This document shows positions 1 to 55,799 of a stretch of DNA of 55,799 nt, in pieces (position 1 is the stretch's first letter; the number at the start of each line of letters is the position of its first letter). The position numbers were made by a program, and so were the translations under genes. The notes beneath the pieces are model-generated. The model searched no databases and was not told the origin of the DNA. It saw only the letters and a program-made list of their open reading frames with translations. The stretch is from an uncultured Prevotellaceae bacterium (GTDB lineage: Bacteria > Bacteroidota > Bacteroidia > Bacteroidales > Muribaculaceae), in the NCBI GenBank assembly GCA_900318645.1, contig ONLH01000020.1:1-55799 (forward strand), read 5' to 3'.

Positions 1-8
1 TTAATCAT
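1..8 (-). CDS. Possible start of the next operon gene (gamma subunit?), cut by window edge
   Basis: On the minus strand an ATG at 8..6 follows the beta-subunit stop codon by 15 bases, with AGAAG just upstream as a plausible ribosome-binding site. Only two codons and part of a third are in the window. Four-subunit 2-oxoacid:ferredoxin oxidoreductases have a gamma subunit of roughly 180 residues, and no gamma gene is seen among the three genes here, so this is where it would be expected. The assignment is inferred from position only. Confidence 0.35.
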
Positions 9-23
9 AGTGTCTTCTAAATT

Positions 24-803
24 TTAGCGTTGAATACCATCTTTCAAGTCCTTCAAGTCTCCCAGGGGATACTTGGCGAACATATTCTCTTCCATCCACT
101 TGTTGGCCTTCTCGGGCGTGAGCTTCCAACCGGTGTTGCAGGCGCTGACGATCTCTACAACCGAAGTACCCTTGCAGTTGAGGCTGTTCTCAAATGCCTT
201 CTTCAAGGCAGCTTTGGTCTTGCGTACGTTGGCGGGCGTGTGAACGCTCTGACGGGTCACGTAGCAGGTACCGTCGAGTTGAGCCAGCAGCGGGGTGATG
301 GCCAGGGGATAACCATTGAGGTCCGGACGGCGGCCGTAGGGGCAGGTAGCGGTCTTCTGACCCAGCAGGGTCGTGGGAGCCATCTGACCACCGGTCATAC
401 CGTAGATAGCGTTGTTGATGAAGATGATAACGATGTTCTCGCCACGGTTGCAAGCGTGAATCGACTCGCAGGTACCGATAGCAGAGAAGTCACCGTCGCC
501 CTGATAGGTGAATACCAGGTTCTCGGGCCACAGGCGCTTTACAGCGGTAGCCAGAGCGGTGGCACGACCGTGAGGAGCCTCCTCCCAGTCAACATCGATG
601 TAGTTGTAAGCAAATACGGCGCAACCAACGGGTGAAACGCCTACGGTCTTCTCAGCAACACCCATTTCCTCGATGACTTGAGCAACGAGTTTGTGTACAA
701 CGCCATGGCTGCAACCAGGGCAGTAGTGCATATGAACCCTATTCAATAATTTAGGCTCAGCATAGACCTTGTTCTCAGGTTTAATGATATCGTTAAGTTC
801 CAT
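24..803 (-). CDS. korB: 2-oxoacid:ferredoxin oxidoreductase, beta (thiamine pyrophosphate) subunit
   Basis: This is the catalytic thiamine-diphosphate subunit of a cytoplasmic enzyme that reversibly converts a 2-oxoacid plus CoA to acyl-CoA, CO2 and reduced ferredoxin. The 259 residues carry CPGC at 28-31, the TPP/Mg motif GDGD at 102-105 and the paired Asn at 130-131, which closes that motif. The length fits the separate-subunit form of the family. It starts 8 bases after the alpha-subunit stop, so the two are translated from one message. The substrate is uncertain: 2-oxoglutarate (Kor) and branched-chain 2-oxoacids (Vor) enzymes cannot be told apart by eye. In Bacteroidales the Kor reaction can supply 2-oxoglutarate reductively from succinyl-CoA. 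Confidence 0.88.
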   Translation of the reverse strand: MELNDIIKPENKVYAEPKLLNRVHMHYCPGCSHGVVHKLVAQVIEEMGVAEKTVGVSPVGCAVFAYNYIDVDWEEAPHGRATALATAVKRLWPENLVFTYQGDGDFSAIGTCESIHACNRGENIVIIFINNAIYGMTGGQMAPTTLLGQKTATCPYGRRPDLNGYPLAITPLLAQLDGTCYVTRQSVHTPANVRKTKAALKKAFENSLNCKGTSVVEIVSACNTGWKLTPEKANKWMEENMFAKYPLGDLKDLKDGIQR

Positions 804-811
804 TGCGTTCT

Positions 812-1897
812 TTACTTGTTAATGAGTTTCTCTTTCAGTACGTTCAGCAGCTCGTCGGGGGTGGGCACATTGCCACCGAAACGGCCATAATGTTCAACCG
901 GCATCTTGCACTCAACGGCAAGCTTCACATCCTCGACCATCTGGCCGGCGTTGAGCTCAACGCAAAGGATGCCCTTGACGTTCTTAGCAGCCTCGCGCAG
1001 TTGCTTCTCGGGGAAGGGCCACAGGGTGATGGGACGGAACATACCGACCTTGATACCCTCGGCGCGGGCGAGTTCCATCGTCTTCATAGCGACACGTGCG
1101 GTGGTGCCGAAGGCGGTGATCAGGTAGTCGCAGTCCTCGACGTCAATGAGCTCACAACGGGTCTCATTCTTCTCGATTTCGCGATAGCAAGCCTGGAAAC
1201 GCCAGTTGTTCTCCTCCATCTTGTCGTCGTCGAGCTCAAGGCTGGTAACGACGTTGCTGGGGCGCATACCCTTACGACCGTTAACGGCCCACGGGCACTG
1301 CTCGCGGATCTCGTCATCGGTGCGGCGCGGACGCTGCTCGGGCAGTACGACCTTCTCCATGAGCTGACCGATGGTACCATCGGCGAGAATCATCGATACG
1401 CAGCGATACTTGAAAGCCAGGTCAAAGCCCAGGGCGACCATGTCGGCCATCTCCTGAACACTGCTGGGAGCGAGCACGATCATGTGATAGTCACCGTGAC
1501 CGCCACCCTTACAAGCCTGGAAGTAGTCGGCCTGTGAAGCGTGGATGGTACCCAGACCGGGGCCACCGCGCTGCACGTTGATCAACAGAGCGGGAACCTC
1601 GCTGGCAGCGAGATAGGAAACGCCCTCCTGCATGAGGCTGAAACCAGGGCTGGAAGTAGAAGTGCAGACAGCCTTACCAGTCATAGCACCGCCATAAACC
1701 ATGTTGATGGCAGCGACCTCACTCTCGGCCTGCAGCACAACCATACCAGTAGTTTCCCAAGGCATTTCTTCCTCGAGTTTCTCAAGCACCTCACTCTGCG
1801 GAGTGATCGGGTATCCGAAATATCCGTCGGCGCCATAGCGAATCATAGCCATAGCGAGGGCTTCGTTACCCTTCATCAATGTTACTTTATCGTTCAT
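812..1897 (-). CDS. korA: 2-oxoacid:ferredoxin oxidoreductase, alpha (pyrimidine-binding) subunit
   Basis: This 361-residue protein is the alpha subunit that pairs with the TPP-binding beta subunit and holds the aminopyrimidine ring of the cofactor. The N-terminus (KGNEALAMAMIRYGADGYF, then GYPITPQSEV) is the typical opening of the pyrimidine-binding domain. A transketolase C-terminal-like domain follows, with its strand near 'CDYLITAFGTTARVA'. No gamma domain is fused, so the enzyme is the four-subunit type. Automated pipelines often name this family VorB (3-methyl-2-oxobutanoate dehydrogenase subunit); the true substrate is open. It lies 34 bases downstream of the ferredoxin gene and 8 bases upstream of the beta gene, in one operon. 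Confidence 0.87.
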   Translation of the reverse strand: MNDKVTLMKGNEALAMAMIRYGADGYFGYPITPQSEVLEKLEEEMPWETTGMVVLQAESEVAAINMVYGGAMTGKAVCTSTSSPGFSLMQEGVSYLAASEVPALLINVQRGGPGLGTIHASQADYFQACKGGGHGDYHMIVLAPSSVQEMADMVALGFDLAFKYRCVSMILADGTIGQLMEKVVLPEQRPRRTDDEIREQCPWAVNGRKGMRPSNVVTSLELDDDKMEENNWRFQACYREIEKNETRCELIDVEDCDYLITAFGTTARVAMKTMELARAEGIKVGMFRPITLWPFPEKQLREAAKNVKGILCVELNAGQMVEDVKLAVECKMPVEHYGRFGGNVPTPDELLNVLKEKLINK

Positions 1898-1931
1898 ATT
1901 GTTCGACAGTAATTTAAATGGTTAATCACAA

Positions 1932-2162
1932 TTAATTCTCGGCCGCACGATACACCTCGATGCAAGCATCGGGGCAAACAAGTGCACAACTCTGGCAACC
2001 GATACAGGCCTCGGGTTGCTCCATGTACGCGAAATGATATCCGCGGTCATTCACCTCTTTCTCTTTGAGGTTCAGCACATTGCAGGGGCATGCTACAACA
2101 CACAAGCGGCATCCCTTGCATCGTTCCGTATTCACTACTACGGCTCCATGAAATTTTGCCAT
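1932..2162 (-). CDS. korD: 2x[4Fe-4S] ferredoxin-type delta subunit of the oxidoreductase
   Basis: This small 76-residue protein has two clear 4Fe-4S motifs, CKGCRLCVVACP and CIGCQSCALVCP, and little else. It fits the delta subunit that passes electrons from the TPP centre to free ferredoxin. It is the first gene of the operon, ahead of the alpha and beta subunits, and a good promoter lies about 60 bases upstream. A free-standing ferredoxin is the alternative, but the gene order argues for a dedicated subunit. Confidence 0.85.
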   Translation of the reverse strand: MAKFHGAVVVNTERCKGCRLCVVACPCNVLNLKEKEVNDRGYHFAYMEQPEACIGCQSCALVCPDACIEVYRAAEN

Positions 2163-2219
2163 AAAAGAAATAGTTTAAAGTTTAAAAGGTTATTAATCTT
2201 AAGTTCGTCTAATTACCCA

Positions 2220-2249
2220 CAAAAATACTGCTTTTTGGGGACATAGCAA
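2220..2249 (-). promoter_or_regulatory. Promoter of the 2-oxoacid oxidoreductase operon
   Basis: Read on the minus strand, TTG (2249-2247), a 19-base spacer and TATTTTTG (2227-2220) match the Bacteroidetes -33/-7 elements. Transcription would begin near 2213, leaving about 50 bases of leader. The leader contains two GTTTAAA heptads at 2173-2186. The remaining gap up to 2446 holds no gene I can support. Confidence 0.65.
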
Positions 2250-2446
2250 GCAAAAATGAATGATTATTTACCAACAAATGGTGATTTTTTTGAAGAGAGA
2301 GGCACAAAATCAGACAGATGCCCCCACTCCCTACCTGTGAAAGCTATACAGCCCGCCAATGGAGTACAAAATTGATGTCCTTGCCTCCCGATTGTGCCGT
2401 TTTTTTGTTTTCTATTATAAAAACGAGGTAATACCATAGCAAACCA

Positions 2447-2477
2447 TTTGAGAAGCCATATAATTGTTGTATATTTG
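2447..2477 (+). promoter_or_regulatory. Promoter of the small lipoprotein gene
   Basis: TTTG at 2447-2450, a 19-base spacer and TATATTTG at 2470-2477 form a near-ideal Bacteroidetes promoter. It points to the ATG at 2560 with a leader of about 75 bases. It diverges from the oxidoreductase promoter. Confidence 0.7.
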
Positions 2478-2559
2478 CATCCCATAAATCACAGCTAATG
2501 AGTTTTATTTCACTGCTGATTTTAACTTGAGTTGCATTACTAATAGTTTGAACGATATA

Positions 2560-3156
2560 ATGAAGATTAAGACATTATTGATTTTGGCACTGATGTTGAT
2601 AACCATCGGCTGCCGGCAAACACCAACAATCAATCAGGCAATAGAGCAAGTGGGCCGTGAGAAGATGAAAAAGATTGAAAAGGAAGGCTTCCCGCGCTTT
2701 CAAAAGCAGATTATCAACAACCTCAAGTACCCCGAGAGTTACGAGGCAATCAGTACCGACATGTCGATAGTGACAAGCAACATGATCATGTATGATTCGG
2801 ATCTATTTGTTACTCTGCGCGATCTGGAACGTACCATCCGAAACTTCAAAGAGGAGTTCGGCAACGACTCCACCTCGCAGGCAGCGCGCAACGAGTTGGA
2901 AGCCATACACTTCCTGACGGAAGAAGCGTTAAAAAAGGCCAATATTATCAGAAATAGCCCTATTGATTTTGAAGGTATTGAGGTTTACCATCAGTTCTAT
3001 GCCAATGATCGTCCTAATCACAAGGCCAAAAAGGGATATCATATCATTTTCCACAAGGATGACCGCACCACCCTGCTCTGTGACCATGACGAGTTCTTGA
3101 GAATAAAGGCATTCGCCAGGGAATTGCTCAAAGATACACCCTACAGCAGTAACTGA
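2560..3156 (+). CDS. Small lipoprotein of unknown function
   Basis: I do not recognise the family. The ATG at 2560 is chosen over an upstream in-frame TTG (2527) because it places the signal sequence MKIKTLLILALMLITIGC at the N-terminus. The lipobox is ITIGC, so the mature protein should be a lipid-anchored envelope protein of about 180 residues. The body is rich in charged helical segments, for example around 'VTLRDLERTIRNFKEEFG', and has no motif I can name. It is followed by another small exported protein in the same direction, but the -7 box in front of that gene suggests separate transcription. Confidence 0.7.
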   Translation: MKIKTLLILALMLITIGCRQTPTINQAIEQVGREKMKKIEKEGFPRFQKQIINNLKYPESYEAISTDMSIVTSNMIMYDSDLFVTLRDLERTIRNFKEEFGNDSTSQAARNELEAIHFLTEEALKKANIIRNSPIDFEGIEVYHQFYANDRPNHKAKKGYHIIFHKDDRTTLLCDHDEFLRIKAFARELLKDTPYSSN

Positions 3157-3262
3157 AAATCCAAATATCAATAGTCAAGAGGGATTCTGATTGACATTTG
3201 TTGTAAAGTAGAAACAAAGTATAAAAAATCATAAAAATAGCAGATATTTACATAAATTCTTA

Positions 3263-3270
3263 TATCTTTG
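3263..3270 (+). promoter_or_regulatory. -7 promoter element before the exported protein gene
   Basis: TATCTTTG at 3263-3270 matches TAnnTTTG; no convincing -33 TTG is seen at the right distance. It lies across the upstream in-frame start at 3268, which supports using the ATG at 3301. Confidence 0.5.
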
Positions 3271-3300
3271 CAGAAAAGTATTATAAAAAAGTATTGTATT

Positions 3301-3915
3301 ATGAAAACGTTTGTCTTACTTCTCGTCTCATTTATGCCATTTGCTTTGTTTTCGCAAAGCAAATCCAGCAACGTGGATATTAAAAGGCCCATGCCTTCAA
3401 ATATAGTTATTGCTCCTGAATCTTCTGAGAATGTACTTTCACAAAGCACTCTTAACATAGAAGTACATTTAATAGATGAGAACAAGAGTAATGATCAACT
3501 ATATTCTATCAGATTGTCCGGGTTTCGCGCCAGATCTGACAGAAGTAGAAGGCTGTTTTTGGTGGAAGCACAGCCCATTTTCCTGACATTAAGTAATGGT
3601 AAAGTTTTGGAATTCAATACAGTTGGCGCGGGCGCTAAAGAAGTCAACCATTCACGTTCAGGATCCCACGGCATTGATGACGACCTCGTCTTTCAGGTTT
3701 CTCGTGAACAAATCAACGAAATCATACAAGGCAGAATTGTAAATGTACGTTTCGCGCTCAACGGTACAAGAATGATAGACTATAAGGTCGAGAATAATCG
3801 TTTCTCCGAAGCCTTGAGTCAACAACTTGAAGTTCTTGATGGCAATGAAAACCCACTTGCTGGTGACATTGACAGATACCTTGTGCCACTGCAAATTGTC
3901 GCTTCGGAAAGGTAA
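3301..3915 (+). CDS. Exported protein of unknown function
   Basis: The family is not recognised. The ATG at 3301 gives a clean signal peptide (MKTFVLLLVSFMPFALFSQ); the upstream in-frame start at 3268 lies inside the promoter and is rejected. The mature part of about 185 residues looks beta-rich, with alternating strands such as 'LNIEVHLIDENKSNDQLYSIRL' cut by polar loops, and has no catalytic motif I can see. It ends just before a strong bidirectional terminator shared with the pyrophosphatase gene. Confidence 0.7.
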   Translation: MKTFVLLLVSFMPFALFSQSKSSNVDIKRPMPSNIVIAPESSENVLSQSTLNIEVHLIDENKSNDQLYSIRLSGFRARSDRSRRLFLVEAQPIFLTLSNGKVLEFNTVGAGAKEVNHSRSGSHGIDDDLVFQVSREQINEIIQGRIVNVRFALNGTRMIDYKVENNRFSEALSQQLEVLDGNENPLAGDIDRYLVPLQIVASER

Positions 3916-3954
3916 CCAGCTAAACCTGCTATTGCAGGATATATAAAAACTAAG

Positions 3955-3992
3955 CAAGGCGGCTGGACATTGTGTGATGTCCAGCCGCCTTG
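3955..3992. terminator. Bidirectional hairpin terminator
   Basis: A perfect 16-bp inverted repeat, CAAGGCGGCTGGACAT (3955-3970) with its complement at 3977-3992, encloses a 6-base loop. It lies between two convergent genes (stops at 3915 and 4054). No long U-run follows on either side, but the stem is long and GC-rich. Confidence 0.75.
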
Positions 3993-4016
3993 ACAGTTAT
4001 TGACGGGGGCTCGCAA

Positions 4017-4036
4017 AGACGCAAGATTTTGCGTCT
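4017..4036. repeat. Short hairpin repeat, AGACGCAA/TTGCGTCT
   Basis: AGACGCAA at 4017-4024 and TTGCGTCT at 4029-4036 form an 8-bp stem with a 4-base loop just downstream of the pyrophosphatase stop. From memory, similar 'GAGACGCA...TGCGTCTC' palindromes are dispersed in many Bacteroidales genomes. Only one copy is noticed in this window. Confidence 0.45.
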
Positions 4037-4053
4037 CTACAATTGATTACTGC

Positions 4054-6474
4054 TTATTTCTTCTTGTAGGCGTCGATGATGTTCTCGATGGTGTCATCAA
4101 TGCGCATCTTGTAGAACGAACGCCAAACGAAGAAGATAGCCACCAGCACGAGCACGATACCTGCCCAAGGAGCTACAGTCTGGAAGTTGGGAGCAATAGC
4201 CATTTCCATGGCGAGCAGACCGAACAGGGTGGTGAACTTGATGATGGGGTTCAGCGATACCGAGGAGGTGTCCTTGAAGGGATCACCGACGGTGTCACCG
4301 ACCACCGAAGCATCGTGCAGGTCAGTACCCTTGAGGTCGAGGTCTACCTCAACGACCTTCTTACTGTTATCCCAGCTACCACCGGCGTTGGCCATGAATA
4401 CAGCCTGGAACAGACCGAAGAGGGCAATCGAGATCAGGTAAGAAACGAAGAGCGAAACGGCATTGGCGCCACCTACACTGCCCGGAGATGCCAAGCAGGC
4501 AAAGCCGAGGGCGAAGAAGAAGATGGCCAGGAAGATGTTGAACATACCCTTCTGAGCATACTGGGTACAGATCTTCACAACCTCTACCGACGACTTGGTG
4601 TCGGCCTTCTTGGGAGCATTGGGATCAAGCTTGATGTGGTCCTTGATAAAGGCAACAGCACGGTTGGCACCGACGGTAACGGCCTGGGTCGAAGCACCGG
4701 TGAACCAATAGATGACCATACCACCGAGCAGGAAGCCGATGATGGTGTAAGCGTTCAAGAGGTTCAGCAGGCTGGCAGGATCCACGCCGAGGGTCTTCTG
4801 GATCACGAGAATGATGGAGAAGATCATCGTGGTGGCACCAACGACAGCGGTACCGATGAGCACGGGCTTGGCAGTAGCCTTGAAGGTATTGCCGGCACCG
4901 TCGTTCTCCTCCAGGTAGTGCTTGGACTTCTCCCAATCGGGCTTGAAGCCGAAGTCACGCTCAATCTCCTCGTCCTTGTTGGGCACTTCCTCGATGAGGG
5001 AGAGCTCATAGACGCTCTGGGCGTTGTCGGTAACGGGACCGTAGCTGTCAACAGCGATGGTCACGGGACCCATACCCAGCATACCGAAGGCTACCAGACC
5101 AAAGGCGAAGATAGCGGGATAGATCATCATGTCGCTGGGGATGTCAATCGAGAGTGCATAGCCAGCAAACATCAGCAGGGCAAATGCCAGACCGGTCCAG
5201 AAACCAGAGAAGTTACCAGCAACAAAACCGCTGAGGATATTCAGCGAGGCACCACCGTGATGTGAGGCCTTTACTACCTCCTGCACGTGGCCGCTCTTGG
5301 GCGAAGTGAAGATCTTGGTAATCTCGGGAATCAAGGCAGCGCCCAGGGTTCCCAGTGAGATGACGCTTGCCAACTGCCACCACAGGTTGCCACCCAGCGA
5401 GTTGAGCTGGAAGTAGGATACGATATAGGTTACAGCGATACTCAGCGCCGAAGCAATCCAGATGAGGCTGGTCAACGGCTTCTCAAAGTCGAGGCTGTCC
5501 TTGCCAGAATACTGTGCCTTGCACAGGCCCTTGTTGATCCAGTAGGCCACAATCGAGGTGATGACCATGAGGATACGCATCGAGAAGATCCAGATGAGCA
5601 AACGGGTCTGAATCTCGGGGTTACCAACAGCGAGCAGGATGAACGATACCAGAGCGACACCCGTCACACCATAGGTCTCAAAACCGTCGGCCGTGGGACC
5701 AACGCTGTCACCAGCGTTATCACCGGTACAGTCGGCAATCACACCAGGGTTGCGGGGATCATCCTCACCGATCTTGAAGACCACCTTCATCAAGTCACTG
5801 CCGATGTCGGCAATCTTGGTGAAGATACCACCGGCGATACGCAATGCGCTGGCACCGAGGCTCTCACCGATAGCGAAGCCGATGAAGCAGACACCTGCCA
5901 AGTCACAAGGAACAAGCAGCAGGATGACCAACATGATGAACAGCTCGACACACACCAGCATCACGCCGATGCTCATGCCAGCATTCAAGGGAATGTTGAG
6001 CAAGCGCAGCGGGTCGCGACGCAGTGATGCAAAGGCCATGCGTGCGTTAGCATAGGTGTTCATGCGGATACCGTAGGCTGCCACGGCATAGGAACCGAGC
6101 ATACCGATAACGGTTGACAGCAGGATGATCAGCACTTCCCACACCTTCATGCCACTGAGGCCACCGAAGTAGAAGGCAACCACAACGCCGATAAAGATGA
6201 ACAACACAGCGAGAAAACGTCCCTGCTGCTTGAGGTAAGTCGAACAGGTCTTGTAGATAACCTCACCGATCTCACGCATGGCGGGATGAACGGGAAGGCT
6301 CTTGGTCTTCATGAAATGATAGACACCAAAGATGATTCCCAGGATGGTCACCAGGAATCCCCAATGCAAGAAACTTAACTCATGCACCGACTGGGGAATT
6401 ACCAGATCGGCTTCACTGGCGCTCAGCCCAAGGCTTGATGCCAACGCCAGCAGGAGAATAAAGGATTTCTTCAT
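4054..6474 (-). CDS. hppA: Membrane-bound ion-translocating pyrophosphatase
   Basis: This 806-residue multi-pass membrane protein couples pyrophosphate hydrolysis to outward pumping of H+ and/or Na+. Family signatures are clear: GGIFTKIADIGSDLMK (215-230), EDDPRNP (237-243), ADCTGDNAGD (247-256) and, near the C-terminus, GDTVGDPFKDTS. The length is normal to slightly long, and the N-terminus begins with a signal-like first membrane helix. The motif GNTFKA has Lys532 at the position which, in this family, is Ala in potassium-dependent and Lys in potassium-independent enzymes. I recall Bacteroides enzymes that move both Na+ and H+, so ion choice and potassium response are left open. It appears to be monocistronic, with its own -7 box upstream and a terminator downstream. 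Confidence 0.93.
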   Translation of the reverse strand: MKKSFILLLALASSLGLSASEADLVIPQSVHELSFLHWGFLVTILGIIFGVYHFMKTKSLPVHPAMREIGEVIYKTCSTYLKQQGRFLAVLFIFIGVVVAFYFGGLSGMKVWEVLIILLSTVIGMLGSYAVAAYGIRMNTYANARMAFASLRRDPLRLLNIPLNAGMSIGVMLVCVELFIMLVILLLVPCDLAGVCFIGFAIGESLGASALRIAGGIFTKIADIGSDLMKVVFKIGEDDPRNPGVIADCTGDNAGDSVGPTADGFETYGVTGVALVSFILLAVGNPEIQTRLLIWIFSMRILMVITSIVAYWINKGLCKAQYSGKDSLDFEKPLTSLIWIASALSIAVTYIVSYFQLNSLGGNLWWQLASVISLGTLGAALIPEITKIFTSPKSGHVQEVVKASHHGGASLNILSGFVAGNFSGFWTGLAFALLMFAGYALSIDIPSDMMIYPAIFAFGLVAFGMLGMGPVTIAVDSYGPVTDNAQSVYELSLIEEVPNKDEEIERDFGFKPDWEKSKHYLEENDGAGNTFKATAKPVLIGTAVVGATTMIFSIILVIQKTLGVDPASLLNLLNAYTIIGFLLGGMVIYWFTGASTQAVTVGANRAVAFIKDHIKLDPNAPKKADTKSSVEVVKICTQYAQKGMFNIFLAIFFFALGFACLASPGSVGGANAVSLFVSYLISIALFGLFQAVFMANAGGSWDNSKKVVEVDLDLKGTDLHDASVVGDTVGDPFKDTSSVSLNPIIKFTTLFGLLAMEMAIAPNFQTVAPWAGIVLVLVAIFFVWRSFYKMRIDDTIENIIDAYKKK

Positions 6475-6569
6475 AGATGTAACTTAAATACTTGTGTTTA
6501 TGTTGATTATATATAAAATTCAGGGTTTCCATGCCTTTTCCAGAGAGGGTTACTCCCTAAAAACGCCCG

Positions 6570-6577
6570 CAAAGATA
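6570..6577 (-). promoter_or_regulatory. -7 element of the pyrophosphatase promoter
   Basis: On the minus strand TATCTTTG (6577-6570) matches the -7 consensus; no good -33 TTG stands at the usual spacing. The leader would be about 90 bases. Confidence 0.5.
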
Positions 6578-6673
6578 CTACCATTTTTTCTAATAGGTGT
6601 AATTTTATTGAGAAATTAACACAGGTAAAGCAAAAAAAATAGTTTTCAAGTTGCCAAAAGCGCAAAAAAGATG

Positions 6674-6742
6674 GCAAAAAAATCGGATTTTCACATTTTT
6701 GAATGACAAAATGCCGATTCTTTTGCCAAAATGGTGGCAAAA
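6674..6742 (-). terminator. Two nested terminator hairpins after the DUF2461 gene
   Basis: On the minus strand the first hairpin pairs 6742-6735 with 6728-6721 (TTTTGCCA/TGGCAAAA). The second pairs AATCGG with CCGATT (6719-6714 with 6686-6681) and is followed directly by a run of seven T at 6682-6676. Together they would end DUF2461 transcription before the pyrophosphatase promoter. The rest of the 300-base gap holds no gene I can support. Confidence 0.6.
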
Positions 6743-6774
6743 ACCCAGGTTACAATCTGTTACCTTAAAGGTGA

Positions 6775-7440
6775 TTATTCAAACACATAATTAAGGAAAT
6801 CATGCAAGGGTTTGAGAGGTTGTAAGTCGCTGGCGACACGCTCCACCCAGTCGTCGCAATCGAAGTATTCATCATCGACATGCTTTACCAGCAAGTACTC
6901 TTTCATCTTGAGGTATCGAGCGAGGGGATGATCCTTAGGATACCCCTTGGGGATTGTCTTGAGTGAACGCGACATCCATTGATAGCGTGATGTGATGGCC
7001 GGGTCATTGATAATAGCAAGGAACTCATCGGACTCGGCGTCAATGAGACCGCGCAACTGTTCCAGGATCGGTTTCTCGGGCCACCAAATGCCGCCGCACA
7101 GCATCATTTCCTGAACCCCAAAGTGGACATAATAGCACGACTGAACCGTGTGTCGTCCACCCTTGCCGATTACGCCCGAGAAATAATCCTTATAGGGGCG
7201 CTTGTCGCGGGAAAAACGGATATCACGATAAATGCGGTAAACTGAGTCCTTGACCGTGAGACCACGCGCTTGGGGGTCAAAGTCGGCGACCATACTGATG
7301 AGTCGTTCCATGTCCTGCTCCCAAGGGGCGCGCAGGGCATCATATCTGTCTTTATTGGCCTTAAACCAGTTGCGGTCGTTGTTGATGGCGAGCTGGCGTA
7401 AGAATGCCAAAACATCATTTATATTGCTTGCAGACGTCAT
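6775..7440 (-). CDS. DUF2461 family protein
   Basis: The 221 residues match the DUF2461 (TIGR02453) family. The opening 'FLRQLAINNDRNWFKANKDRYDAL' is the family's FL..L..NN.R.WF..NK..Y signature. 'VYRIYRDIRFSRDKRPYKDYF' in the middle is the other hallmark. The family is widespread and its biochemical role is unknown. The protein has no signal peptide and should be cytoplasmic. It has a promoter directly upstream and tandem terminators downstream, so it is probably transcribed alone. Confidence 0.85.
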   Translation of the reverse strand: MTSASNINDVLAFLRQLAINNDRNWFKANKDRYDALRAPWEQDMERLISMVADFDPQARGLTVKDSVYRIYRDIRFSRDKRPYKDYFSGVIGKGGRHTVQSCYYVHFGVQEMMLCGGIWWPEKPILEQLRGLIDAESDEFLAIINDPAITSRYQWMSRSLKTIPKGYPKDHPLARYLKMKEYLLVKHVDDEYFDCDDWVERVASDLQPLKPLHDFLNYVFE

Positions 7441-7468
7441 AGTTTTTATACCATAATGAATAACACTA

Positions 7469-7499
7469 CAAAGATAACCTTTTTATCAATAAACTCCAA
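7469..7499 (-). promoter_or_regulatory. Promoter of the DUF2461 gene
   Basis: On the minus strand, TTG (7499-7497), 20 bases, then TATCTTTG (7476-7469). The expected transcription start is about 20 bases ahead of the ATG at 7440. Confidence 0.65.
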
Positions 7500-7614
7500 A
7501 AAAACATCAGTGAACTGCATTAGGCCTGAATTATTATTCAATAGCAAAACTACCAAAAATACGACAATCCATTAATCTAAAAAATTGAAATAATGAAAAT
7601 TTGTCGCAAAAATC

Positions 7615-7646
7615 TTTGCACGGTTTAAAAATCGTTATTACCTTTG
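7615..7646 (+). promoter_or_regulatory. Promoter of the large C10 peptidase gene
   Basis: TTTG (7615-7618), a 20-base spacer and TACCTTTG (7639-7646). The predicted leader is about 65 bases and very AT-rich. Confidence 0.65.
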
Positions 7647-7718
7647 GGGCGTAATTCAATCTTTAACCTTAATAAATTTCAATTTAAATCTTACTTAACT
7701 ACTAAAAACTAAAGGCTT

Positions 7719-10700
7719 ATGAAGAAAATTCTCTTTTTCCTGACTGCCGCAATGATTACGGCGTCAATGATGGCCGCTCCCGTAGACCAATTCACGGCCA
7801 TGCAGAAAGCAAAAAGCTTTTTGACAAATGAGCTTTATGCAGGTAAGATGATGTCACCTGCAGCCCTCCAGCCCGTGTTGCTCAAGGCTGAAATGGGCAA
7901 TGTAAAGCTGAATGAGCCCGTTTATTACATTTTCAACACCTCCACCACCTTCCTTGTAGTTGCCGGTGATGACCGCGCCGAAGAAATCCTGATGATTGGT
8001 GACCGTCCCTTGAGTAACGTGAACAACCTGCCGCTGGGCCTCCAGGACATGTTGGGCCAGTACAAGGATCAGATCATGTTCCTGCAAGAGCATCCGGGAC
8101 TTCGCCCCACCTCGGTAGAAGCCCCCACACCATCATTTAATGCTACCACCTATGGCCCCCTGTTGACTTGCAACTGGGACCAGGAAGCCCCCTACTACAA
8201 CCAGTGTAAGTTCGGTAGCTATCAGTGCTTGACGGGTTGCCCCGCCACATCGGCTTCGATGGTATTCTATTACTGGAAATACCCCACCGGACCGACTCCC
8301 GCCGTTCCTGGCTACAAGTCCACCATCAGCTACTCAAGCTATGGTTCTAAGAGCTATACCCACACGGCCCTGCCCTCCACAACGTTTGACTGGGCCAACA
8401 TGCTGGACAGCTACACGGGCAGCTACACGACCGCCCAGGGTACCGCAGTTGCAACGCTGATGCATTATGTAGGCCAAGCCGAGCGCATGGGCTACGGAAC
8501 GAGCGCTGCTGGCGGTAGCGGTGTGAGTGTGGACAGTGTCTGCAACATCCGCGACGCCTTCACATTCTTCGGCTACAACTCCAGCACTACCCGCTTCGTG
8601 AAGAAGACCAGTGCCTACAGTGGCGGAACCACATTATATTCTGACTCCCAGTGGGCAGCCCTGATCCAGGAGGAGATGGCAGCAGGCCGTCCCATCGTCT
8701 TCTGCGCCGTGAGCTCCAACGCCGGCGGACACGCCTTCAACGTTGACGGTTACAACAGCAGCACCAACAAGTACCACGTGAACTTCGGTTGGAGCGGCGA
8801 CGGTAACGCATGGTGCTCGCTGAACTCCTTCGGCTACAGCAGCTACAACTTCAACGTATATCAGCAGATGGTAATCGGTATCCAGCCGCCCAGTGGCAGT
8901 TCTGCTACTCCCACGCTGACCGTCAGCCCCACTTCGCTGTCATTCAGCACCACCGCTGGCCAGACCGTAAGCAAGACCTTCACCGTGACCGGCGCCAACC
9001 TCACCGGCAACGTGACGCTGACCAAGACCGACGCCAACAGCGCTTACACCATCTCGCCGACGACCATTACCGCAGCCAATGCCGCCAATGGCGTGACCGT
9101 CACCGTGACTTACAATCCCACCGCCGCAGGCACCCACACGGGCAGCATTGCTATCGCCAGCAGCGGAGCCACCAGCAAGACCGTATCGCTGAGCGGTACA
9201 GCCACTGCAGCAGCCCTCACGACCTACACCCCCGTCATGAGCGCCGCCAACAGCAGTTACATCACCAACTCGAGCTTCCGCGCCGACTGGACCGACCAGA
9301 CTTCGAGCGCCAATGTTTCGAGCTACACCCTGCAAGTGAATAGCGAGGGCAGCTCAACGCCGACCACCACTACCCTACTGGGCACCATCAACGGTAGCAA
9401 CTACACTGGCAGCTACAAGACCATCACGCTGAGCTCACCGTGGGGTGGCACCAACGTCAAGGGTGGTAACAATGCCGTTTACACATCTGGCTCGTCCGGT
9501 AAGATTACCTTTACCATTCCCTCGGGTTACAGCAGCAACACCACCTTCAGCGTAAAGATTACTACTGTGAGCGGTACCTACGGTTCAGGTAACATCACCG
9601 TGAAGTCCACCCAGACCTCGGCTGTGGGCCACTCCTTCTCAAAGGGTGAGACCTACACTTGGACTATTACTGGCAAGACTGGCGATGTCATCACCATCTA
9701 CTCGACCGATAGCAGCTATTCACCCGATATGTCGCTGATCCAAGTCTATGCCGGCAATATCAACCTCAACGCCAGCGAGACCGGCGATGCCAACGCCCGC
9801 ACGATCACCGGCATCACCAACAAGTATTACACCGTGAGCAACCTGACGGCCGGTACCACCTATGTTTATAAGGTGAAGGCCATCTACACCGACGGTACCT
9901 CCAGCGCCTGGTCCAATGAGCAGAGCGTTACCCTGAATGAGGATCAGCCTGCAGCAACTCCCACCCTGACCGTAACGCCCACCAGCCTGAACATGAGCGC
10001 TAAGGTTAACGGCACTGCTACCGCTACCTTCAAGGTAACCGGTGCTGACCTCACCGGCAATGTAACCCTCAGCCTGAGCGGTGACAATGTATTCAGCATC
10101 TCGCCGACCACCATCACGGCTGCCAATGCCGCCAATGGCGTCAACGTGACTGTAACCTACAAGCCCACCGCTTATGGTACACAGACTGCAACCGTCACCG
10201 TGGCCAGCTCAGGTGCAACGAGCAAGACCGTTGCCATCACCGGTAACGCAACCCTCGATAAGGCCAATCCTGTATTGACCGCACCTACCATCGTCAGCAG
10301 CACCAGCTTCACCGCTAACTGGACTCACGATGTGGATGCCTCCTCAGTATCGAGCTACACGATGTATGGCGTCCTGACCGCACAGCCCAGCGGCGAAGAG
10401 CCCAGCGGTTCAACCCTGCTCGGCAGCCTGGACGGCAGCAACTACACTGGCAGCTATGCCAGCATCACGCTGACCTCACCGTGGGGTGGTTCCAATGTCA
10501 AGGCCGGTAACGGTGCTATCTACACCAAGAACTCATCTTCATGGTGGAGCACTTCCTACGGCACCATCACCTACACTGTACCCTCGGGTTACAGCAACGC
10601 CACCTTCACTGTCCAGATCACAACCGCCAACACCAGCTATGGCAGCGGTAGCATCACCGTGAAGTCGGCCACGACTTCGGCAGTGAAACGCAACGTTTCG

Positions 10701-11180
10701 AGCGGCACCACCTATACCTGGACCGTAACGGCAAGTGCCGGTGACAAGATCACCATCTACTCGACCGACAGCAGCTACTCGCCCGATATGGCCTGGATTG
10801 GCATCTATGCAGGTACAATGAACCTCAATGCTACCGCAACCGGTGACAACACCAACTTTGTAATCACCGACATCAGCGCCGGTTCGACGGGTATCACCCT
10901 GAGCAACCTGGTAGAGAACGGCACCTACTCCTACTACATCGTTGCCAACTATGTTGACGGCACCACCGCCACCAGTAACACCCAGGAGGTAACCCTCGTG
11001 AGCGTGAACATGGGCAACCAGACCGCTATCAACTCGATTGCCGCCGATGGCGACGAGGTTGAGTCGGTAACCTATGTGAACATGAGCGGTGTTCAGAGCA
11101 AGGAACCGTTCGACGGTATCAACATCGTGGTTACCCGCTACAAGAGCGGTGCTGTCAAGAGCAGCAAGGTGCGCTATTAA
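7719..11180 (+). CDS. Large secreted C10 (streptopain-like) cysteine peptidase with T9SS-like C-terminus
   Basis: This 1153-residue exported protein has a signal peptide (1-20), an Spi-type propeptide (about 21-130) and a C10 peptidase domain (about 140-390). The nucleophile is Cys174 in LTGCPATS. The general base is His338 in GGHAFNVDGY, followed by HVNFGWSG; the WDQ segment at 153-155 precedes the Cys. Two Ig-like/FN3-like units follow as an internal duplication. There is no dockerin. The last 45 residues, ending 'FDGINIVVTRYKSGAVKSSK', look like the C-terminal domain used by type IX secretion. The protein is probably made as a zymogen and exported across the outer membrane. It is a relative of the tandem family at 39.9-55.8 kb but differs in its C-terminal module. 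Confidence 0.9.
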   Translation: MKKILFFLTAAMITASMMAAPVDQFTAMQKAKSFLTNELYAGKMMSPAALQPVLLKAEMGNVKLNEPVYYIFNTSTTFLVVAGDDRAEEILMIGDRPLSNVNNLPLGLQDMLGQYKDQIMFLQEHPGLRPTSVEAPTPSFNATTYGPLLTCNWDQEAPYYNQCKFGSYQCLTGCPATSASMVFYYWKYPTGPTPAVPGYKSTISYSSYGSKSYTHTALPSTTFDWANMLDSYTGSYTTAQGTAVATLMHYVGQAERMGYGTSAAGGSGVSVDSVCNIRDAFTFFGYNSSTTRFVKKTSAYSGGTTLYSDSQWAALIQEEMAAGRPIVFCAVSSNAGGHAFNVDGYNSSTNKYHVNFGWSGDGNAWCSLNSFGYSSYNFNVYQQMVIGIQPPSGSSATPTLTVSPTSLSFSTTAGQTVSKTFTVTGANLTGNVTLTKTDANSAYTISPTTITAANAANGVTVTVTYNPTAAGTHTGSIAIASSGATSKTVSLSGTATAAALTTYTPVMSAANSSYITNSSFRADWTDQTSSANVSSYTLQVNSEGSSTPTTTTLLGTINGSNYTGSYKTITLSSPWGGTNVKGGNNAVYTSGSSGKITFTIPSGYSSNTTFSVKITTVSGTYGSGNITVKSTQTSAVGHSFSKGETYTWTITGKTGDVITIYSTDSSYSPDMSLIQVYAGNINLNASETGDANARTITGITNKYYTVSNLTAGTTYVYKVKAIYTDGTSSAWSNEQSVTLNEDQPAATPTLTVTPTSLNMSAKVNGTATATFKVTGADLTGNVTLSLSGDNVFSISPTTITAANAANGVNVTVTYKPTAYGTQTATVTVASSGATSKTVAITGNATLDKANPVLTAPTIVSSTSFTANWTHDVDASSVSSYTMYGVLTAQPSGEEPSGSTLLGSLDGSNYTGSYASITLTSPWGGSNVKAGNGAIYTKNSSSWWSTSYGTITYTVPSGYSNATFTVQITTANTSYGSGSITVKSATTSAVKRNVSSGTTYTWTVTASAGDKITIYSTDSSYSPDMAWIGIYAGTMNLNATATGDNTNFVITDISAGSTGITLSNLVENGTYSYYIVANYVDGTTATSNTQEVTLVSVNMGNQTAINSIAADGDEVESVTYVNMSGVQSKEPFDGINIVVTRYKSGAVKSSKVRY
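8907..11004 (+). repeat. Internal tandem duplication inside the C10 gene (about 1.05 kb unit)
   Basis: Unit 1 runs from about 8907 to 9950 and unit 2 from about 9954 to 11004. Each encodes an Ig-like domain beginning TPTLTV.PTSL, followed by a module with the markers NGSNYTGSY or DGSNYTGSY, SPWGG, SYGSG or TYGSG, and IYSTDSSYSPDM. The copies are similar at protein and DNA level (ITAANAANGV is shared exactly), so the duplication is fairly recent or kept alike by recombination. Boundaries are approximate. Confidence 0.8.
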
Positions 11181-11220
11181 ACCTACCCACGTTGATTAGT
11201 ATTTAATCATCACTCATTGT

Positions 11221-11251
11221 GAGGGCGGCCCAAGTGCCGCCCTCATTTTTT
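11221..11251 (+). terminator. Rho-independent terminator of the C10 gene
   Basis: GAGGGCGGC (11221-11229) pairs with GCCGCCCTC (11236-11244) around a 6-base loop, followed by A and six T. This is a textbook intrinsic terminator 40 bases after the stop codon. Confidence 0.9.
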
Positions 11252-11273
11252 AAGCAAGAATTAGAGCACAGCC

Positions 11274-11306
11274 TTGCAGACGCCTCAAGATTTTTGATTA
11301 CATTTG
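11274..11306 (+). promoter_or_regulatory. Promoter of the BspA-like gene
   Basis: TTG at 11274-11276 and TACATTTG at 11299-11306; the 22-base spacer is slightly long. The ATG is 40 bases downstream. Confidence 0.55.
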
Positions 11307-11345
11307 CATATTATAAATGATTAACCCTATAAATCAGCCACAATT

Positions 11346-12545
11346 ATGAAAAATATCTTGTTTACACTTGTTTTCTTCCTAGGGACGTCGTGCTTGGCAA
11401 TGGCCCAGTCTTTTGTTGTCGATGGCATCAATTATTGGGTTACCGGCAACGGTGAAGTAGCGGTACAGAAAAACGACTATTCCGGTGTTGTGAACATTCC
11501 CGAAACGGTTGCCCATGAAGGCACGATTTATCGCGTCACCGCCATTGCAGACAGAGCCTTCGAGAACTGTTACTCCCTGACCAGTGTGACTATCCCCAAC
11601 ACGGTGAAGTCCATAGGCTATGCAGCGTTCTACTACTGCAACAACCTGACCAGTGTGGCCATTCCTAATTCGGTGGAAAATTTGGAAGGCTATGTATTCT
11701 TCTATTGTGAAAAACTGGTTACAGCTACAATCGGTGACCGAGTGACCGAAATCAAGGACCATGCATTCTACAGGTGCAATGCCCTCAAGCATCTGACAAT
11801 AGGCAAAATGGTTACCACGATCGGCCCGATGGCGTTCTACTCCTGCAAGGCCTTACAGCAGGTGACCATCCCTAACTCAGTGGTCACAATCGACAGCGAA
11901 GCCTTTGAGTCCTGTTCAGCATTAGCCAGGGTGACACTTGGCAATTCGTTGACAAGGATTGAATTAGCTGCATTCAGTTCTTGCACGTCGCTGACCGATA
12001 TCAGGTTCCCGAATTCACTTGTTTTTATCGGAGCCAATGCTTTCCAGAAATGTAACTTCTCCAATCTGGTCTTGCCTAATTCCAACCTACAGGTCAAGGA
12101 CAATGCGTTCTCGGAATGCTATTCCCTGAAAAGTCTGACCATCCCAGCCAGAATCAACGAAATACGGTCTTATGCATTCTATGATTGTGTGAATCTAGAG
12201 ACCATCCAATGCCATGTCATTGATCCTGATGATTGCTATTTTGAGACCTATTGTTTCATGGGCGTGCCAGCGTCCACCTGTGTAGTTTATGTGCCGCAGG
12301 GATCTCTCAATGACTACAAGAATCACCCGGTCTGGAGAGAGTTCACCCACATCATCGAGATGAGTATGGCGGGAACTGGCGACGTGAATGATGACGGCGA
12401 GGTGAACATTGCCGACGTCAATGCCCTCATCGACATCATCCTGAGTGGTATCACCGGCAACCCCAAGGCCGACGTAAACAACGACGATGAAGTGAATATT
12501 GCTGACGTCAATGCACTTATCGACCTCATTTTCAGCAACAATTAG
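11346..12545 (+). CDS. BspA-type leucine-rich-repeat surface protein with dockerin-like C-terminus
   Basis: The 399-residue protein has a signal peptide (MKNILFTLVFFLGTSCLAMAQ) and about ten LRR_5 (BspA/TpLRR) repeats of 22-23 residues, with the pattern 'AF..C.SL..VTIPNSV..I'. It ends in a dockerin-like pair: GDVNDDGEVNIADVNALIDI and ADVNNDDEVNIADVNALIDL. LRR_5 proteins usually mediate binding to host proteins or other cells. The dockerin-like pair is shared with the protease array at 39.9-55.8 kb, which hints at a common surface-attachment or assembly route. It has its own promoter and a hairpin downstream. The function is inferred from domains only. Confidence 0.88.
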   Translation: MKNILFTLVFFLGTSCLAMAQSFVVDGINYWVTGNGEVAVQKNDYSGVVNIPETVAHEGTIYRVTAIADRAFENCYSLTSVTIPNTVKSIGYAAFYYCNNLTSVAIPNSVENLEGYVFFYCEKLVTATIGDRVTEIKDHAFYRCNALKHLTIGKMVTTIGPMAFYSCKALQQVTIPNSVVTIDSEAFESCSALARVTLGNSLTRIELAAFSSCTSLTDIRFPNSLVFIGANAFQKCNFSNLVLPNSNLQVKDNAFSECYSLKSLTIPARINEIRSYAFYDCVNLETIQCHVIDPDDCYFETYCFMGVPASTCVVYVPQGSLNDYKNHPVWREFTHIIEMSMAGTGDVNDDGEVNIADVNALIDIILSGITGNPKADVNNDDEVNIADVNALIDLIFSNN

Positions 12546-12576
12546 CCTCACAATTTTTCGTTATAAGGTATCACAA

Positions 12577-12615
12577 CATGTCGCGCGTCATCATTGTCTG
12601 GTGATGCGCGACATG
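12577..12615 (+). terminator. Hairpin after the BspA-like gene
   Basis: CATGTCGCGC (12577-12586) pairs with GCGCGACATG (12606-12615), and the stem extends inward through ATCA/TGAT past a bulge. No U-run follows, so termination is likely but not certain. Confidence 0.5.
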
Positions 12616-12669
12616 CTTCAGTAACTTCAACGTTCGCTAAAAATGTATAACATAGCACACAAAAACCAA

Positions 12670-12697
12670 GAAAACTTTTGGAGTTTTAAAAGTTTTC
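12670..12697. promoter_or_regulatory. Palindromic operator, probably bound by the TetR regulator
   Basis: GAAAACTTTT (12670-12679) and AAAAGTTTTC (12688-12697) form a perfect 10-bp inverted repeat with an 8-base spacer. It covers the -33 element and most of the spacer of the efflux-operon promoter. A dimeric TetR protein encoded directly downstream would be expected to bind such a site and block its own operon. Confidence 0.6.
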
Positions 12698-12707
12698 TGT
12701 AATTTTG
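12677..12707 (+). promoter_or_regulatory. Promoter of the TetR-efflux operon
   Basis: TTTG (12677-12680), 19 bases, then TAATTTTG (12700-12707). The ATG of the regulator is at 12744, so the leader is about 30 bases. Confidence 0.7.
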
Positions 12708-12743
12708 CAGCCTGAAAAAGAATAGACTTACTAAGCATCAAGA

Positions 12744-13358
12744 ATGGATACAAGAGAACGCATTATTAATGAATGCAGCCAGATGCTCATGAGCGTGGGT
12801 CCCACATCGATGACGATGGACGACGTAGCACGCGCTTGCGGCATCTCTAAACGCACACTCTATGAGACATTTCCTGACAAGCGTACGCTCATCGGGGAAT
12901 GCATTCACCACGAGCATGAGTTGAAGAACGCAGCGATGAAAGAGATTTTCTGCACTTCGTCCAACTGCTTTGAGGCGATGTATCGCGTGTATCAGCGTGC
13001 CCGCAAGATGTACAAGGCGACATCAGTAGCCTTTATCAACGATATCAAGCGCCTGTACCCAGATATCTTTGAGAAGCACATCGAGAACGAGAAAACCGTG
13101 ATTACCGGCATCGCGTCGGTGTTGCGCCAGGCCCAGGAGGAAGGGCTGGTTATCAAGCGCATCAATCCCGAAATTGCAGCCTACCTGTTCTCGCAGTCCA
13201 TGCGTGCATTGCACGAGAATCCCAATGGCGCGAAATACGGCTTTAAGGAAGAGGACATGTTCGACCACGTGTTCGTGAGCTTCCTGCGTGGCGTGGCTAC
13301 CATCAAGGGCATCGAGATGATAGAGTATCTCGAGCAACAACAAGAGCAAATTCAATAA
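12744..13358 (+). CDS. TetR/AcrR-family transcriptional regulator
   Basis: The 204-residue protein has a TetR helix-turn-helix at about 24-46 (TMDDVARACGISKRTLYETF), followed by an all-helical ligand-binding domain without a named signature. It is the first gene of the operon, 13 bases ahead of the TolC gene, and a perfect dyad overlaps the promoter. The usual reading is a repressor of its own efflux operon that is released by a pump substrate. The ligand cannot be predicted. Confidence 0.92.
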   Translation: MDTRERIINECSQMLMSVGPTSMTMDDVARACGISKRTLYETFPDKRTLIGECIHHEHELKNAAMKEIFCTSSNCFEAMYRVYQRARKMYKATSVAFINDIKRLYPDIFEKHIENEKTVITGIASVLRQAQEEGLVIKRINPEIAAYLFSQSMRALHENPNGAKYGFKEEDMFDHVFVSFLRGVATIKGIEMIEYLEQQQEQIQ

Positions 13359-13371
13359 AAAACCAAATACA

Positions 13372-14709
13372 ATGTTCAACAAGAAATTCTTTTACATTAT
13401 TCTATTAATGTTGACAGGTGGGGCTGTGAGCGCTCAAGCTCAAATGGCATTGTCACTTGACGAGTGCATCACCATCGCCTTGAACGAGAATCCCACCATC
13501 AAGGTGCAGGAGATGGAAATCACCCGCGTGGACTACAGCCACAAGGAGGCTCTGGGACAGCTATTTCCCACCATCAACCTCGCCGGCCAGTATCAACGCA
13601 ACCTGTCGTTGCAGACAATGTACATGGACACTGACGCTGGCACGATGGCTATCAAGATGGGTAGCGATAACACCCATGCCGCCGGTTTCCAAGCCCAGAT
13701 ACCGCTGGTCGTGCCCACGCTGTGGAAATCCATCAAGCTGAGTGAGAACCAGATTCTGCAGAACGTGGAGAAGGCCCGCGCCAACAAGCTGTCGCTGGTC
13801 AACCAGGTGGAAAAGGCTTACTTTGCCCTTCTGCTGGCCATTGACAGCAAACGCGTGATTGAGGAGAACCACGCTACTGCACAGTTGAATGCTGACATTT
13901 TCAAAAAGAAATATGACCTGGGCGCTGCGTCAGAGTATGACGTGCTGCGTGCCAACGTCGCCGTGAGCAACCTTGAGCCCTCGATTGTTGAGGCCGAGAA
14001 CGCCATCGTTGCCCTCGAGCTCCAATTGAAGGTGCTCATGGGTATGGACGTCAGGAACGAGATCAGTCCCAGCCAAAAGCTGACTGACTTCAGAGGCGAG
14101 ATGTATGAGCGTATGTTGAGCCACACCTTAGGTGCGGACACCACGCTTGCCAATAACACCTCCCTCAAGTCATTGGACCTGCAGACCGACTACCTGAAGA
14201 AGGCTCTCGATGTGCAGAAGATGTCATGGTACCCCACCCTAACGGGAAGCGCCAGCGTCATGTGGCACTCCATGAATAATGGTAGTCCGTTCACCGGGCT
14301 GCGCTGGAGCCGCGCGTCGAACGTAGGTTTGACACTCGCATTCCCCATTTTCCAGGGAGGCCAACGTTATTATAAGCAAAAACAGGCCGAGATTGCTGTC
14401 GAGGAGATGAAGTGGCAACGCGAGAATCTGGAGCGCAGCCTCCACATGCAGGTTGCTACCCAGAACGATGCCATCGCCAAGAACCTGAAACAGATCGAGA
14501 GCAACGAGAATGGTGTCGTCATGGCCGAAAAAGCCAATGACATCATGCAGCAGAGCTTCAAGATCGGTGCCGCATCGTTCATCCAGCTGCGTGACACCGA
14601 GGACGCCTTGATGGCTGCCCGCCTGGCTTATTTCCAGGCCATCTACAATTATCTGGTAGCTGAGAGCGACCTGGAGTTTGTGCTGGGTAATACACACTAT
14701 GTGAGATAG
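13372..14709 (+). CDS. TolC-family outer-membrane efflux protein
   Basis: The 445 residues include a signal peptide and two outer-membrane-efflux repeats with long amphipathic helices (for example 'LSLDECITIALNENPTIKVQ' and 'AEIAVEEMKWQRENLERSLH'), as expected for the trimeric TolC channel. Length is typical of the family. It stands between the regulator and the periplasmic adaptor, 54 bases ahead of the latter, and forms the outer-membrane exit duct of the tripartite pump. Confidence 0.92.
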   Translation: MFNKKFFYIILLMLTGGAVSAQAQMALSLDECITIALNENPTIKVQEMEITRVDYSHKEALGQLFPTINLAGQYQRNLSLQTMYMDTDAGTMAIKMGSDNTHAAGFQAQIPLVVPTLWKSIKLSENQILQNVEKARANKLSLVNQVEKAYFALLLAIDSKRVIEENHATAQLNADIFKKKYDLGAASEYDVLRANVAVSNLEPSIVEAENAIVALELQLKVLMGMDVRNEISPSQKLTDFRGEMYERMLSHTLGADTTLANNTSLKSLDLQTDYLKKALDVQKMSWYPTLTGSASVMWHSMNNGSPFTGLRWSRASNVGLTLAFPIFQGGQRYYKQKQAEIAVEEMKWQRENLERSLHMQVATQNDAIAKNLKQIESNENGVVMAEKANDIMQQSFKIGAASFIQLRDTEDALMAARLAYFQAIYNYLVAESDLEFVLGNTHYVR

Positions 14710-14763
14710 AAGCTATAGATACTATAAAAAGGGAAATAACAAAAAAACAATAATTCAAATCAA

Positions 14764-15777
14764 ATGAAGACAAAGAAACTTTTACCGATTGCAATGCTCG
14801 TTCTGGTACTGGCATCGTGTTCCAGCAAGGACGACAAGAAGACAACCGCAGTGAAGGAAGAACTGCCCATCGTCGAGGTGACCACTATCGGCTCCGAAGC
14901 CGTTAAGCAGATCAGCGAGTACACGGGTACCGTGGAAGCCTTCAAGACCAACAACATCTCGTCGAACAGCGGGTCACGCATCAAGCGCATCCTGGTTGAC
15001 GTGGGTTCGCGCGTAGCCCGTGGCCAGCGACTGGTCATCCTGGATGATGTGAACATCGCCCAGCAGCAGATCGCCCAGGCCAACCTGAAGCGTGAACTGG
15101 ACCGCGCCCGTGAATTGGTAAAGATCGGTGGCGGCACTCAACAGGCCGTTGACCAGTTGCAGGCACAATATGACGCCACAGCCCGTGCCATCCGCACCAT
15201 GCAGGAGAACACTGTGCTGACCTCTCCCGTGAGCGGTGTCGTGACTGCCAAGAACTATGACGCCGGTGACCTGCCCGCAGGCCTGCCCATTCTCACCATT
15301 GAGCAGCAGAACCCCCTGAAGGTTATCGTCAACGTCAACGAAACCGAGTATCCCAAGGTGAAGCGCGGCATGCCCGTAACGGTGAAATTTGACACCTATG
15401 GCGAAGAGACCTTCCAAGGCCAGGTTTACCTCATCCATCCCACTGTTGACGCTACCAGTCGCACCTTCCAGGTCGAGGTGGCCATCACCAACCGTAGTGA
15501 CAAGGTGCGTACCGGCATGTTTGCCCGCGTGAACTTCAACTACGGCACCAACAATAGCGTTGTCGTTCCTGACCGTGCCGTGCAGAAGCAGGTAGGTTCG
15601 GGCGTACGCTACGTCTGGGTTTACCAGGGAGGCGAGGTAGAGTTGCGCGAGGTTGAACTGGGTCAGCGACTGGAGGACCGCTACGAGATCAAGGGCGGAC
15701 TGGTTCCCGGCACCCAGGTGGTTATCGCCGGTGCATCGCGCCTGCAAGACGGAGCTAAAGTACAACTCAAGAAGTAA
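14764..15777 (+). CDS. RND efflux periplasmic adaptor (membrane fusion) lipoprotein
   Basis: This 337-residue adaptor of the HlyD/AcrA type has a lipoprotein signal (MLVLVLASCSSK, acylated at Cys in LASC) that anchors it to a membrane. It has a split lipoyl/barrel-sandwich domain ('SGSRIKRILVDVGSRVARGQ' and 'VLTSPVSGVVTAKNYDAGD'), a short helical hairpin, and beta-barrel and membrane-proximal domains. It would bridge the inner-membrane RND permease and the TolC channel. A hairpin and heptad repeat directly follow its stop codon. Confidence 0.93.
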   Translation: MKTKKLLPIAMLVLVLASCSSKDDKKTTAVKEELPIVEVTTIGSEAVKQISEYTGTVEAFKTNNISSNSGSRIKRILVDVGSRVARGQRLVILDDVNIAQQQIAQANLKRELDRARELVKIGGGTQQAVDQLQAQYDATARAIRTMQENTVLTSPVSGVVTAKNYDAGDLPAGLPILTIEQQNPLKVIVNVNETEYPKVKRGMPVTVKFDTYGEETFQGQVYLIHPTVDATSRTFQVEVAITNRSDKVRTGMFARVNFNYGTNNSVVVPDRAVQKQVGSGVRYVWVYQGGEVELREVELGQRLEDRYEIKGGLVPGTQVVIAGASRLQDGAKVQLKK

Positions 15778-15832
15778 TCAAGTTTTGCAGTCGCAAAACT
15801 TGAGGTTTAGAGTTTAGAGTTTAAAGTTTAGA
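15778..15832 (+). repeat. Intergenic repeat module: hairpin plus four GTTTARA heptads (copy 1)
   Basis: An 11-bp perfect inverted repeat, TCAAGTTTTGC (15778-15788) with its complement at 15793-15803 and a 4-base loop, is followed at 15805-15832 by four 7-base units: GTTTAGA, GTTTAGA, GTTTAAA, GTTTAGA. The heptad part is identical to a second copy at 26471-26498, while the stem sequence differs. It lies inside the efflux operon, between adaptor and permease, 26 bases before the permease ATG. Confidence 0.8.
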
Positions 15833-15858
15833 GAGACTAAACCATATAGAATTCAATT

Positions 15859-18800
15859 ATGAGTTTATATTCCAGTTCAGTAAAACGACCGGTGACCACG
15901 ATCCTCGTGTTCGTGGCGCTGATTGTGCTGGGTCTGTTCTCGCTCAGGAGCCTGCCCATTGACCTGTTCCCCGATGTGGAGACCAACACCATCATGGTGA
16001 TGACCAGCTATGCGGGAACCAGTGCATCGGACATCGAGCAGAACGTGACCCGCCCCCTTGAGAATACCCTCAACTCGGTAGAGCACCTCAAGCATATCAC
16101 CTCCAACAGCCGCGAGAACATCTCGATTGTCACGCTGGAGTTTGAATATGGCTATGACATCGAAGCCTTGACCAACGATGTGCGCGACAAACTTGACATG
16201 GTGTCGAGCATGCTGCCCGACGATGCCAACACGCCCATCATCTTCAAGTTCAGCAGTGACATGATTCCTATCGTGTTGCTGTCGGTACAGGCTGGTCAGA
16301 GTATGCCGGGTCTTTACAAGATTCTTGACGAGAACGTTGCCAACCCCTTGGCACGTGTCGATGGTGTGGGTTCGGTATCTATTGCCGGTGCTCCCAAGCG
16401 CGAAATCCATATCTATCTGGACCCCCTGCGCATGGAAGCCTACAAACTGAGCGTTGAGACCGTTGCTGCCCTCGTCGGTGCCGAGAACCGCAACATTCCC
16501 GGTGGTACCTTTGATATCGGTAACGAGACCTACCCCCTGCGTGTACAGGGTGAGTTCAGCGACCCGCAGCAGATGGGTGCCATGGTCGTGGGTATGTCCC
16601 CGACTGGTGGTGTTGTTCACCTGCGTGACGTGGCCCGCATCGACGACTCGCTCGAGGAGCGCGCCCAGGAGAGCTACAACAATGGCCAGAAGGGTGCGAT
16701 GATCATCGTGCAGAAGCAGTCAGGTGCCAACTCGGTACAGATTTCTGAAAAGATTGCCAAGGAGTTGCCTAAGATCCAGAAGAACCTGCCTAGCGACATC
16801 AAGTTGGGTTACATCGTTGATACGAGTGACAACATCCGCAGCACTATCGCCTCACTGGTCGAGACCGTGCTGTTCGCGCTGTTGTTCGTAGGTATTGTGG
16901 TGTTTGTGTTCCTGGGACGCTGGCGTGCTACCGTCATCGTGCTTGTAACCATCCCCATTTCACTGATTGCTTCGTTCATCTACCTGTATGTGACAGGTAA
17001 CTCACTGAACATCGTGTCGCTATCGGCCTTGTCCATCGCTATCGGTATGGTGGTCGATGATGCCATTGTGGTGCTCGAGAACGTCACGACACATATCGAA
17101 CGTGGCTCGGCACCCATGCAAGCCGCCGTCAACGGTACCAACGAGGTCGCCATTTCGGTAATGGCTTCGACCTTGACGCTGATTGCGGTGTTCTTCCCGC
17201 TGACGCTGGTCAAGGGTATGACCGGTGTGCTGTTCAAGCAGTTGGGTTGGATGGTAACCATCATGATGGTGCTGTCACTGATCTGCGCCCTGATGTTGAC
17301 CCCCATGCTTTGTTCGCGTCTGCTGCGCCTTAACGTGGGTGACACCAAGATTTTCCAGAAGGTGTATGGCCCCATCCTCAAGGTGCTCAACAAGATTGAC
17401 GACTTCTATGCCAAGGTGCTTGATAAGTGCGTGGCCCACCGATGGATCACCACTGCTACGGCATTGGGTATCTTTATCGCCTCGATGTTCCTGATGAAGT
17501 TTGTCGGCACCGAGTTCTTCCCGACCAACGATAACGGTCGTCTGGGCGTTTCATTGGAGCTGCCCATCGGCTCACGTGTTGATCTGGCCAAGGACGTCAG
17601 CCAACGCCTCTACAAGGAGTGGACCGAGAAGTATCCCGAAATTCAGTCCTTCAACTACACTGTGGGTCAAGCCAGCAGCGATAACATGTATGCCTCGATG
17701 CAGAGCAACGGTAGCCATATCATCTCGATGAACATCATGCTCAACAAGTCTAATGAGCGCAAGCGTGGCATCACCGAGATTGCCGGCATGATGCGTGAAG
17801 ACCTCAAAAACTACCCCGAGATCAAAAAAGCCCTCGTCAATGTGGGTGGTGGTCGAGGCGGCGGCATGAGTGGCCAGAACACGCTGAACTATGAGATCTA
17901 CGGCTATGACTTTACCAAGACCGACAGCGTGGCACAACGCCTGAAACGCATCCTTGAGAAAATCCCCGGTGCTGCCGACATCAACATCAGCCGTAGCGAC
18001 TATCAGCCTGAGTACCATGTGGACTTTGACCGTGAGAAACTCGCGTTGTATGGTCTGAACCTAAGCACCGCGGCCACGGCCCTGCGTAACCGTATCAACG
18101 GTACGACGGCGAGCTACTTCCGTGAGGACGGTATGGAGTATGACATCAAGGTGATGTATGACCCCGAACACCGCCGCAGCATCAGCGACATCGAGAACAT
18201 CATGCTCTATAATGCCATGGGCACGGGCGTTCGCCTCAAGGAGGTGGGTACCGTGACCGAGCAGTTCTACCCGCCCACCATCGAGCGTAAGGACCGCGAA
18301 CGTATCATTACCGTCTCGACCGTTATCCAGGATCGCCCGATGAGTGAAGTCATTGCCGATGCCCAGCCGCTTATCGACAAAATGGACAAGCCTGGCGACG
18401 TGATGGTTCAGCTGAGCGGTAGCTACGAGGACCAGCAAGACTCGTTCGGCGACCTGGCAGTATTGGGTCTGCTCATCATCCTGCTCGTTTACATCGTGAT
18501 GGCTAGCCAGTTTGAGTCATTTACCTATCCAGGTATCATCATGACCTCTATCATGTTCGCCTTCTCGGGTATCGTGCTCATCCTGTTGGTTACACGCACC
18601 AACCTGAACGTGATGTCGATGATTGGCGGTATCATGCTGATCGGTATCGTAGTGAAAAACGGTATCGTGCTCATCGACTACATCAACCTGAACCGCGAAC
18701 GCGGCATGAGCATCCGCCGTGCCGTGATCAACGGTGGCCACTCGCGTCTGCGTCCTGTGCTGATGACCTCTATGACGACCATCCTGGGTATGGTGCCCAT

Positions 18801-18978
18801 GGCCGTCGGAACCGGTGTCGGCAGTGAAATGTGGCGCCCGATGGGTATTGCCGTTATCGGTGGTCTGGCCATGTCCACGCTGATGACCCTGCTGTTCGTG
18901 CCCACGATGTATACCATCTTTGCGCTGACGGGTATCCGCCGCACCCGCAAGAAACTACACGAGAACAACAAGAAATAA
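15859..18978 (+). CDS. RND-family (AcrB/HAE1-like) efflux permease
   Basis: The 1039-residue inner-membrane proton/drug antiporter has the standard RND plan: an N-terminal membrane helix (about 10-30), a large periplasmic loop, a bundle of helices (about 335-555), a second periplasmic loop and a second bundle (about 855-1030). The proton-relay motif GMVVDDAIVVLENV is intact and carries the paired Asp of helix 4. It lies after its adaptor and TolC partner. Substrates cannot be read from sequence; drugs, bile salts or other amphiphiles are typical of this subfamily in gut Bacteroidales. Confidence 0.94.
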   Translation: MSLYSSSVKRPVTTILVFVALIVLGLFSLRSLPIDLFPDVETNTIMVMTSYAGTSASDIEQNVTRPLENTLNSVEHLKHITSNSRENISIVTLEFEYGYDIEALTNDVRDKLDMVSSMLPDDANTPIIFKFSSDMIPIVLLSVQAGQSMPGLYKILDENVANPLARVDGVGSVSIAGAPKREIHIYLDPLRMEAYKLSVETVAALVGAENRNIPGGTFDIGNETYPLRVQGEFSDPQQMGAMVVGMSPTGGVVHLRDVARIDDSLEERAQESYNNGQKGAMIIVQKQSGANSVQISEKIAKELPKIQKNLPSDIKLGYIVDTSDNIRSTIASLVETVLFALLFVGIVVFVFLGRWRATVIVLVTIPISLIASFIYLYVTGNSLNIVSLSALSIAIGMVVDDAIVVLENVTTHIERGSAPMQAAVNGTNEVAISVMASTLTLIAVFFPLTLVKGMTGVLFKQLGWMVTIMMVLSLICALMLTPMLCSRLLRLNVGDTKIFQKVYGPILKVLNKIDDFYAKVLDKCVAHRWITTATALGIFIASMFLMKFVGTEFFPTNDNGRLGVSLELPIGSRVDLAKDVSQRLYKEWTEKYPEIQSFNYTVGQASSDNMYASMQSNGSHIISMNIMLNKSNERKRGITEIAGMMREDLKNYPEIKKALVNVGGGRGGGMSGQNTLNYEIYGYDFTKTDSVAQRLKRILEKIPGAADINISRSDYQPEYHVDFDREKLALYGLNLSTAATALRNRINGTTASYFREDGMEYDIKVMYDPEHRRSISDIENIMLYNAMGTGVRLKEVGTVTEQFYPPTIERKDRERIITVSTVIQDRPMSEVIADAQPLIDKMDKPGDVMVQLSGSYEDQQDSFGDLAVLGLLIILLVYIVMASQFESFTYPGIIMTSIMFAFSGIVLILLVTRTNLNVMSMIGGIMLIGIVVKNGIVLIDYINLNRERGMSIRRAVINGGHSRLRPVLMTSMTTILGMVPMAVGTGVGSEMWRPMGIAVIGGLAMSTLMTLLFVPTMYTIFALTGIRRTRKKLHENNKK

Positions 18979-18988
18979 TAATAGTTAT

Positions 18989-19052
18989 CAGTTTTCAGTT
19001 GGCAGTTGTCAGCGGCATCCGCTCTCAACTGACAACTGAAAACTAAAAACTG
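18989..19052. repeat. Inverted pair of heptad arrays (CAGTTNN ... AACTNAN)
   Basis: The left arm at 18989-19012 reads as CAGTTTT, CAGTTGG, CAGTTGT, CAG. The right arm at 19027-19054 reads as AACTGAC, AACTGAA, AACTAAA, AACTGAG. The arms pair over 24 bases (18989-19012 with 19029-19052) with three mismatches and a 16-base loop. The element lies between the permease and the PII-like gene and could act as an RNA hairpin. Both arms keep a strict 7-base period. Confidence 0.8.
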
Positions 19053-19059
19053 AGAAAAA

Positions 19060-19353
19060 ATGAAAGCGATATTTATAGCCTTTGACGAGGCCTACTATGA
19101 GCGCATTGTTGAGATGTTGCACTTGCTCAACTGCCGTGGCTTCACCGGCTGGCGCGAGGTGCAAGGACGTGGCAGCAAGACGGGTGAACCGCACTATGCC
19201 ACGCATGCCTGGCCCTCGATTGCCTCGGCCATCCTGACCGTGGTGGATGACCGCCGTGTTGACGTCGTCCTCGACGAGTTGCACCGGATGGATTTAGCGA
19301 CGTCCAAGTTGGGACTGCGCGCCTTTGTCCTCCCCGTGGAGCGCACCATCTGA
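19060..19353 (+). CDS. Small PII-like protein associated with the RND pump (PG0541-type)
   Basis: The protein is 97 residues and cytoplasmic, with the ferredoxin-like beta-alpha-beta pattern of PII/CutA-type proteins: 'MKAIFIAFDEAYYERIVEML' and 'ILTVVDDRRVDVVLDELHRM'. The central 'GRGSKTGEPHYATHAWP' segment is, from memory, typical of the small protein encoded after an RND pump in Porphyromonas (PG0538-PG0541) and other Bacteroidales. A role in sensing a small ligand or metal to modulate the pump is an inference. It lacks the classic T-loop of GlnB. It is probably co-transcribed with the permease, 81 bases upstream. Confidence 0.75.
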   Translation: MKAIFIAFDEAYYERIVEMLHLLNCRGFTGWREVQGRGSKTGEPHYATHAWPSIASAILTVVDDRRVDVVLDELHRMDLATSKLGLRAFVLPVERTI

Positions 19354-19423
19354 CGACAACACGATTGGACTAACAAGAGGTTGTGCCGACATTTGCCTCA
19401 GGATTATTAATCGGCCTAACGGC

Positions 19424-19470
19424 CGAGAAATTAAACAAAATTATGACTATTATTTTTGTTTAATTTCTCG
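19424..19470. terminator. Perfect 17-bp inverted repeat, probable operon terminator
   Basis: CGAGAAATTAAACAAAA (19424-19440) and its exact complement (19454-19470) enclose a 13-base loop. The RNA would be a long AT-rich hairpin 70 bases after the PII-like stop. Flanking GC motifs (CGGCC...CGGCCG at 19412-19425 and GCGCGAAGTGCG after it) add smaller stems. It could also be a mobile palindrome. The rest of the gap before 19562 shows no clear promoter. Confidence 0.55.
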
Positions 19471-19561
19471 CGCGAAGTGCGATCATTTATCTTAGGCTTT
19501 GAATGATGGCACAATCTCTTTGGTATTTGTGGGTATGATGAGATACAAGTAAATTAGTCAT

Positions 19562-20602
19562 ATGGAGAACAACAGTGGTATTGCAGTGAATGGTTCACAG
19601 CGCATCGGGTATATTGATGCGTTGCGTGGATTCACTATGTTCCTGGTTGTACTGATGCATGTGGCGACTGTGTGCTGGGGTATAGTCGGGAAAGGGATCT
19701 CGATTCATGACTACCTGCACCAGGTGAGGATGCCGCTGTTCTTCTTTATCAGCGGTTTTGTCCTTTACAAGGAAGGGGTGGAGTGGAATACACAGCACAT
19801 CGTGCGGTTTTTCAAGAAAAAAATCCCGGTTCAGCTGCTCGGTCCCTTCATCTTTTTTGCCGTATTCCTGCATCTCAATGGCATATCACTAGCTGATGGT
19901 CTCATGGACAAATACAAGTCAGGCTACTGGTTCACCTTGGTGCTGCTGGAATTCTTTTTCATCTATGCTGCCGTGAGGTTCTGCGTGCGCAACCGTTGGT
20001 ACAAGGCTATTCTCCTAGTAATAGGCTGTGTGCTGTATTACTGCTGTTGGCCCGATATGACAACCGGCCACCACACGCTTGACAACCTGTGCCTGCTGTT
20101 GAGTGTCAACCAATGGAGGTTTTTCATCTTCTTTGTGATCGGGACATTGGTTAGAGCGCACTATGCGACTATTGAACATTGGCTTGCCAGCAAATGGCTG
20201 TTGGCAGTTTGTATCACATTCTACCTGCTGGTCAACGCATTGAGCGATGTGCTGCCTGTCAAGGAAATACCCCTGCGTGGCCTATTGTCACTTACAGGGC
20301 TGGTCATCGTATTCGCGTTCTTCCACAACAAGCAGGACCTGTTCTCCCAAACGACTAGAATGGGCCGAACCATGCAATCCGTTGGCCGTCGCACACTTGA
20401 CATCTACCTGATACATTTTTTCTTGATTCCCAAGAATCTGAGTTTTATCACCGTCTTTACCGACCATCCGATGCCCATCATTGAGGCAACTGTCTCATCA
20501 CTTATTGCCCTGCTCATCATGGCTGCAAGTCTGCTCATCAGCAATATCATCCGACTGAGTCCATGGCTGGCCCGTTGGCTCTTCGGTGCCAAGAAGGCAT
20601 AG
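19562..20602 (+). CDS. Acyltransferase-3 family membrane protein
   Basis: The 346-residue multi-pass protein opens with RIGYIDALRGFTMFLVVLMH, the R/G..DxLRG...H signature of acyltransferase family 3 (PF01757). 'MPLFFFISGFVLYKEG' is the second family hallmark. These enzymes transfer acetyl or other acyl groups to surface glycans, peptidoglycan or lipids from the inner membrane. There is no glycan cluster next to it, so the substrate is unknown. About ten hydrophobic segments are visible. A second member of the family lies at 34074-35084. Confidence 0.85.
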   Translation: MENNSGIAVNGSQRIGYIDALRGFTMFLVVLMHVATVCWGIVGKGISIHDYLHQVRMPLFFFISGFVLYKEGVEWNTQHIVRFFKKKIPVQLLGPFIFFAVFLHLNGISLADGLMDKYKSGYWFTLVLLEFFFIYAAVRFCVRNRWYKAILLVIGCVLYYCCWPDMTTGHHTLDNLCLLLSVNQWRFFIFFVIGTLVRAHYATIEHWLASKWLLAVCITFYLLVNALSDVLPVKEIPLRGLLSLTGLVIVFAFFHNKQDLFSQTTRMGRTMQSVGRRTLDIYLIHFFLIPKNLSFITVFTDHPMPIIEATVSSLIALLIMAASLLISNIIRLSPWLARWLFGAKKA

Positions 20603-20674
20603 TATATCACCCATAGTCGGTCCCGATTCTCACGAAAATATGTGAAAAGCCAGCGACTAACGACTAAAAAACAC

Positions 20675-20682
20675 TAACTTTG
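20675..20682 (+). promoter_or_regulatory. -7 element only five bases before the porin start codon
   Basis: TAACTTTG at 20675-20682 is a perfect -7 consensus. Bacteroidetes transcription usually starts a few bases past this box, which here falls on or next to the GTG at 20688. The mRNA may therefore be leaderless. No clear TTG is found at -33. Confidence 0.5.
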
Positions 20683-20687
20683 CAGCC

Positions 20688-22694
20688 GTGAAGAAGATTC
20701 TACTTGTCATATTGATGCTGGTTACAGCAGTGAATGTCTCTCAAGCACAGTTCACGCAGGAGAGTTCCAGCTCTTCGAAGTCCACAAAGACGAAGAAGCA
20801 GCGCGTGGAACCGTCGGTGGCATGGAGCGTTGGCGAGCCACTAGGCCTGCACTACCCTTCTACCATCGACACCATCCACCTAGACTACCATCGCACGATG
20901 GTTCCCTCGCTGGTGAGTGACGCTTGGGTAACCACGGGTAACTATGGCGCACCGGGACAGAACCAAATCTTCTTTGAACGGCCGTTGACGAGCGACTTCT
21001 TCTTTGAGGACGCCATCGGGGCATGGATGCACAACACGGGCACGATGCGCTTCTACAATACCCGTATCCCCATGACGCTCCTGAGCCACTCAACGGGTGG
21101 TGACAAGTACAGCAACCTAGACCGCACCAAGCTGGAATTCTCGGGCAATGTGAACCGCAAGACCCAAGTAGGCGGCGGACTGGATTACATCTACAGCAAA
21201 GGCTCCTATGACGTTCAGGCCGACAAGGACTTCACGTGGCGCCTGTTCGGGTCGCACATGGGTGACCGCTACGAGTTGCAGACGTTCTTCAACCACTACA
21301 ATTACACGACTAAGGAGAGCGGCGGCATCACCGACGACCGCTACATCACCGACCCTGCCGAGGTGCAGGGCGGCGAGACCCGCGTCGATAACAAGAGCAT
21401 CCCCACCCTGCTGAGTGCCACCCACAACCACTTGGAGGGCAGCCAGCTGTACCTGAATCAGCGCTACAAGGTGGGCTTCTACCGTTACCGTCGTGACAGT
21501 ATCACCGATACCATCATCGACCGCACCTATGTGCCGGTGACGAGTTTCATTTGGACACTGGACTTCAAGCACGCCAAGCACCAGTTCCTGAACAGCTCGG
21601 GCAGCGAGGACAAGAGCTTCTTTGACCACACCTATCTGGGGCTGGGCGGTACCGATGAGACGACCAGCTACTGGCGGTTGCGCAACACCGTGGGCATATC
21701 GATGCTTGAAGGCTTCAACAAGTATGCCAAATTCGGTTTCTCGGTCTATGGCACCCATGAGGTAAGGCGTTATACCCAGGTGACAGACAGTGTCACAGGA
21801 ACGACTCTGCCCGAGGGATTAGAATCCTTGCCCGCCGTCGTGCCGCACCGCACGACTCAAAATCTGTTGTGGATTGGTGGGCAGTTGACCAAGCAACGCG
21901 GCTCACTGTTACGCTACAATGCAACGGCACAGTTTGGTGTGCTGGGTGAAGCCGCTGGTGAGATCGACTTGACGGGTGACGTGACCACGCGCTTCAAGAT
22001 GCTGGGCGACTCGGTGAGCATCAAGGGCTACGGCTACTTCAAGAATCTGGCTGTTCCCTATCTGCTGAAGAACTTCGTCTCCAACCACTTCATATGGGAA
22101 AACGACTTCTCCAAGACCAAGCGTGTGCGCGTGGGCGGAGAGCTGGATATCCCGTTCTCGTGGACCAATGTCAACGTGGGCTATGAGACCTTGACCGACT
22201 ATATCTATTGGGACGCTGATGGCTTACCCGCCCAACACAGCGGAGCCATCCATGTGCTGAGTGCACGGTTGCATCAAGGACTGCATTTCAAGGCTTTCAA
22301 CTGGGACAACAGCGTGACGCTACAGACGAGCAGCAACGAAGAGGTGCTGCCGTTGCCCAAGTTCGCCATCTACAGCAACCTGTACGCCACATTTACCATC
22401 GCCCGTGTGCTGCACGTGCAGCTGGGTGTTGATGGCAACTACTACACCAAGTATTACGCCCCCGCCTACAATCCCGCAACGATGACCTTCCACAGCCAGC
22501 AGGAGATGGAATGCGGCAATTTTGCCATTATGAACCTATATGCCAATTTCAAGATGAAACAGGCGCGCTTCTTCGTCGCCTGGACCCACTTTAACCAGAA
22601 AATCAAGAGCGGTGATGCCTACTTTGCCACGCCGCACTACCCGCTCAACCCCGCCCGCCTGCAGATCGGCGTCAGCGTCAACTTCGTGAACTAA
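20688..22694 (+). CDS. Putative porin (Porin_10-type outer-membrane beta-barrel)
   Basis: The 668-residue protein begins at GTG 20688, giving a good signal peptide (KKILLVILMLVTAVNVSQAQ). The next in-frame Met would truncate that signal. The body has alternating hydrophobic/polar strands rich in Tyr, Trp and Gly, for example 'YELQTFFNHYNYTTKESGG', and ends 'RLQIGVSVNFVN', a typical outer-membrane barrel end. The fit is to the Bacteroidetes 'putative porin' family (PF14121). It is likely a passive or ligand-specific outer-membrane channel. The -7 promoter box touches the start region. Confidence 0.82.
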   Translation: MKKILLVILMLVTAVNVSQAQFTQESSSSSKSTKTKKQRVEPSVAWSVGEPLGLHYPSTIDTIHLDYHRTMVPSLVSDAWVTTGNYGAPGQNQIFFERPLTSDFFFEDAIGAWMHNTGTMRFYNTRIPMTLLSHSTGGDKYSNLDRTKLEFSGNVNRKTQVGGGLDYIYSKGSYDVQADKDFTWRLFGSHMGDRYELQTFFNHYNYTTKESGGITDDRYITDPAEVQGGETRVDNKSIPTLLSATHNHLEGSQLYLNQRYKVGFYRYRRDSITDTIIDRTYVPVTSFIWTLDFKHAKHQFLNSSGSEDKSFFDHTYLGLGGTDETTSYWRLRNTVGISMLEGFNKYAKFGFSVYGTHEVRRYTQVTDSVTGTTLPEGLESLPAVVPHRTTQNLLWIGGQLTKQRGSLLRYNATAQFGVLGEAAGEIDLTGDVTTRFKMLGDSVSIKGYGYFKNLAVPYLLKNFVSNHFIWENDFSKTKRVRVGGELDIPFSWTNVNVGYETLTDYIYWDADGLPAQHSGAIHVLSARLHQGLHFKAFNWDNSVTLQTSSNEEVLPLPKFAIYSNLYATFTIARVLHVQLGVDGNYYTKYYAPAYNPATMTFHSQQEMECGNFAIMNLYANFKMKQARFFVAWTHFNQKIKSGDAYFATPHYPLNPARLQIGVSVNFVN

Positions 22695-22721
22695 ACTCTT
22701 TCTTGAAATTAATCCATTAGT

Positions 22722-23938
22722 ATGAGTGACACCAAGAACAACGCAGAAGATTCACCTCGCGTGGTCAGTTCTCATGATATTCACATTGATGCAGAATATG
22801 CCGAATGGATTGCAGAACTGAAACACCGCTACCGTTCAGCTCAAGTGAAGGCCGCAGTCCGTGTTAACGCCGAGAAACTTCTGTTCAATTGGCAGCTAGG
22901 TCGTGATTTAGTCCAAAAGAAAGCAGAAGAACGATGGGGAGCTGGTGTTGTCGAACAAGTAAGCCTCGACTTGAAACGAGAATTTCCAAATGCCGGAGGA
23001 TTTTCCACATCTAATCTGTGGTTTATGAAACGATGGTATTTGTTTTATACGCAAGGGGATTCCCAAATTCTCGAACAAGCTGGAAAAGAATTACAACTAC
23101 TTAAAAATCAACACAAAACAAAACTTTACCAATTGGTAAAGAATTGGATGGAGAAAAACTTTACCAAGATGGTAAAGAATTTCCATTACCTTTTGCTCTT
23201 GTACCTTGGAGACACCATATCGAGATTCTATACAGGTGCAAATCCATTGAGGAAGCACTGTTCTATATCGCTAAAACTATAGAGCAAGGATTGAGCCGCG
23301 ATGCTCTCATCAACTGCATCAAAGCAAATCTTTACGAGCATCAAGGTAACATACCCAACAACTTTGCCGACCATTTGCCTAATATACAAAGCAAACTTGT
23401 TCAAGAAGTACTGAAAGAGAACTACGATTTTGGATTTGCTACAGTTGAGCATGAGATCTATGATGAATCAGAATTGGAGGAGGCTCTCTCACAAAACATA
23501 ACCGACCTGCTATTGGAATTGGGCTCTGGATTCGCATTCTTGGGCCGGCAACAACAATTAGTAGTTGGAGGACGCACTCGCAAGATTGATCTCTTGTTCT
23601 ACCATATCCGTTTGCGCTGTTACATCGTCTGTGAACTCAAAGCCAGGCCCTTTGAGCCAGAGTTTGCAGGAAAATTGAATTACTACGTGAATGCTGTAGA
23701 CGAATTAATGAAATCAGACGATGACAATCCAACTATTGGCTTACTTGTATGCTCCGACATGAATAAAACAGATGTTCAATGGTCTTTTCGTGGCATCAGC
23801 ACACCAATGGGAGTGGCAACTTACAACAATATTCGAATTAAAGACGCCTTGCCAAGCCAAGAGCAACTTGCAGAACGGGTTCGATTGTTACAGAAAGAAT
23901 TACACGAAACTAAGCGCTTAATGAATAAAAGCAAATAA
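22722..23938 (+). pseudogene. Frameshifted DUF1016 (YhcG-type) PD-(D/E)XK nuclease
   Basis: Two overlapping frames together make one DUF1016 protein. The first (22722-23282) holds the N-terminal helical domain ('VNAEKLLFNWQLGRDLVQKK', 'FSTSNLWFMKRWYLFY'). The second (from about 23105 to 23938) holds the PDDEXK nuclease domain ('GRTRKIDLLFYHIRLRCYIV', then CELKA, giving the D and ExK residues). The span is 1217 nt, one short of a multiple of three. The break maps to an imperfect 35-nt tandem repeat: 23120-23145 and 23155-23181 match except that the first has TT where the second has GAT. Adding one base there gives KLYQDGKE twice, 12 codons apart. The gene is more AT-rich than its neighbours, which suggests transfer. 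It could be a true pseudogene, a sequencing error or a switchable gene. The family is known from restriction-modification islands and mobile regions. Confidence 0.8.
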
Positions 23939-24096
23939 AAACCTCAGGCTAAGTCGCTAAGTTTTAAAAAGAAGGCAATAATTAGACAATCAATGGTATC
24001 CACCAACATCGGATATCATGAATGGCTGTGAAACATCATGAAAAACAATTATTAATGGACATTCATGGCCATTCGTGCTCTATTCAATGGGCAGTC

Positions 24097-24127
24097 TTTG
24101 TTGTTTGAAAAAAAAAGTGTAATTTTG
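24097..24127 (+). promoter_or_regulatory. Promoter of the aminotransferase gene
   Basis: TTTG (24097-24100), 19 bases, then TAATTTTG (24120-24127), with the ATG 57 bases downstream. The preceding stretch from 23939 is AT-rich and I see no gene in it. Confidence 0.68.
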
Positions 24128-24183
24128 TCGGCAAATTAAGAGAACACTTCATATCATTAACAAATACAATTTAAAGACGAATT

Positions 24184-25380
24184 ATGCCTAAACTATCAGA
24201 ACGCAGCATGAAGATGCCGGCTTCGCCCATCCGCAAGTTGGCTCCGTTTGCCGCCGAAGCAAAAAAGCGTGGTATCAAAGTTTATCATCTGAACATCGGT
24301 CAGCCCGACATCCACACCCCCGAGGAGGGTCTGGAAGCAATCAAGCACGTGGACCGCAAGGTGCTGGAATACTCGCCCTCTCAGGGCATTCCCAGCTACG
24401 TGGAGAAACTGGTCGGCTACTACAAGCGCTATGACATCAACCTGAGTGTTGACGACATCATCGTGACCTGCGGTGGCAGTGAGGCCGTGCAGATGGCCTT
24501 CATGGTGTGCCTGAACCCTGGTGACGAAGTCATCATCCCCGAGCCCGCCTACGCTAACTATATGGGCTTTGCCTGTGAGACCGGTGCTGTGGTTCGCACC
24601 ATCACCACCCACATCGAGGATGGCTTCGCATTGCCTCCCGTCGAGGAGTTTGAGAAGGTCATCAACGAGCGCACCCGCGCCATCATGATCTGCAACCCCA
24701 ACAATCCGACCGGTACGCTCTACAGCCGCGAGGAGCTGATGCGCCTGCGCGACCTGGTAAAGAAATATGACCTGTTCCTGTTCGCTGACGAGGTTTACCG
24801 CGAGTTTATCTACAGTGACGCTCCCTACACCAGCGCCATGCACCTCGAGGGTATCGAGAACAACGTCATCATGATCGACAGTGTGTCCAAGCGCTATAGC
24901 GAGTGTGGTATCCGTATCGGTGCCTTCATCACCCGCAACAAGGAAGTGCGCGCTGCTGCCATGAAGCTGGCTCAGGCCCGTCTGAGTCCTCCTCTGATCG
25001 GCCAGCTCATTGCCGAGGCTTCGCTCGACGCTCCCCAAGCTTATCACAAGGGCGTGTATGACGAGTATATCGCTCGCCGCAACTGCCTGGTCGAGGGCCT
25101 GAACAAGATCCCCGGCGTCTTCACTCCGATGCCCATGGGCGCCTTCTACACCGTTGCCAAGTTGCCGGTAAAGGACATCGACGACTTCTGCCGCTGGTGT
25201 CTTGAAGAGTTCAACTATGAGGGTGAGACCGTGATGATGGCTCCTGCCAGCGGTTTCTATGCCACCCCCGGCCTGGGCAAGAACGAGGTTCGTATGGCCT
25301 ATGTGCTCAAGATCGACGACCTGAAGCGTGCCCTGGTAGTGCTCGAGAAAGCACTCGAGGCCTATCCCGGTAGGATTTAA
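24184..25380 (+). CDS. PLP-dependent class I/II aminotransferase
   Basis: The 398-residue cytoplasmic enzyme transfers amino groups between an amino acid and a 2-oxoacid. The family residues are all present: NPNNPTG at 171-177, the pyridoxal-N-pairing Asp202 in ADEVY, and the Schiff-base Lys236 in SVSKRYSECGIRIG. An Arg near the end ('NEVRMAYV') should bind the substrate carboxylate. The 'SVSKRYSECGIRIG' variant suggests a branch close to aspartate/aromatic aminotransferases, but the substrate cannot be fixed by eye. It is preceded by a strong promoter and followed by a heptad repeat array. Confidence 0.9.
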   Translation: MPKLSERSMKMPASPIRKLAPFAAEAKKRGIKVYHLNIGQPDIHTPEEGLEAIKHVDRKVLEYSPSQGIPSYVEKLVGYYKRYDINLSVDDIIVTCGGSEAVQMAFMVCLNPGDEVIIPEPAYANYMGFACETGAVVRTITTHIEDGFALPPVEEFEKVINERTRAIMICNPNNPTGTLYSREELMRLRDLVKKYDLFLFADEVYREFIYSDAPYTSAMHLEGIENNVIMIDSVSKRYSECGIRIGAFITRNKEVRAAAMKLAQARLSPPLIGQLIAEASLDAPQAYHKGVYDEYIARRNCLVEGLNKIPGVFTPMPMGAFYTVAKLPVKDIDDFCRWCLEEFNYEGETVMMAPASGFYATPGLGKNEVRMAYVLKIDDLKRALVVLEKALEAYPGRI

Positions 25381-25385
25381 AGGAT

Positions 25386-25448
25386 TTAGACTTTAGATTT
25401 TAGATTTTAGACGTTAGACCTTAGACCTTAGACGTTAGATTTTAGACT
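25386..25448 (+). repeat. Array of nine TTAGAYN heptads
   Basis: Nine 7-base units run without interruption: TTAGACT, TTAGATT, TTAGATT, TTAGACG, TTAGACC, TTAGACC, TTAGACG, TTAGATT, TTAGACT. The array begins five bases after the aminotransferase stop. The first five bases TTAGA never vary and the last two do. It is too short in unit, and lacks spacers, to be a CRISPR array. Confidence 0.9.
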
Positions 25449-25497
25449 TCTGTGCTGGGGCTCTTGCCACTGGCATAAGCTAAAAAATAATCATATC

Positions 25498-25521
25498 GCC
25501 AGTCTCAATGTGGGACTGGCG
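25498..25521 (+). terminator. Hairpin between aminotransferase and solute-binding protein genes
   Basis: CGCCAGTC (25498-25505) pairs with GACTGGCG (25514-25521). The following GTATTGTATTT is only modestly U-rich, and the -33 element of the next promoter lies just past it. Confidence 0.5.
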
Positions 25522-25524
25522 GTA

Positions 25525-25555
25525 TTGTATTTATCAGGAATAATATGTACCTTTG
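25525..25555 (+). promoter_or_regulatory. Promoter of the solute-binding protein gene
   Basis: TTG (25525-25527), 20 bases, then TACCTTTG (25548-25555). An in-frame TTG at 25553 lies inside this box, so the ATG at 25577 is taken as the start. Confidence 0.65.
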
Positions 25556-25576
25556 CACTCCAATAAAAGAAAAACG

Positions 25577-26425
25577 ATGGCAATGATGAAACAACAGCAA
25601 CCCGCCAAGCGGGGACAGATGATCCTCTATCTGGCACTACTTGCAGTGGTAGTGGCTTGCATGGTGGCCCTAAGCCTGTGTGACCGCCCAGTCGAAGCCT
25701 CTGGTGCACATCCGAGTGGCGGCGACACGCTTGACATTGCCATAGAGTATTCGCCTGTGACATACTATACCTATGATGACACGTTGGGCGGATATAACTA
25801 TGACCTGTTGCGGCTGATGTCTGACAAAATTGGTTGCCCCATGAAGTTTCATCCCGTCGTAACCCTCGAGAAAGCCTTAAAAGGCCTAGAAGAAGGAAAT
25901 TATGATGTGGTTGTCGCTCAATTTCCTATGACGGCAAAAGACACAGCACGCTATGCCTTCACCGACCCTATCTACATCGACCAGCAAGTGCTCGTGCAAC
26001 GCCGTGGCAGCCATGCTATCCACTCACAGTTGGAACTGGCGGGAGACACGGTGTGGGTTGTCAAAGGGTCGCCCATGGTGGGCCGTATCGCCAGCTTGAG
26101 TCGTGAGATAGGCGACACCATCTATGTTCACGTCGATGAAGTCTATGGCCCCGAACAGCTGATGATGATGGTATCGGCAGGCGAAATCCGCTATGCTGTC
26201 GTCAACCGATCAATCGCCCGCGCCATGGCAACTCGACTCACTAACTTAGACCGTTCGGTCGCCATCAGCCTGTCACAATTCCAGTCCTGGATGGTGGACA
26301 AGGACCGCCAGAGCCTGCGGGATAGCCTCAACCTGTGGCACCAGCAGGTGAAACGTGACACGACCACCTACCTGGGTCTGCAGCGTCGCTACTTTGGGGG
26401 TACATTCCCCACTCTGACACGATAA
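25577..26425 (+). CDS. Periplasmic solute-binding protein, family 3 type
   Basis: About 282 residues. An N-terminal membrane segment (MILYLALLAVVVACMVALSL) is followed by a type-2 periplasmic binding fold: 'LDIAIEYSPVTYYTYDDTLG', 'YNYDLLRLMSDKIGCPMKFH', 'GLEEGNYDVVVAQFPMTAKD', and 'VDEVYGPEQLMMMVSAGEIR'. This matches SBP_bac_3 (PF00497). No ABC permease or ATPase gene is nearby. It also resembles the binding half of MltF-type lytic transglycosylases, but the SLT domain is absent. The ligand is unknown. The membrane segment may stay uncleaved and act as an anchor. Confidence 0.75.
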   Translation: MAMMKQQQPAKRGQMILYLALLAVVVACMVALSLCDRPVEASGAHPSGGDTLDIAIEYSPVTYYTYDDTLGGYNYDLLRLMSDKIGCPMKFHPVVTLEKALKGLEEGNYDVVVAQFPMTAKDTARYAFTDPIYIDQQVLVQRRGSHAIHSQLELAGDTVWVVKGSPMVGRIASLSREIGDTIYVHVDEVYGPEQLMMMVSAGEIRYAVVNRSIARAMATRLTNLDRSVAISLSQFQSWMVDKDRQSLRDSLNLWHQQVKRDTTTYLGLQRRYFGGTFPTLTR

Positions 26426-26432
26426 TTAAATC

Positions 26433-26498
26433 AAGTTTCTAAAGTAGCTGCGCCTCTTTAGAAACTTAAGGTTTAGAGTTTAGAGTTTAAAGTTTAGA
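26433..26498 (+). repeat. Intergenic repeat module: hairpin plus four GTTTARA heptads (copy 2)
   Basis: A 12-bp perfect inverted repeat, AAGTTTCTAAAG (26433-26444) with its complement at 26456-26467 and an 11-base loop, is followed at 26471-26498 by GTTTAGA, GTTTAGA, GTTTAAA, GTTTAGA. The 28-base heptad block is identical to that at 15805-15832. The stems share only the CAAGTTT start. It lies 85 bases before the next ATG. Confidence 0.8.
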
Positions 26499-26583
26499 GC
26501 ATCATGGCCTTCGGTTGGCACGATAATTGCAATATTCCTATACATTTTACCCGATTTACACAACAAATTAACACATCAACATT

Positions 26584-28266
26584 ATGCTCTTCAGGAAAAA
26601 ATACAACTCGGTAAAAGCAGACTTTGAGCAGTTCCTCAAAGCCAACAACTGTACCTACACGATTGACAAGGAAGACAACGACACCACAATCTTCAACTTT
26701 GAGTTCCAAGCGGGACATTTTGTTGCCGCTATCCGCAAGCAGGACGACTGCGTTGAGGTAACCTATCCCTGCATCGCCACTGCCACCATGCTACATTTGC
26801 CCCTCGTCAGGTCTAAATGTAATGATCGCAACAATAGCAATATCCTGTTTAAGTATTCTTACTCCATCGATAAAGAGGAGGGCGAGATCAACGTACACAT
26901 GTCCTTCTTTAACAACCAGGTCAATAACGAGAACATGGTTCATCAGCTGAAGGCCGCATTCCACTTCCAACGGGAGTGGCAACGTGATTTTGACGAGGCG
27001 GTATCCATCAGCAAGGACTATGAATCTGCCGACCTGGAAAGCGAAATTTACAAGCATCAGCGCGAGATGTTCATGCTACGCCGTCTGGAGCTGCGCCATC
27101 AGCTTGACAGCAATGCTGCTGCCATCGCCACTGGCACAGGCACTTTGCCCCTGTGGCAGATGCTTGACACTGTTGCACCGTTGCCTGCTGCCCGCTTGCT
27201 GTTCATGACCGTCAATACCGTGAACGGCCAGCAGCGTATCGAGGATGAGCAAGAAATCCGTAATTTCAATCTGCGTAACGTTCTCGTAGAAGGAGAAGGC
27301 AAGCAAGCACGGCTCACGCGCGACTATGCCGTGCTTGACCTGCACTATAAACAGGGTCTTGACGAGAAGCCCATGATGACGACCATTACAATCACCGCCG
27401 AGGGCGAGGACGACCACTCCATCTACTCCCGCATCACCGTCACCCATGTTCCCCGCAACGCCAGCCGCCTGAACTCGATGAGCAACGAGGGCCGCCAGCC
27501 CCACAGCATCAGCATGCTGATTGCCCTGGACCGCAGCGACGACAAACAGCGCCAGCAGGAATTTGACTACATGTGGACCGATGCCCAACTCAAGGCCCGC
27601 AACGGTGAGAAAGATAGCCTTACCGATGACCAGCTGCTGCTGGGCCAAGTCACGGTCGCCGACACAGCCTACAACATGTACTGGGGAGTGCAGATGTTCA
27701 ACAGCGGACGCTACTATGAGGCGATACTGTATCTAGAGAACTTGTTCAACAGCTATCGCAGCGACTTCTTTGAGATGGGCTCCGAAGGCAAGCGTCTCTT
27801 CATGGAGGCTGCCTACAAACTGGGCTTCTGCTACAATGAATTGGGACTGCCCAAGCAGGCCTTCTACTACCTTGACCTGATGGCCAGTGACGGCAACATC
27901 CGCCACACGATGGAGCTGGTCAACTCCATGGCCAACAGCAAAGACCTGCGCCTGTTCTCCTATACCGAGGGCGTCATGGACGAGGTGAGACGCAACTTTG
28001 ACGACAATGAAGAGATGCCCGAGAACATCAGGGATTTCATCAACTTCATCCGTCGACGTCGCGGCTACGCCTACATCGACTTCAACCAGCTTGACCAGGC
28101 TGAAAAAATCTTCACCCAGATGCTTGATGAAGAAGATAACGCCGACTACGCCATCAACGAGCTGGCCTACATCAAGCGCCTGCGCCAGTTGCGTGGCGAG
28201 GAGATCAGCACCAAGGGCGACAATAACACCCCCGAAGTCGGTCCCACCGACGCTCCCCCATTCTGA
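26584..28266 (+). CDS. Conserved-looking cytoplasmic protein with TPR-like C-terminal region
   Basis: The family is not recognised. The 560 residues have no signal peptide. The N-terminal 150 residues, 'YNSVKADFEQFLKANNCTYTI' onward, resemble small alpha/beta domains of the YbjN/secretion-chaperone type, which is a weak impression. From about 375 to 510, paired helices with A, Y and L spacing ('YEAILYLENLFNSYRSDFFE', 'EAAYKLGFCYNELGLPKQAF') look like tetratricopeptide repeats. The end is a flexible, acidic and Pro-rich tail. It is preceded by the heptad repeat module and followed by a bidirectional terminator, so it may form its own transcription unit. Confidence 0.65.
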   Translation: MLFRKKYNSVKADFEQFLKANNCTYTIDKEDNDTTIFNFEFQAGHFVAAIRKQDDCVEVTYPCIATATMLHLPLVRSKCNDRNNSNILFKYSYSIDKEEGEINVHMSFFNNQVNNENMVHQLKAAFHFQREWQRDFDEAVSISKDYESADLESEIYKHQREMFMLRRLELRHQLDSNAAAIATGTGTLPLWQMLDTVAPLPAARLLFMTVNTVNGQQRIEDEQEIRNFNLRNVLVEGEGKQARLTRDYAVLDLHYKQGLDEKPMMTTITITAEGEDDHSIYSRITVTHVPRNASRLNSMSNEGRQPHSISMLIALDRSDDKQRQQEFDYMWTDAQLKARNGEKDSLTDDQLLLGQVTVADTAYNMYWGVQMFNSGRYYEAILYLENLFNSYRSDFFEMGSEGKRLFMEAAYKLGFCYNELGLPKQAFYYLDLMASDGNIRHTMELVNSMANSKDLRLFSYTEGVMDEVRRNFDDNEEMPENIRDFINFIRRRRGYAYIDFNQLDQAEKIFTQMLDEEDNADYAINELAYIKRLRQLRGEEISTKGDNNTPEVGPTDAPPF

Positions 28267-28295
28267 CGAGCAGGCACGTCAACAAGGAAAACAAC

Positions 28296-28348
28296 AAGTG
28301 CAATAAACACAGACAACTGTTGAACAGCGGATTGTGTTTATTGCACTT
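28296..28348. terminator. Bidirectional terminator between convergent genes
   Basis: AAGTGCAATAAACACA (28296-28311) and its exact complement (28333-28348) form a 16-bp stem with a 21-base loop. Flanks GGAAAAC and GTTTTTCC extend the pairing and supply U-rich tails in both directions. It separates stops at 28266 (plus) and 28388 (minus). Confidence 0.85.
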
Positions 28349-28387
28349 ACTGTTTTTCCTTATAGCTCGTATTGAGGAATTAGGCTT

Positions 28388-29305
28388 TTAGGATGTGTGG
28401 TGAAGAGCAGTGCCGAAGTAGCGGGGAATGGGTGTCTCGTAATAGAGTGCCTCTCCTGTAACTGGATGATGGAAAGCTAGCCTGAAGGCATGCAGACACA
28501 TGCGGCTACCGGGATCATCCTGACGGCCATACTTGCCATCGCCCACTACGGGATGACCGATGTCAGCCATGTGGACGCGAATCTGATTCTTGCGCCCTGT
28601 GAGCAGATGCAGGAACAATAAGGCACGCTCAGGAGCTTGCTCCACGAGTTCCCACTCGGTGGCAGCCCATTTCCCACCGTCATCAACGGGACTGCTCACG
28701 ACAAACATGCTTTCGGTATCATGTAACCAGCTCTCAACCCTTCCTTGCGGCTGCTCCATGATACCATCTACCACAGCGACATAACGGCGGTCGATGATGG
28801 TTGAATGCCAGTCGGCAGTCATCTGCTGCTGGACATCTATGCTCTTGGCATAGACCATGAGGCCCGATGTGCGGGCATCCAGCCGATGAACCACATGGGC
28901 AGTACAGCGCTGGTGCGTTTCAGTGAAATGACGGTCGAGCAACGTCTTCATATTCAAGCTACCAGCACCTACAGGCATTGACAATACTCCCTGCTGTTTA
29001 TCAACCACTACAATCCACCTGTCCTCATAGACAATGCGGTAATACTGGTTGTTGGCCGACGAGGGACGTGCATGGCGACGGATTTTCACAATGCTGCCTT
29101 CGTCAAGGGGATAATCCACATGAGTCTGCACGTGGTCATCAACAGTGACGCCACCGTGAGCAAGAATGGACTTGGCCTTATTGCGGCTGATACCGTCCAA
29201 GCAGTTCATGACAAAGTTAAGCAGCTTGTCTGGTTGCTTGACCTCGCGAATGACAGCTTTGTCATCGTTGCGGGGTACTCGATGGTCGTGGCGACGATTG
29301 GCCAT
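28388..29305 (-). CDS. RluA-family 23S rRNA/tRNA pseudouridine synthase
   Basis: The 305-residue protein converts uridine to pseudouridine in structured RNA. An S4 RNA-binding domain (about 25-76, 'KLLNFVMNCLDGISRNKAKS') precedes the catalytic domain. The catalytic Asp143 is in the canonical HRLDARTSGL motif, and 'GRKNQIRVHMADIGHPVVGD' near the end is the second RluA hallmark. The exact RNA site (RluC- or RluD-like) is not resolved. It lies 24 bases after dnaJ in the same direction, so co-transcription is likely. Confidence 0.9.
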   Translation of the reverse strand: MANRRHDHRVPRNDDKAVIREVKQPDKLLNFVMNCLDGISRNKAKSILAHGGVTVDDHVQTHVDYPLDEGSIVKIRRHARPSSANNQYYRIVYEDRWIVVVDKQQGVLSMPVGAGSLNMKTLLDRHFTETHQRCTAHVVHRLDARTSGLMVYAKSIDVQQQMTADWHSTIIDRRYVAVVDGIMEQPQGRVESWLHDTESMFVVSSPVDDGGKWAATEWELVEQAPERALLFLHLLTGRKNQIRVHMADIGHPVVGDGKYGRQDDPGSRMCLHAFRLAFHHPVTGEALYYETPIPRYFGTALHHTS

Positions 29306-29329
29306 TATCTGAATTTGAGTTTAAAGTTT

Positions 29330-30505
29330 TTAATCAAAGATGTGACGCAAGCGGGAGAAGATGCGGCTCTTGTCGCTATCACTGGGCTTGACATGTTCCC
29401 CAGCATGCTGCAACATGGTAATCGCCTCTTTCTCCTTATCATTCAACTTCTCGGGCATATAGACCATGACATTGATGAGCAGGTCGCCCGTTCCATAACG
29501 CTCTGGCGAGGGCAAACCCTTGCCGCGTAACCTCAAAATGCTACCGGGCTGCGTTCCAGGCTTGATGGTGACACGAGCCTTTCCGTCAACGGTGGGAACA
29601 TCCACTTTACCACCGAGTACAGCAGTGGGTATATCAAGCATCAAGTTGTAGATCAAGTCATTGCCATCGCGTGTCAACTGAGCATCACGCACTTCCTCGA
29701 TGACAACCAACAGATCTCCAGGAATGCCGCCACCAGGGGCGTCATTGCCTTGGCGTCCCATACGCAGGGTCATACCATCGGCAACACCGGCAGGAATACT
29801 GATGCTCACCACGTCCTCCTTGCGAACCAAACCTTTACCACCACAGTGGGGGCAGGCCTCCTTAATGCGCTTGCCTTTACCGCCACAAGTGTGGCAGACA
29901 GTCTGGGATTGCATCGTGCCAAACATCGTGCGCTGCATGCGAACTTCCACACCACTGCCGTGGCAGGTGGGGCAGGTCTCGAGGGCGGTGCCGTCCTTGG
30001 CGCCAGTGCCGTGACAATGGTCACAGGACTTCATGCGTGGAATACGCAATTTCTTGTCTGCACCCTTGGCAATCTCGGAAAGGTTCATCTTGACCCGCAC
30101 TCGCAGGTCGGTACCTCGGTTGACGCGCTGAGCCTGACCGCCTCCGCCACCTCCGAAGAAGTCACCAAAGCCGCCAAAGCCACCAAATCCGCCAAACAAG
30201 TCACCAAACTGGCGCAGGATATCTTCCATCGACATGCCGCCACCATAACCGCCGCCGCCCATCTGCTCGCCAGCAAAACCAAACTGGTCATAGCGGGCAC
30301 GCTTATCGGGATCACTGAGTACGTTATAGGCTTCGGCAGCCTCTTTAAACTTCTCCTCAGCGGCCTTTTTCTCAGCATCGCTCTTGCCTTGCTGTTTATC
30401 AGGGTGGTACTGGATGGCCAACTTGCGGTAAGCCTTCTTCAAGTCATCGGCCGTGGCATTCTTGTCCACACCAAGCACCTCATAGTAATCTCTCTTCTGA
30501 GCCAT
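29330..30505 (-). CDS. dnaJ: Chaperone protein DnaJ
   Basis: The 391-residue Hsp40 co-chaperone stimulates DnaK. The J domain (5-70) carries HPD at 34-36. A Gly/Phe-rich linker (about 85-130, rich in GGFGGFG) follows. The zinc domain has four CxxCxGxG units: [32 protein letters not shown]. Two C-terminal beta domains bind clients. It is the full-length class A form. It stands 52 bases after grpE; dnaK is not in the window. Confidence 0.97.
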
Positions 30506-30557
30506 ATTGTAAACTAATATCTATATCACTTATCTATTGTGAGCGCATTGCGCTTCA

Positions 30558-31130
30558 TCAACTGCCAACGACCACCTTGGCGTGGCGCAGCACCTTGTCA
30601 TTGATCATGTAACCCTTGATTGTCGTGTCAATGATTTTTCCCTTCATCGAGGGGTCTGGGGCAGGGAACATGGTCACTGCCTCATGAAGATCGGTATCAA
30701 AATCTTTGCCTGTTGAGTCAATTGCAGTGACATGCTGACTCTCAAGGTATTTCACGAATTTATTGTAAATCAAGTCAACGCCTTCTTTCAGGCTATCCAC
30801 GTCACCACCCTTGCTGATGGCATCGAGCGCACGCTCCAGGTCATCAACGACAGGAAGGAGGTCGCGCATGGCATTCTCAGTACCATTCTTGACGAGGTCG
30901 ATCTTCTCCTTAGCAGTGCGGCGACGGAAGTTTTCGAAATCAGAGTAAAGGAACATGTATTCCTTCTTCTGATGTTCTAGGGCTGCCTCCAATTCGGCAA
31001 TCTTCTTGTCGGGGTCTTCGTTTTCCTCACTCACTTGCTCCTGAGTCTGCTCAACAGTCTCCTCATTGAGGATTTCTTCCTGAGCGACCTTGGGCTCTTC
31101 ATTCTGATTTTTCTTGTTCTTTTTTGACAT
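30558..31130 (-). CDS. grpE: Nucleotide exchange factor GrpE
   Basis: The 190-residue protein promotes ADP release from DnaK. A charged, Glu-rich N-terminus (1-45) leads into the long coiled-coil helix (about 45-90, 'IAELEAALEHQKKEYMFLYS'), then the helical bundle and the C-terminal beta domain ending in 'GYMINDKVLRHAKVVVGS', the family signature. It is the gene before dnaJ on the minus strand, a common heat-shock pairing. The 67-base gap upstream (31131-31197) may hold a promoter, but I see no perfect consensus there. Confidence 0.96.
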   Translation of the reverse strand: MSKKNKKNQNEEPKVAQEEILNEETVEQTQEQVSEENEDPDKKIAELEAALEHQKKEYMFLYSDFENFRRRTAKEKIDLVKNGTENAMRDLLPVVDDLERALDAISKGGDVDSLKEGVDLIYNKFVKYLESQHVTAIDSTGKDFDTDLHEAVTMFPAPDPSMKGKIIDTTIKGYMINDKVLRHAKVVVGS

Positions 31131-31197
31131 ATTGTAGTTGTGTTAAATTCGTCTTACCTTACCAATTCCTGCAAAAACCAGTCCTAAGGCATCAGCA

Positions 31198-32022
31198 TTA
31201 CAGTTGCAGGACAAAGGTGGCGCAATCGGCAAAAGTGACAGCCGCGGCTTCTGCCAGTTTGTCACTATTGAAAATGCCAAAAATGGTTGAACCCGAACCA
31301 GACATAGCAGCATATTGAGCTCCAGCATCAAGAAGTTGTGCCTTGATAAGCCACAGTTGCGGCAGCGCAGCAAACACGCTGGGCTCAAAGTCATTGACCA
31401 GCACGCCATCCCACATCTCGACAGGCTGAGCTATAGTGTGTGACAAATCCACAGTGGAGGGAGTTGGTACTACCCGACTATAAGCCGTACGGGTATCTAC
31501 ACCCACTGGCGGTTTAACCAGCAGCAAGGTCTTCCCCTTGAGTTCTACTGCCACAGGAGACAGCACGTCTCCGATTCCTGTTGCCATCATGGGACGGTTA
31601 TAGATAAAAAAGGCACAGTCGGCGCCCAGGGTAGCAGCCATGGCAGCCAAGTCATCATCACTGATGCCCAATTCAAACAGCTTATTGAGCATCAGCAGCG
31701 TATGGGCGGCATCACTTGAGCCCCCCCCCAGACCTGCGCCATCAGGGATATGTTTGTACAGGTGCATCGCCACCGGCGGCAAGTCGTAACGCTGCTGCAA
31801 TAGGCGATAGGCCTTCATGACCAGGTTTTTCTCGGCTGGACAATCCACCGCATTGCCATAGCAAGTGAGTGTTGCCTCAGCATCGGCTGCAGCGGGAACA
31901 ATCTCAAGCACATCGGTCAGAGGTATCGGGAAGAAAACAGTCTCGATGTTGTGGTAACCGTCCTGGCGACGTTCCACGATGTTGAGACCCAAATTGATTT
32001 TGGCGTTCGGGAAGGTAATCAT
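31198..32022 (-). CDS. ispE: 4-diphosphocytidyl-2-C-methyl-D-erythritol kinase
   Basis: The 274-residue GHMP kinase of the non-mevalonate (MEP) isoprenoid pathway phosphorylates CDP-methylerythritol at the 2-position using ATP. It shows the N-terminal 'FPNAKINLGLNIVERRQDGY' signature and the ATP-binding motif PDGAGLGGGSSDAAH at 93-107. The length is close to the family norm. It starts 10 bases after the cardiolipin synthase stop, so both are probably one transcript. An eight-C homopolymer at about 31722-31729 lies in the glycine-rich motif and is a likely place for sequencing slips, although the frame is intact. Confidence 0.95.
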   Translation of the reverse strand: MITFPNAKINLGLNIVERRQDGYHNIETVFFPIPLTDVLEIVPAAADAEATLTCYGNAVDCPAEKNLVMKAYRLLQQRYDLPPVAMHLYKHIPDGAGLGGGSSDAAHTLLMLNKLFELGISDDDLAAMAATLGADCAFFIYNRPMMATGIGDVLSPVAVELKGKTLLLVKPPVGVDTRTAYSRVVPTPSTVDLSHTIAQPVEMWDGVLVNDFEPSVFAALPQLWLIKAQLLDAGAQYAAMSGSGSTIFGIFNSDKLAEAAAVTFADCATFVLQL

Positions 32023-32032
32023 GTTATCGTAT

Positions 32033-33487
32033 TTATAAGATGGGGCTGATCAAGCGCACTATGGATTCTAACGCTTTTGTCACGAGCGGACGTTTTTTCC
32101 ACTGAGCAAGAGTCAGACGGGTACATTGTCCCATATCGGCCTCAAAGGTGGCCTTCATCTTCTGGTTAAACTCTTTACCGTAAACTAGAGTATTGAATTC
32201 AAAATTATGTTCAAAACTACGGAAGTCAAAGTTAGTTGAACCTGTCGTGACAAACTCATCATCGACAATCAATACCTTGGCATGCAAGATCGTGGGCTCA
32301 TACAGGAATATCTTGATACCCGACAACAAGCATTCCTTGATATAAGAGCCCGTTGCCAGGCGCAGCATGGCAGAGTCGGACTGTCGAGGAATCATCAGCC
32401 TGACGTCAACGCCTGCCAGCGCAACACTCTGCAAAGCTTTGAGCAGCGCATCACTTGGCAAGAAATAAGGGGTCTGTATATATACACACCGCTTGGCCAG
32501 CGTGATGGCCTTGAAAAAGACGAACGAGATATTGTTCCAGCGACCTGTGGGTCCGCTGCTCATCATCTGCACCACGTAGTCATGGCTATCATGTGGTCCT
32601 TCATTGAATATTACCGGTGAGGTGAGCAGATTGCGGGTTGTAAAGTCCCAGTCAATGGCAAACGAGTACTGCATCGCAGCAACTGCCGGTCCTGTCATGC
32701 GCAAGTGAGTGTCACGCCAAGGGGTCCACTTCTTGTCACCAATGACATAACGGTCGGCGATATTCATACCACCCAAATAGCCCACACGACCGTCGATGAC
32801 GACAATCTTGCGGTGGTTACGCCAGTTAACACGAAATGCAAACTGCGTCAACGTCAACTTAAGGAATGGGTGTACATCAATGCCGGCGGCACGCATCTGC
32901 TTTAACACGCGTGAACTCATATAGAAAGAACCCACATAGTCATAGAGTACCCTCACCTGCACTCCTTCGCGCGCTTTATCCATGAGCAACTGTATCAGCT
33001 CTGAGCCCGTCTTGTCGTTCTCAAGAATGAAATATTGCACATGAATGTACTCACGCGCCTCACGGATGTCCCGCTTCAAAGCCTCAAACTTATCCGTCCC
33101 CGCAGTGAACACATCAATACCATTGCCCACAAACAGATGAGGACCTACCAGTTTATTGACCAGAGAGATGATCTGGCGCGAGTCGTCAGAAAAAACGTCC
33201 TCATGTTCAACGGCATCAGGGAAATCACTCATGCGGCGCAATTCGCGCAGATGGGAACGAGAAGTCAGGCTCATGCCCTTCAAGCTACGGCCGAAGATGA
33301 GGTAAATCACCAAACCTAACACTGGCAACAACACCAGCACCAGCACCCATGCCATTGACTTCACTGGGTTGCGGTTCTCACTGAGCACAACAATGATCAC
33401 TGTAAGCACAGTGAGGGCATACAGCACCATCAAGATACTGAAAATGATGTCAGCATATGGGAACAGTTCAGCGAGAAACATCTGCAA
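32033..33487 (-). CDS. cls: Cardiolipin synthase (phospholipase D superfamily)
   Basis: The 484-residue inner-membrane enzyme condenses two phosphatidylglycerols (or related donors) into cardiolipin. Two N-terminal membrane helices (about 12-34 and 44-66) are followed by two PLD domains with intact HKD motifs: H225-K227-D232 in NHRKIVVID and H402-K404-D409 in LHAKVLIVDD. The C-terminus 'KKRPLVTKALESIVRLISPIL' is typical of bacterial ClsA-like enzymes. It is directly upstream of ispE on the same strand. Confidence 0.93.
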   Translation of the reverse strand: MQMFLAELFPYADIIFSILMVLYALTVLTVIIVVLSENRNPVKSMAWVLVLVLLPVLGLVIYLIFGRSLKGMSLTSRSHLRELRRMSDFPDAVEHEDVFSDDSRQIISLVNKLVGPHLFVGNGIDVFTAGTDKFEALKRDIREAREYIHVQYFILENDKTGSELIQLLMDKAREGVQVRVLYDYVGSFYMSSRVLKQMRAAGIDVHPFLKLTLTQFAFRVNWRNHRKIVVIDGRVGYLGGMNIADRYVIGDKKWTPWRDTHLRMTGPAVAAMQYSFAIDWDFTTRNLLTSPVIFNEGPHDSHDYVVQMMSSGPTGRWNNISFVFFKAITLAKRCVYIQTPYFLPSDALLKALQSVALAGVDVRLMIPRQSDSAMLRLATGSYIKECLLSGIKIFLYEPTILHAKVLIVDDEFVTTGSTNFDFRSFEHNFEFNTLVYGKEFNQKMKATFEADMGQCTRLTLAQWKKRPLVTKALESIVRLISPIL

Positions 33488-33513
33488 TCATCGCACTAAC
33501 TATAAACAATAAC

Positions 33514-33532
33514 GGCGTGACACCGTCACGCC
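33514..33532 (-). terminator. Hairpin after the mini-protein gene
   Basis: GGCGTGA (33514-33520) pairs with TCACGCC (33526-33532). On the minus strand the stem is followed by GTTATTGTTTAT, a modest U-rich tail. Confidence 0.55.
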
Positions 33533-33580
33533 CATCACTCTCATACACAAAACAATCGGCAAGATGCCACCACGATGCAT

Positions 33581-33892
33581 TTAACGCACCACCACCTTGC
33601 GAGACCACTGATTGCCGCATTTCACGATATAAAACCCCTTGGGGAAATCCACCGAGACACGTTGATCCGCGTTCACACGAACCACCTTGACAAGCTGGCC
33701 AGTGATAGAGTAAACGTTAAATGTTGCGTCACTATTGCCTGTCGTAAAGACGATGCGCCCTTCAGCACCCTGGGCGGTGGGACCAGTCACTGTGGTCTCA
33801 ACACGCTGGGGCAAAAAGTTGTCGGGCACCGGGACGGCCTGAGTCATTCCCACTGCCAACAGACATATTGCTATGTACAATAAGCGCTTCAT
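33581..33892 (-). CDS. Mini exported protein consisting mainly of a T9SS-type sorting-like domain
   Basis: The start is taken at the ATG at 33892 (103 residues) rather than an earlier in-frame start at 33922, because it gives the signal peptide MKRLLYIAICLLAVGMTQA and the earlier start overlaps the promoter. After about 25 linker residues, the rest (about 45-103) reads like a C-terminal sorting domain of type IX secretion: 'FNVYSITGQLVKVVRVNADQ', then 'VDFPKGFYIVKCGNQWSRKV'. There is no cargo domain. It could be a remnant of a larger secreted protein, or a small secreted protein in its own right. It has its own good promoter and a terminator hairpin, which argues that it is expressed. Confidence 0.7.
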   Translation of the reverse strand: MKRLLYIAICLLAVGMTQAVPVPDNFLPQRVETTVTGPTAQGAEGRIVFTTGNSDATFNVYSITGQLVKVVRVNADQRVSVDFPKGFYIVKCGNQWSRKVVVR

Positions 33893-33919
33893 CTCACGTA
33901 TTCGTTCTGTTTCAATCTG

Positions 33920-33949
33920 CAAAGATACAACATTTCCTTAGAAAGTCAA
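33920..33949 (-). promoter_or_regulatory. Promoter of the mini-protein gene
   Basis: On the minus strand, TTG (33949-33947), 19 bases, then TATCTTTG (33927-33920). The ATG at 33892 is 28 bases past the box. Confidence 0.7.
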
Positions 33950-34035
33950 CCCTTTTTGCCAGATTTTTTACAACTCTTTTTCTCTTAGACCCACAAACAC
34001 CCAAAAAGTTAAATATCCACCCCTACCTTTAACAA

Positions 34036-34060
34036 GAATAAACAATTTGGTTGTTTATTC
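34036..34060 (-). terminator. Terminator of the polysaccharide operon
   Basis: GAATAAACAA (34036-34045) pairs with TTGTTTATTC (34051-34060) around a 5-base loop, 13 bases after the acyltransferase stop. It is AT-rich but perfect. Confidence 0.7.
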
Positions 34061-34073
34061 TCCTTTCAAGCAA

Positions 34074-35084
34074 TTACTTGCTTTTAGAGCCAATCAATAT
34101 GGGAGCATGTTTTTCCAACAACCGAGCGATCATCAAGATGACAGGGATTGAAATGATGATATAGATTGCAGTCTGTAACGAAGGATTTTCAACGGACAAC
34201 TTGCTAAAAATGATATTAAACAGCTCTTGAAACAGCCTGTGAAAACCCAAGATGCAGAGACTATATATACCACATTTGACCAGAAATGAACTCACCGGTT
34301 TCATAAAAGTCAGCCTACTGAGACCCTTCATCATATAATGCAACGTGATGATGATTGGTGCGGATAACAACGGTACCCATATAGGAAATGTGTTCGTCTT
34401 AAAATCAATATGCGGCCACAATAGGACAACTAGGCACATGAGTGCACCGAATGCCAACGACATGCTTAAAAACACCCGTTTATCATCGCGCTTGAAAAAA
34501 CCAGCTTTTTCACTATTGTCAATAAAAGCTCTTGCCATAGTGCCAAGATGATAGAATAACAGAACCGAGATTGATGTATCGATAAAGAACGGCACATTGA
34601 CAATCCATTGAAGAACAAAACCAGTAAAATAGAAAGCCAAGACAACTGCATGTACAGCCTTCTGTCCCAATAGATTATTCAACAGATTGTATAAGTTGCC
34701 CGTAACAAACAAGGCTATCAAGAACCATATAGAACGATACAATGGAATGCAATCCTCATCGAGCGGAGCCAACAGACCCAATGAATAATCAAGTGCGCCT
34801 AGGGGGTTGTGGCTCGCTATCAAACTCAAAGAAAAGAAGAACAGCAGATTGAGAGTGACAAAAAACAACCATGGAACAATCAGCCTAAAAAACATCTTCT
34901 TAAAATACTGCTGCACGGGCTGAACATGAAAGAAGTATCCAGATACCATAAAAAACAACGGCATATGGTAACTATAAATCATCTCATGAAGCGGCTCACT
35001 GATGGCTGAATGTCCAAGCACGACCGACAAGATGCCGACGCCTTTCAATAAATCAAATTCCACTAATCGTTTTGCCATAATCAT
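34074..35084 (-). CDS. Acyltransferase-3 family membrane protein (polysaccharide operon)
   Basis: The 336-residue multi-pass protein has the family opening 'RLVEFDLLKGVGILSVVLGH' and 'YSYHMPLFFMVSGYFF' (PF01757). About ten hydrophobic helices are visible. As the last gene of the surface-glycan operon, 49 bases after the glycerophosphotransferase-like gene, it probably adds an acetyl or similar group to the glycan or its lipid-linked precursor. The start may be Met1 or Met3 (MIMAKRL); both fit. It is more AT-rich than the housekeeping genes nearby, which is common for glycan loci. Confidence 0.84.
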   Translation of the reverse strand: MIMAKRLVEFDLLKGVGILSVVLGHSAISEPLHEMIYSYHMPLFFMVSGYFFHVQPVQQYFKKMFFRLIVPWLFFVTLNLLFFFSLSLIASHNPLGALDYSLGLLAPLDEDCIPLYRSIWFLIALFVTGNLYNLLNNLLGQKAVHAVVLAFYFTGFVLQWIVNVPFFIDTSISVLLFYHLGTMARAFIDNSEKAGFFKRDDKRVFLSMSLAFGALMCLVVLLWPHIDFKTNTFPIWVPLLSAPIIITLHYMMKGLSRLTFMKPVSSFLVKCGIYSLCILGFHRLFQELFNIIFSKLSVENPSLQTAIYIIISIPVILMIARLLEKHAPILIGSKSK

Positions 35085-35133
35085 GAAAAGAATCTATTGG
35101 CTAAAATGTTACCCTGCCTTTTTATATCATTGG

Positions 35134-36339
35134 TCACCCGTTTTTCTCAATCTCGATGATGGAGTTGTAGATGCGCTCGCAATTGTGGTTATCGTGGTTG
35201 GGGAAGAACTTGGCACAACGTTGCAGGTATAGCTCATTATTCACAAAGCTCTTGCCATCAAAGCAAGCTTTTACCCTATCCATCAGTTCCTGCTCCGTCT
35301 TGGCGACAGGGCCCATGCCGTCTCTCTCAAAGCTGAAATAACCTTCACTGAAATGCTTAGTCCTGAACTCATCATAGTCAAACTGATAGTAAACCATCGG
35401 TTTTTTCATATAGGCCACATCAAAGAAGACGCTGGAATAGTCCGTAATCAGCAAGCTGGTTGACATCAGCAGCTCGTGAATCGATGTGCCGATCTTGACT
35501 AATTCGACCCTGGGATCAATATCCTTGAACAGGGGCAAGAATCGCCTGAACTCGGCGTGGATACAAAACTTGACCTTATAGCCCATGCTTTCCACATCAT
35601 CAATAAATGCCTTATTGCCCAACAAGGAATTGAAATGACGATAAAAAGCAGACGCTAAGAAGTTCTTGTTATTTTCCTCATCGTTCTTCTCAATATCAAC
35701 CAAATAGCGGCGCCAAGTAGGAATTACAAGAATGAATCGGCCATCGGACTGTTTGTCAAGCAGTTCGTCAAACCTTGCAAAACCCGTATATTGAACATAT
35801 CCCTCGGGATAACCAGCATTCTGGTTAATATAGTCATACTCAGGTTTGGCACCACAGACGAACATCCTCACTCTCATGACCTCATAACGGTGGTGCTCCA
35901 CGCCGCTGACGCTGATGCCGTGGCGCAGGTAAATCGTGGTAATCCTTTTCTTCAAGAACCTCTCGTAGTAGCAACACACTCGCTGAGTGGGACGAGGCGA
36001 CACAAACAAGGCCTTGACGTGCATCTTAGAAACCTGATAGTACATATAATGCCTGAAGCCACCCCATGCTAACATGTGGTCATCATTCTTGTCAAAACCT
36101 GGTGCACCTTTCGACAAGACGAAATAAGCATTTCTCTCGGGATGATTCTTCCTCAGCCATTGATAAAAGATCCAACCATTGTCCTCAGCACCATTGATGC
36201 GCTCACAGACCAGCCATATATTCTTCTTGCTCAACTTGAGAATCAAGGCCGGCAAAGCTGTTACCAGCAGCATCATTACCGACTTGATATCAAGTAACTC
36301 AAGTTTTTTGAGGTTTTCAATCAATTTTCTCATACTCAA
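35134..36339 (-). CDS. CDP-glycerol glycerophosphotransferase-like protein (TagB/TagF family)
   Basis: The 401-residue protein matches the Glyphos_transf family (PF04464), which in Gram-positive bacteria transfers glycerol-phosphate or ribitol-phosphate from CDP-alditols to wall teichoic acid. Visible hallmarks are 'TIYLRHGISVSG', 'VQYTGFARFDELL', 'FILVIPTWRRYL', 'VKFCIHAEFRRF' and 'SLLITDYSSVFFDVAYMKKP'. An N-terminal hydrophobic stretch suits membrane association. In this Gram-negative setting it probably puts a phospho-alditol or similar phosphodiester on a capsule or O-chain. Its start overlaps the deacetylase stop by four bases (36336-36339), showing tight coupling. No CDP-glycerol synthase gene lies in the window. 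Confidence 0.83.
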   Translation of the reverse strand: MSMRKLIENLKKLELLDIKSVMMLLVTALPALILKLSKKNIWLVCERINGAEDNGWIFYQWLRKNHPERNAYFVLSKGAPGFDKNDDHMLAWGGFRHYMYYQVSKMHVKALFVSPRPTQRVCCYYERFLKKRITTIYLRHGISVSGVEHHRYEVMRVRMFVCGAKPEYDYINQNAGYPEGYVQYTGFARFDELLDKQSDGRFILVIPTWRRYLVDIEKNDEENNKNFLASAFYRHFNSLLGNKAFIDDVESMGYKVKFCIHAEFRRFLPLFKDIDPRVELVKIGTSIHELLMSTSLLITDYSSVFFDVAYMKKPMVYYQFDYDEFRTKHFSEGYFSFERDGMGPVAKTEQELMDRVKACFDGKSFVNNELYLQRCAKFFPNHDNHNCERIYNSIIEIEKNG

Positions 36340-37307
36340 CTACTTAACAGGATCTTAAATAGATTTAAGTTGATGTAACCAGTGATTCGCGGCAGGATAC
36401 ATTTGTGCTCCAAACAAACGCGGGTTTTGGTTTCGGCCGAGAAACCCAACTTATAGCAGGAATCAACACAACGATTGGAAAAATCGGTGTAATTACCGTT
36501 GGGATAAGCAAAATAATCGCATGGAGACTGAAGGTGCTCTTCAATAATCTGACGGCTCTTCTCTAATTGCTCCTGTATATCCGCTTCACGCTGGCGCTCA
36601 TGGCAACAGATGTGCCACATACCATGGGAGCCGATTGTCACATTTTCTTTTTTTGAGAGTTGCCTGACCTCATCCCAATTCATGGGGCGCAGCGACGGGA
36701 AACGCCGTTTCAAGTCGGCCCAATCTTCAGAAGAGACATTGCTAATCAAGTCTGCGACAATACTTTTGACCTGCTCAAGGGAACTTGACTTCATGATTCT
36801 GGAAATCTCACGAGCGACTGACTTGCGTTCCTCTTCATTCTGCAAGTCATATTCCTTACCAATCGTTGGAATCTGTAGTTTGTCCAAACCTGCAGCAATG
36901 GTAATGAGGCGGTTGACCGTCGTGGGGTAATATTCACCCGAAGAGATGTTGTCGGTAGAAATAAAAATGGTGAAAGGCATCCCATATTGGGAAAGGATAG
37001 GTTCCACGACCGACAAATTGTTGGCATAGCCGTCATCAAAAGTCAACAATACTTCACGCCCCGTGAAGGTAGCGTTATTCAGCCTGTGGCAAAACTCATC
37101 AATTGACACCACATCGTAATGCCTGCTCAAATAGCGCACCTGCTTCTTGAAAATGTTGACATCAAAAATCTCGGGACAAAGAGTCGGATCAACTTGGCTA
37201 CCAACCCCATGCCAGAACACGATGCGCGGACGCCTGTTGCGACTGCGCCTGTAGGCAACCACACCACTACGGACAAGAATGGCTTCTTTTAGTTCATGCG
37301 AGATCAT
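36336..37307 (-). CDS. Polysaccharide deacetylase (NodB-homology, carbohydrate esterase 4 type)
   Basis: The 323-residue protein has the CE4 motif 1 TFDDGYANN with the catalytic and metal Asp at 91-92, and the metal-binding histidines in motif 2, GSHGMWH (His228 and His232). 'FWHGVGSQVDPTLCPEIFDV' upstream is common in this subfamily. It would remove N-acetyl groups from a HexNAc residue in the glycan made by this operon. It has no clear signal peptide, so it may act on a cytoplasmic or membrane intermediate. It overlaps the next gene by four bases and starts three bases after the dehydrogenase stop. Confidence 0.86.
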   Translation of the reverse strand: MISHELKEAILVRSGVVAYRRSRNRRPRIVFWHGVGSQVDPTLCPEIFDVNIFKKQVRYLSRHYDVVSIDEFCHRLNNATFTGREVLLTFDDGYANNLSVVEPILSQYGMPFTIFISTDNISSGEYYPTTVNRLITIAAGLDKLQIPTIGKEYDLQNEEERKSVAREISRIMKSSSLEQVKSIVADLISNVSSEDWADLKRRFPSLRPMNWDEVRQLSKKENVTIGSHGMWHICCHERQREADIQEQLEKSRQIIEEHLQSPCDYFAYPNGNYTDFSNRCVDSCYKLGFSAETKTRVCLEHKCILPRITGYINLNLFKILLSS

Positions 37308-37310
37308 TAA

Positions 37311-38588
37311 TCACAGTCGGCCATCAATGATATTCTTGTCCAAAATACCCTTGACATCAAAAATCACATGATTGTCAAGGCACAACTTCTGAATGTTGAC
37401 ACCCAAGAAAGCCTCATGGGCTACAGCAAGAACGATAGTGTCAAACTTGCGTTGCGGCAGTTCATTCACAATGTCGATTCCGTATTCACGCTTGGCAATG
37501 CTTGGGTTAGCCCACGGGTCATAAACCGTGATATCAACGCTATACTCTTTGAGCGAGTTGTAAATGTCAATCACCTTCGTATTGCGGACATCGGGGCAAT
37601 TCTCTTTGAAGGTGAAACCCATGATCAGTACATGGCTCTTAAGCACCTGGATGCCCTTCTTGAGCATGAGTTTGACCGTTTCGCTTGCCACATATTCTCC
37701 CATGCCATCATTCATGCGGCGCCCCGCCAGGATGATTTCTGGATTATATCCATGACGCTGAGCACACTGAGCAAGATAATAAGGGTCCACACCGATGCAA
37801 TGACCGCCCACTAATCCAGGTTTGAACGGCAAGAAATTCCACTTGGTAGCGGCAGCCTCGAGCACTTCCCGTGTGTCAATACCCATCTTATTGAAGATCT
37901 TTGACAACTCGTTGACAAACGCGATATTGATATCGCGCTGGGAGTTCTCAATCACCTTGGCCGCCTCAGCGACCTTGATACTACTTGCCTTATGGGTACC
38001 GGCTTGAATCACACTGGCATAGACGCTATCAATGATATCGGCAGCTTCGGGCGTTGAACCCGAAGTCACTTTCTTGATTTTCTCTACCGTGTGGAGTTTG
38101 TCACCGGGATTGATTCTCTCGGGGCTATATCCAGCAAAGAAATCCACATTCAACTTGAGTCCACTAGTTTTCTCGACTACAGGAACGCAATCATCTTCGG
38201 TAACTCCAGGATATACGGTGCTCTCATAGACCACGATATCACCCTTACTGATGACTTTGCCCACCGTTGTGCTGGCTCCGTAAAGAGGTGACAAATCAGG
38301 ATTGTTGTTTTTGTCCACAGGAGTGGGAACGGCCACCACATAGAAATTGCAATCCCTGATTTCCTCGATATCTGTCGTGCACCTGAAGCCGTTCTTTATC
38401 GCTTCCTGCAATAATCCGTTATCCACTTCAAGTGTCGCGTCACAACCCTGCATCAAGGCATCCACACGCGCCTGGTTCATGTCAAAGCCGACCGTCGGAT
38501 ACTTGGTTGAAAACAGCCTGGCCAATGGCAAGCCTACATATCCCAAGCCGATGACGCATATTCTAATTTGATCCATATTCATTTCCAT
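37311..38588 (-). CDS. UDP-N-acetylhexosamine 6-dehydrogenase (WbpO/TviB type)
   Basis: The 425-residue enzyme oxidises C6 of a UDP-HexNAc to the uronic acid using two NAD+. The Rossmann motif GLGYVGLP is at 14-21, and the catalytic Cys264 lies in GGHCIGVDPYYL. 'AEAAKVIENSQRDINIAFVN' is the central-domain signature. Overall it looks closest to Vi-antigen TviB and Pseudomonas WbpO, which make UDP-GlcNAcA or UDP-GalNAcA. Paired with the epimerase next door, the likely product is UDP-N-acetylgalactosaminuronate. The start could be Met1, Met3 or Met5. Confidence 0.88.
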   Translation of the reverse strand: MEMNMDQIRICVIGLGYVGLPLARLFSTKYPTVGFDMNQARVDALMQGCDATLEVDNGLLQEAIKNGFRCTTDIEEIRDCNFYVVAVPTPVDKNNNPDLSPLYGASTTVGKVISKGDIVVYESTVYPGVTEDDCVPVVEKTSGLKLNVDFFAGYSPERINPGDKLHTVEKIKKVTSGSTPEAADIIDSVYASVIQAGTHKASSIKVAEAAKVIENSQRDINIAFVNELSKIFNKMGIDTREVLEAAATKWNFLPFKPGLVGGHCIGVDPYYLAQCAQRHGYNPEIILAGRRMNDGMGEYVASETVKLMLKKGIQVLKSHVLIMGFTFKENCPDVRNTKVIDIYNSLKEYSVDITVYDPWANPSIAKREYGIDIVNELPQRKFDTIVLAVAHEAFLGVNIQKLCLDNHVIFDVKGILDKNIIDGRL

Positions 38589-38595
38589 GCTTCGA

Positions 38596-39564
38596 TTAAA
38601 GGTTCTCCCAATACCATTTCACAGCCTCGCGCAAGCCGTCACGCATACTGAATTGCGGGTCATAGCCCAATAATCGGCGGGCTTTGTCAACGCTTGCCAA
38701 GGAATGGGGAATGTCACCCACCCTATTCGGTCCATGGGTCGGTTCGATATCTTTGATGGCCTCATCAAGTTCTCCTAAAAATTCCTTGAGATAAGCCACC
38801 AGTTGATTCAATGTGGTCCTCTCTCCAAAAGCGGTATTATAGATTTGATTCAACGCTTCTTGGTTTTCGGTCGTCAGCGCCAACATGTTCATTTGAATCA
38901 CGTTGTCGATATAGGTAAAGTCCCTACTGTACTCCCCGTCGCCATTGATATTAGGCGCCTCGTGGTTCATCAATTTCTTCACGAACAATGGAATCACAGC
39001 AGCGTAAGCGCCATTAGGATCCTGCCTACGGCCAAAGACATTAAAGTACCTTAACCCGATGTATTCAGTACCATAAGTACGGGCAAACACATCAGCATAA
39101 AGTTCATCAACATATTTGGTTATCGCATAAGGAGACAGCGGCCGACCGATGACATCTTCAACCTTAGGAAGGCTAGCACTGTCACCGTAAGTCGAACTGC
39201 TTGCCGCAAAGACAAAGCGTTTGATACCCGCATCGCGTGCAGCAACAAGCATATTAAGGAATCCACCGATGTTCACTTCATTGGTCGTTATCGGGTCCTT
39301 TACCGAACGGGGCACACTACCCAACGCCGCCTCATGCAATACATACTCCATTCCCACCAAACTCTTCTGGCAATCAGACATCTCCCGGATGTCACCCACC
39401 TGTAGTTCAAAAGTGTCGGGGAAACGCTGGAATAATGGCAACAGATTTTCGATATGACCTGTTGCAAAATTATCTAGCACACGGACTTGATGCCCCTGTT
39501 CCAGAAAATACTCAGTGAGATTACTGCCAATAAAACCGGCTCCTCCTGTTACTAATATTTTCAT
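38596..39564 (-). CDS. UDP-N-acetylglucosamine 4-epimerase (WbpP/TviC type)
   Basis: The 322-residue extended short-chain dehydrogenase has the NAD motif GGAGFIGS at 7-14 and the active-site Tyr146/Lys150 in SPYAITKYVDE, with Ser at about 123-124. 'LHEAALGSVPRSVKDPITTN' and 'GLRYFNVFGRRQDPNGAYAA' are typical of the GlcNAc/GalNAc 4-epimerases WbpP and TviC rather than of GalE. It is the first gene of the five-gene operon, 7 bases before the dehydrogenase, with a long leader of about 145 bases. Confidence 0.88.
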   Translation of the reverse strand: MKILVTGGAGFIGSNLTEYFLEQGHQVRVLDNFATGHIENLLPLFQRFPDTFELQVGDIREMSDCQKSLVGMEYVLHEAALGSVPRSVKDPITTNEVNIGGFLNMLVAARDAGIKRFVFAASSSTYGDSASLPKVEDVIGRPLSPYAITKYVDELYADVFARTYGTEYIGLRYFNVFGRRQDPNGAYAAVIPLFVKKLMNHEAPNINGDGEYSRDFTYIDNVIQMNMLALTTENQEALNQIYNTAFGERTTLNQLVAYLKEFLGELDEAIKDIEPTHGPNRVGDIPHSLASVDKARRLLGYDPQFSMRDGLREAVKWYWENL

Positions 39565-39716
39565 TCTATTCTATATCTGATCAACCTATTTTTGACAAGA
39601 GATAACTCAACTCCTTCACTTTAGGGTTAAACAATTGACAACAGTGGGAAAATAACACATTTCCCCATCAGGATAGTTCTAAACCCATCAAACAACAGGT
39701 TCAGGACGAATCGCAA

Positions 39717-39747
39717 CAAAGGTAACAACTGTCGGCGATATGACAAA
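39717..39747 (-). promoter_or_regulatory. Promoter of the surface-polysaccharide operon
   Basis: On the minus strand, TTTG (39747-39744), 19 bases, then TACCTTTG (39724-39717). The leader of about 145 bases before the ATG at 39564 contains a possible GGGAAA/TTTTCCC hairpin. I see no flanking inverted repeats of the kind that would make the promoter invertible. Confidence 0.72.
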
Positions 39748-39835
39748 AACTTTTCAATAATATTTTTCCCGAATTCGCCTCAACTCTCTTTCGGCAGCAA
39801 TGCTATTGCATTTATTACCAACATATTACAAGCAA

Positions 39836-39863
39836 GACCGCATCAAGAGTACTTGACGCGGTC
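39836..39863 (-). terminator. Terminator of the first C10-dockerin gene
   Basis: GACCGCATCAAG (39836-39847) pairs with CTTGACGCGGTC (39852-39863) with one mismatch and a 4-base loop, 41 bases after the stop at 39904. It insulates the protease array from the polysaccharide operon promoter. Confidence 0.75.
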
Positions 39864-39903
39864 TCGATAGAGTCAATAATGGGGGCGCATTAGGCCCAAT
39901 CTA

Positions 39904-42315
39904 TTATTCCCATTCACCAAGCAATATGTAATTGATCAGTGCTGTCACATCATCGATATTGACGCGGCCATTATTATCGCAGTCAGCATTAGGTGTAGCA
40001 TTGCCCGTGAGCAAGACATCAATGAGTGCAGTCACGTCATCAACCGTCACGTTTCCGTTGCCGTCAACATCACCGCGCAGATTCTCACCAGCCTTGAGAA
40101 CAACCTCCTTGGTATTACTCCAGTTGCTTTCCGTACCATTGACATACAGAGCTTTCACACGATACAGATAAGGAGAAGCGGGCGTGAGGCCAGTCACAGT
40201 ATAGAACATGTCAGGAGTGATGCCCTCGATCAAACGGAACTCGCTATCACCACTCTCTGAAGCCCTGAATTCAAAGGGCTCAGGATCAGTGATTTCTCCA
40301 CCGTAAATCTTGATACTCTGAATCTCAGGATAATATCCCGTGATGATCTTGACGAAGCCATGATCGCCTACAGGGAGTACTACCAGATAAGTATCAAGTT
40401 CTTTGGCCAGAACGATATCTTCAGCAGCCTCATCAGTCGTTACTGTGATTGTCGTATTCGAGCCTTTGGGATAAGCTTTAGCCTTGATGATGACACTCAC
40501 GGTACTGTAACCCATCAAATCGCAGTTGGGATTGAATGAGCAATTACGGTTAGCCGAAACGAAACCTCCATCCAGATAGAAATAATTACCGGTGAAAGTC
40601 CAGCCATCGGGCAGATAATTGGTAGCATCGGCTGCATGGTTGGTATCATCCTCAGGTACATCGCTCCAATCAGCCTCGGTGAGCAATACTACATCAGGTT
40701 TGAGTCTCACCTCAAGGGAATAGCTGAGAACGTTCTCGACGGGAGTCCTGTCGGTCCAGTCGGCACGGAACGAAGTTGACGTTACCATTGCCTGATCAGC
40801 ATCCTGCATAACCGGACGATAGAGCTCATACTCCGAAGCACCTGACAAATTGATTACAATATCATCTACACCCTCGGCACTAACAACAACGGTAGCAGTA
40901 TAATTGCCCTCGGCCTTGGGAGCATAGGTCACATTGACAGCCTCATTCACTTTACCCTCCTCATCAGGAGTGATGGAAGTCTTGTCAAGGATGAAGACGC
41001 CATTCTCGTCATTGAGTGTCAAGGTCACATCAGTATCCAGATTAGAGCCCTTCAAAGTAAATTTGGAGCTCTGGGTCTGGTTCTTGAAGCATTCCATCGA
41101 CAATTCGCTCTTATCGGTTCTGAGGCGCGGCAGTTTCAACGGGGGCTGGATGCCGATCACCATCTGCTGATACTGGTTGAAGGTTGAACCCTGGCCATTG
41201 AAAGAGTTGAGGGCATAATAGTTGTTGGAAACACCGCTCCAGCCAAAGTTGATGTGGTACTTGTTGGTGTTGGCATCATAGCCATCGACGTTAAAGGCAT
41301 GGCCACCGCCAAAGAAACCGCCAGCGATAGCACAGAACACGATGGGACGTCCCTCGACGAGCTCATCCTGCATGATGGCAGCCCATTCAGCATCGGTATA
41401 AAGGGTCGTTCCGCCGCTATAGGCGCTCGTCTTCTTGACTACGCGAACAGTCTCTTCATCATAGCCAAATAACTTGAATGCATTAGCAATCAGGATGACG
41501 CTGTCAGCATCCACACCGCTACCACCGGCAGCGCTGGTACCATAGGCCATGTGTTCGGCCTGACCCACATAACGCATCAGAGTAGCCACGGCGTTGGCCT
41601 CTTCGGTTGTATAAGAACCTGAATAGGTATCACGCATGTGCTCCCAGTCAAAAGTCACGGGAGGCAATGCTGCGACATTGACATAAGAGGCTGATCCCCA
41701 CATCGAAGTGCTCAATTCACAACGATAGGCAGGAACCTCAGGTGTCTCAAAGTCGGGATATTTCCAATAGTGGAATACCATCGCAGCCGAAGTGGCAGGA
41801 CAGCCAGTCAAGCACTGATTATTGTTGATCTTACACATGTTCCAGTAAGGCGCTTCCTGGTCCCATAAAGCGGTCAACAGGGGAGCGACACTGGGTATGC
41901 GTGCAGGAGCCATCAGCGACGGAGCCTGTGCCACCATATTTTCATGAGCCTGCAGGTATTCTATCTGCTCCTTCAACATGGCAAACAATGCCTTCATGTT
42001 GCAGGGAATGTTATTGTAATCCAAGGGATAATCACCGTAGCCCAAGATTCTCTCGGCACGGTCATCACCCGAAACTACGACATGTCCATTGCTGGTATTG
42101 AAGATATAGAACACAGGACGATCAAACATCTTGGAATTCATCTCCACATGTGCCAGCTTCATCTCTCCCGAAATGGGAGCCTTGAGCTTACCACCATACA
42201 GCTGTTGCTGAACGAACTTTTGCGCTTCGGTCTGTGCTGATCTCAAATCAACCGGAGCAGCAGTAGCCTGTGCCACCGCAAACATCAATGCGACAAAGAA
42301 TAAAATTTTTCTCAT
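39904..42315 (-). CDS. Secreted C10 peptidase with dockerin-like C-terminus (array member 1)
   Basis: 803 residues: signal peptide (1-19), Spi-type propeptide (about 20-130) and C10 peptidase domain (about 140-392), with nucleophile Cys172 in LTGCPATSAAMV and His339 in GGGHAFNVDGY, followed by INFGWSG. An Ig-like domain (about 397-495) follows. An FN3-like fold comes next, its first half near 'SFRADWTDRTPVENVLSYSL' and second half near 'EGITPDMFYTVTGLTPASPY', with an inserted cassette (DWSDV...LPDGWTF...) between. The dockerin pair is GDVDGNGNVTVDDVTALIDV and ADCDNNGRVNIDDVTALINY. The protein has a short EWE tail and no CxxC linker, unlike most paralogs. Its propeptide and catalytic domain are closest to the large peptidase at 7.7 kb (both have TSAAGGSGV and VVKKTSAYSGGTTLY or FVKKTSAYSGGTTLY). 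Confidence 0.9.
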   Translation of the reverse strand: MRKILFFVALMFAVAQATAAPVDLRSAQTEAQKFVQQQLYGGKLKAPISGEMKLAHVEMNSKMFDRPVFYIFNTSNGHVVVSGDDRAERILGYGDYPLDYNNIPCNMKALFAMLKEQIEYLQAHENMVAQAPSLMAPARIPSVAPLLTALWDQEAPYWNMCKINNNQCLTGCPATSAAMVFHYWKYPDFETPEVPAYRCELSTSMWGSASYVNVAALPPVTFDWEHMRDTYSGSYTTEEANAVATLMRYVGQAEHMAYGTSAAGGSGVDADSVILIANAFKLFGYDEETVRVVKKTSAYSGGTTLYTDAEWAAIMQDELVEGRPIVFCAIAGGFFGGGHAFNVDGYDANTNKYHINFGWSGVSNNYYALNSFNGQGSTFNQYQQMVIGIQPPLKLPRLRTDKSELSMECFKNQTQSSKFTLKGSNLDTDVTLTLNDENGVFILDKTSITPDEEGKVNEAVNVTYAPKAEGNYTATVVVSAEGVDDIVINLSGASEYELYRPVMQDADQAMVTSTSFRADWTDRTPVENVLSYSLEVRLKPDVVLLTEADWSDVPEDDTNHAADATNYLPDGWTFTGNYFYLDGGFVSANRNCSFNPNCDLMGYSTVSVIIKAKAYPKGSNTTITVTTDEAAEDIVLAKELDTYLVVLPVGDHGFVKIITGYYPEIQSIKIYGGEITDPEPFEFRASESGDSEFRLIEGITPDMFYTVTGLTPASPYLYRVKALYVNGTESNWSNTKEVVLKAGENLRGDVDGNGNVTVDDVTALIDVLLTGNATPNADCDNNGRVNIDDVTALINYILLGEWE

Positions 42316-42406
42316 AAAAAATAATATATATGTTTATAATTCTGTGAATCAGGACCTTGTGCTAAAAAAACGCCATTGCACCACGCAATGACACGAAAAA
42401 CATTCA

Positions 42407-42438
42407 CAAAAGTACATAAAAAAACGACAAATCAGCAA
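42407..42438 (-). promoter_or_regulatory. Promoter of array member 1
   Basis: On the minus strand, TTG (42438-42436), 21 bases, then TACTTTTG (42414-42407). The leader of about 85 bases holds a small hairpin (CATTGC...GCAATG, 42374-42390). Confidence 0.55.
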
Positions 42439-42542
42439 CATTTTTAAAGAAAAAAATCAAAAATAATAAATATACATTATGCAGTTTTTTCCGTGAGGTG
42501 TATTTTCATGTGTGAAAAGGGGTGAAAACATAACAGAAAAAC

Positions 42543-42584
42543 AACGGAGATGATGGCGCTTCATGACGCTCCGTCATCTCCGTT
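42543..42584 (-). terminator. Terminator of array member 2
   Basis: AACGGAGATGA (42543-42553) pairs with TCATCTCCGTT (42574-42584), with a further small stem inside. On the minus strand it is followed by GTTTTTCTGTT, a good U-tract, 25 bases after the stop. Confidence 0.88.
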
Positions 42585-42609
42585 GCTATACAACGATTCT
42601 ATCTGAAAA

Positions 42610-44985
42610 TCAATTCCCTAAGAGCAAATCAATCAGAGTGGTCACATCAAGAATGCTGATTGCTTGGTCTCCATTCACGTCGGCACATATTTCGCAAGCC
42701 TCGCCAGCACTCAACAGATAATCAATCAACCGTGACACGTCAACAATGCTCAGTTTGCCGTCATGGTCCACGTCACCAGGGCTGAAGGCATGGCCGCCGT
42801 CGACCAACGTCACCATCTCCACATTGCTCCAGTCGCTCTCGGTTCCATCAATATAGAGCGCTTTCACATGATAGAGGAACGATCCTCCAGAGGCCAAATC
42901 CTTAACAGTATAGCTCTTGCCCGCTGCAATGCCCGTGACGAGACGATAATGATCGTCACCCGCCTCAGAGGCCTGCAACGTCGTGCCCTGGGTAGCATCG
43001 CCAGCGTAGATTTTAATATTCTGTATCATCGGGTAGTAGCCTGCCTTGAATTCAATCTGCTCGGTCTCGTTACAATCAACAACGATGGTCTTGGTCTCAT
43101 AGGAATACATAAAGATGAGTTCCTGTGTTCCGTGACTGGTTGTGACATACAGTTCCGAACCATCACCATAAAAACCATAAGCTTTCGCCGTGACCTCAAT
43201 GGTCATCTTGTCATATCCCCTGATGGAAATCTCATCGGTAGTAATCGTGCTGTTGCGGCGCAGGCTGACGCAGCCACCCTCAAGGTTAAACTCACTGCCA
43301 TTGAAGGTCCAACCTTCAGGCAGATAATCGGCAGCATGCGACGCCTGATTGGCAGGCGCCATCTCAGGCAGAGAGCTGAAATCGGCCTCTTCCAACAAAC
43401 TGTAAGCGGGTTTAGCTTGTACCTCAAGGGTGTAGCTCGACACATTGTTTGATGGGGTCTCATCAGTCCATTGGGCGACAAATGACGTGAGCGTCACTCT
43501 CTCCTCGTTGACAGGCTGCATCACGGGAGGATAAATCTCAAGGGGTGCCGTGCCATTCAACGTGACCGTGACAGGATCGGTATTCCGGCTGGTACAGATG
43601 ATGGTAGCAGTATGATTACCGACAACACTTGGCGAATAGGTCACTGTCAAGTCATAACCAGCCTCGGCCAGATCTCGAGCCACAGTTACTGCATCGACAG
43701 TAAACACCCCGTCAGGATCGTTCAAGGCCAATGTCACGTCATCGGTGAGGTTGGTTCCCTTGAGGCTAATGGTTGCCGTAACGGTTTGATTGATATAACT
43801 CTGCATTTCAACCACTGTAGGATACACCTGAAGGCGAGGGTTCATATAATCTTCAGGCGGCTGAATGCCGATGACCATCTGCTGCGCTGTGCCGAAGGTA
43901 TACCCCTGGTAGGTGAACGCATGCAAGGCAAAGTTTCCGTTTCCCCTGCCGTTCCAGCCCCAATTGATGTGATAAGTGTCGCTCATCGCATCATATCCAT
44001 CAACATTGAAGGCGTGTCCAGCGCCAGTCGTGTTATCGTAGGCGCAATACACGATGGGGCGACCGGCTGTCAATTCGTTTTGAATCAACGCTGACCATTG
44101 GGCATCACTGTAATTCTCATAGCCCAACTCATCGGACTTGAAAAGCATCTGAGCATCAGGATCGTATTCAAAATGCTTGACGGCACGCAGGATGTCCTGC
44201 AGATAGGCACCACTGCCCGAAATCGTGTAATCCATCTCCTCGGCCTGACCTATATAACGCATCAAGTGGGCGACGGCCGTGGCTTGGGTCTCGGTATAGT
44301 TGCCCCCAGCATAGTTGTCAATCATATTGCTCCAGTCAAACACCGTGGGAGGCAGTTCGGGTTGCACCACACCGTAAGAAGGCATCTGGTAGGACGGCAC
44401 TGCCGGGGTCTGCTGCTTGGGGTATTTCCAGTAATGGAACACCATTGCCAGCGACGTTGCAGGGCAACCTGTGTAGCAGGTGTCGGTGCCAAAGGCGGGG
44501 CACTCATTCCAGTAGGGTGCATTCTGGCTCCAATTGGCGGTAATGAGCGGATTGACCGACAGGCTGGCGCGCTGCGGAGCATTCAAGGAAGGTCTCGACA
44601 CCTGAATGCTTGGGTTGGCTTGAAGAAATTCCATTTGACGTTTATAACATGACAGCCAGTACTTCATGTTTCCTGGCAGATTGTTCATGTCAATGGGGCC
44701 GTCACCGTAGGCCAGTACCTCCTGAGCCCGGTCATCGCCCGCGACAATCACAAAGCAATTACTGGCATTGAAGATATAATAGGCAGGAGTCGTTGCTGAC
44801 TTGGAGTTCCATTCGACATGAGCCAGTTGAAGGCTACCTTGTGCTGGTGCCATCATTATGCCAGTGGCGGACCGGCCAGCAATGAAATGGAATGCAGCGG
44901 CTTGAGCTGCTTTCTCATCAACATGGGCAGTCCAAGCTTGAGTTGCCGCCAACAACATGACGGCAAGGAAAAGGATTCTTTTCAT
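42610..44985 (-). CDS. Secreted C10 peptidase with dockerin-like C-terminus (array member 2)
   Basis: 791 residues with the shared plan. The signal peptide is MKRILFLAVMLLAATQAWTA. The active site is Cys174 (YTGCPATSLAMV) and His324 (GAGHAFNVDGY), with INWGWNG after it. The Ig-like domain begins at about 'PRLQVYPTVVEMQSYINQTV', and the FN3 halves flank the 'LPEGWTFNGSEF' cassette. The dockerin pair is GDVDHDGKLSIVDVSRLIDY and ADVNGDQAISILDVTTLIDL, with CEIC in the linker. It may be kept inactive by the propeptide until secretion, as in SpeB. It has its own terminator. I see no perfect promoter in its 150-base upstream gap, which begins with the terminator of member 3. Confidence 0.9.
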   Translation of the reverse strand: MKRILFLAVMLLAATQAWTAHVDEKAAQAAAFHFIAGRSATGIMMAPAQGSLQLAHVEWNSKSATTPAYYIFNASNCFVIVAGDDRAQEVLAYGDGPIDMNNLPGNMKYWLSCYKRQMEFLQANPSIQVSRPSLNAPQRASLSVNPLITANWSQNAPYWNECPAFGTDTCYTGCPATSLAMVFHYWKYPKQQTPAVPSYQMPSYGVVQPELPPTVFDWSNMIDNYAGGNYTETQATAVAHLMRYIGQAEEMDYTISGSGAYLQDILRAVKHFEYDPDAQMLFKSDELGYENYSDAQWSALIQNELTAGRPIVYCAYDNTTGAGHAFNVDGYDAMSDTYHINWGWNGRGNGNFALHAFTYQGYTFGTAQQMVIGIQPPEDYMNPRLQVYPTVVEMQSYINQTVTATISLKGTNLTDDVTLALNDPDGVFTVDAVTVARDLAEAGYDLTVTYSPSVVGNHTATIICTSRNTDPVTVTLNGTAPLEIYPPVMQPVNEERVTLTSFVAQWTDETPSNNVSSYTLEVQAKPAYSLLEEADFSSLPEMAPANQASHAADYLPEGWTFNGSEFNLEGGCVSLRRNSTITTDEISIRGYDKMTIEVTAKAYGFYGDGSELYVTTSHGTQELIFMYSYETKTIVVDCNETEQIEFKAGYYPMIQNIKIYAGDATQGTTLQASEAGDDHYRLVTGIAAGKSYTVKDLASGGSFLYHVKALYIDGTESDWSNVEMVTLVDGGHAFSPGDVDHDGKLSIVDVSRLIDYLLSAGEACEICADVNGDQAISILDVTTLIDLLLGN

Positions 44986-45074
44986 GTAGTCCGATTTTAT
45001 TTTAAGTGTTTATGATAATAGTAGCTACAAAATCAATTCATTTCTCATGGATTTCATTCTCCAGAAGTATAAAA

Positions 45075-45106
45075 GGTGGGGCAAAAGCAAATACTATTAC
45101 CCCACC
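45075..45106 (-). terminator. Terminator of array member 3
   Basis: GGTGGGG (45075-45081) pairs with CCCCACC (45100-45106); on the minus strand CCTTTTATAC follows. It lies 30 bases after the stop at 45136. Confidence 0.8.
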
Positions 45107-45135
45107 ACCATATAACAATACTGTATCAGACCAAA

Positions 45136-47523
45136 TTAATTACTGCCCAACAGCAGGTTGATCAAGGCCGTCACATCCTCAATGCTGATGCGGGCATCAC
45201 CATTCACGTCGGCACAGGTAGTACTGATTTCTCCCTCGGACAACAGATAGCTGATAAGGTCGGTCACGTCCTGAATGCTTAACTTGCCATCGTTGTTCAC
45301 GTCACCAGGCTGGTAGCTCAGGCCGTTGTCCGACAAGATTACATAGCTGCTCTTACTCCATGGGCTAATGGTGCCGTCAATATAATGCGCCTGGACCCTG
45401 TAATAGAAAGATCCGGCAGCGGTAAGACCAGTGACGGTGTAATGCTTGTCGGTAATGCCCGTGATGAGGCGATACTCGGCGCTCCCCTCTTCGGCGATAG
45501 CACGCATCTGGGGGTGGTCCTCCTCGCCAGCATAGATCATAATGCTCTGGAACACGGGGAAATTGCTCTTACCGGCGATTGTCACTTGATCCGCCTCGCT
45601 GCAGTCCAGCACAGCCACATAGTCGGTGAATGGGGAGCCGCCAGGAGCAGAGAATTCCTGCTGATCAACACCAGTAGAAACAATGAATTTTGAACTGCTC
45701 TGGTTCATGGAAGATTTGGCCCTGACGATAACAGTTACCTTTTCATAGCCCGACAGATCATACATCGGCGAGATCAGCGAACTCCTGTTATTGATGGAAA
45801 TGCCTGCCTGCTCACACCACAAGCCGTTACCGGCAAAAGTCCACTCCTCGGGCAACAATTCCTCGGGGTAGTCGGCATAGTTGCTGGAATTCTCCACAAC
45901 ATCACTCCAATCAAGTTCACCGATAAGGGTGAAGCCGGGTCTGGTATTCACCTCAAGGGTATAGCTATCTACATACTTATCGGTAGTCTCATCGGTCCAT
46001 TCGGCAAGGAACTCGGTCAATCCGATGCGGGCACCGTCAGCGGGAAGCATCACCGGAGTGTATACGTCAAGGGTAGCCGTTCCATTGAGAGTAATGGTCA
46101 CATCCTCGGCTTCAGGACTGCTCAAGGTAATCGTTGCGGTATTGCTGCCGCTTGCAAGCGGCGCATAGGTCACGGTAACGACCTTTCCTGAGTCCAAGTC
46201 ATTGAGTGCAACGCTGGTGGCATCCATCGAGAACACGCCATCAGGATCATCAAGCGTCATTACCACGTCATCGGTCAGGAACTTGCCGTTGACAATGAAA
46301 CTGGCCGTGGAACTCTGGTCCACAAAAGCCTCTATATCAATCTGGCGAGGTGCCACAATGATTGTTGGCGTTGTGATGGGCGGATGGATTCCGATGATCA
46401 TCTCCTGCTCGATGTTGAACGAGTAGTCCCTGTAACTGAAGGCATTCAACGCAAAGTCACCGTTGCCGAGACCACTCCAGCCCCAATTCACATGATAGGT
46501 GTCGGTAGCGGCAGTATAACCATCCACATTGAAAGCATGGCCGCTCCACCCGCGCTGGTCATTGTAGTCAAAGGCGCAATACACCACGGGGCGTCCCTCG
46601 AACAACTCATTCTGGAGTATTGCTGCCCACTCCTCGTCGGTATAGAACTCCTGCATCTCGTTGCCGAAATTATCGGCCATGGACTTCATCAGCAGATCGG
46701 CCTCCTCGTCATAGCCGAAAAACTTGACCGTACGCAAGATATCGCTGCCCCTAGCACCGCTGCCGTCCACAGAATAGTCCATGTGTTCCTCCTGGCCGAT
46801 GTAACGCATCAGCCAAGCCACGGCATCGGCCTGGGCTTCATTATAGTTGCCCTCTATATACTCGTCGAGCATATTGTCCCAATCAAATGTAATGGAAGGC
46901 AAGGCAGGCAAACTGACTACATAGTTGAATGCCGGAACCGGAGGCGTCGGTTCAACGGGGAATTTCCAGTAATAGAACACCATCGACAACGATGTGGCAG
47001 GACAACCTGTCAAGCAATATTCACCGTTGATGACGGGGCAGTGGTTCCAGTAAGGCTCAGCTTGGTCCCACAGGGCCGTGAGCATCGGGGGAACTGTCGT
47101 AGAAGCCGAACGGCCCGTTATGCGCGGCGCATCAACCTCTATGCCAGGGCGTTCCTGCAGGAAAACCATCTGACGCTTATAGGTGTTGAGCCAGTTCTTC
47201 ATGTTCTCAGGCATACGTGCAAAGTCCAACGGACGGTCGCCCCATGCCAGAATCTGGCGCGCCCTGTCATCGCCTGCAACAATGACAAAGCCTTGCTCAC
47301 TATTGAAAATATAATAAACAGCCTGGTCGGCGCGCGACGGGTTCACCTCGGTGTGAAGCAACTTCACATCAGCGGCCTTAACGGGGGTTCCACGATGCCC
47401 CGAGGGCGCGAAATCTTGCAGGAAACGCGTCGCAGCGGCTTGAGCTTGAGCGACATCAACATCGGCTGCCATCGCCGGCATCATCGCCAACAACAGCAAG
47501 GCACATAACAATAATTTCTTCAT
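45136..47523 (-). CDS. Secreted C10 peptidase with dockerin-like C-terminus (array member 3)
   Basis: 795 residues. The signal peptide is MKKLLLCALLLLAMMPAMA. The propeptide keeps the 'YYIFNSEQGFVIVAGDDRAR' core seen in all paralogs. The peptidase has Cys174 (LTGCPATSLSMV) and His329 (WSGHAFNVDGY), with VNWGWSG. It is very close to member 4 in this domain (both have KFFGYDEE and GQEEHMDYS/T). The tail carries the jelly-roll-like 'LPEEWTFAGNGLW' cassette. The dockerin pair is GDVNNDGKLSIQDVTDLISY and ADVNGDARISIEDVTALINL; the linker has only one Cys (STTC). It is the member nearest to member 4 by front end, yet it differs from it in the tail cassette. Confidence 0.9.
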   Translation of the reverse strand: MKKLLLCALLLLAMMPAMAADVDVAQAQAAATRFLQDFAPSGHRGTPVKAADVKLLHTEVNPSRADQAVYYIFNSEQGFVIVAGDDRARQILAWGDRPLDFARMPENMKNWLNTYKRQMVFLQERPGIEVDAPRITGRSASTTVPPMLTALWDQAEPYWNHCPVINGEYCLTGCPATSLSMVFYYWKFPVEPTPPVPAFNYVVSLPALPSITFDWDNMLDEYIEGNYNEAQADAVAWLMRYIGQEEHMDYSVDGSGARGSDILRTVKFFGYDEEADLLMKSMADNFGNEMQEFYTDEEWAAILQNELFEGRPVVYCAFDYNDQRGWSGHAFNVDGYTAATDTYHVNWGWSGLGNGDFALNAFSYRDYSFNIEQEMIIGIHPPITTPTIIVAPRQIDIEAFVDQSSTASFIVNGKFLTDDVVMTLDDPDGVFSMDATSVALNDLDSGKVVTVTYAPLASGSNTATITLSSPEAEDVTITLNGTATLDVYTPVMLPADGARIGLTEFLAEWTDETTDKYVDSYTLEVNTRPGFTLIGELDWSDVVENSSNYADYPEELLPEEWTFAGNGLWCEQAGISINNRSSLISPMYDLSGYEKVTVIVRAKSSMNQSSSKFIVSTGVDQQEFSAPGGSPFTDYVAVLDCSEADQVTIAGKSNFPVFQSIMIYAGEEDHPQMRAIAEEGSAEYRLITGITDKHYTVTGLTAAGSFYYRVQAHYIDGTISPWSKSSYVILSDNGLSYQPGDVNNDGKLSIQDVTDLISYLLSEGEISTTCADVNGDARISIEDVTALINLLLGSN

Positions 47524-47597
47524 ATAAATAATCGGTTAATCAGTAATACTCAATTGATGGCAACCGTCACCAGTTACAATGGTTGAAGCACGAGGCG

Positions 47598-47605
47598 CAA
47601 AGTTA
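47598..47605 (-). promoter_or_regulatory. -7 element upstream of array member 3
   Basis: On the minus strand TAACTTTG (47605-47598) matches the consensus, about 75 bases ahead of the ATG at 47523; no TTG is seen at the expected -33 distance. Confidence 0.45.
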
Positions 47606-47675
47606 CAAAAATCCATTGAAACTTTCATTACTGACTGTAATTAAAATGTAATATGGCAGGATTACCCATCAAAAA

Positions 47676-47710
47676 CTGAGGCCCAAGAGCCAAAGACACT
47701 TGAGCCCCAG
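47676..47710 (-). terminator. Terminator of array member 4
   Basis: CTGAGGCCCAAG (47676-47687) pairs with CTTGAGCCCCAG (47699-47710) with mismatches in the middle; TTTTTGATGGG follows on the minus strand. Confidence 0.78.
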
Positions 47711-47732
47711 TAGAGATAAAATGTTCAGTTCA

Positions 47733-50114
47733 TCAATTACCGGCCAACAAGAGATTAATCAGGGCGGTAACATCGGTAATATTGACATTACCGTCTCCAT
47801 CAACATCGGCGCAAATGGTGCAGATTGCACTGTCATCACCCTTCAATAGATAGTTGATCAACTCGGTAACATCCACGATGCTCACCTTGCCATCATGGTC
47901 CACGTCACCAGGGGCATAAACGTGTCCATTTTCAAACAAGGTCACCTTCTGAGAGTTACTCCAACGGCTCTGAGTGCCATCGGCATAAATTGTCCTTACT
48001 TTATAATAGAACGTACCAGATTCGGTAAGATCCTTGACAGTATAGAACTTATCGGTAATGCCTGTGATGAGACGGTAGCTGGCATCGCCATCCTCAACAA
48101 CAGCCCTCAGCGAATTCAACTCATTGACGTCGCCGACATAGACCTTGATCATCGCCATGTCAGGTGAGAAGTAGTCATCGGTTGATGTAATGGTAATCTT
48201 CTCGCCTTCGCTGGCAGTCACAAGCCAGGAATGAGTCTCATTAGCATTGAACTCGTGGCCGACTGACGGCGTCTGGTTGGAACCGACAGTGATGTTGCCA
48301 GAGCCATAAGTTCCACTGACGGTTGTAATCTGCATTGTGAAGACAGCATCGGTGTAGCCTTCGGGCACGGTATAGGAGATGTAGCCATCATCGTTGTAGT
48401 TGTTGAAGTAAACCGCGTTGTGACCAGCCATTACACCGTTGCCACTCCAGGGAGCCGAAAGCGTCATGCTCTCATAGCTGCCGGTATAGATGCTGCCATC
48501 GATGGAGTCAAGCAATTCAACAGCAGGTCGGGTTGCCACTTCGAGTGTATAGCTCTCAACGTTATCGGCAGGAGTCTCGTCGGTCCAATTGGCACGGAAC
48601 TGGGTCAGGTTGATAAATGCGCTGTCGGCGGGCAGCATATAGGGAACGTAAGTCTCCAGGATTGCGGTGCCATTGATCGTGATGACCTTGTCCTCGGCAT
48701 CAGGATTGCTCAGGGTGATTGTAGCCGTGTGGGTGCCAACTGCGGTGGGCGCATAGGTCACAGTAATCACCTTGCCTGCCTCCTGCTCACTGACGTCAAC
48801 ACTGGTTGCATCAATCGAGAACACGCCGCTCTCGTCATTGAGCGTGAGGTCTATAGCACTGTTGAGGAGCTGACCCTTGACCTTAACCGTTGCGGTAGCT
48901 GTCTTGCCAGGATAGGCATTCATTTCCAGCTTGGAGGGATTTATCTTGATAGACGGTCCCTGGGCGGGCGGCTGGATACCCATAATCATCTGTTGCTCAA
49001 TGTTAAACGTATAACCGCTGCTGGAGAAGGCATTCAGGACGAAGTCGCCATTGCCGTCTCCGCTCCAGCCCCAATTCACGTGATAGGTATTGTCGCTAGC
49101 GGTATAGCCGTCCACGTTAAAGGCATGTCCACTCCAGCCCCAATAGGAGTAATCATAACCACAATAAACGACGGGGCGGCCCTCGGCAAGCTCATTCTGG
49201 AGCAAAGCAGCCCATTCGTCATCGGTATAATATACTGCCGTGTCGTTGCCGTAGTCATCGGTACGGGTTTTGAACTCAAGGCGAGCCATCTCCTCATCAT
49301 ATCCGAAGAACTTAACGGCACGCAGGATGTCAGCGCCCATGGCACCGCTACCGCTGGGAGTATAGTCCATGTGCTCTTCCTGTCCGACATAACGCATCAG
49401 CCATGCCACAGCATCGGCTTGGGCGGGGGTGTAATTACCCGTGTACTTGTCCAGCATATTGTCCCAGTCAAATGTGATAGACGGCAGAGCAGGAATCTGG
49501 AATCCATAGCTCTCATTGGTATAACCCTCGACTTCAGGAGTGGGGTCAGTCGGATACTTCCAGTAGTAGAACACCATCGACAGCGAGGTAGCGGGGCAAC
49601 CCGTCAGGCAATACGAGCCATTGTACATGGGGCAATGGTTATAGTAAGGAGCATCCTGGTCCCACTCGGCTGTGAGCAGCGGTGCTACATCAGGTGTTCT
49701 CAGGCTCTTGTTTAATTTGGGCTGATCAACGACCATGCCAGGATGAGCCTGCAGAAACTCTATCTGTTTCTTGTAAGTACCCAGCCAGAACTTCATATTG
49801 TCCGGCATGCGCTTCATGTCCAGGGGACGGTCACCGTGAGCAAGTATCTGATGGGCACGGTCATCGCCCGAAACGATTATAAACCCTCTACTGGAGTTGA
49901 AGATGTAATAAGCTGCCTGTGTGGCGCTTGATGAATTTTTCTCGGTGTGGATCAGCTTGAGATCACCGGCTGAAACACCCTGGAATCCTTTTACTTTGGC
50001 GTTCGCTGTGAGGAAACGTCTTGCTGTTGCCGAGGCTTGAGCCAAATTAACATCGGCTGCAGAGACCTGCATGACGGCCAACAGCATGGTGGCAAGCAAT
50101 AATAATTTCTTCAT
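47733..50114 (-). CDS. Secreted C10 peptidase with dockerin-like C-terminus (array member 4)
   Basis: 793 residues, with signal peptide MKKLLLLATMLLAVMQVSA. Cys173 (LTGCPATSLSMV) and His330 (WSGHAFNVDGY) are present with VNWGWSG. It is the only array member whose FN3-inserted cassette is of the second type: 'DSIDGSIYTGSYESMTLSAP', 'TVSGTYGSGNITVGSNQTPS', 'SVGHEFNANETHSWLVTASE', 'STDDYFSPDMAMIKVYVGD'. This is the same module that is duplicated in the large peptidase at 7.7-11.2 kb. The dockerin pair is GDVDHDGKVSIVDVTELINY and ADVDGDGNVNITDVTALINL, with CTIC in the linker. It has a good promoter and a terminator of its own. Confidence 0.9.
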   Translation of the reverse strand: MKKLLLLATMLLAVMQVSAADVNLAQASATARRFLTANAKVKGFQGVSAGDLKLIHTEKNSSSATQAAYYIFNSSRGFIIVSGDDRAHQILAHGDRPLDMKRMPDNMKFWLGTYKKQIEFLQAHPGMVVDQPKLNKSLRTPDVAPLLTAEWDQDAPYYNHCPMYNGSYCLTGCPATSLSMVFYYWKYPTDPTPEVEGYTNESYGFQIPALPSITFDWDNMLDKYTGNYTPAQADAVAWLMRYVGQEEHMDYTPSGSGAMGADILRAVKFFGYDEEMARLEFKTRTDDYGNDTAVYYTDDEWAALLQNELAEGRPVVYCGYDYSYWGWSGHAFNVDGYTASDNTYHVNWGWSGDGNGDFVLNAFSSSGYTFNIEQQMIMGIQPPAQGPSIKINPSKLEMNAYPGKTATATVKVKGQLLNSAIDLTLNDESGVFSIDATSVDVSEQEAGKVITVTYAPTAVGTHTATITLSNPDAEDKVITINGTAILETYVPYMLPADSAFINLTQFRANWTDETPADNVESYTLEVATRPAVELLDSIDGSIYTGSYESMTLSAPWSGNGVMAGHNAVYFNNYNDDGYISYTVPEGYTDAVFTMQITTVSGTYGSGNITVGSNQTPSVGHEFNANETHSWLVTASEGEKITITSTDDYFSPDMAMIKVYVGDVNELNSLRAVVEDGDASYRLITGITDKFYTVKDLTESGTFYYKVRTIYADGTQSRWSNSQKVTLFENGHVYAPGDVDHDGKVSIVDVTELINYLLKGDDSAICTICADVDGDGNVNITDVTALINLLLAGN

Positions 50115-50199
50115 AAATCAATGGTTAACTAGTTGAATAAAAGATGATTAATTAACAAACTCGGTTTACAACCGTACAAATATGCTTAAAAAAAGCATG

Positions 50200-50229
50200 C
50201 AAATTTAGACAATTTATTACAATCAACAA
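50200..50229 (-). promoter_or_regulatory. Promoter of array member 4
   Basis: On the minus strand, TTG (50229-50227), 19 bases, then TAAATTTG (50207-50200). A small hairpin (ATGCTT/AAGCAT, 50182-50198) lies at the start of the leader. Confidence 0.62.
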
Positions 50230-50291
50230 CAAAAAATAGTAGTATTTCAACAAAATATTAACACAAACAACAACTATAGGATGCGTACAAA

Positions 50292-50324
50292 TTAGGGGTT
50301 GTACCCATAAGGCACAACCCCTAA
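50292..50324 (-). terminator. Terminator of array member 5
   Basis: TTAGGGGTTGT (50292-50302) and its exact complement (50314-50324) form an 11-bp stem with an 11-base loop, 22 bases after the stop. Confidence 0.85.
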
Positions 50325-50346
50325 AATATTCAATGATTTAACCTAA

Positions 50347-52740
50347 TTAATTGTGACTCAACAAGAGGTTAATCAGGGCAGTCACATCGGCAATGTTGAC
50401 TTTCTCATCACCGTTGACATTGGCGCAAGTGGTGCAAATAGTAGAATCGTCACCACTCAGCAAGTAGTTGATCAAGGCAGTCACGTCAGCGATGCTCACC
50501 TTCTTGTCGTGGTTCACGTCACCTACAGAATATTCATGAGCAGGAGTATCATTCTCCTTCAAGGTAACTTGCTCGATATTGCTCCATGCGCTCTCGGTAC
50601 CATCGGCATAGTGTGCCTTCACCTTGAAGAAGTAGGTGCTCTCAGCATTCAAGTTATTCACGGTGTAGGACTTCTCGGTGATGCCACTGATTACATAATG
50701 AGAAGCGTCACCCTCCACTGTAGCGCGCATCTGCGGAGTTACCTCACCAGCATAGATCTTAATAGCCTGGATGGTGGGGTTCCAAGCATCTGCATAGAAT
50801 TCAATCTGATCAGTTTCAGCGCAGTTCAATACAATCGTATAATCAACATAACTATTGGTCAAATCCAGAGTCTTCTGATCAACACTGGTTTTAACGGTAA
50901 TTGTTGATGCAGTCCAACCATAGTAGTTCTTAGCCCTCATCACTACAGTAACCTTTTCTTGTCCAGCGAAGTCAAGGACATCGGTCTTGATGTAGCTTTC
51001 GGAGGTGATAGCAATACCGCCCTCATCAAAGAAGATCGAGTAATCACCGTAGGTCCAACCCTCAGGCAGAGCACTGGGTGCACTACCGGTAGCATTACTC
51101 CAATCTACCTCGGCAAGCAGACCACCTGCACCGGGTTTCTCCTTCACATCCAGGGTGTAGCTGAGAACATTCTCGGGAATGGTCTGGTCGGTCCAGTCGG
51201 CACGGAACGAAGTCAGATTGATGTACTGCTCGGCTGCAGGCTGCATCACGGGAGCATAGACCACAAGAGGAGCGGCAGTTGCGACACCCTTCAGCTCAAC
51301 AGTCACATCAGAAGCGCCCTCGCTGCTCAGGGTGATGGTGGCATTGTTGGTGCCTACCTCCTGAGGTGCATAGGTCACAGTGACGGCCGTGCCCAGATCA
51401 TTAATACTGATTGTGGTAACGTCAATGCTGAATACGTCATCGGCTTCATTCAGGGCAAGGGTAATATCACCAGTCAAGTGAGCACCGGTAACGTTGAACG
51501 TAGCGGTAGTGGTCTCACCAACATAGCACTCCATGTTGAGAGCATCGGTCGAGGTATAGACGTGGGGATCGGTCGTGAGGGTGGGATCCTGCACGTCGGC
51601 AAACAGGATGGGGAAGAAGTCATAGACCGTCATGCCATTATCAAGGGTGAAGCCGTTGAGTGCATAGTAAGTGTTCTTATCAGCGCTCATACCGAAGTTC
51701 ACGTGATACATGTCATTCTCAGCATCATAGCCATCGACATTAAAGGCATGGCCACCGATGCCGGTAGAGTCGCTCGACATGTCAAAGGCGCAATAAATTA
51801 GGGGACGGCCAGCAATCAGCTCAGACTGGATCAGTTCGCCCCACTCTTCCTCGGTGTAGTTGACGCTACCATCGTCAAAGTCCCACTTCTCAATCACGTG
51901 GGCATCACGATAACCAAAGGTGCGGAGGGCCAGCATGATTTCCTCGCGCTCTGCACCACTCTTATCCAGACCATAGTCCATCGTCTCGGCCTGACCCACA
52001 TAGCGCATGAACCAGCTGATGGCGTCAATCTGTGCATCGGGAATCTGGTCGATACCACTTGAGCTGCTGGGGTAAGAGTCACGCATGTTGTCCCAGTCGA
52101 AGGTGTACTCGGGCAGGTCTTCAATTACGTAACCTGAGGTCGGGCAGGTGTAGCCGGGAAGAGCGGGAGAAACCTTGGGATACTCCCAATATCTCATCAC
52201 CTGAGCCAGTGCTACAGCCGAGCAGCCCACCTTGCAATAGGGATCCTGACCAGAACCCTTCTTGGGGGTCTTCATGTTGTAAGGCTTGCCCTGGTTCCAA
52301 GCGGTGGTCAACAGCGGTCCTACCGAAACGCCGCCACGGTAGATGGCCTTCTGCACCTTCAGTCCGGGATGAGCCTGCAAGTACTCCATCTGCTTCTGGT
52401 ACATGTTCAGGAAGAGCTGCATGGCCTCGGGCAGATCATTGAGGTTCTCCAACTGGCCTTCGCCGTAAGCGAGAATCTCGCGAGCACGGTCATCACCAGC
52501 GACGATGACATAGCCACGGTCGGTGTTGACGATGTAGTAAGCTGCCTGTGCGACATTGCTTGAGTTCTTCACCTCACGGGTCGACGTGATGGTCGGCTGC
52601 GAGGCCATAAGGCGACCGTTGGCGGTCTGGCCCATCAAGAAACGTTGTGCAGACTGCTGGGCGGTAGCCAGGTCCACATTGGCTGCCGTGAGTTGCAACG
52701 AAGCAACTACGAGCGCAGCAAGTAAAAGGATTTTTTTCAT
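50347..52740 (-). CDS. Secreted C10 peptidase-like protein, altered active-site region (array member 5)
   Basis: 797 residues. The Cys173 region is KVGCSAVALAQV, not LTGCPATS, and the Trp-Gln segment is AWNQGKPYN; both look more like streptococcal SpeB than like the other paralogs. His331 (IGGHAFNVDGY) is kept. The following motif, which is HVNWGWSG or HINFGWSG elsewhere, is HVNFGMSADK here: the second aromatic (Trp) is Met351 and the Gly pair is lost. This Trp lies next to the active site in SpeB, so activity or specificity may differ. The tail has the 'LPEGWTYGDYSIF' cassette and the dockerin pair GDVNHDKKVSIADVTALINY and ANVNGDEKVNIADVTALINL, with CTTC between. It starts 46 bases after member 6 without a terminator, so the two are probably co-transcribed. 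Confidence 0.88.
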   Translation of the reverse strand: MKKILLLAALVVASLQLTAANVDLATAQQSAQRFLMGQTANGRLMASQPTITSTREVKNSSNVAQAAYYIVNTDRGYVIVAGDDRAREILAYGEGQLENLNDLPEAMQLFLNMYQKQMEYLQAHPGLKVQKAIYRGGVSVGPLLTTAWNQGKPYNMKTPKKGSGQDPYCKVGCSAVALAQVMRYWEYPKVSPALPGYTCPTSGYVIEDLPEYTFDWDNMRDSYPSSSSGIDQIPDAQIDAISWFMRYVGQAETMDYGLDKSGAEREEIMLALRTFGYRDAHVIEKWDFDDGSVNYTEEEWGELIQSELIAGRPLIYCAFDMSSDSTGIGGHAFNVDGYDAENDMYHVNFGMSADKNTYYALNGFTLDNGMTVYDFFPILFADVQDPTLTTDPHVYTSTDALNMECYVGETTTATFNVTGAHLTGDITLALNEADDVFSIDVTTISINDLGTAVTVTYAPQEVGTNNATITLSSEGASDVTVELKGVATAAPLVVYAPVMQPAAEQYINLTSFRADWTDQTIPENVLSYTLDVKEKPGAGGLLAEVDWSNATGSAPSALPEGWTYGDYSIFFDEGGIAITSESYIKTDVLDFAGQEKVTVVMRAKNYYGWTASTITVKTSVDQKTLDLTNSYVDYTIVLNCAETDQIEFYADAWNPTIQAIKIYAGEVTPQMRATVEGDASHYVISGITEKSYTVNNLNAESTYFFKVKAHYADGTESAWSNIEQVTLKENDTPAHEYSVGDVNHDKKVSIADVTALINYLLSGDDSTICTTCANVNGDEKVNIADVTALINLLLSHN

Positions 52741-52786
52741 AAAAACAATGATTTATTAAATGAATAAAAAAGAGTGTTCGTTATCA

Positions 52787-55186
52787 TCAGTTGTTGGACA
52801 GCAGCTTGTCGATAAGTGCTGTAACATCAGCAATGCTTACCTTGTCATCACCGTTGACATTGGCACAAACGGTACAGATGACGGTTTCATCACCACTCAG
52901 CAGATAGTTAATCAAGTCGGTCACGTCCTTGATGCTGATTTTGTCATCATGGTTAACATCGCCTACCTCATGACCATGAGGAAGAGGACCATTGTCCTTC
53001 AGGGTAACCTCCTCGATGTTACTCCAAGCGCTCTCGGTACCATCGTTGTAGAAGGCTTTCACCTTGTAGAGGAAAGTGCCTTCGGCGGTCAGGCCTGATA
53101 CGGTGTAGAACTTGTCGGTGATGCCGGTAATGGTGCGCCAAGTGGCGTCGCCTTCCTCGGTGGCACGCATCTGGGGTGCAGGCACTTCACCGGCATAAAT
53201 CTGCATGTTCTTGAAGCCGGGATTGCCGCTCTTGTTGGCAATGGTTATCATGTCGGATGCGGCACAGTCAAGCACGACCACATACTGGTCAAAGACTCCA
53301 TAGGTCAAAGCCAAATCCTTAGAGTCAACACTTGTCGAAACCGTAACAGCCGCCTGCGAATAACTACCCTTGCCGGTAAACACTACAGTCACCTTCTCGG
53401 CACCAGCCATATCATAGGTCGGGGTTGAGAATCTGGCATTACCGGTAATCGAGACATAACCGTCTTCGGCCCACAAGTCACTACCAGCAAAAGTCCAACC
53501 GCTGGGGAAATACCTGGCAGCGTTAGCCGTCTGAGCCGAGAAACTCTCAATGGTATTGCTCCAGTCCACCTCATCGATAAGGACATAACTGGGCTTGGTG
53601 CTCACCTCAAGGGTGTAGCTGGTAACATTCTCGGCAGCGGTCTCGTCGGTCCAGTCGGCACGGAACGAGGTCAGAGCGATATAATTCTCATTGGCGGGCA
53701 GCATGACGGGATCATAGACTACCAGCGGAGCAGGAGCTGCCATTCCCTTGAGAGTGACAACCATGTCCTCGGCACCAGTACTGCTCAAGGTAACGGTGGA
53801 TATGTTTTCGCCCACGGCGGTGGGGTCATAGGTCACGGTAATCACCTTACCGTCCTTGGCGTCAGCAATCGTTACTTCAGTGGCATCAAGGGCAAACACG
53901 CCATCAGCGTCATTCAGTGTCAGGGTAATATTGTCATTAAGCAGTCTGCCCTTGACAGTGAACGTGGCGGTCACGGGCTCGCCCAGGCGGGTTGCCATCT
54001 CCAGTTCGGCGGGATTCACTTTGATGGTCGGAGCTACTGCAATCGAGGGATAAATGTTCTTTACAATGCGTTGGCCCAAGTGGTAATTTGAGCCCTGGTT
54101 TGCAAAAGCATTCATGGCAAAATTGCCATTACCAACGCCGCTCCAGCCCCAGTTGATATGGAAAGTGCCGTCGCTGGCATCATAGCCATCGACGTTAAAG
54201 GCATGGCCCGAGTAACTGTGGTAAACATTGCTATAGTCAAAAGCACAGAAAACAAAGGGGCGACCCGCCAAGAGTTCCTCCACCATCAGTGCATGCCAGT
54301 CCTCATCGTTGATATAGGTGGTTTCCTCACCCGTCTCAAAGTTCATAGTTGCCTTATAGACAGCGACAGCATCCTCATAGCCAAAGGTCTCACAGGCCCT
54401 GACGATATCATCCTCCCAGGCATCGCTACCTGCTTTGTCATAGTTCATTCGCTCGGCCTGGCCGATGTAACGCATCAGTTGGGCTACGGCAGTTGCATTA
54501 ACTGTTTCATATTGTCCCAGCCTATAAGTGGGGAGCATATTATCCCAATCAAAGGTCACCGAGGGCAGAGCATCGAGGGTGAATTTGCCATTGTTGGTCG
54601 TATAGCCAGGAACTACCGGCGTGGGCTCGGTGGGATATTGCCAGTGATAGAACACTTGGGCAAGCGACGTGCAGGCGCAACCGGTTAAGGCTCGGGTATC
54701 ACCATCTCTGGGGCACTGACCATAATAGGGTGAACCTTGGTCCCACCTGGCCTCGAGCATCTCTTCAACGCTCTGGCCGTCACGGAAGACGGGCTTCTTT
54801 ACTACCATGCCGGGATGGGCCTGCAGATACTCCATCTGCTGCTTGTAATAGCTGAGCCAGAACCTCATATTCTCAGGCAGGCTCTTCATGTCCTTAATTT
54901 CAGTATCACCATAGCCCAGAATCTCTTGAGCACGGTCATCACCCGACACGATGACGAAGCCCCTATCGGTATTCACGATATAGTATGCGACCATATCGGC
55001 TCGGCTGGAATTGCGCTCCTGATGAATCCATTTCACCGCAGGAGCTGAAGTCATCAGGCGGCCTTTGTGAGCCTTATTCATCAGTAAACGTTGGGCAGTG
55101 TGCTGAGCTGTCGCAAGGTCGACTTGACCTGCGGATACAGTAATAGCCGCCAATACTAGCATGGCTAGGCACAATAATTTCTTCAT
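52787..55186 (-). CDS. Secreted C10 peptidase with dockerin-like C-terminus (array member 6)
   Basis: 799 residues, with signal peptide MKKLLCLAMLVLAAITVSA. The nucleophile is Cys170 in ALTGCACTSLAQVFYHW, a third variant of this motif; His328 (YSGHAFNVDGY) is followed by INWGWSG. The last strand of the peptidase is 'LGQRIVKNIYPS' where the others have QQMVIGIQPP. The tail has the 'FPSGWTFAGSDLW' cassette. The dockerin pair is GDVNHDDKISIKDVTDLINY and ANVNGDDKVSIADVTALIDK, with CTVC in the linker. It has a strong promoter and probably leads a two-gene transcript with member 5. Confidence 0.9.
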   Translation of the reverse strand: MKKLLCLAMLVLAAITVSAGQVDLATAQHTAQRLLMNKAHKGRLMTSAPAVKWIHQERNSSRADMVAYYIVNTDRGFVIVSGDDRAQEILGYGDTEIKDMKSLPENMRFWLSYYKQQMEYLQAHPGMVVKKPVFRDGQSVEEMLEARWDQGSPYYGQCPRDGDTRALTGCACTSLAQVFYHWQYPTEPTPVVPGYTTNNGKFTLDALPSVTFDWDNMLPTYRLGQYETVNATAVAQLMRYIGQAERMNYDKAGSDAWEDDIVRACETFGYEDAVAVYKATMNFETGEETTYINDEDWHALMVEELLAGRPFVFCAFDYSNVYHSYSGHAFNVDGYDASDGTFHINWGWSGVGNGNFAMNAFANQGSNYHLGQRIVKNIYPSIAVAPTIKVNPAELEMATRLGEPVTATFTVKGRLLNDNITLTLNDADGVFALDATEVTIADAKDGKVITVTYDPTAVGENISTVTLSSTGAEDMVVTLKGMAAPAPLVVYDPVMLPANENYIALTSFRADWTDETAAENVTSYTLEVSTKPSYVLIDEVDWSNTIESFSAQTANAARYFPSGWTFAGSDLWAEDGYVSITGNARFSTPTYDMAGAEKVTVVFTGKGSYSQAAVTVSTSVDSKDLALTYGVFDQYVVVLDCAASDMITIANKSGNPGFKNMQIYAGEVPAPQMRATEEGDATWRTITGITDKFYTVSGLTAEGTFLYKVKAFYNDGTESAWSNIEEVTLKDNGPLPHGHEVGDVNHDDKISIKDVTDLINYLLSGDETVICTVCANVNGDDKVSIADVTALIDKLLSNN

Positions 55187-55271
55187 AATCAGATAGTTTA
55201 TAGTTTATTACAAAATCAGGTTCAGTGAAAATGGTATCTTGGCCCTTAGCTATAACAAGCTAAGAACGCGA

Positions 55272-55301
55272 CAAAGATAAGAGAAAAAAATTAAAAACCA
55301 A
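55272..55301 (-). promoter_or_regulatory. Promoter of array members 6 and 5
   Basis: On the minus strand, TTG (55301-55299), 19 bases, then TATCTTTG (55279-55272). The leader is about 80 bases. The rest of the gap 55302-55461 is AT-rich and I see no gene in it. Confidence 0.7.
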
Positions 55302-55461
55302 CGATTTCTTCAAAAGAATGTATAAATAAGCAAGAAATAAATGTTCTAATCCACCCAAAGCCATTAAGAAGAATCAATAGAAATCTTTGGGACTGGATAT
55401 CCAGTTGCTCTTAGCCTTTGGTATTGATTTCATTAACACGGTATTATAAGCAGTACATCAC

Positions 55462-55490
55462 AAAAAGAGGGCACGCCTAAACGTGCCCTC
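55462..55490 (-). terminator. Terminator of array member 7
   Basis: GAGGGCACG (55467-55475) pairs with CGTGCCCTC (55482-55490); on the minus strand TTTTTG follows directly. This is a textbook intrinsic terminator. Confidence 0.9.
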
Positions 55491-55520
55491 AGCAATCATG
55501 GGGTAATCAGAATATAGTGC

Positions 55521-55799
55521 TTATTCCCCTAACAGCAAAAAATTGATAAGGCTTGTCACATCACTAATATTCACACGGCCATTCTGATCAGCATCGGCAC
55601 AAATGGAGCAGCCCTCCTGACCATCATTCAGCAAGTAGTTAATCAAGTCCGTCACATCAACGATGGAGAGACGACCATCATGGTTCATATCACCCGGTTG
55701 ATAGCCATGTCCTTCACCATGCAGGACAACGGTCTTGGCCTTGCTCCAAGGGCTCCAGGTGTCGTCGGTGTAATGGGCCTTCACGCGGAAGAAGAAGGT
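55521..55799 (-). CDS. C-terminal end of a further dockerin-like protein (array member 7), cut by window edge
   Basis: Only the last 92 or so codons are in the window. The frame is open to the edge and reads FFRVKAHYTDDTWSPWSKA, matching the second FN3 half of the other members ('YKVKAIYTDGTSSAWSN' and similar). It then has the dockerin pair GDMNHDGRLSIVDVTDLINY and ADADQNGRVNISDVTSLINF with CSIC between. A GTG at 55784 is an internal Val codon, not a start. By position and tail it should be another C10 peptidase, but the catalytic domain is out of view. Confidence 0.8.
   Translation of the reverse strand, partial: TFFFRVKAHYTDDTWSPWSKAKTVVLHGEGHGYQPGDMNHDGRLSIVDVTDLINYLLNDGQEGCSICADADQNGRVNISDVTSLINFLLLGE

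Follow-up and report, generated by a model that had tools for sequence, protein, structure and literature searches.

A tandem array of dockerin-tailed C10 protease genes in a Bacteroidales bacterium, and candidate cohesin partners in the same genome

The window analysed here is a whole stretch of 55,799 nucleotides (assembly GCA_900318645.1, contig ONLH01000020.1) from an uncultured Prevotellaceae bacterium, placed by GTDB in the Muribaculaceae and related to rumen species. A preliminary description had placed in it a head-to-tail array of at least seven dockerin-tailed genes, six of them complete, on a single strand. This arrangement was confirmed, since six full-length minus-strand open reading frames of 803, 791, 795, 793, 797 and 799 aa fill that position, followed by a cut seventh gene that keeps its dockerin. 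Two further genes of the window, both absent from that description, are listed with them:

7719..11180, plus strand: further C10 gene, 1153 aa; I69 propeptide, two Ig/FN3 pairs and a type IX-like tail, without dockerin
11346..12545, plus strand: BspA-type leucine-rich-repeat (LRR) protein, 399 aa, with a C-terminal dockerin; belongs to the dockerin-tailed set
39904..42315, minus strand: p1, 803 aa; signal peptide, I69, C10, Ig-like, split FN3, dockerin
42610..44985, minus strand: p2, 791 aa; architecture as p1; GCPATS
45136..47523, minus strand: p3, 795 aa; architecture as p1; GCPATS
47733..50114, minus strand: p4, 793 aa; architecture as p1; GCPATS; copy chosen for structure prediction
50347..52740, minus strand: p5, 797 aa; architecture as p1; GCSAVA
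52787..55186, minus strand: p6, 799 aa; architecture as p1; GCACTS
55521..55799, minus strand: 3′ end of the seventh array gene; terminal FN3 part and dockerin only

The common architecture proposed for the six proteins is borne out by Pfam, where Peptidase_C10 (E 4.9e-43 to 9.8e-52), Inhibitor_I69 (Spi) and Dockerin_1 all lie above the curated cut-offs in every one of them, and the catalytic domains thus align with C10 peptidases as expected. The split FN3 was recovered in the predicted structure of p4, against which single FN3 chains align over about 90 residues scattered across residues 486-729 of the model. The catalytic Cys and His had been reported as kept in all six, and they are indeed invariant there (Cys172 and His339 in p1) as well as in 85 of 85 intact copies from the window and its relatives; broken copies do not enter this count because the underlying trees used only intact copies longer than 600 aa. 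The residues following the Cys do differ, with GCPATS in four proteins, GCSAVA in one and GCACTS in one, and the p5 lineage carries Asn-Phe-Gly-Met at the Asn-Trp-Gly-Trp stretch. Moreover, the p4 model, with Cys173, His330 and Asn347 as catalytic residues, has the SpeB/interpain fold with its inhibitory propeptide. On this model the array proteins are C10 protease zymogens with intact catalytic residues, and proteolytic activity is predicted for them.

As the contig ends at position 55,799, the protease domain of the seventh gene lies out of view. Its stop is 334 bases from the start of p6, and the 92 aa that remain contain a dockerin (Dockerin_1, E 6.8e-10 in Pfam) and match at about 73% the tails of C10 genes in the loci L102, L077 and L093 of relatives, so that, going by this similarity, a C10 domain is likely to lie upstream, beyond the contig end. 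An inspection by eye of the other C10 matches of the genome found none at a contig end that resembles the missing part. Altogether, 29 C10 genes are encoded in this 3.6 Mb genome; a sorting-type tail occurs on two of them only (P0008 and C51), and no C-terminal sorting domain was found on the six array proteins, each of which ends in its dockerin with 0-2 residues after it.

Among the intergenic signals, sigma-70-like promoters (30 observed, against 20.2, sd 3.9, in shuffles) and simple terminators (14, against 12.4, sd 4.2) were left unused as evidence. The motif TAnnTTTG occurs in four of the six gaps (P 0.037 by Markov simulation), and was found within 200 bases upstream of 20 of 20 genes of the p1 lineage versus 35 of 59 genes of other lineages.

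The history of the copies was followed in trees of the window and 19 of 68 loci, these 68 being the best of 271 confirmed places, picked by similarity to the array with p1 first. In the 19 loci the p1 orthologue is the final C10 gene of the run. Separate trees for catalytic domains and tails, as proposed beforehand, recovered the same lineages, with 10 label changes where the minimum possible is 9. Tails therefore track their proteases, and a general reshuffling of the two modules was rejected where the entire tail is concerned; individual dockerins, however, look to have been replaced in p1, whose dockerin is 56% identical to that of its orthologue while the protease is 96% identical, and in p5, where the synonymous difference from the L039 orthologue is 0.50 in the dockerin and 0.06-0.19 elsewhere. 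In four orthologue pairs, dN/dS was 0.02-0.05 over the whole catalytic domain and 0.19-0.34 in the dockerin, the module under least constraint. Positive selection around the active site found no support in these values for the whole domain.

These data also bear on whether the copies arose in a recent gene amplification and are redundant, all doing the same job. All six share one architecture and lie next to each other, the gene content of the run differs from relative to relative, and L048, L049 and L102 contain copies that are split or frameshifted, as such an origin would have it. Nevertheless, the catalytic domains are just 38-69% identical in pairwise comparison, the six genes fall into six separate lineages, each with orthologues in other species, tails and proteases have descended together, and dN/dS is far below 1. 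Redundancy is thus very improbable, being already largely refuted by the tree, and the six are distinct paralogues conserved over the long term. The earlier view of a secreted, docking-tailed and non-redundant system holds in its last part, near-identical copies being excluded, whereas secretion and docking are inferred.

At least 151 dockerin matches and 11 cohesin matches were found in the genome. In 81 of 91 proteins sampled, no more than 15 residues separate the dockerin from the C-terminus, and these 81 dockerins are of type I, with two repeats bearing the calcium-loop Asp/Asn and, uniformly, two calcium loops and an Ile preceding the last loop Asp. LRR proteins and peptidases are abundant among the sampled cargo, which includes M6 peptidases, subtilases (S8), Omp28 and an amylase, so that several dockerin bearers besides the C10 proteases are putatively secreted enzymes; no cellulase family was among 25 of the 29 Pfam families listed for 48 sampled dockerin proteins. 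On the cohesin side, a protein of the same genome has the cohesin fold in its predicted structure, the genus cohesin profile matches 5n5p (E 1.6e-7), and Pfam Cohesin was found in 14 of the 27 members of the genus cohesin set. One cohesin domain of this genome scores above the Pfam cut-off, and when the eight cohesin proteins were scanned over their full length, Pfam Cohesin was missing from five at E 0.001. The family was found in 52 of 101 genus genomes, a search that gave no match for this genome although the other scan had given one above cut-off; we suspect that a stricter first look caused it to be missed. No cohesin protein here has more than three matches (the maximum is C47, with one of its three weak), and relatives encode proteins with four and six tandem cohesins. 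All but one of the eight cohesin proteins bear a dockerin as well, and the cohesin-dockerin pairing could therefore be internal. The cohesin genes C40 and C46 lie close to C10 genes, a proximity that may be due to chance.

Based on these data, the explanation that we propose, and whose chances we regard as about even, is that the proteases are part of a large cohesin-dockerin surface complex, their dockerin tails binding the cohesins of the genome. The array would encode secreted zymogens of the SpeB/interpain type, with a signal peptide and an inhibitory I69 propeptide to be removed, in which the protease is carried on Ig/FN3 spacers terminating in a calcium-binding type I dockerin. This dockerin would serve as an assembly tail for cohesins encoded elsewhere, several of them borne by proteins that have type IX-like tails and would hence be displayed at the cell surface. 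Since matching cohesin domains are encoded in the genome, the enzymes may come together in complexes at the surface, and by docking to such carriers the proteases would become members of them, together with amylases, subtilases, M6 peptidases, nucleases and LRR proteins; in the rumen, the substrates may be protein from food or from microbes. Against such a complex stand the small number of cohesins relative to dockerins, their low number per protein, the chance that they pair with dockerins of their own proteins, and their patchy detection by Pfam, both across the genus and within this genome. The same scarcity, with dockerins exceeding cohesins by more than 10:1, would suit a tail that is a calcium-stabilised terminal cap without cohesin partner, in which case the array would simply reflect the multiplication of secreted C10 proteases. 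Non-cellulosomal modules resembling dockerins are on record (Peer et al. 2009, as cited in PMC8542988), and the weaker constraint on the dockerin points the same way. We consider this rather unlikely, though a serious contender, given the cohesin-fold domains of the same genome, the uniformity of calcium loops and Ile in the 81 C-terminal dockerins, and the multi-cohesin proteins of relatives.

A different role for the tail is suggested by the type IX secretion system (T9SS), of which SprA, the sole part searched, is matched in this genome with 2657 bits. Of 61 genus genomes, 57 retain SprA, yet the sorting tail Por_Secre_tail gave only 2-8 matches in each of 37 genus genomes, as against at least 26 in 20 of 24 genomes from other families, and dockerins show the reverse, with at least 28 in 61 of 61 genus genomes and at most two in 23 of the 24, the scoring being capped at 57. 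M6 peptidases, subtilases, LRR proteins and Omp28 are, moreover, kinds of protein frequently exported by T9SS. A SpeB homologue is among the T9SS-tailed proteins of S24-7 genomes (PMC4936053). The dockerin might then have replaced the sorting tail and be recognised directly by the translocon, which we hold to be quite improbable: five proteins with dockerin, cohesin and tail, and one with dockerin and tail (L138), keep the sorting-type tail terminal and the dockerin internal, and the outgroup genome G063 has 71 sorting tails and 38 dockerins together. Furthermore, this genome holds 40 matches to a divergent tail of the GVNIVVTRYxDG type, some of them partial and 35 with E under 1e-6, so that type IX-like tails can hardly be called rare in it, PF18962 undercounts them, and the idea that such C-terminal domains are rare in this genome was given up in part. 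We call this tail type IX-like and not type IX because NCBIfam has no family for it as found on P0008 (TIGR04183 stays under its cut-off for one classical-looking tail) and because its profile comparison with the classical-looking tails of the genus (probability 82.8%, E 9.4e-6) spans 27 columns only. An extension of the proposed surface complex, speculative and on balance unlikely, is that a large share of the type IX-type cargo, almost every C10 protease among it, swapped its sorting tail for a dockerin and is brought to the surface, or retained there, through a small set of cohesin carriers whose own type IX-type tails persist; by docking to a few exported carriers, more than 100 interchangeable enzymes could be served.

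If this tail swap were true, it would mean that in Bacteroidota a cohesin-dockerin complex at the surface relies on a Gram-negative secretion system. Locus and genome supply concrete candidate partners in the dockerin proteases, the eight cohesin proteins and the translocon, and binding between them would reveal how a rumen lineage displays dozens of hydrolases, with protease rather than cellulase conspicuous. It would also link type IX secretion to cohesin-dockerin assembly, a connection that in the literature found had been made for Cloacimonadota alone, as an inference (PMC8542988).

Streptopain (SpeB) and interpain A (MEROPS C10) share with the array the I69-type propeptide and C10 domain, the fold and the catalytic residues, to which the array adds the Ig-like domain, split FN3, dockerin and tandem run, within a genome of 29 C10 genes; four are described for B. 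fragilis (PMC2873492). Cohesin-dockerin complexes are known chiefly from Gram-positive clostridia, which belong to a phylum other than that of the host. The clostridial and ruminococcal cellulosomes have type I dockerin loops and the cohesin fold in common with this genome, which differs in its low number of cohesins per protein and in its LRR- and peptidase-rich sampled cargo, with no cellulase among the Pfam families covered, while the Clostridium perfringens glycosidase complexes have other enzymes and another cell envelope. The mucinolysome of Limousia is likewise a gut complex with dockerin-bearing peptidases, but Gram-positive and with a sortase-type anchor (PMC12997984); the same source regards cohesins and dockerins in 78 Bacteroidetes MAGs as surprising and in need of investigation. 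Dockerins and cohesins also occur together in rumen Bacteroidetes bins, with at most 11 dockerins and two cohesins per bin in Table 1 of PMC6071333, bin 136 (five dockerins, one cohesin gene) being listed with the tandem-cohesin bins; the available text of that source describes neither a protease array nor a type IX link for them. A complex described for Ca. Stygibacter (Cloacimonadota), with protein, starch and chitin as proposed substrates, likewise has S8 and C25 peptidases and an amylase/mannosidase homologue that end in dockerins, and its scaffoldin-like protein, which combines cohesins with a C-terminal domain for holding it on the cell's own surface, is likened here to the cohesin carriers (PMC8542988). 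That system relies on a single scaffoldin of 3,755 aa with tandem cohesins and CBMs (PMC8542988), whereas the present genome belongs to the Bacteroidota and combines C10 proteases and its large dockerin set with mostly single cohesins, most of them beside a dockerin.

The six complete tandem genes and the cut-off one proposed in the preliminary description were recovered as six open reading frames and a terminal piece, all on the minus strand, and the C10 cysteine protease, the inhibitory I69 (Spi) propeptide and the dockerin ascribed to them scored above the Pfam cut-offs (Peptidase_C10, Inhibitor_I69 and Dockerin_1) in six out of six.

7719-11180, plus strand: P0008, a complete C10 gene of 1153 aa, the window's seventh
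34074-39564, minus strand: surface-polysaccharide type genes (epimerase, UDP-sugar dehydrogenase, deacetylase, glycerophosphotransferase, acyltransferase), directly adjoining the array downstream
39904-55186, minus strand: six complete array genes, p1 to p6, of 803, 791, 795, 793, 797 and 799 aa
last 279 bases of the contig, minus strand: 3' end of a seventh array gene, FN3 end and dockerin only

The contig ends at base 55,799, so the assembly truncates the run; its seventh piece is ~73% alike to the tails of C10 genes in three related loci (L102, L077 and L093). The six catalytic domains share 38-69% pairwise identity, and p1 is 40-46% identical to the other five genes. Near-identical copies with frameshifts had been named as a counter-sign: near-identity is not what these values show, and split or frameshifted array-type genes do occur in relatives (L048, L049 and L102), through decay or assembly error. 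The gaps between array genes measure 46-334 bases and TAnnTTTG appears in four of the six (P 0.037), as well as with 20/20 p1-lineage genes and 35/59 of other lineages, all of which gives a hint, and only that, of several transcription units rather than one tight operon. Elsewhere in the window, a TTTAGAC-type 7-base unit forms short tandem runs at 15805-15833, 25385-25449 and 26471-26499.

A scan of public genomes confirmed at least 271 related places, the best 68 of which were retained, with identity up to 86%. All 68 are titled as Bacteroidales MAGs (Prevotellaceae, Muribaculaceae, Porphyromonadaceae or Bacteroidales labels), several titles naming rumen or other stomach samples, and 25 carry at least three C10 genes in tandem, 12 of these runs touching the edge of the fetched piece. 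A tree built on 85 catalytic domains, taken from the window and 19 of these loci, groups p1 in one clade with the final C10 gene of the run in those 19; p2 to p6 represent five further lineages with orthologues elsewhere. The loci had been selected for resemblance to the array, p1 serving as lead sequence, a choice that favours p1 orthologues. The catalytic Cys and His, described earlier as kept, are invariant together with the active-site Gln and Asn in 85/85 of these copies, which were chosen as intact; 41 copies have Phe or Leu in place of the Trp adjoining the Asn. The array is genuine: a conserved set of C10 zymogens that adds members to a known family.

The tail tree recovers the same lineages as the protease tree (10 label changes, the minimum being 9), and dN/dS in four orthologue pairs was 0.02-0.05 for the protease and 0.19-0.34 for the dockerin. 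Between p5 (50347-52740) and its orthologue L039:2087-4480 the protein is 97-100% identical outside the dockerin and 73% within it. The synonymous divergence of this dockerin, 5-8 times that of the Ig/FN3 and protease parts, suggests from few sites that it alone was likely swapped by recombination.

The genome of the window, 91% complete at 3.6 Mb in 75 contigs, holds 29 C10 matches and at least 151 Dockerin_1 matches (307 first-look candidates, 150 of them scored). Traced to their end, 27 of the 29 C10 genes finish with a dockerin no more than 15 residues from the C-terminus and two with a sorting-type tail: P0008, which has two Ig/FN3 pairs and, in the position of the array genes' dockerin, a type IX-like tail of divergent sequence, and the C51 gene, with a classical-looking GIYIVNGKK end. 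A sample of 91 dockerin proteins of this genome was drawn from C10 genes and the genes beside them, from cohesin loci and from roughly one in two of the first 120 matches listed; in 81 of them the dockerin lies in the last 15 residues, and the remaining ten are five Doc-Coh-tail proteins, a Doc-tail protein (L138) and a further four (L134, L154, L160 and L174). The first and last Asp are conserved in 79/81 and 81/81 first dockerin loops, and in 74/78 and 80/80 second loops. By Pfam, 48 non-C10 dockerin proteins include BspA-type LRR (9), DUF285 (5), alpha-amylase, CBM26 and subtilase (3 each), M6, endonuclease I, Omp28 and CotH (2 each), plus others. As 40 matches to the divergent type IX-like tail occur in this genome, the standard Por_Secre_tail model undercounts such tails.

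Across 61 genus genomes, the window's included, C10 matches range from 1 to at least 28 (median 14) and dockerins number at least 28 in every one, reaching 57-59, the ceiling of the scoring, in 50; in 40 genomes from the order's other families, C10 matches are 0-9 (zero in 17) and dockerins 0-6, except 38 in G063. Por_Secre_tail is found 2-8 times per genome in 37 genus genomes, and in 24 other-family genomes at least 26 times in 20 and 0-5 times in four, a reciprocal pattern tempered by the 40 divergent tails of the window's genome. G063, the only dockerin-rich outgroup, also has 71 type IX tails and 9 C10 matches, and is possibly an intermediate or a second origin. The translocon protein SprA is present in 57/61 genus genomes, the four without it being 62-80% complete, and in 39/40 others. 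A second, short SprA-like gene (~480 aa, SprA positions 756-1199; G000:C41:64917-66281) recurs in seven genus genomes, lying at similar places in G021, G025, G035, G036, G051 and G054; in 4/7 the match contains a single TGA. Pfam Cohesin was detected in 52/101 genus genomes at E 0.01, 37 above cut-off; the window's genome is not among the positives of that search. Scaffold-like proteins of genus members combine tandem cohesins with a C-terminal dockerin, those of L108 and L110 opening with a signal-peptide-like stretch:

L108:744-3485, minus strand: six cohesins
L110:174-2918, minus strand: six cohesins
L107:971-2779, minus strand: four cohesins

SpeB and interpain are exported by Sec, held latent by their propeptide and then activated, and by analogy the array proteases would follow the same course. 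Their dockerins may dock to cohesins, which has about an even chance and is the best reading, since the genome offers domains with the fold expected of a partner and the dockerins have kept their features. Surface display would proceed via sorting-tailed cohesin proteins, and the dockerin-tailed protein might cross the outer membrane by itself, while docked to a carrier, or through being recognised directly.

In the titles and abstract openings of the open-licence PMC literature surveyed, dockerin-tailed C10 proteases were not found as a subject. Passages on S24-7 (Muribaculaceae) report streptopain homologues in 26 genomes, one among type IX-tailed proteins (PMC4936053). Tabulated rumen Bacteroidetes bins reach 11 dockerins and 2 cohesins, and bin 136 is listed with the bins that have cohesins in tandem (PMC6071333). 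Cattle rumen MAGs from Japan gave 200 dockerins and 18 cohesins across 25 MAGs that include 13 of Ruminococcus or Ruminococcus_E (PMC9763041). A passage of another rumen Bacteroidetes study states that cellulosomal components were not found (PMC5831590), and one in the Limousia paper flags as surprising 78 Bacteroidetes MAGs with cohesin and dockerin (PMC12997984). The wider system is a cohesin-dockerin set of Bacteroidota, rich in proteases and accompanied by a type IX translocon, a variant of known cohesin-dockerin systems; the nearest published idea among the papers surveyed is that of Ca. Stygibacter (Cloacimonadota), with its dockerin-tailed peptidases and CTD-anchored scaffoldin (PMC8542988).
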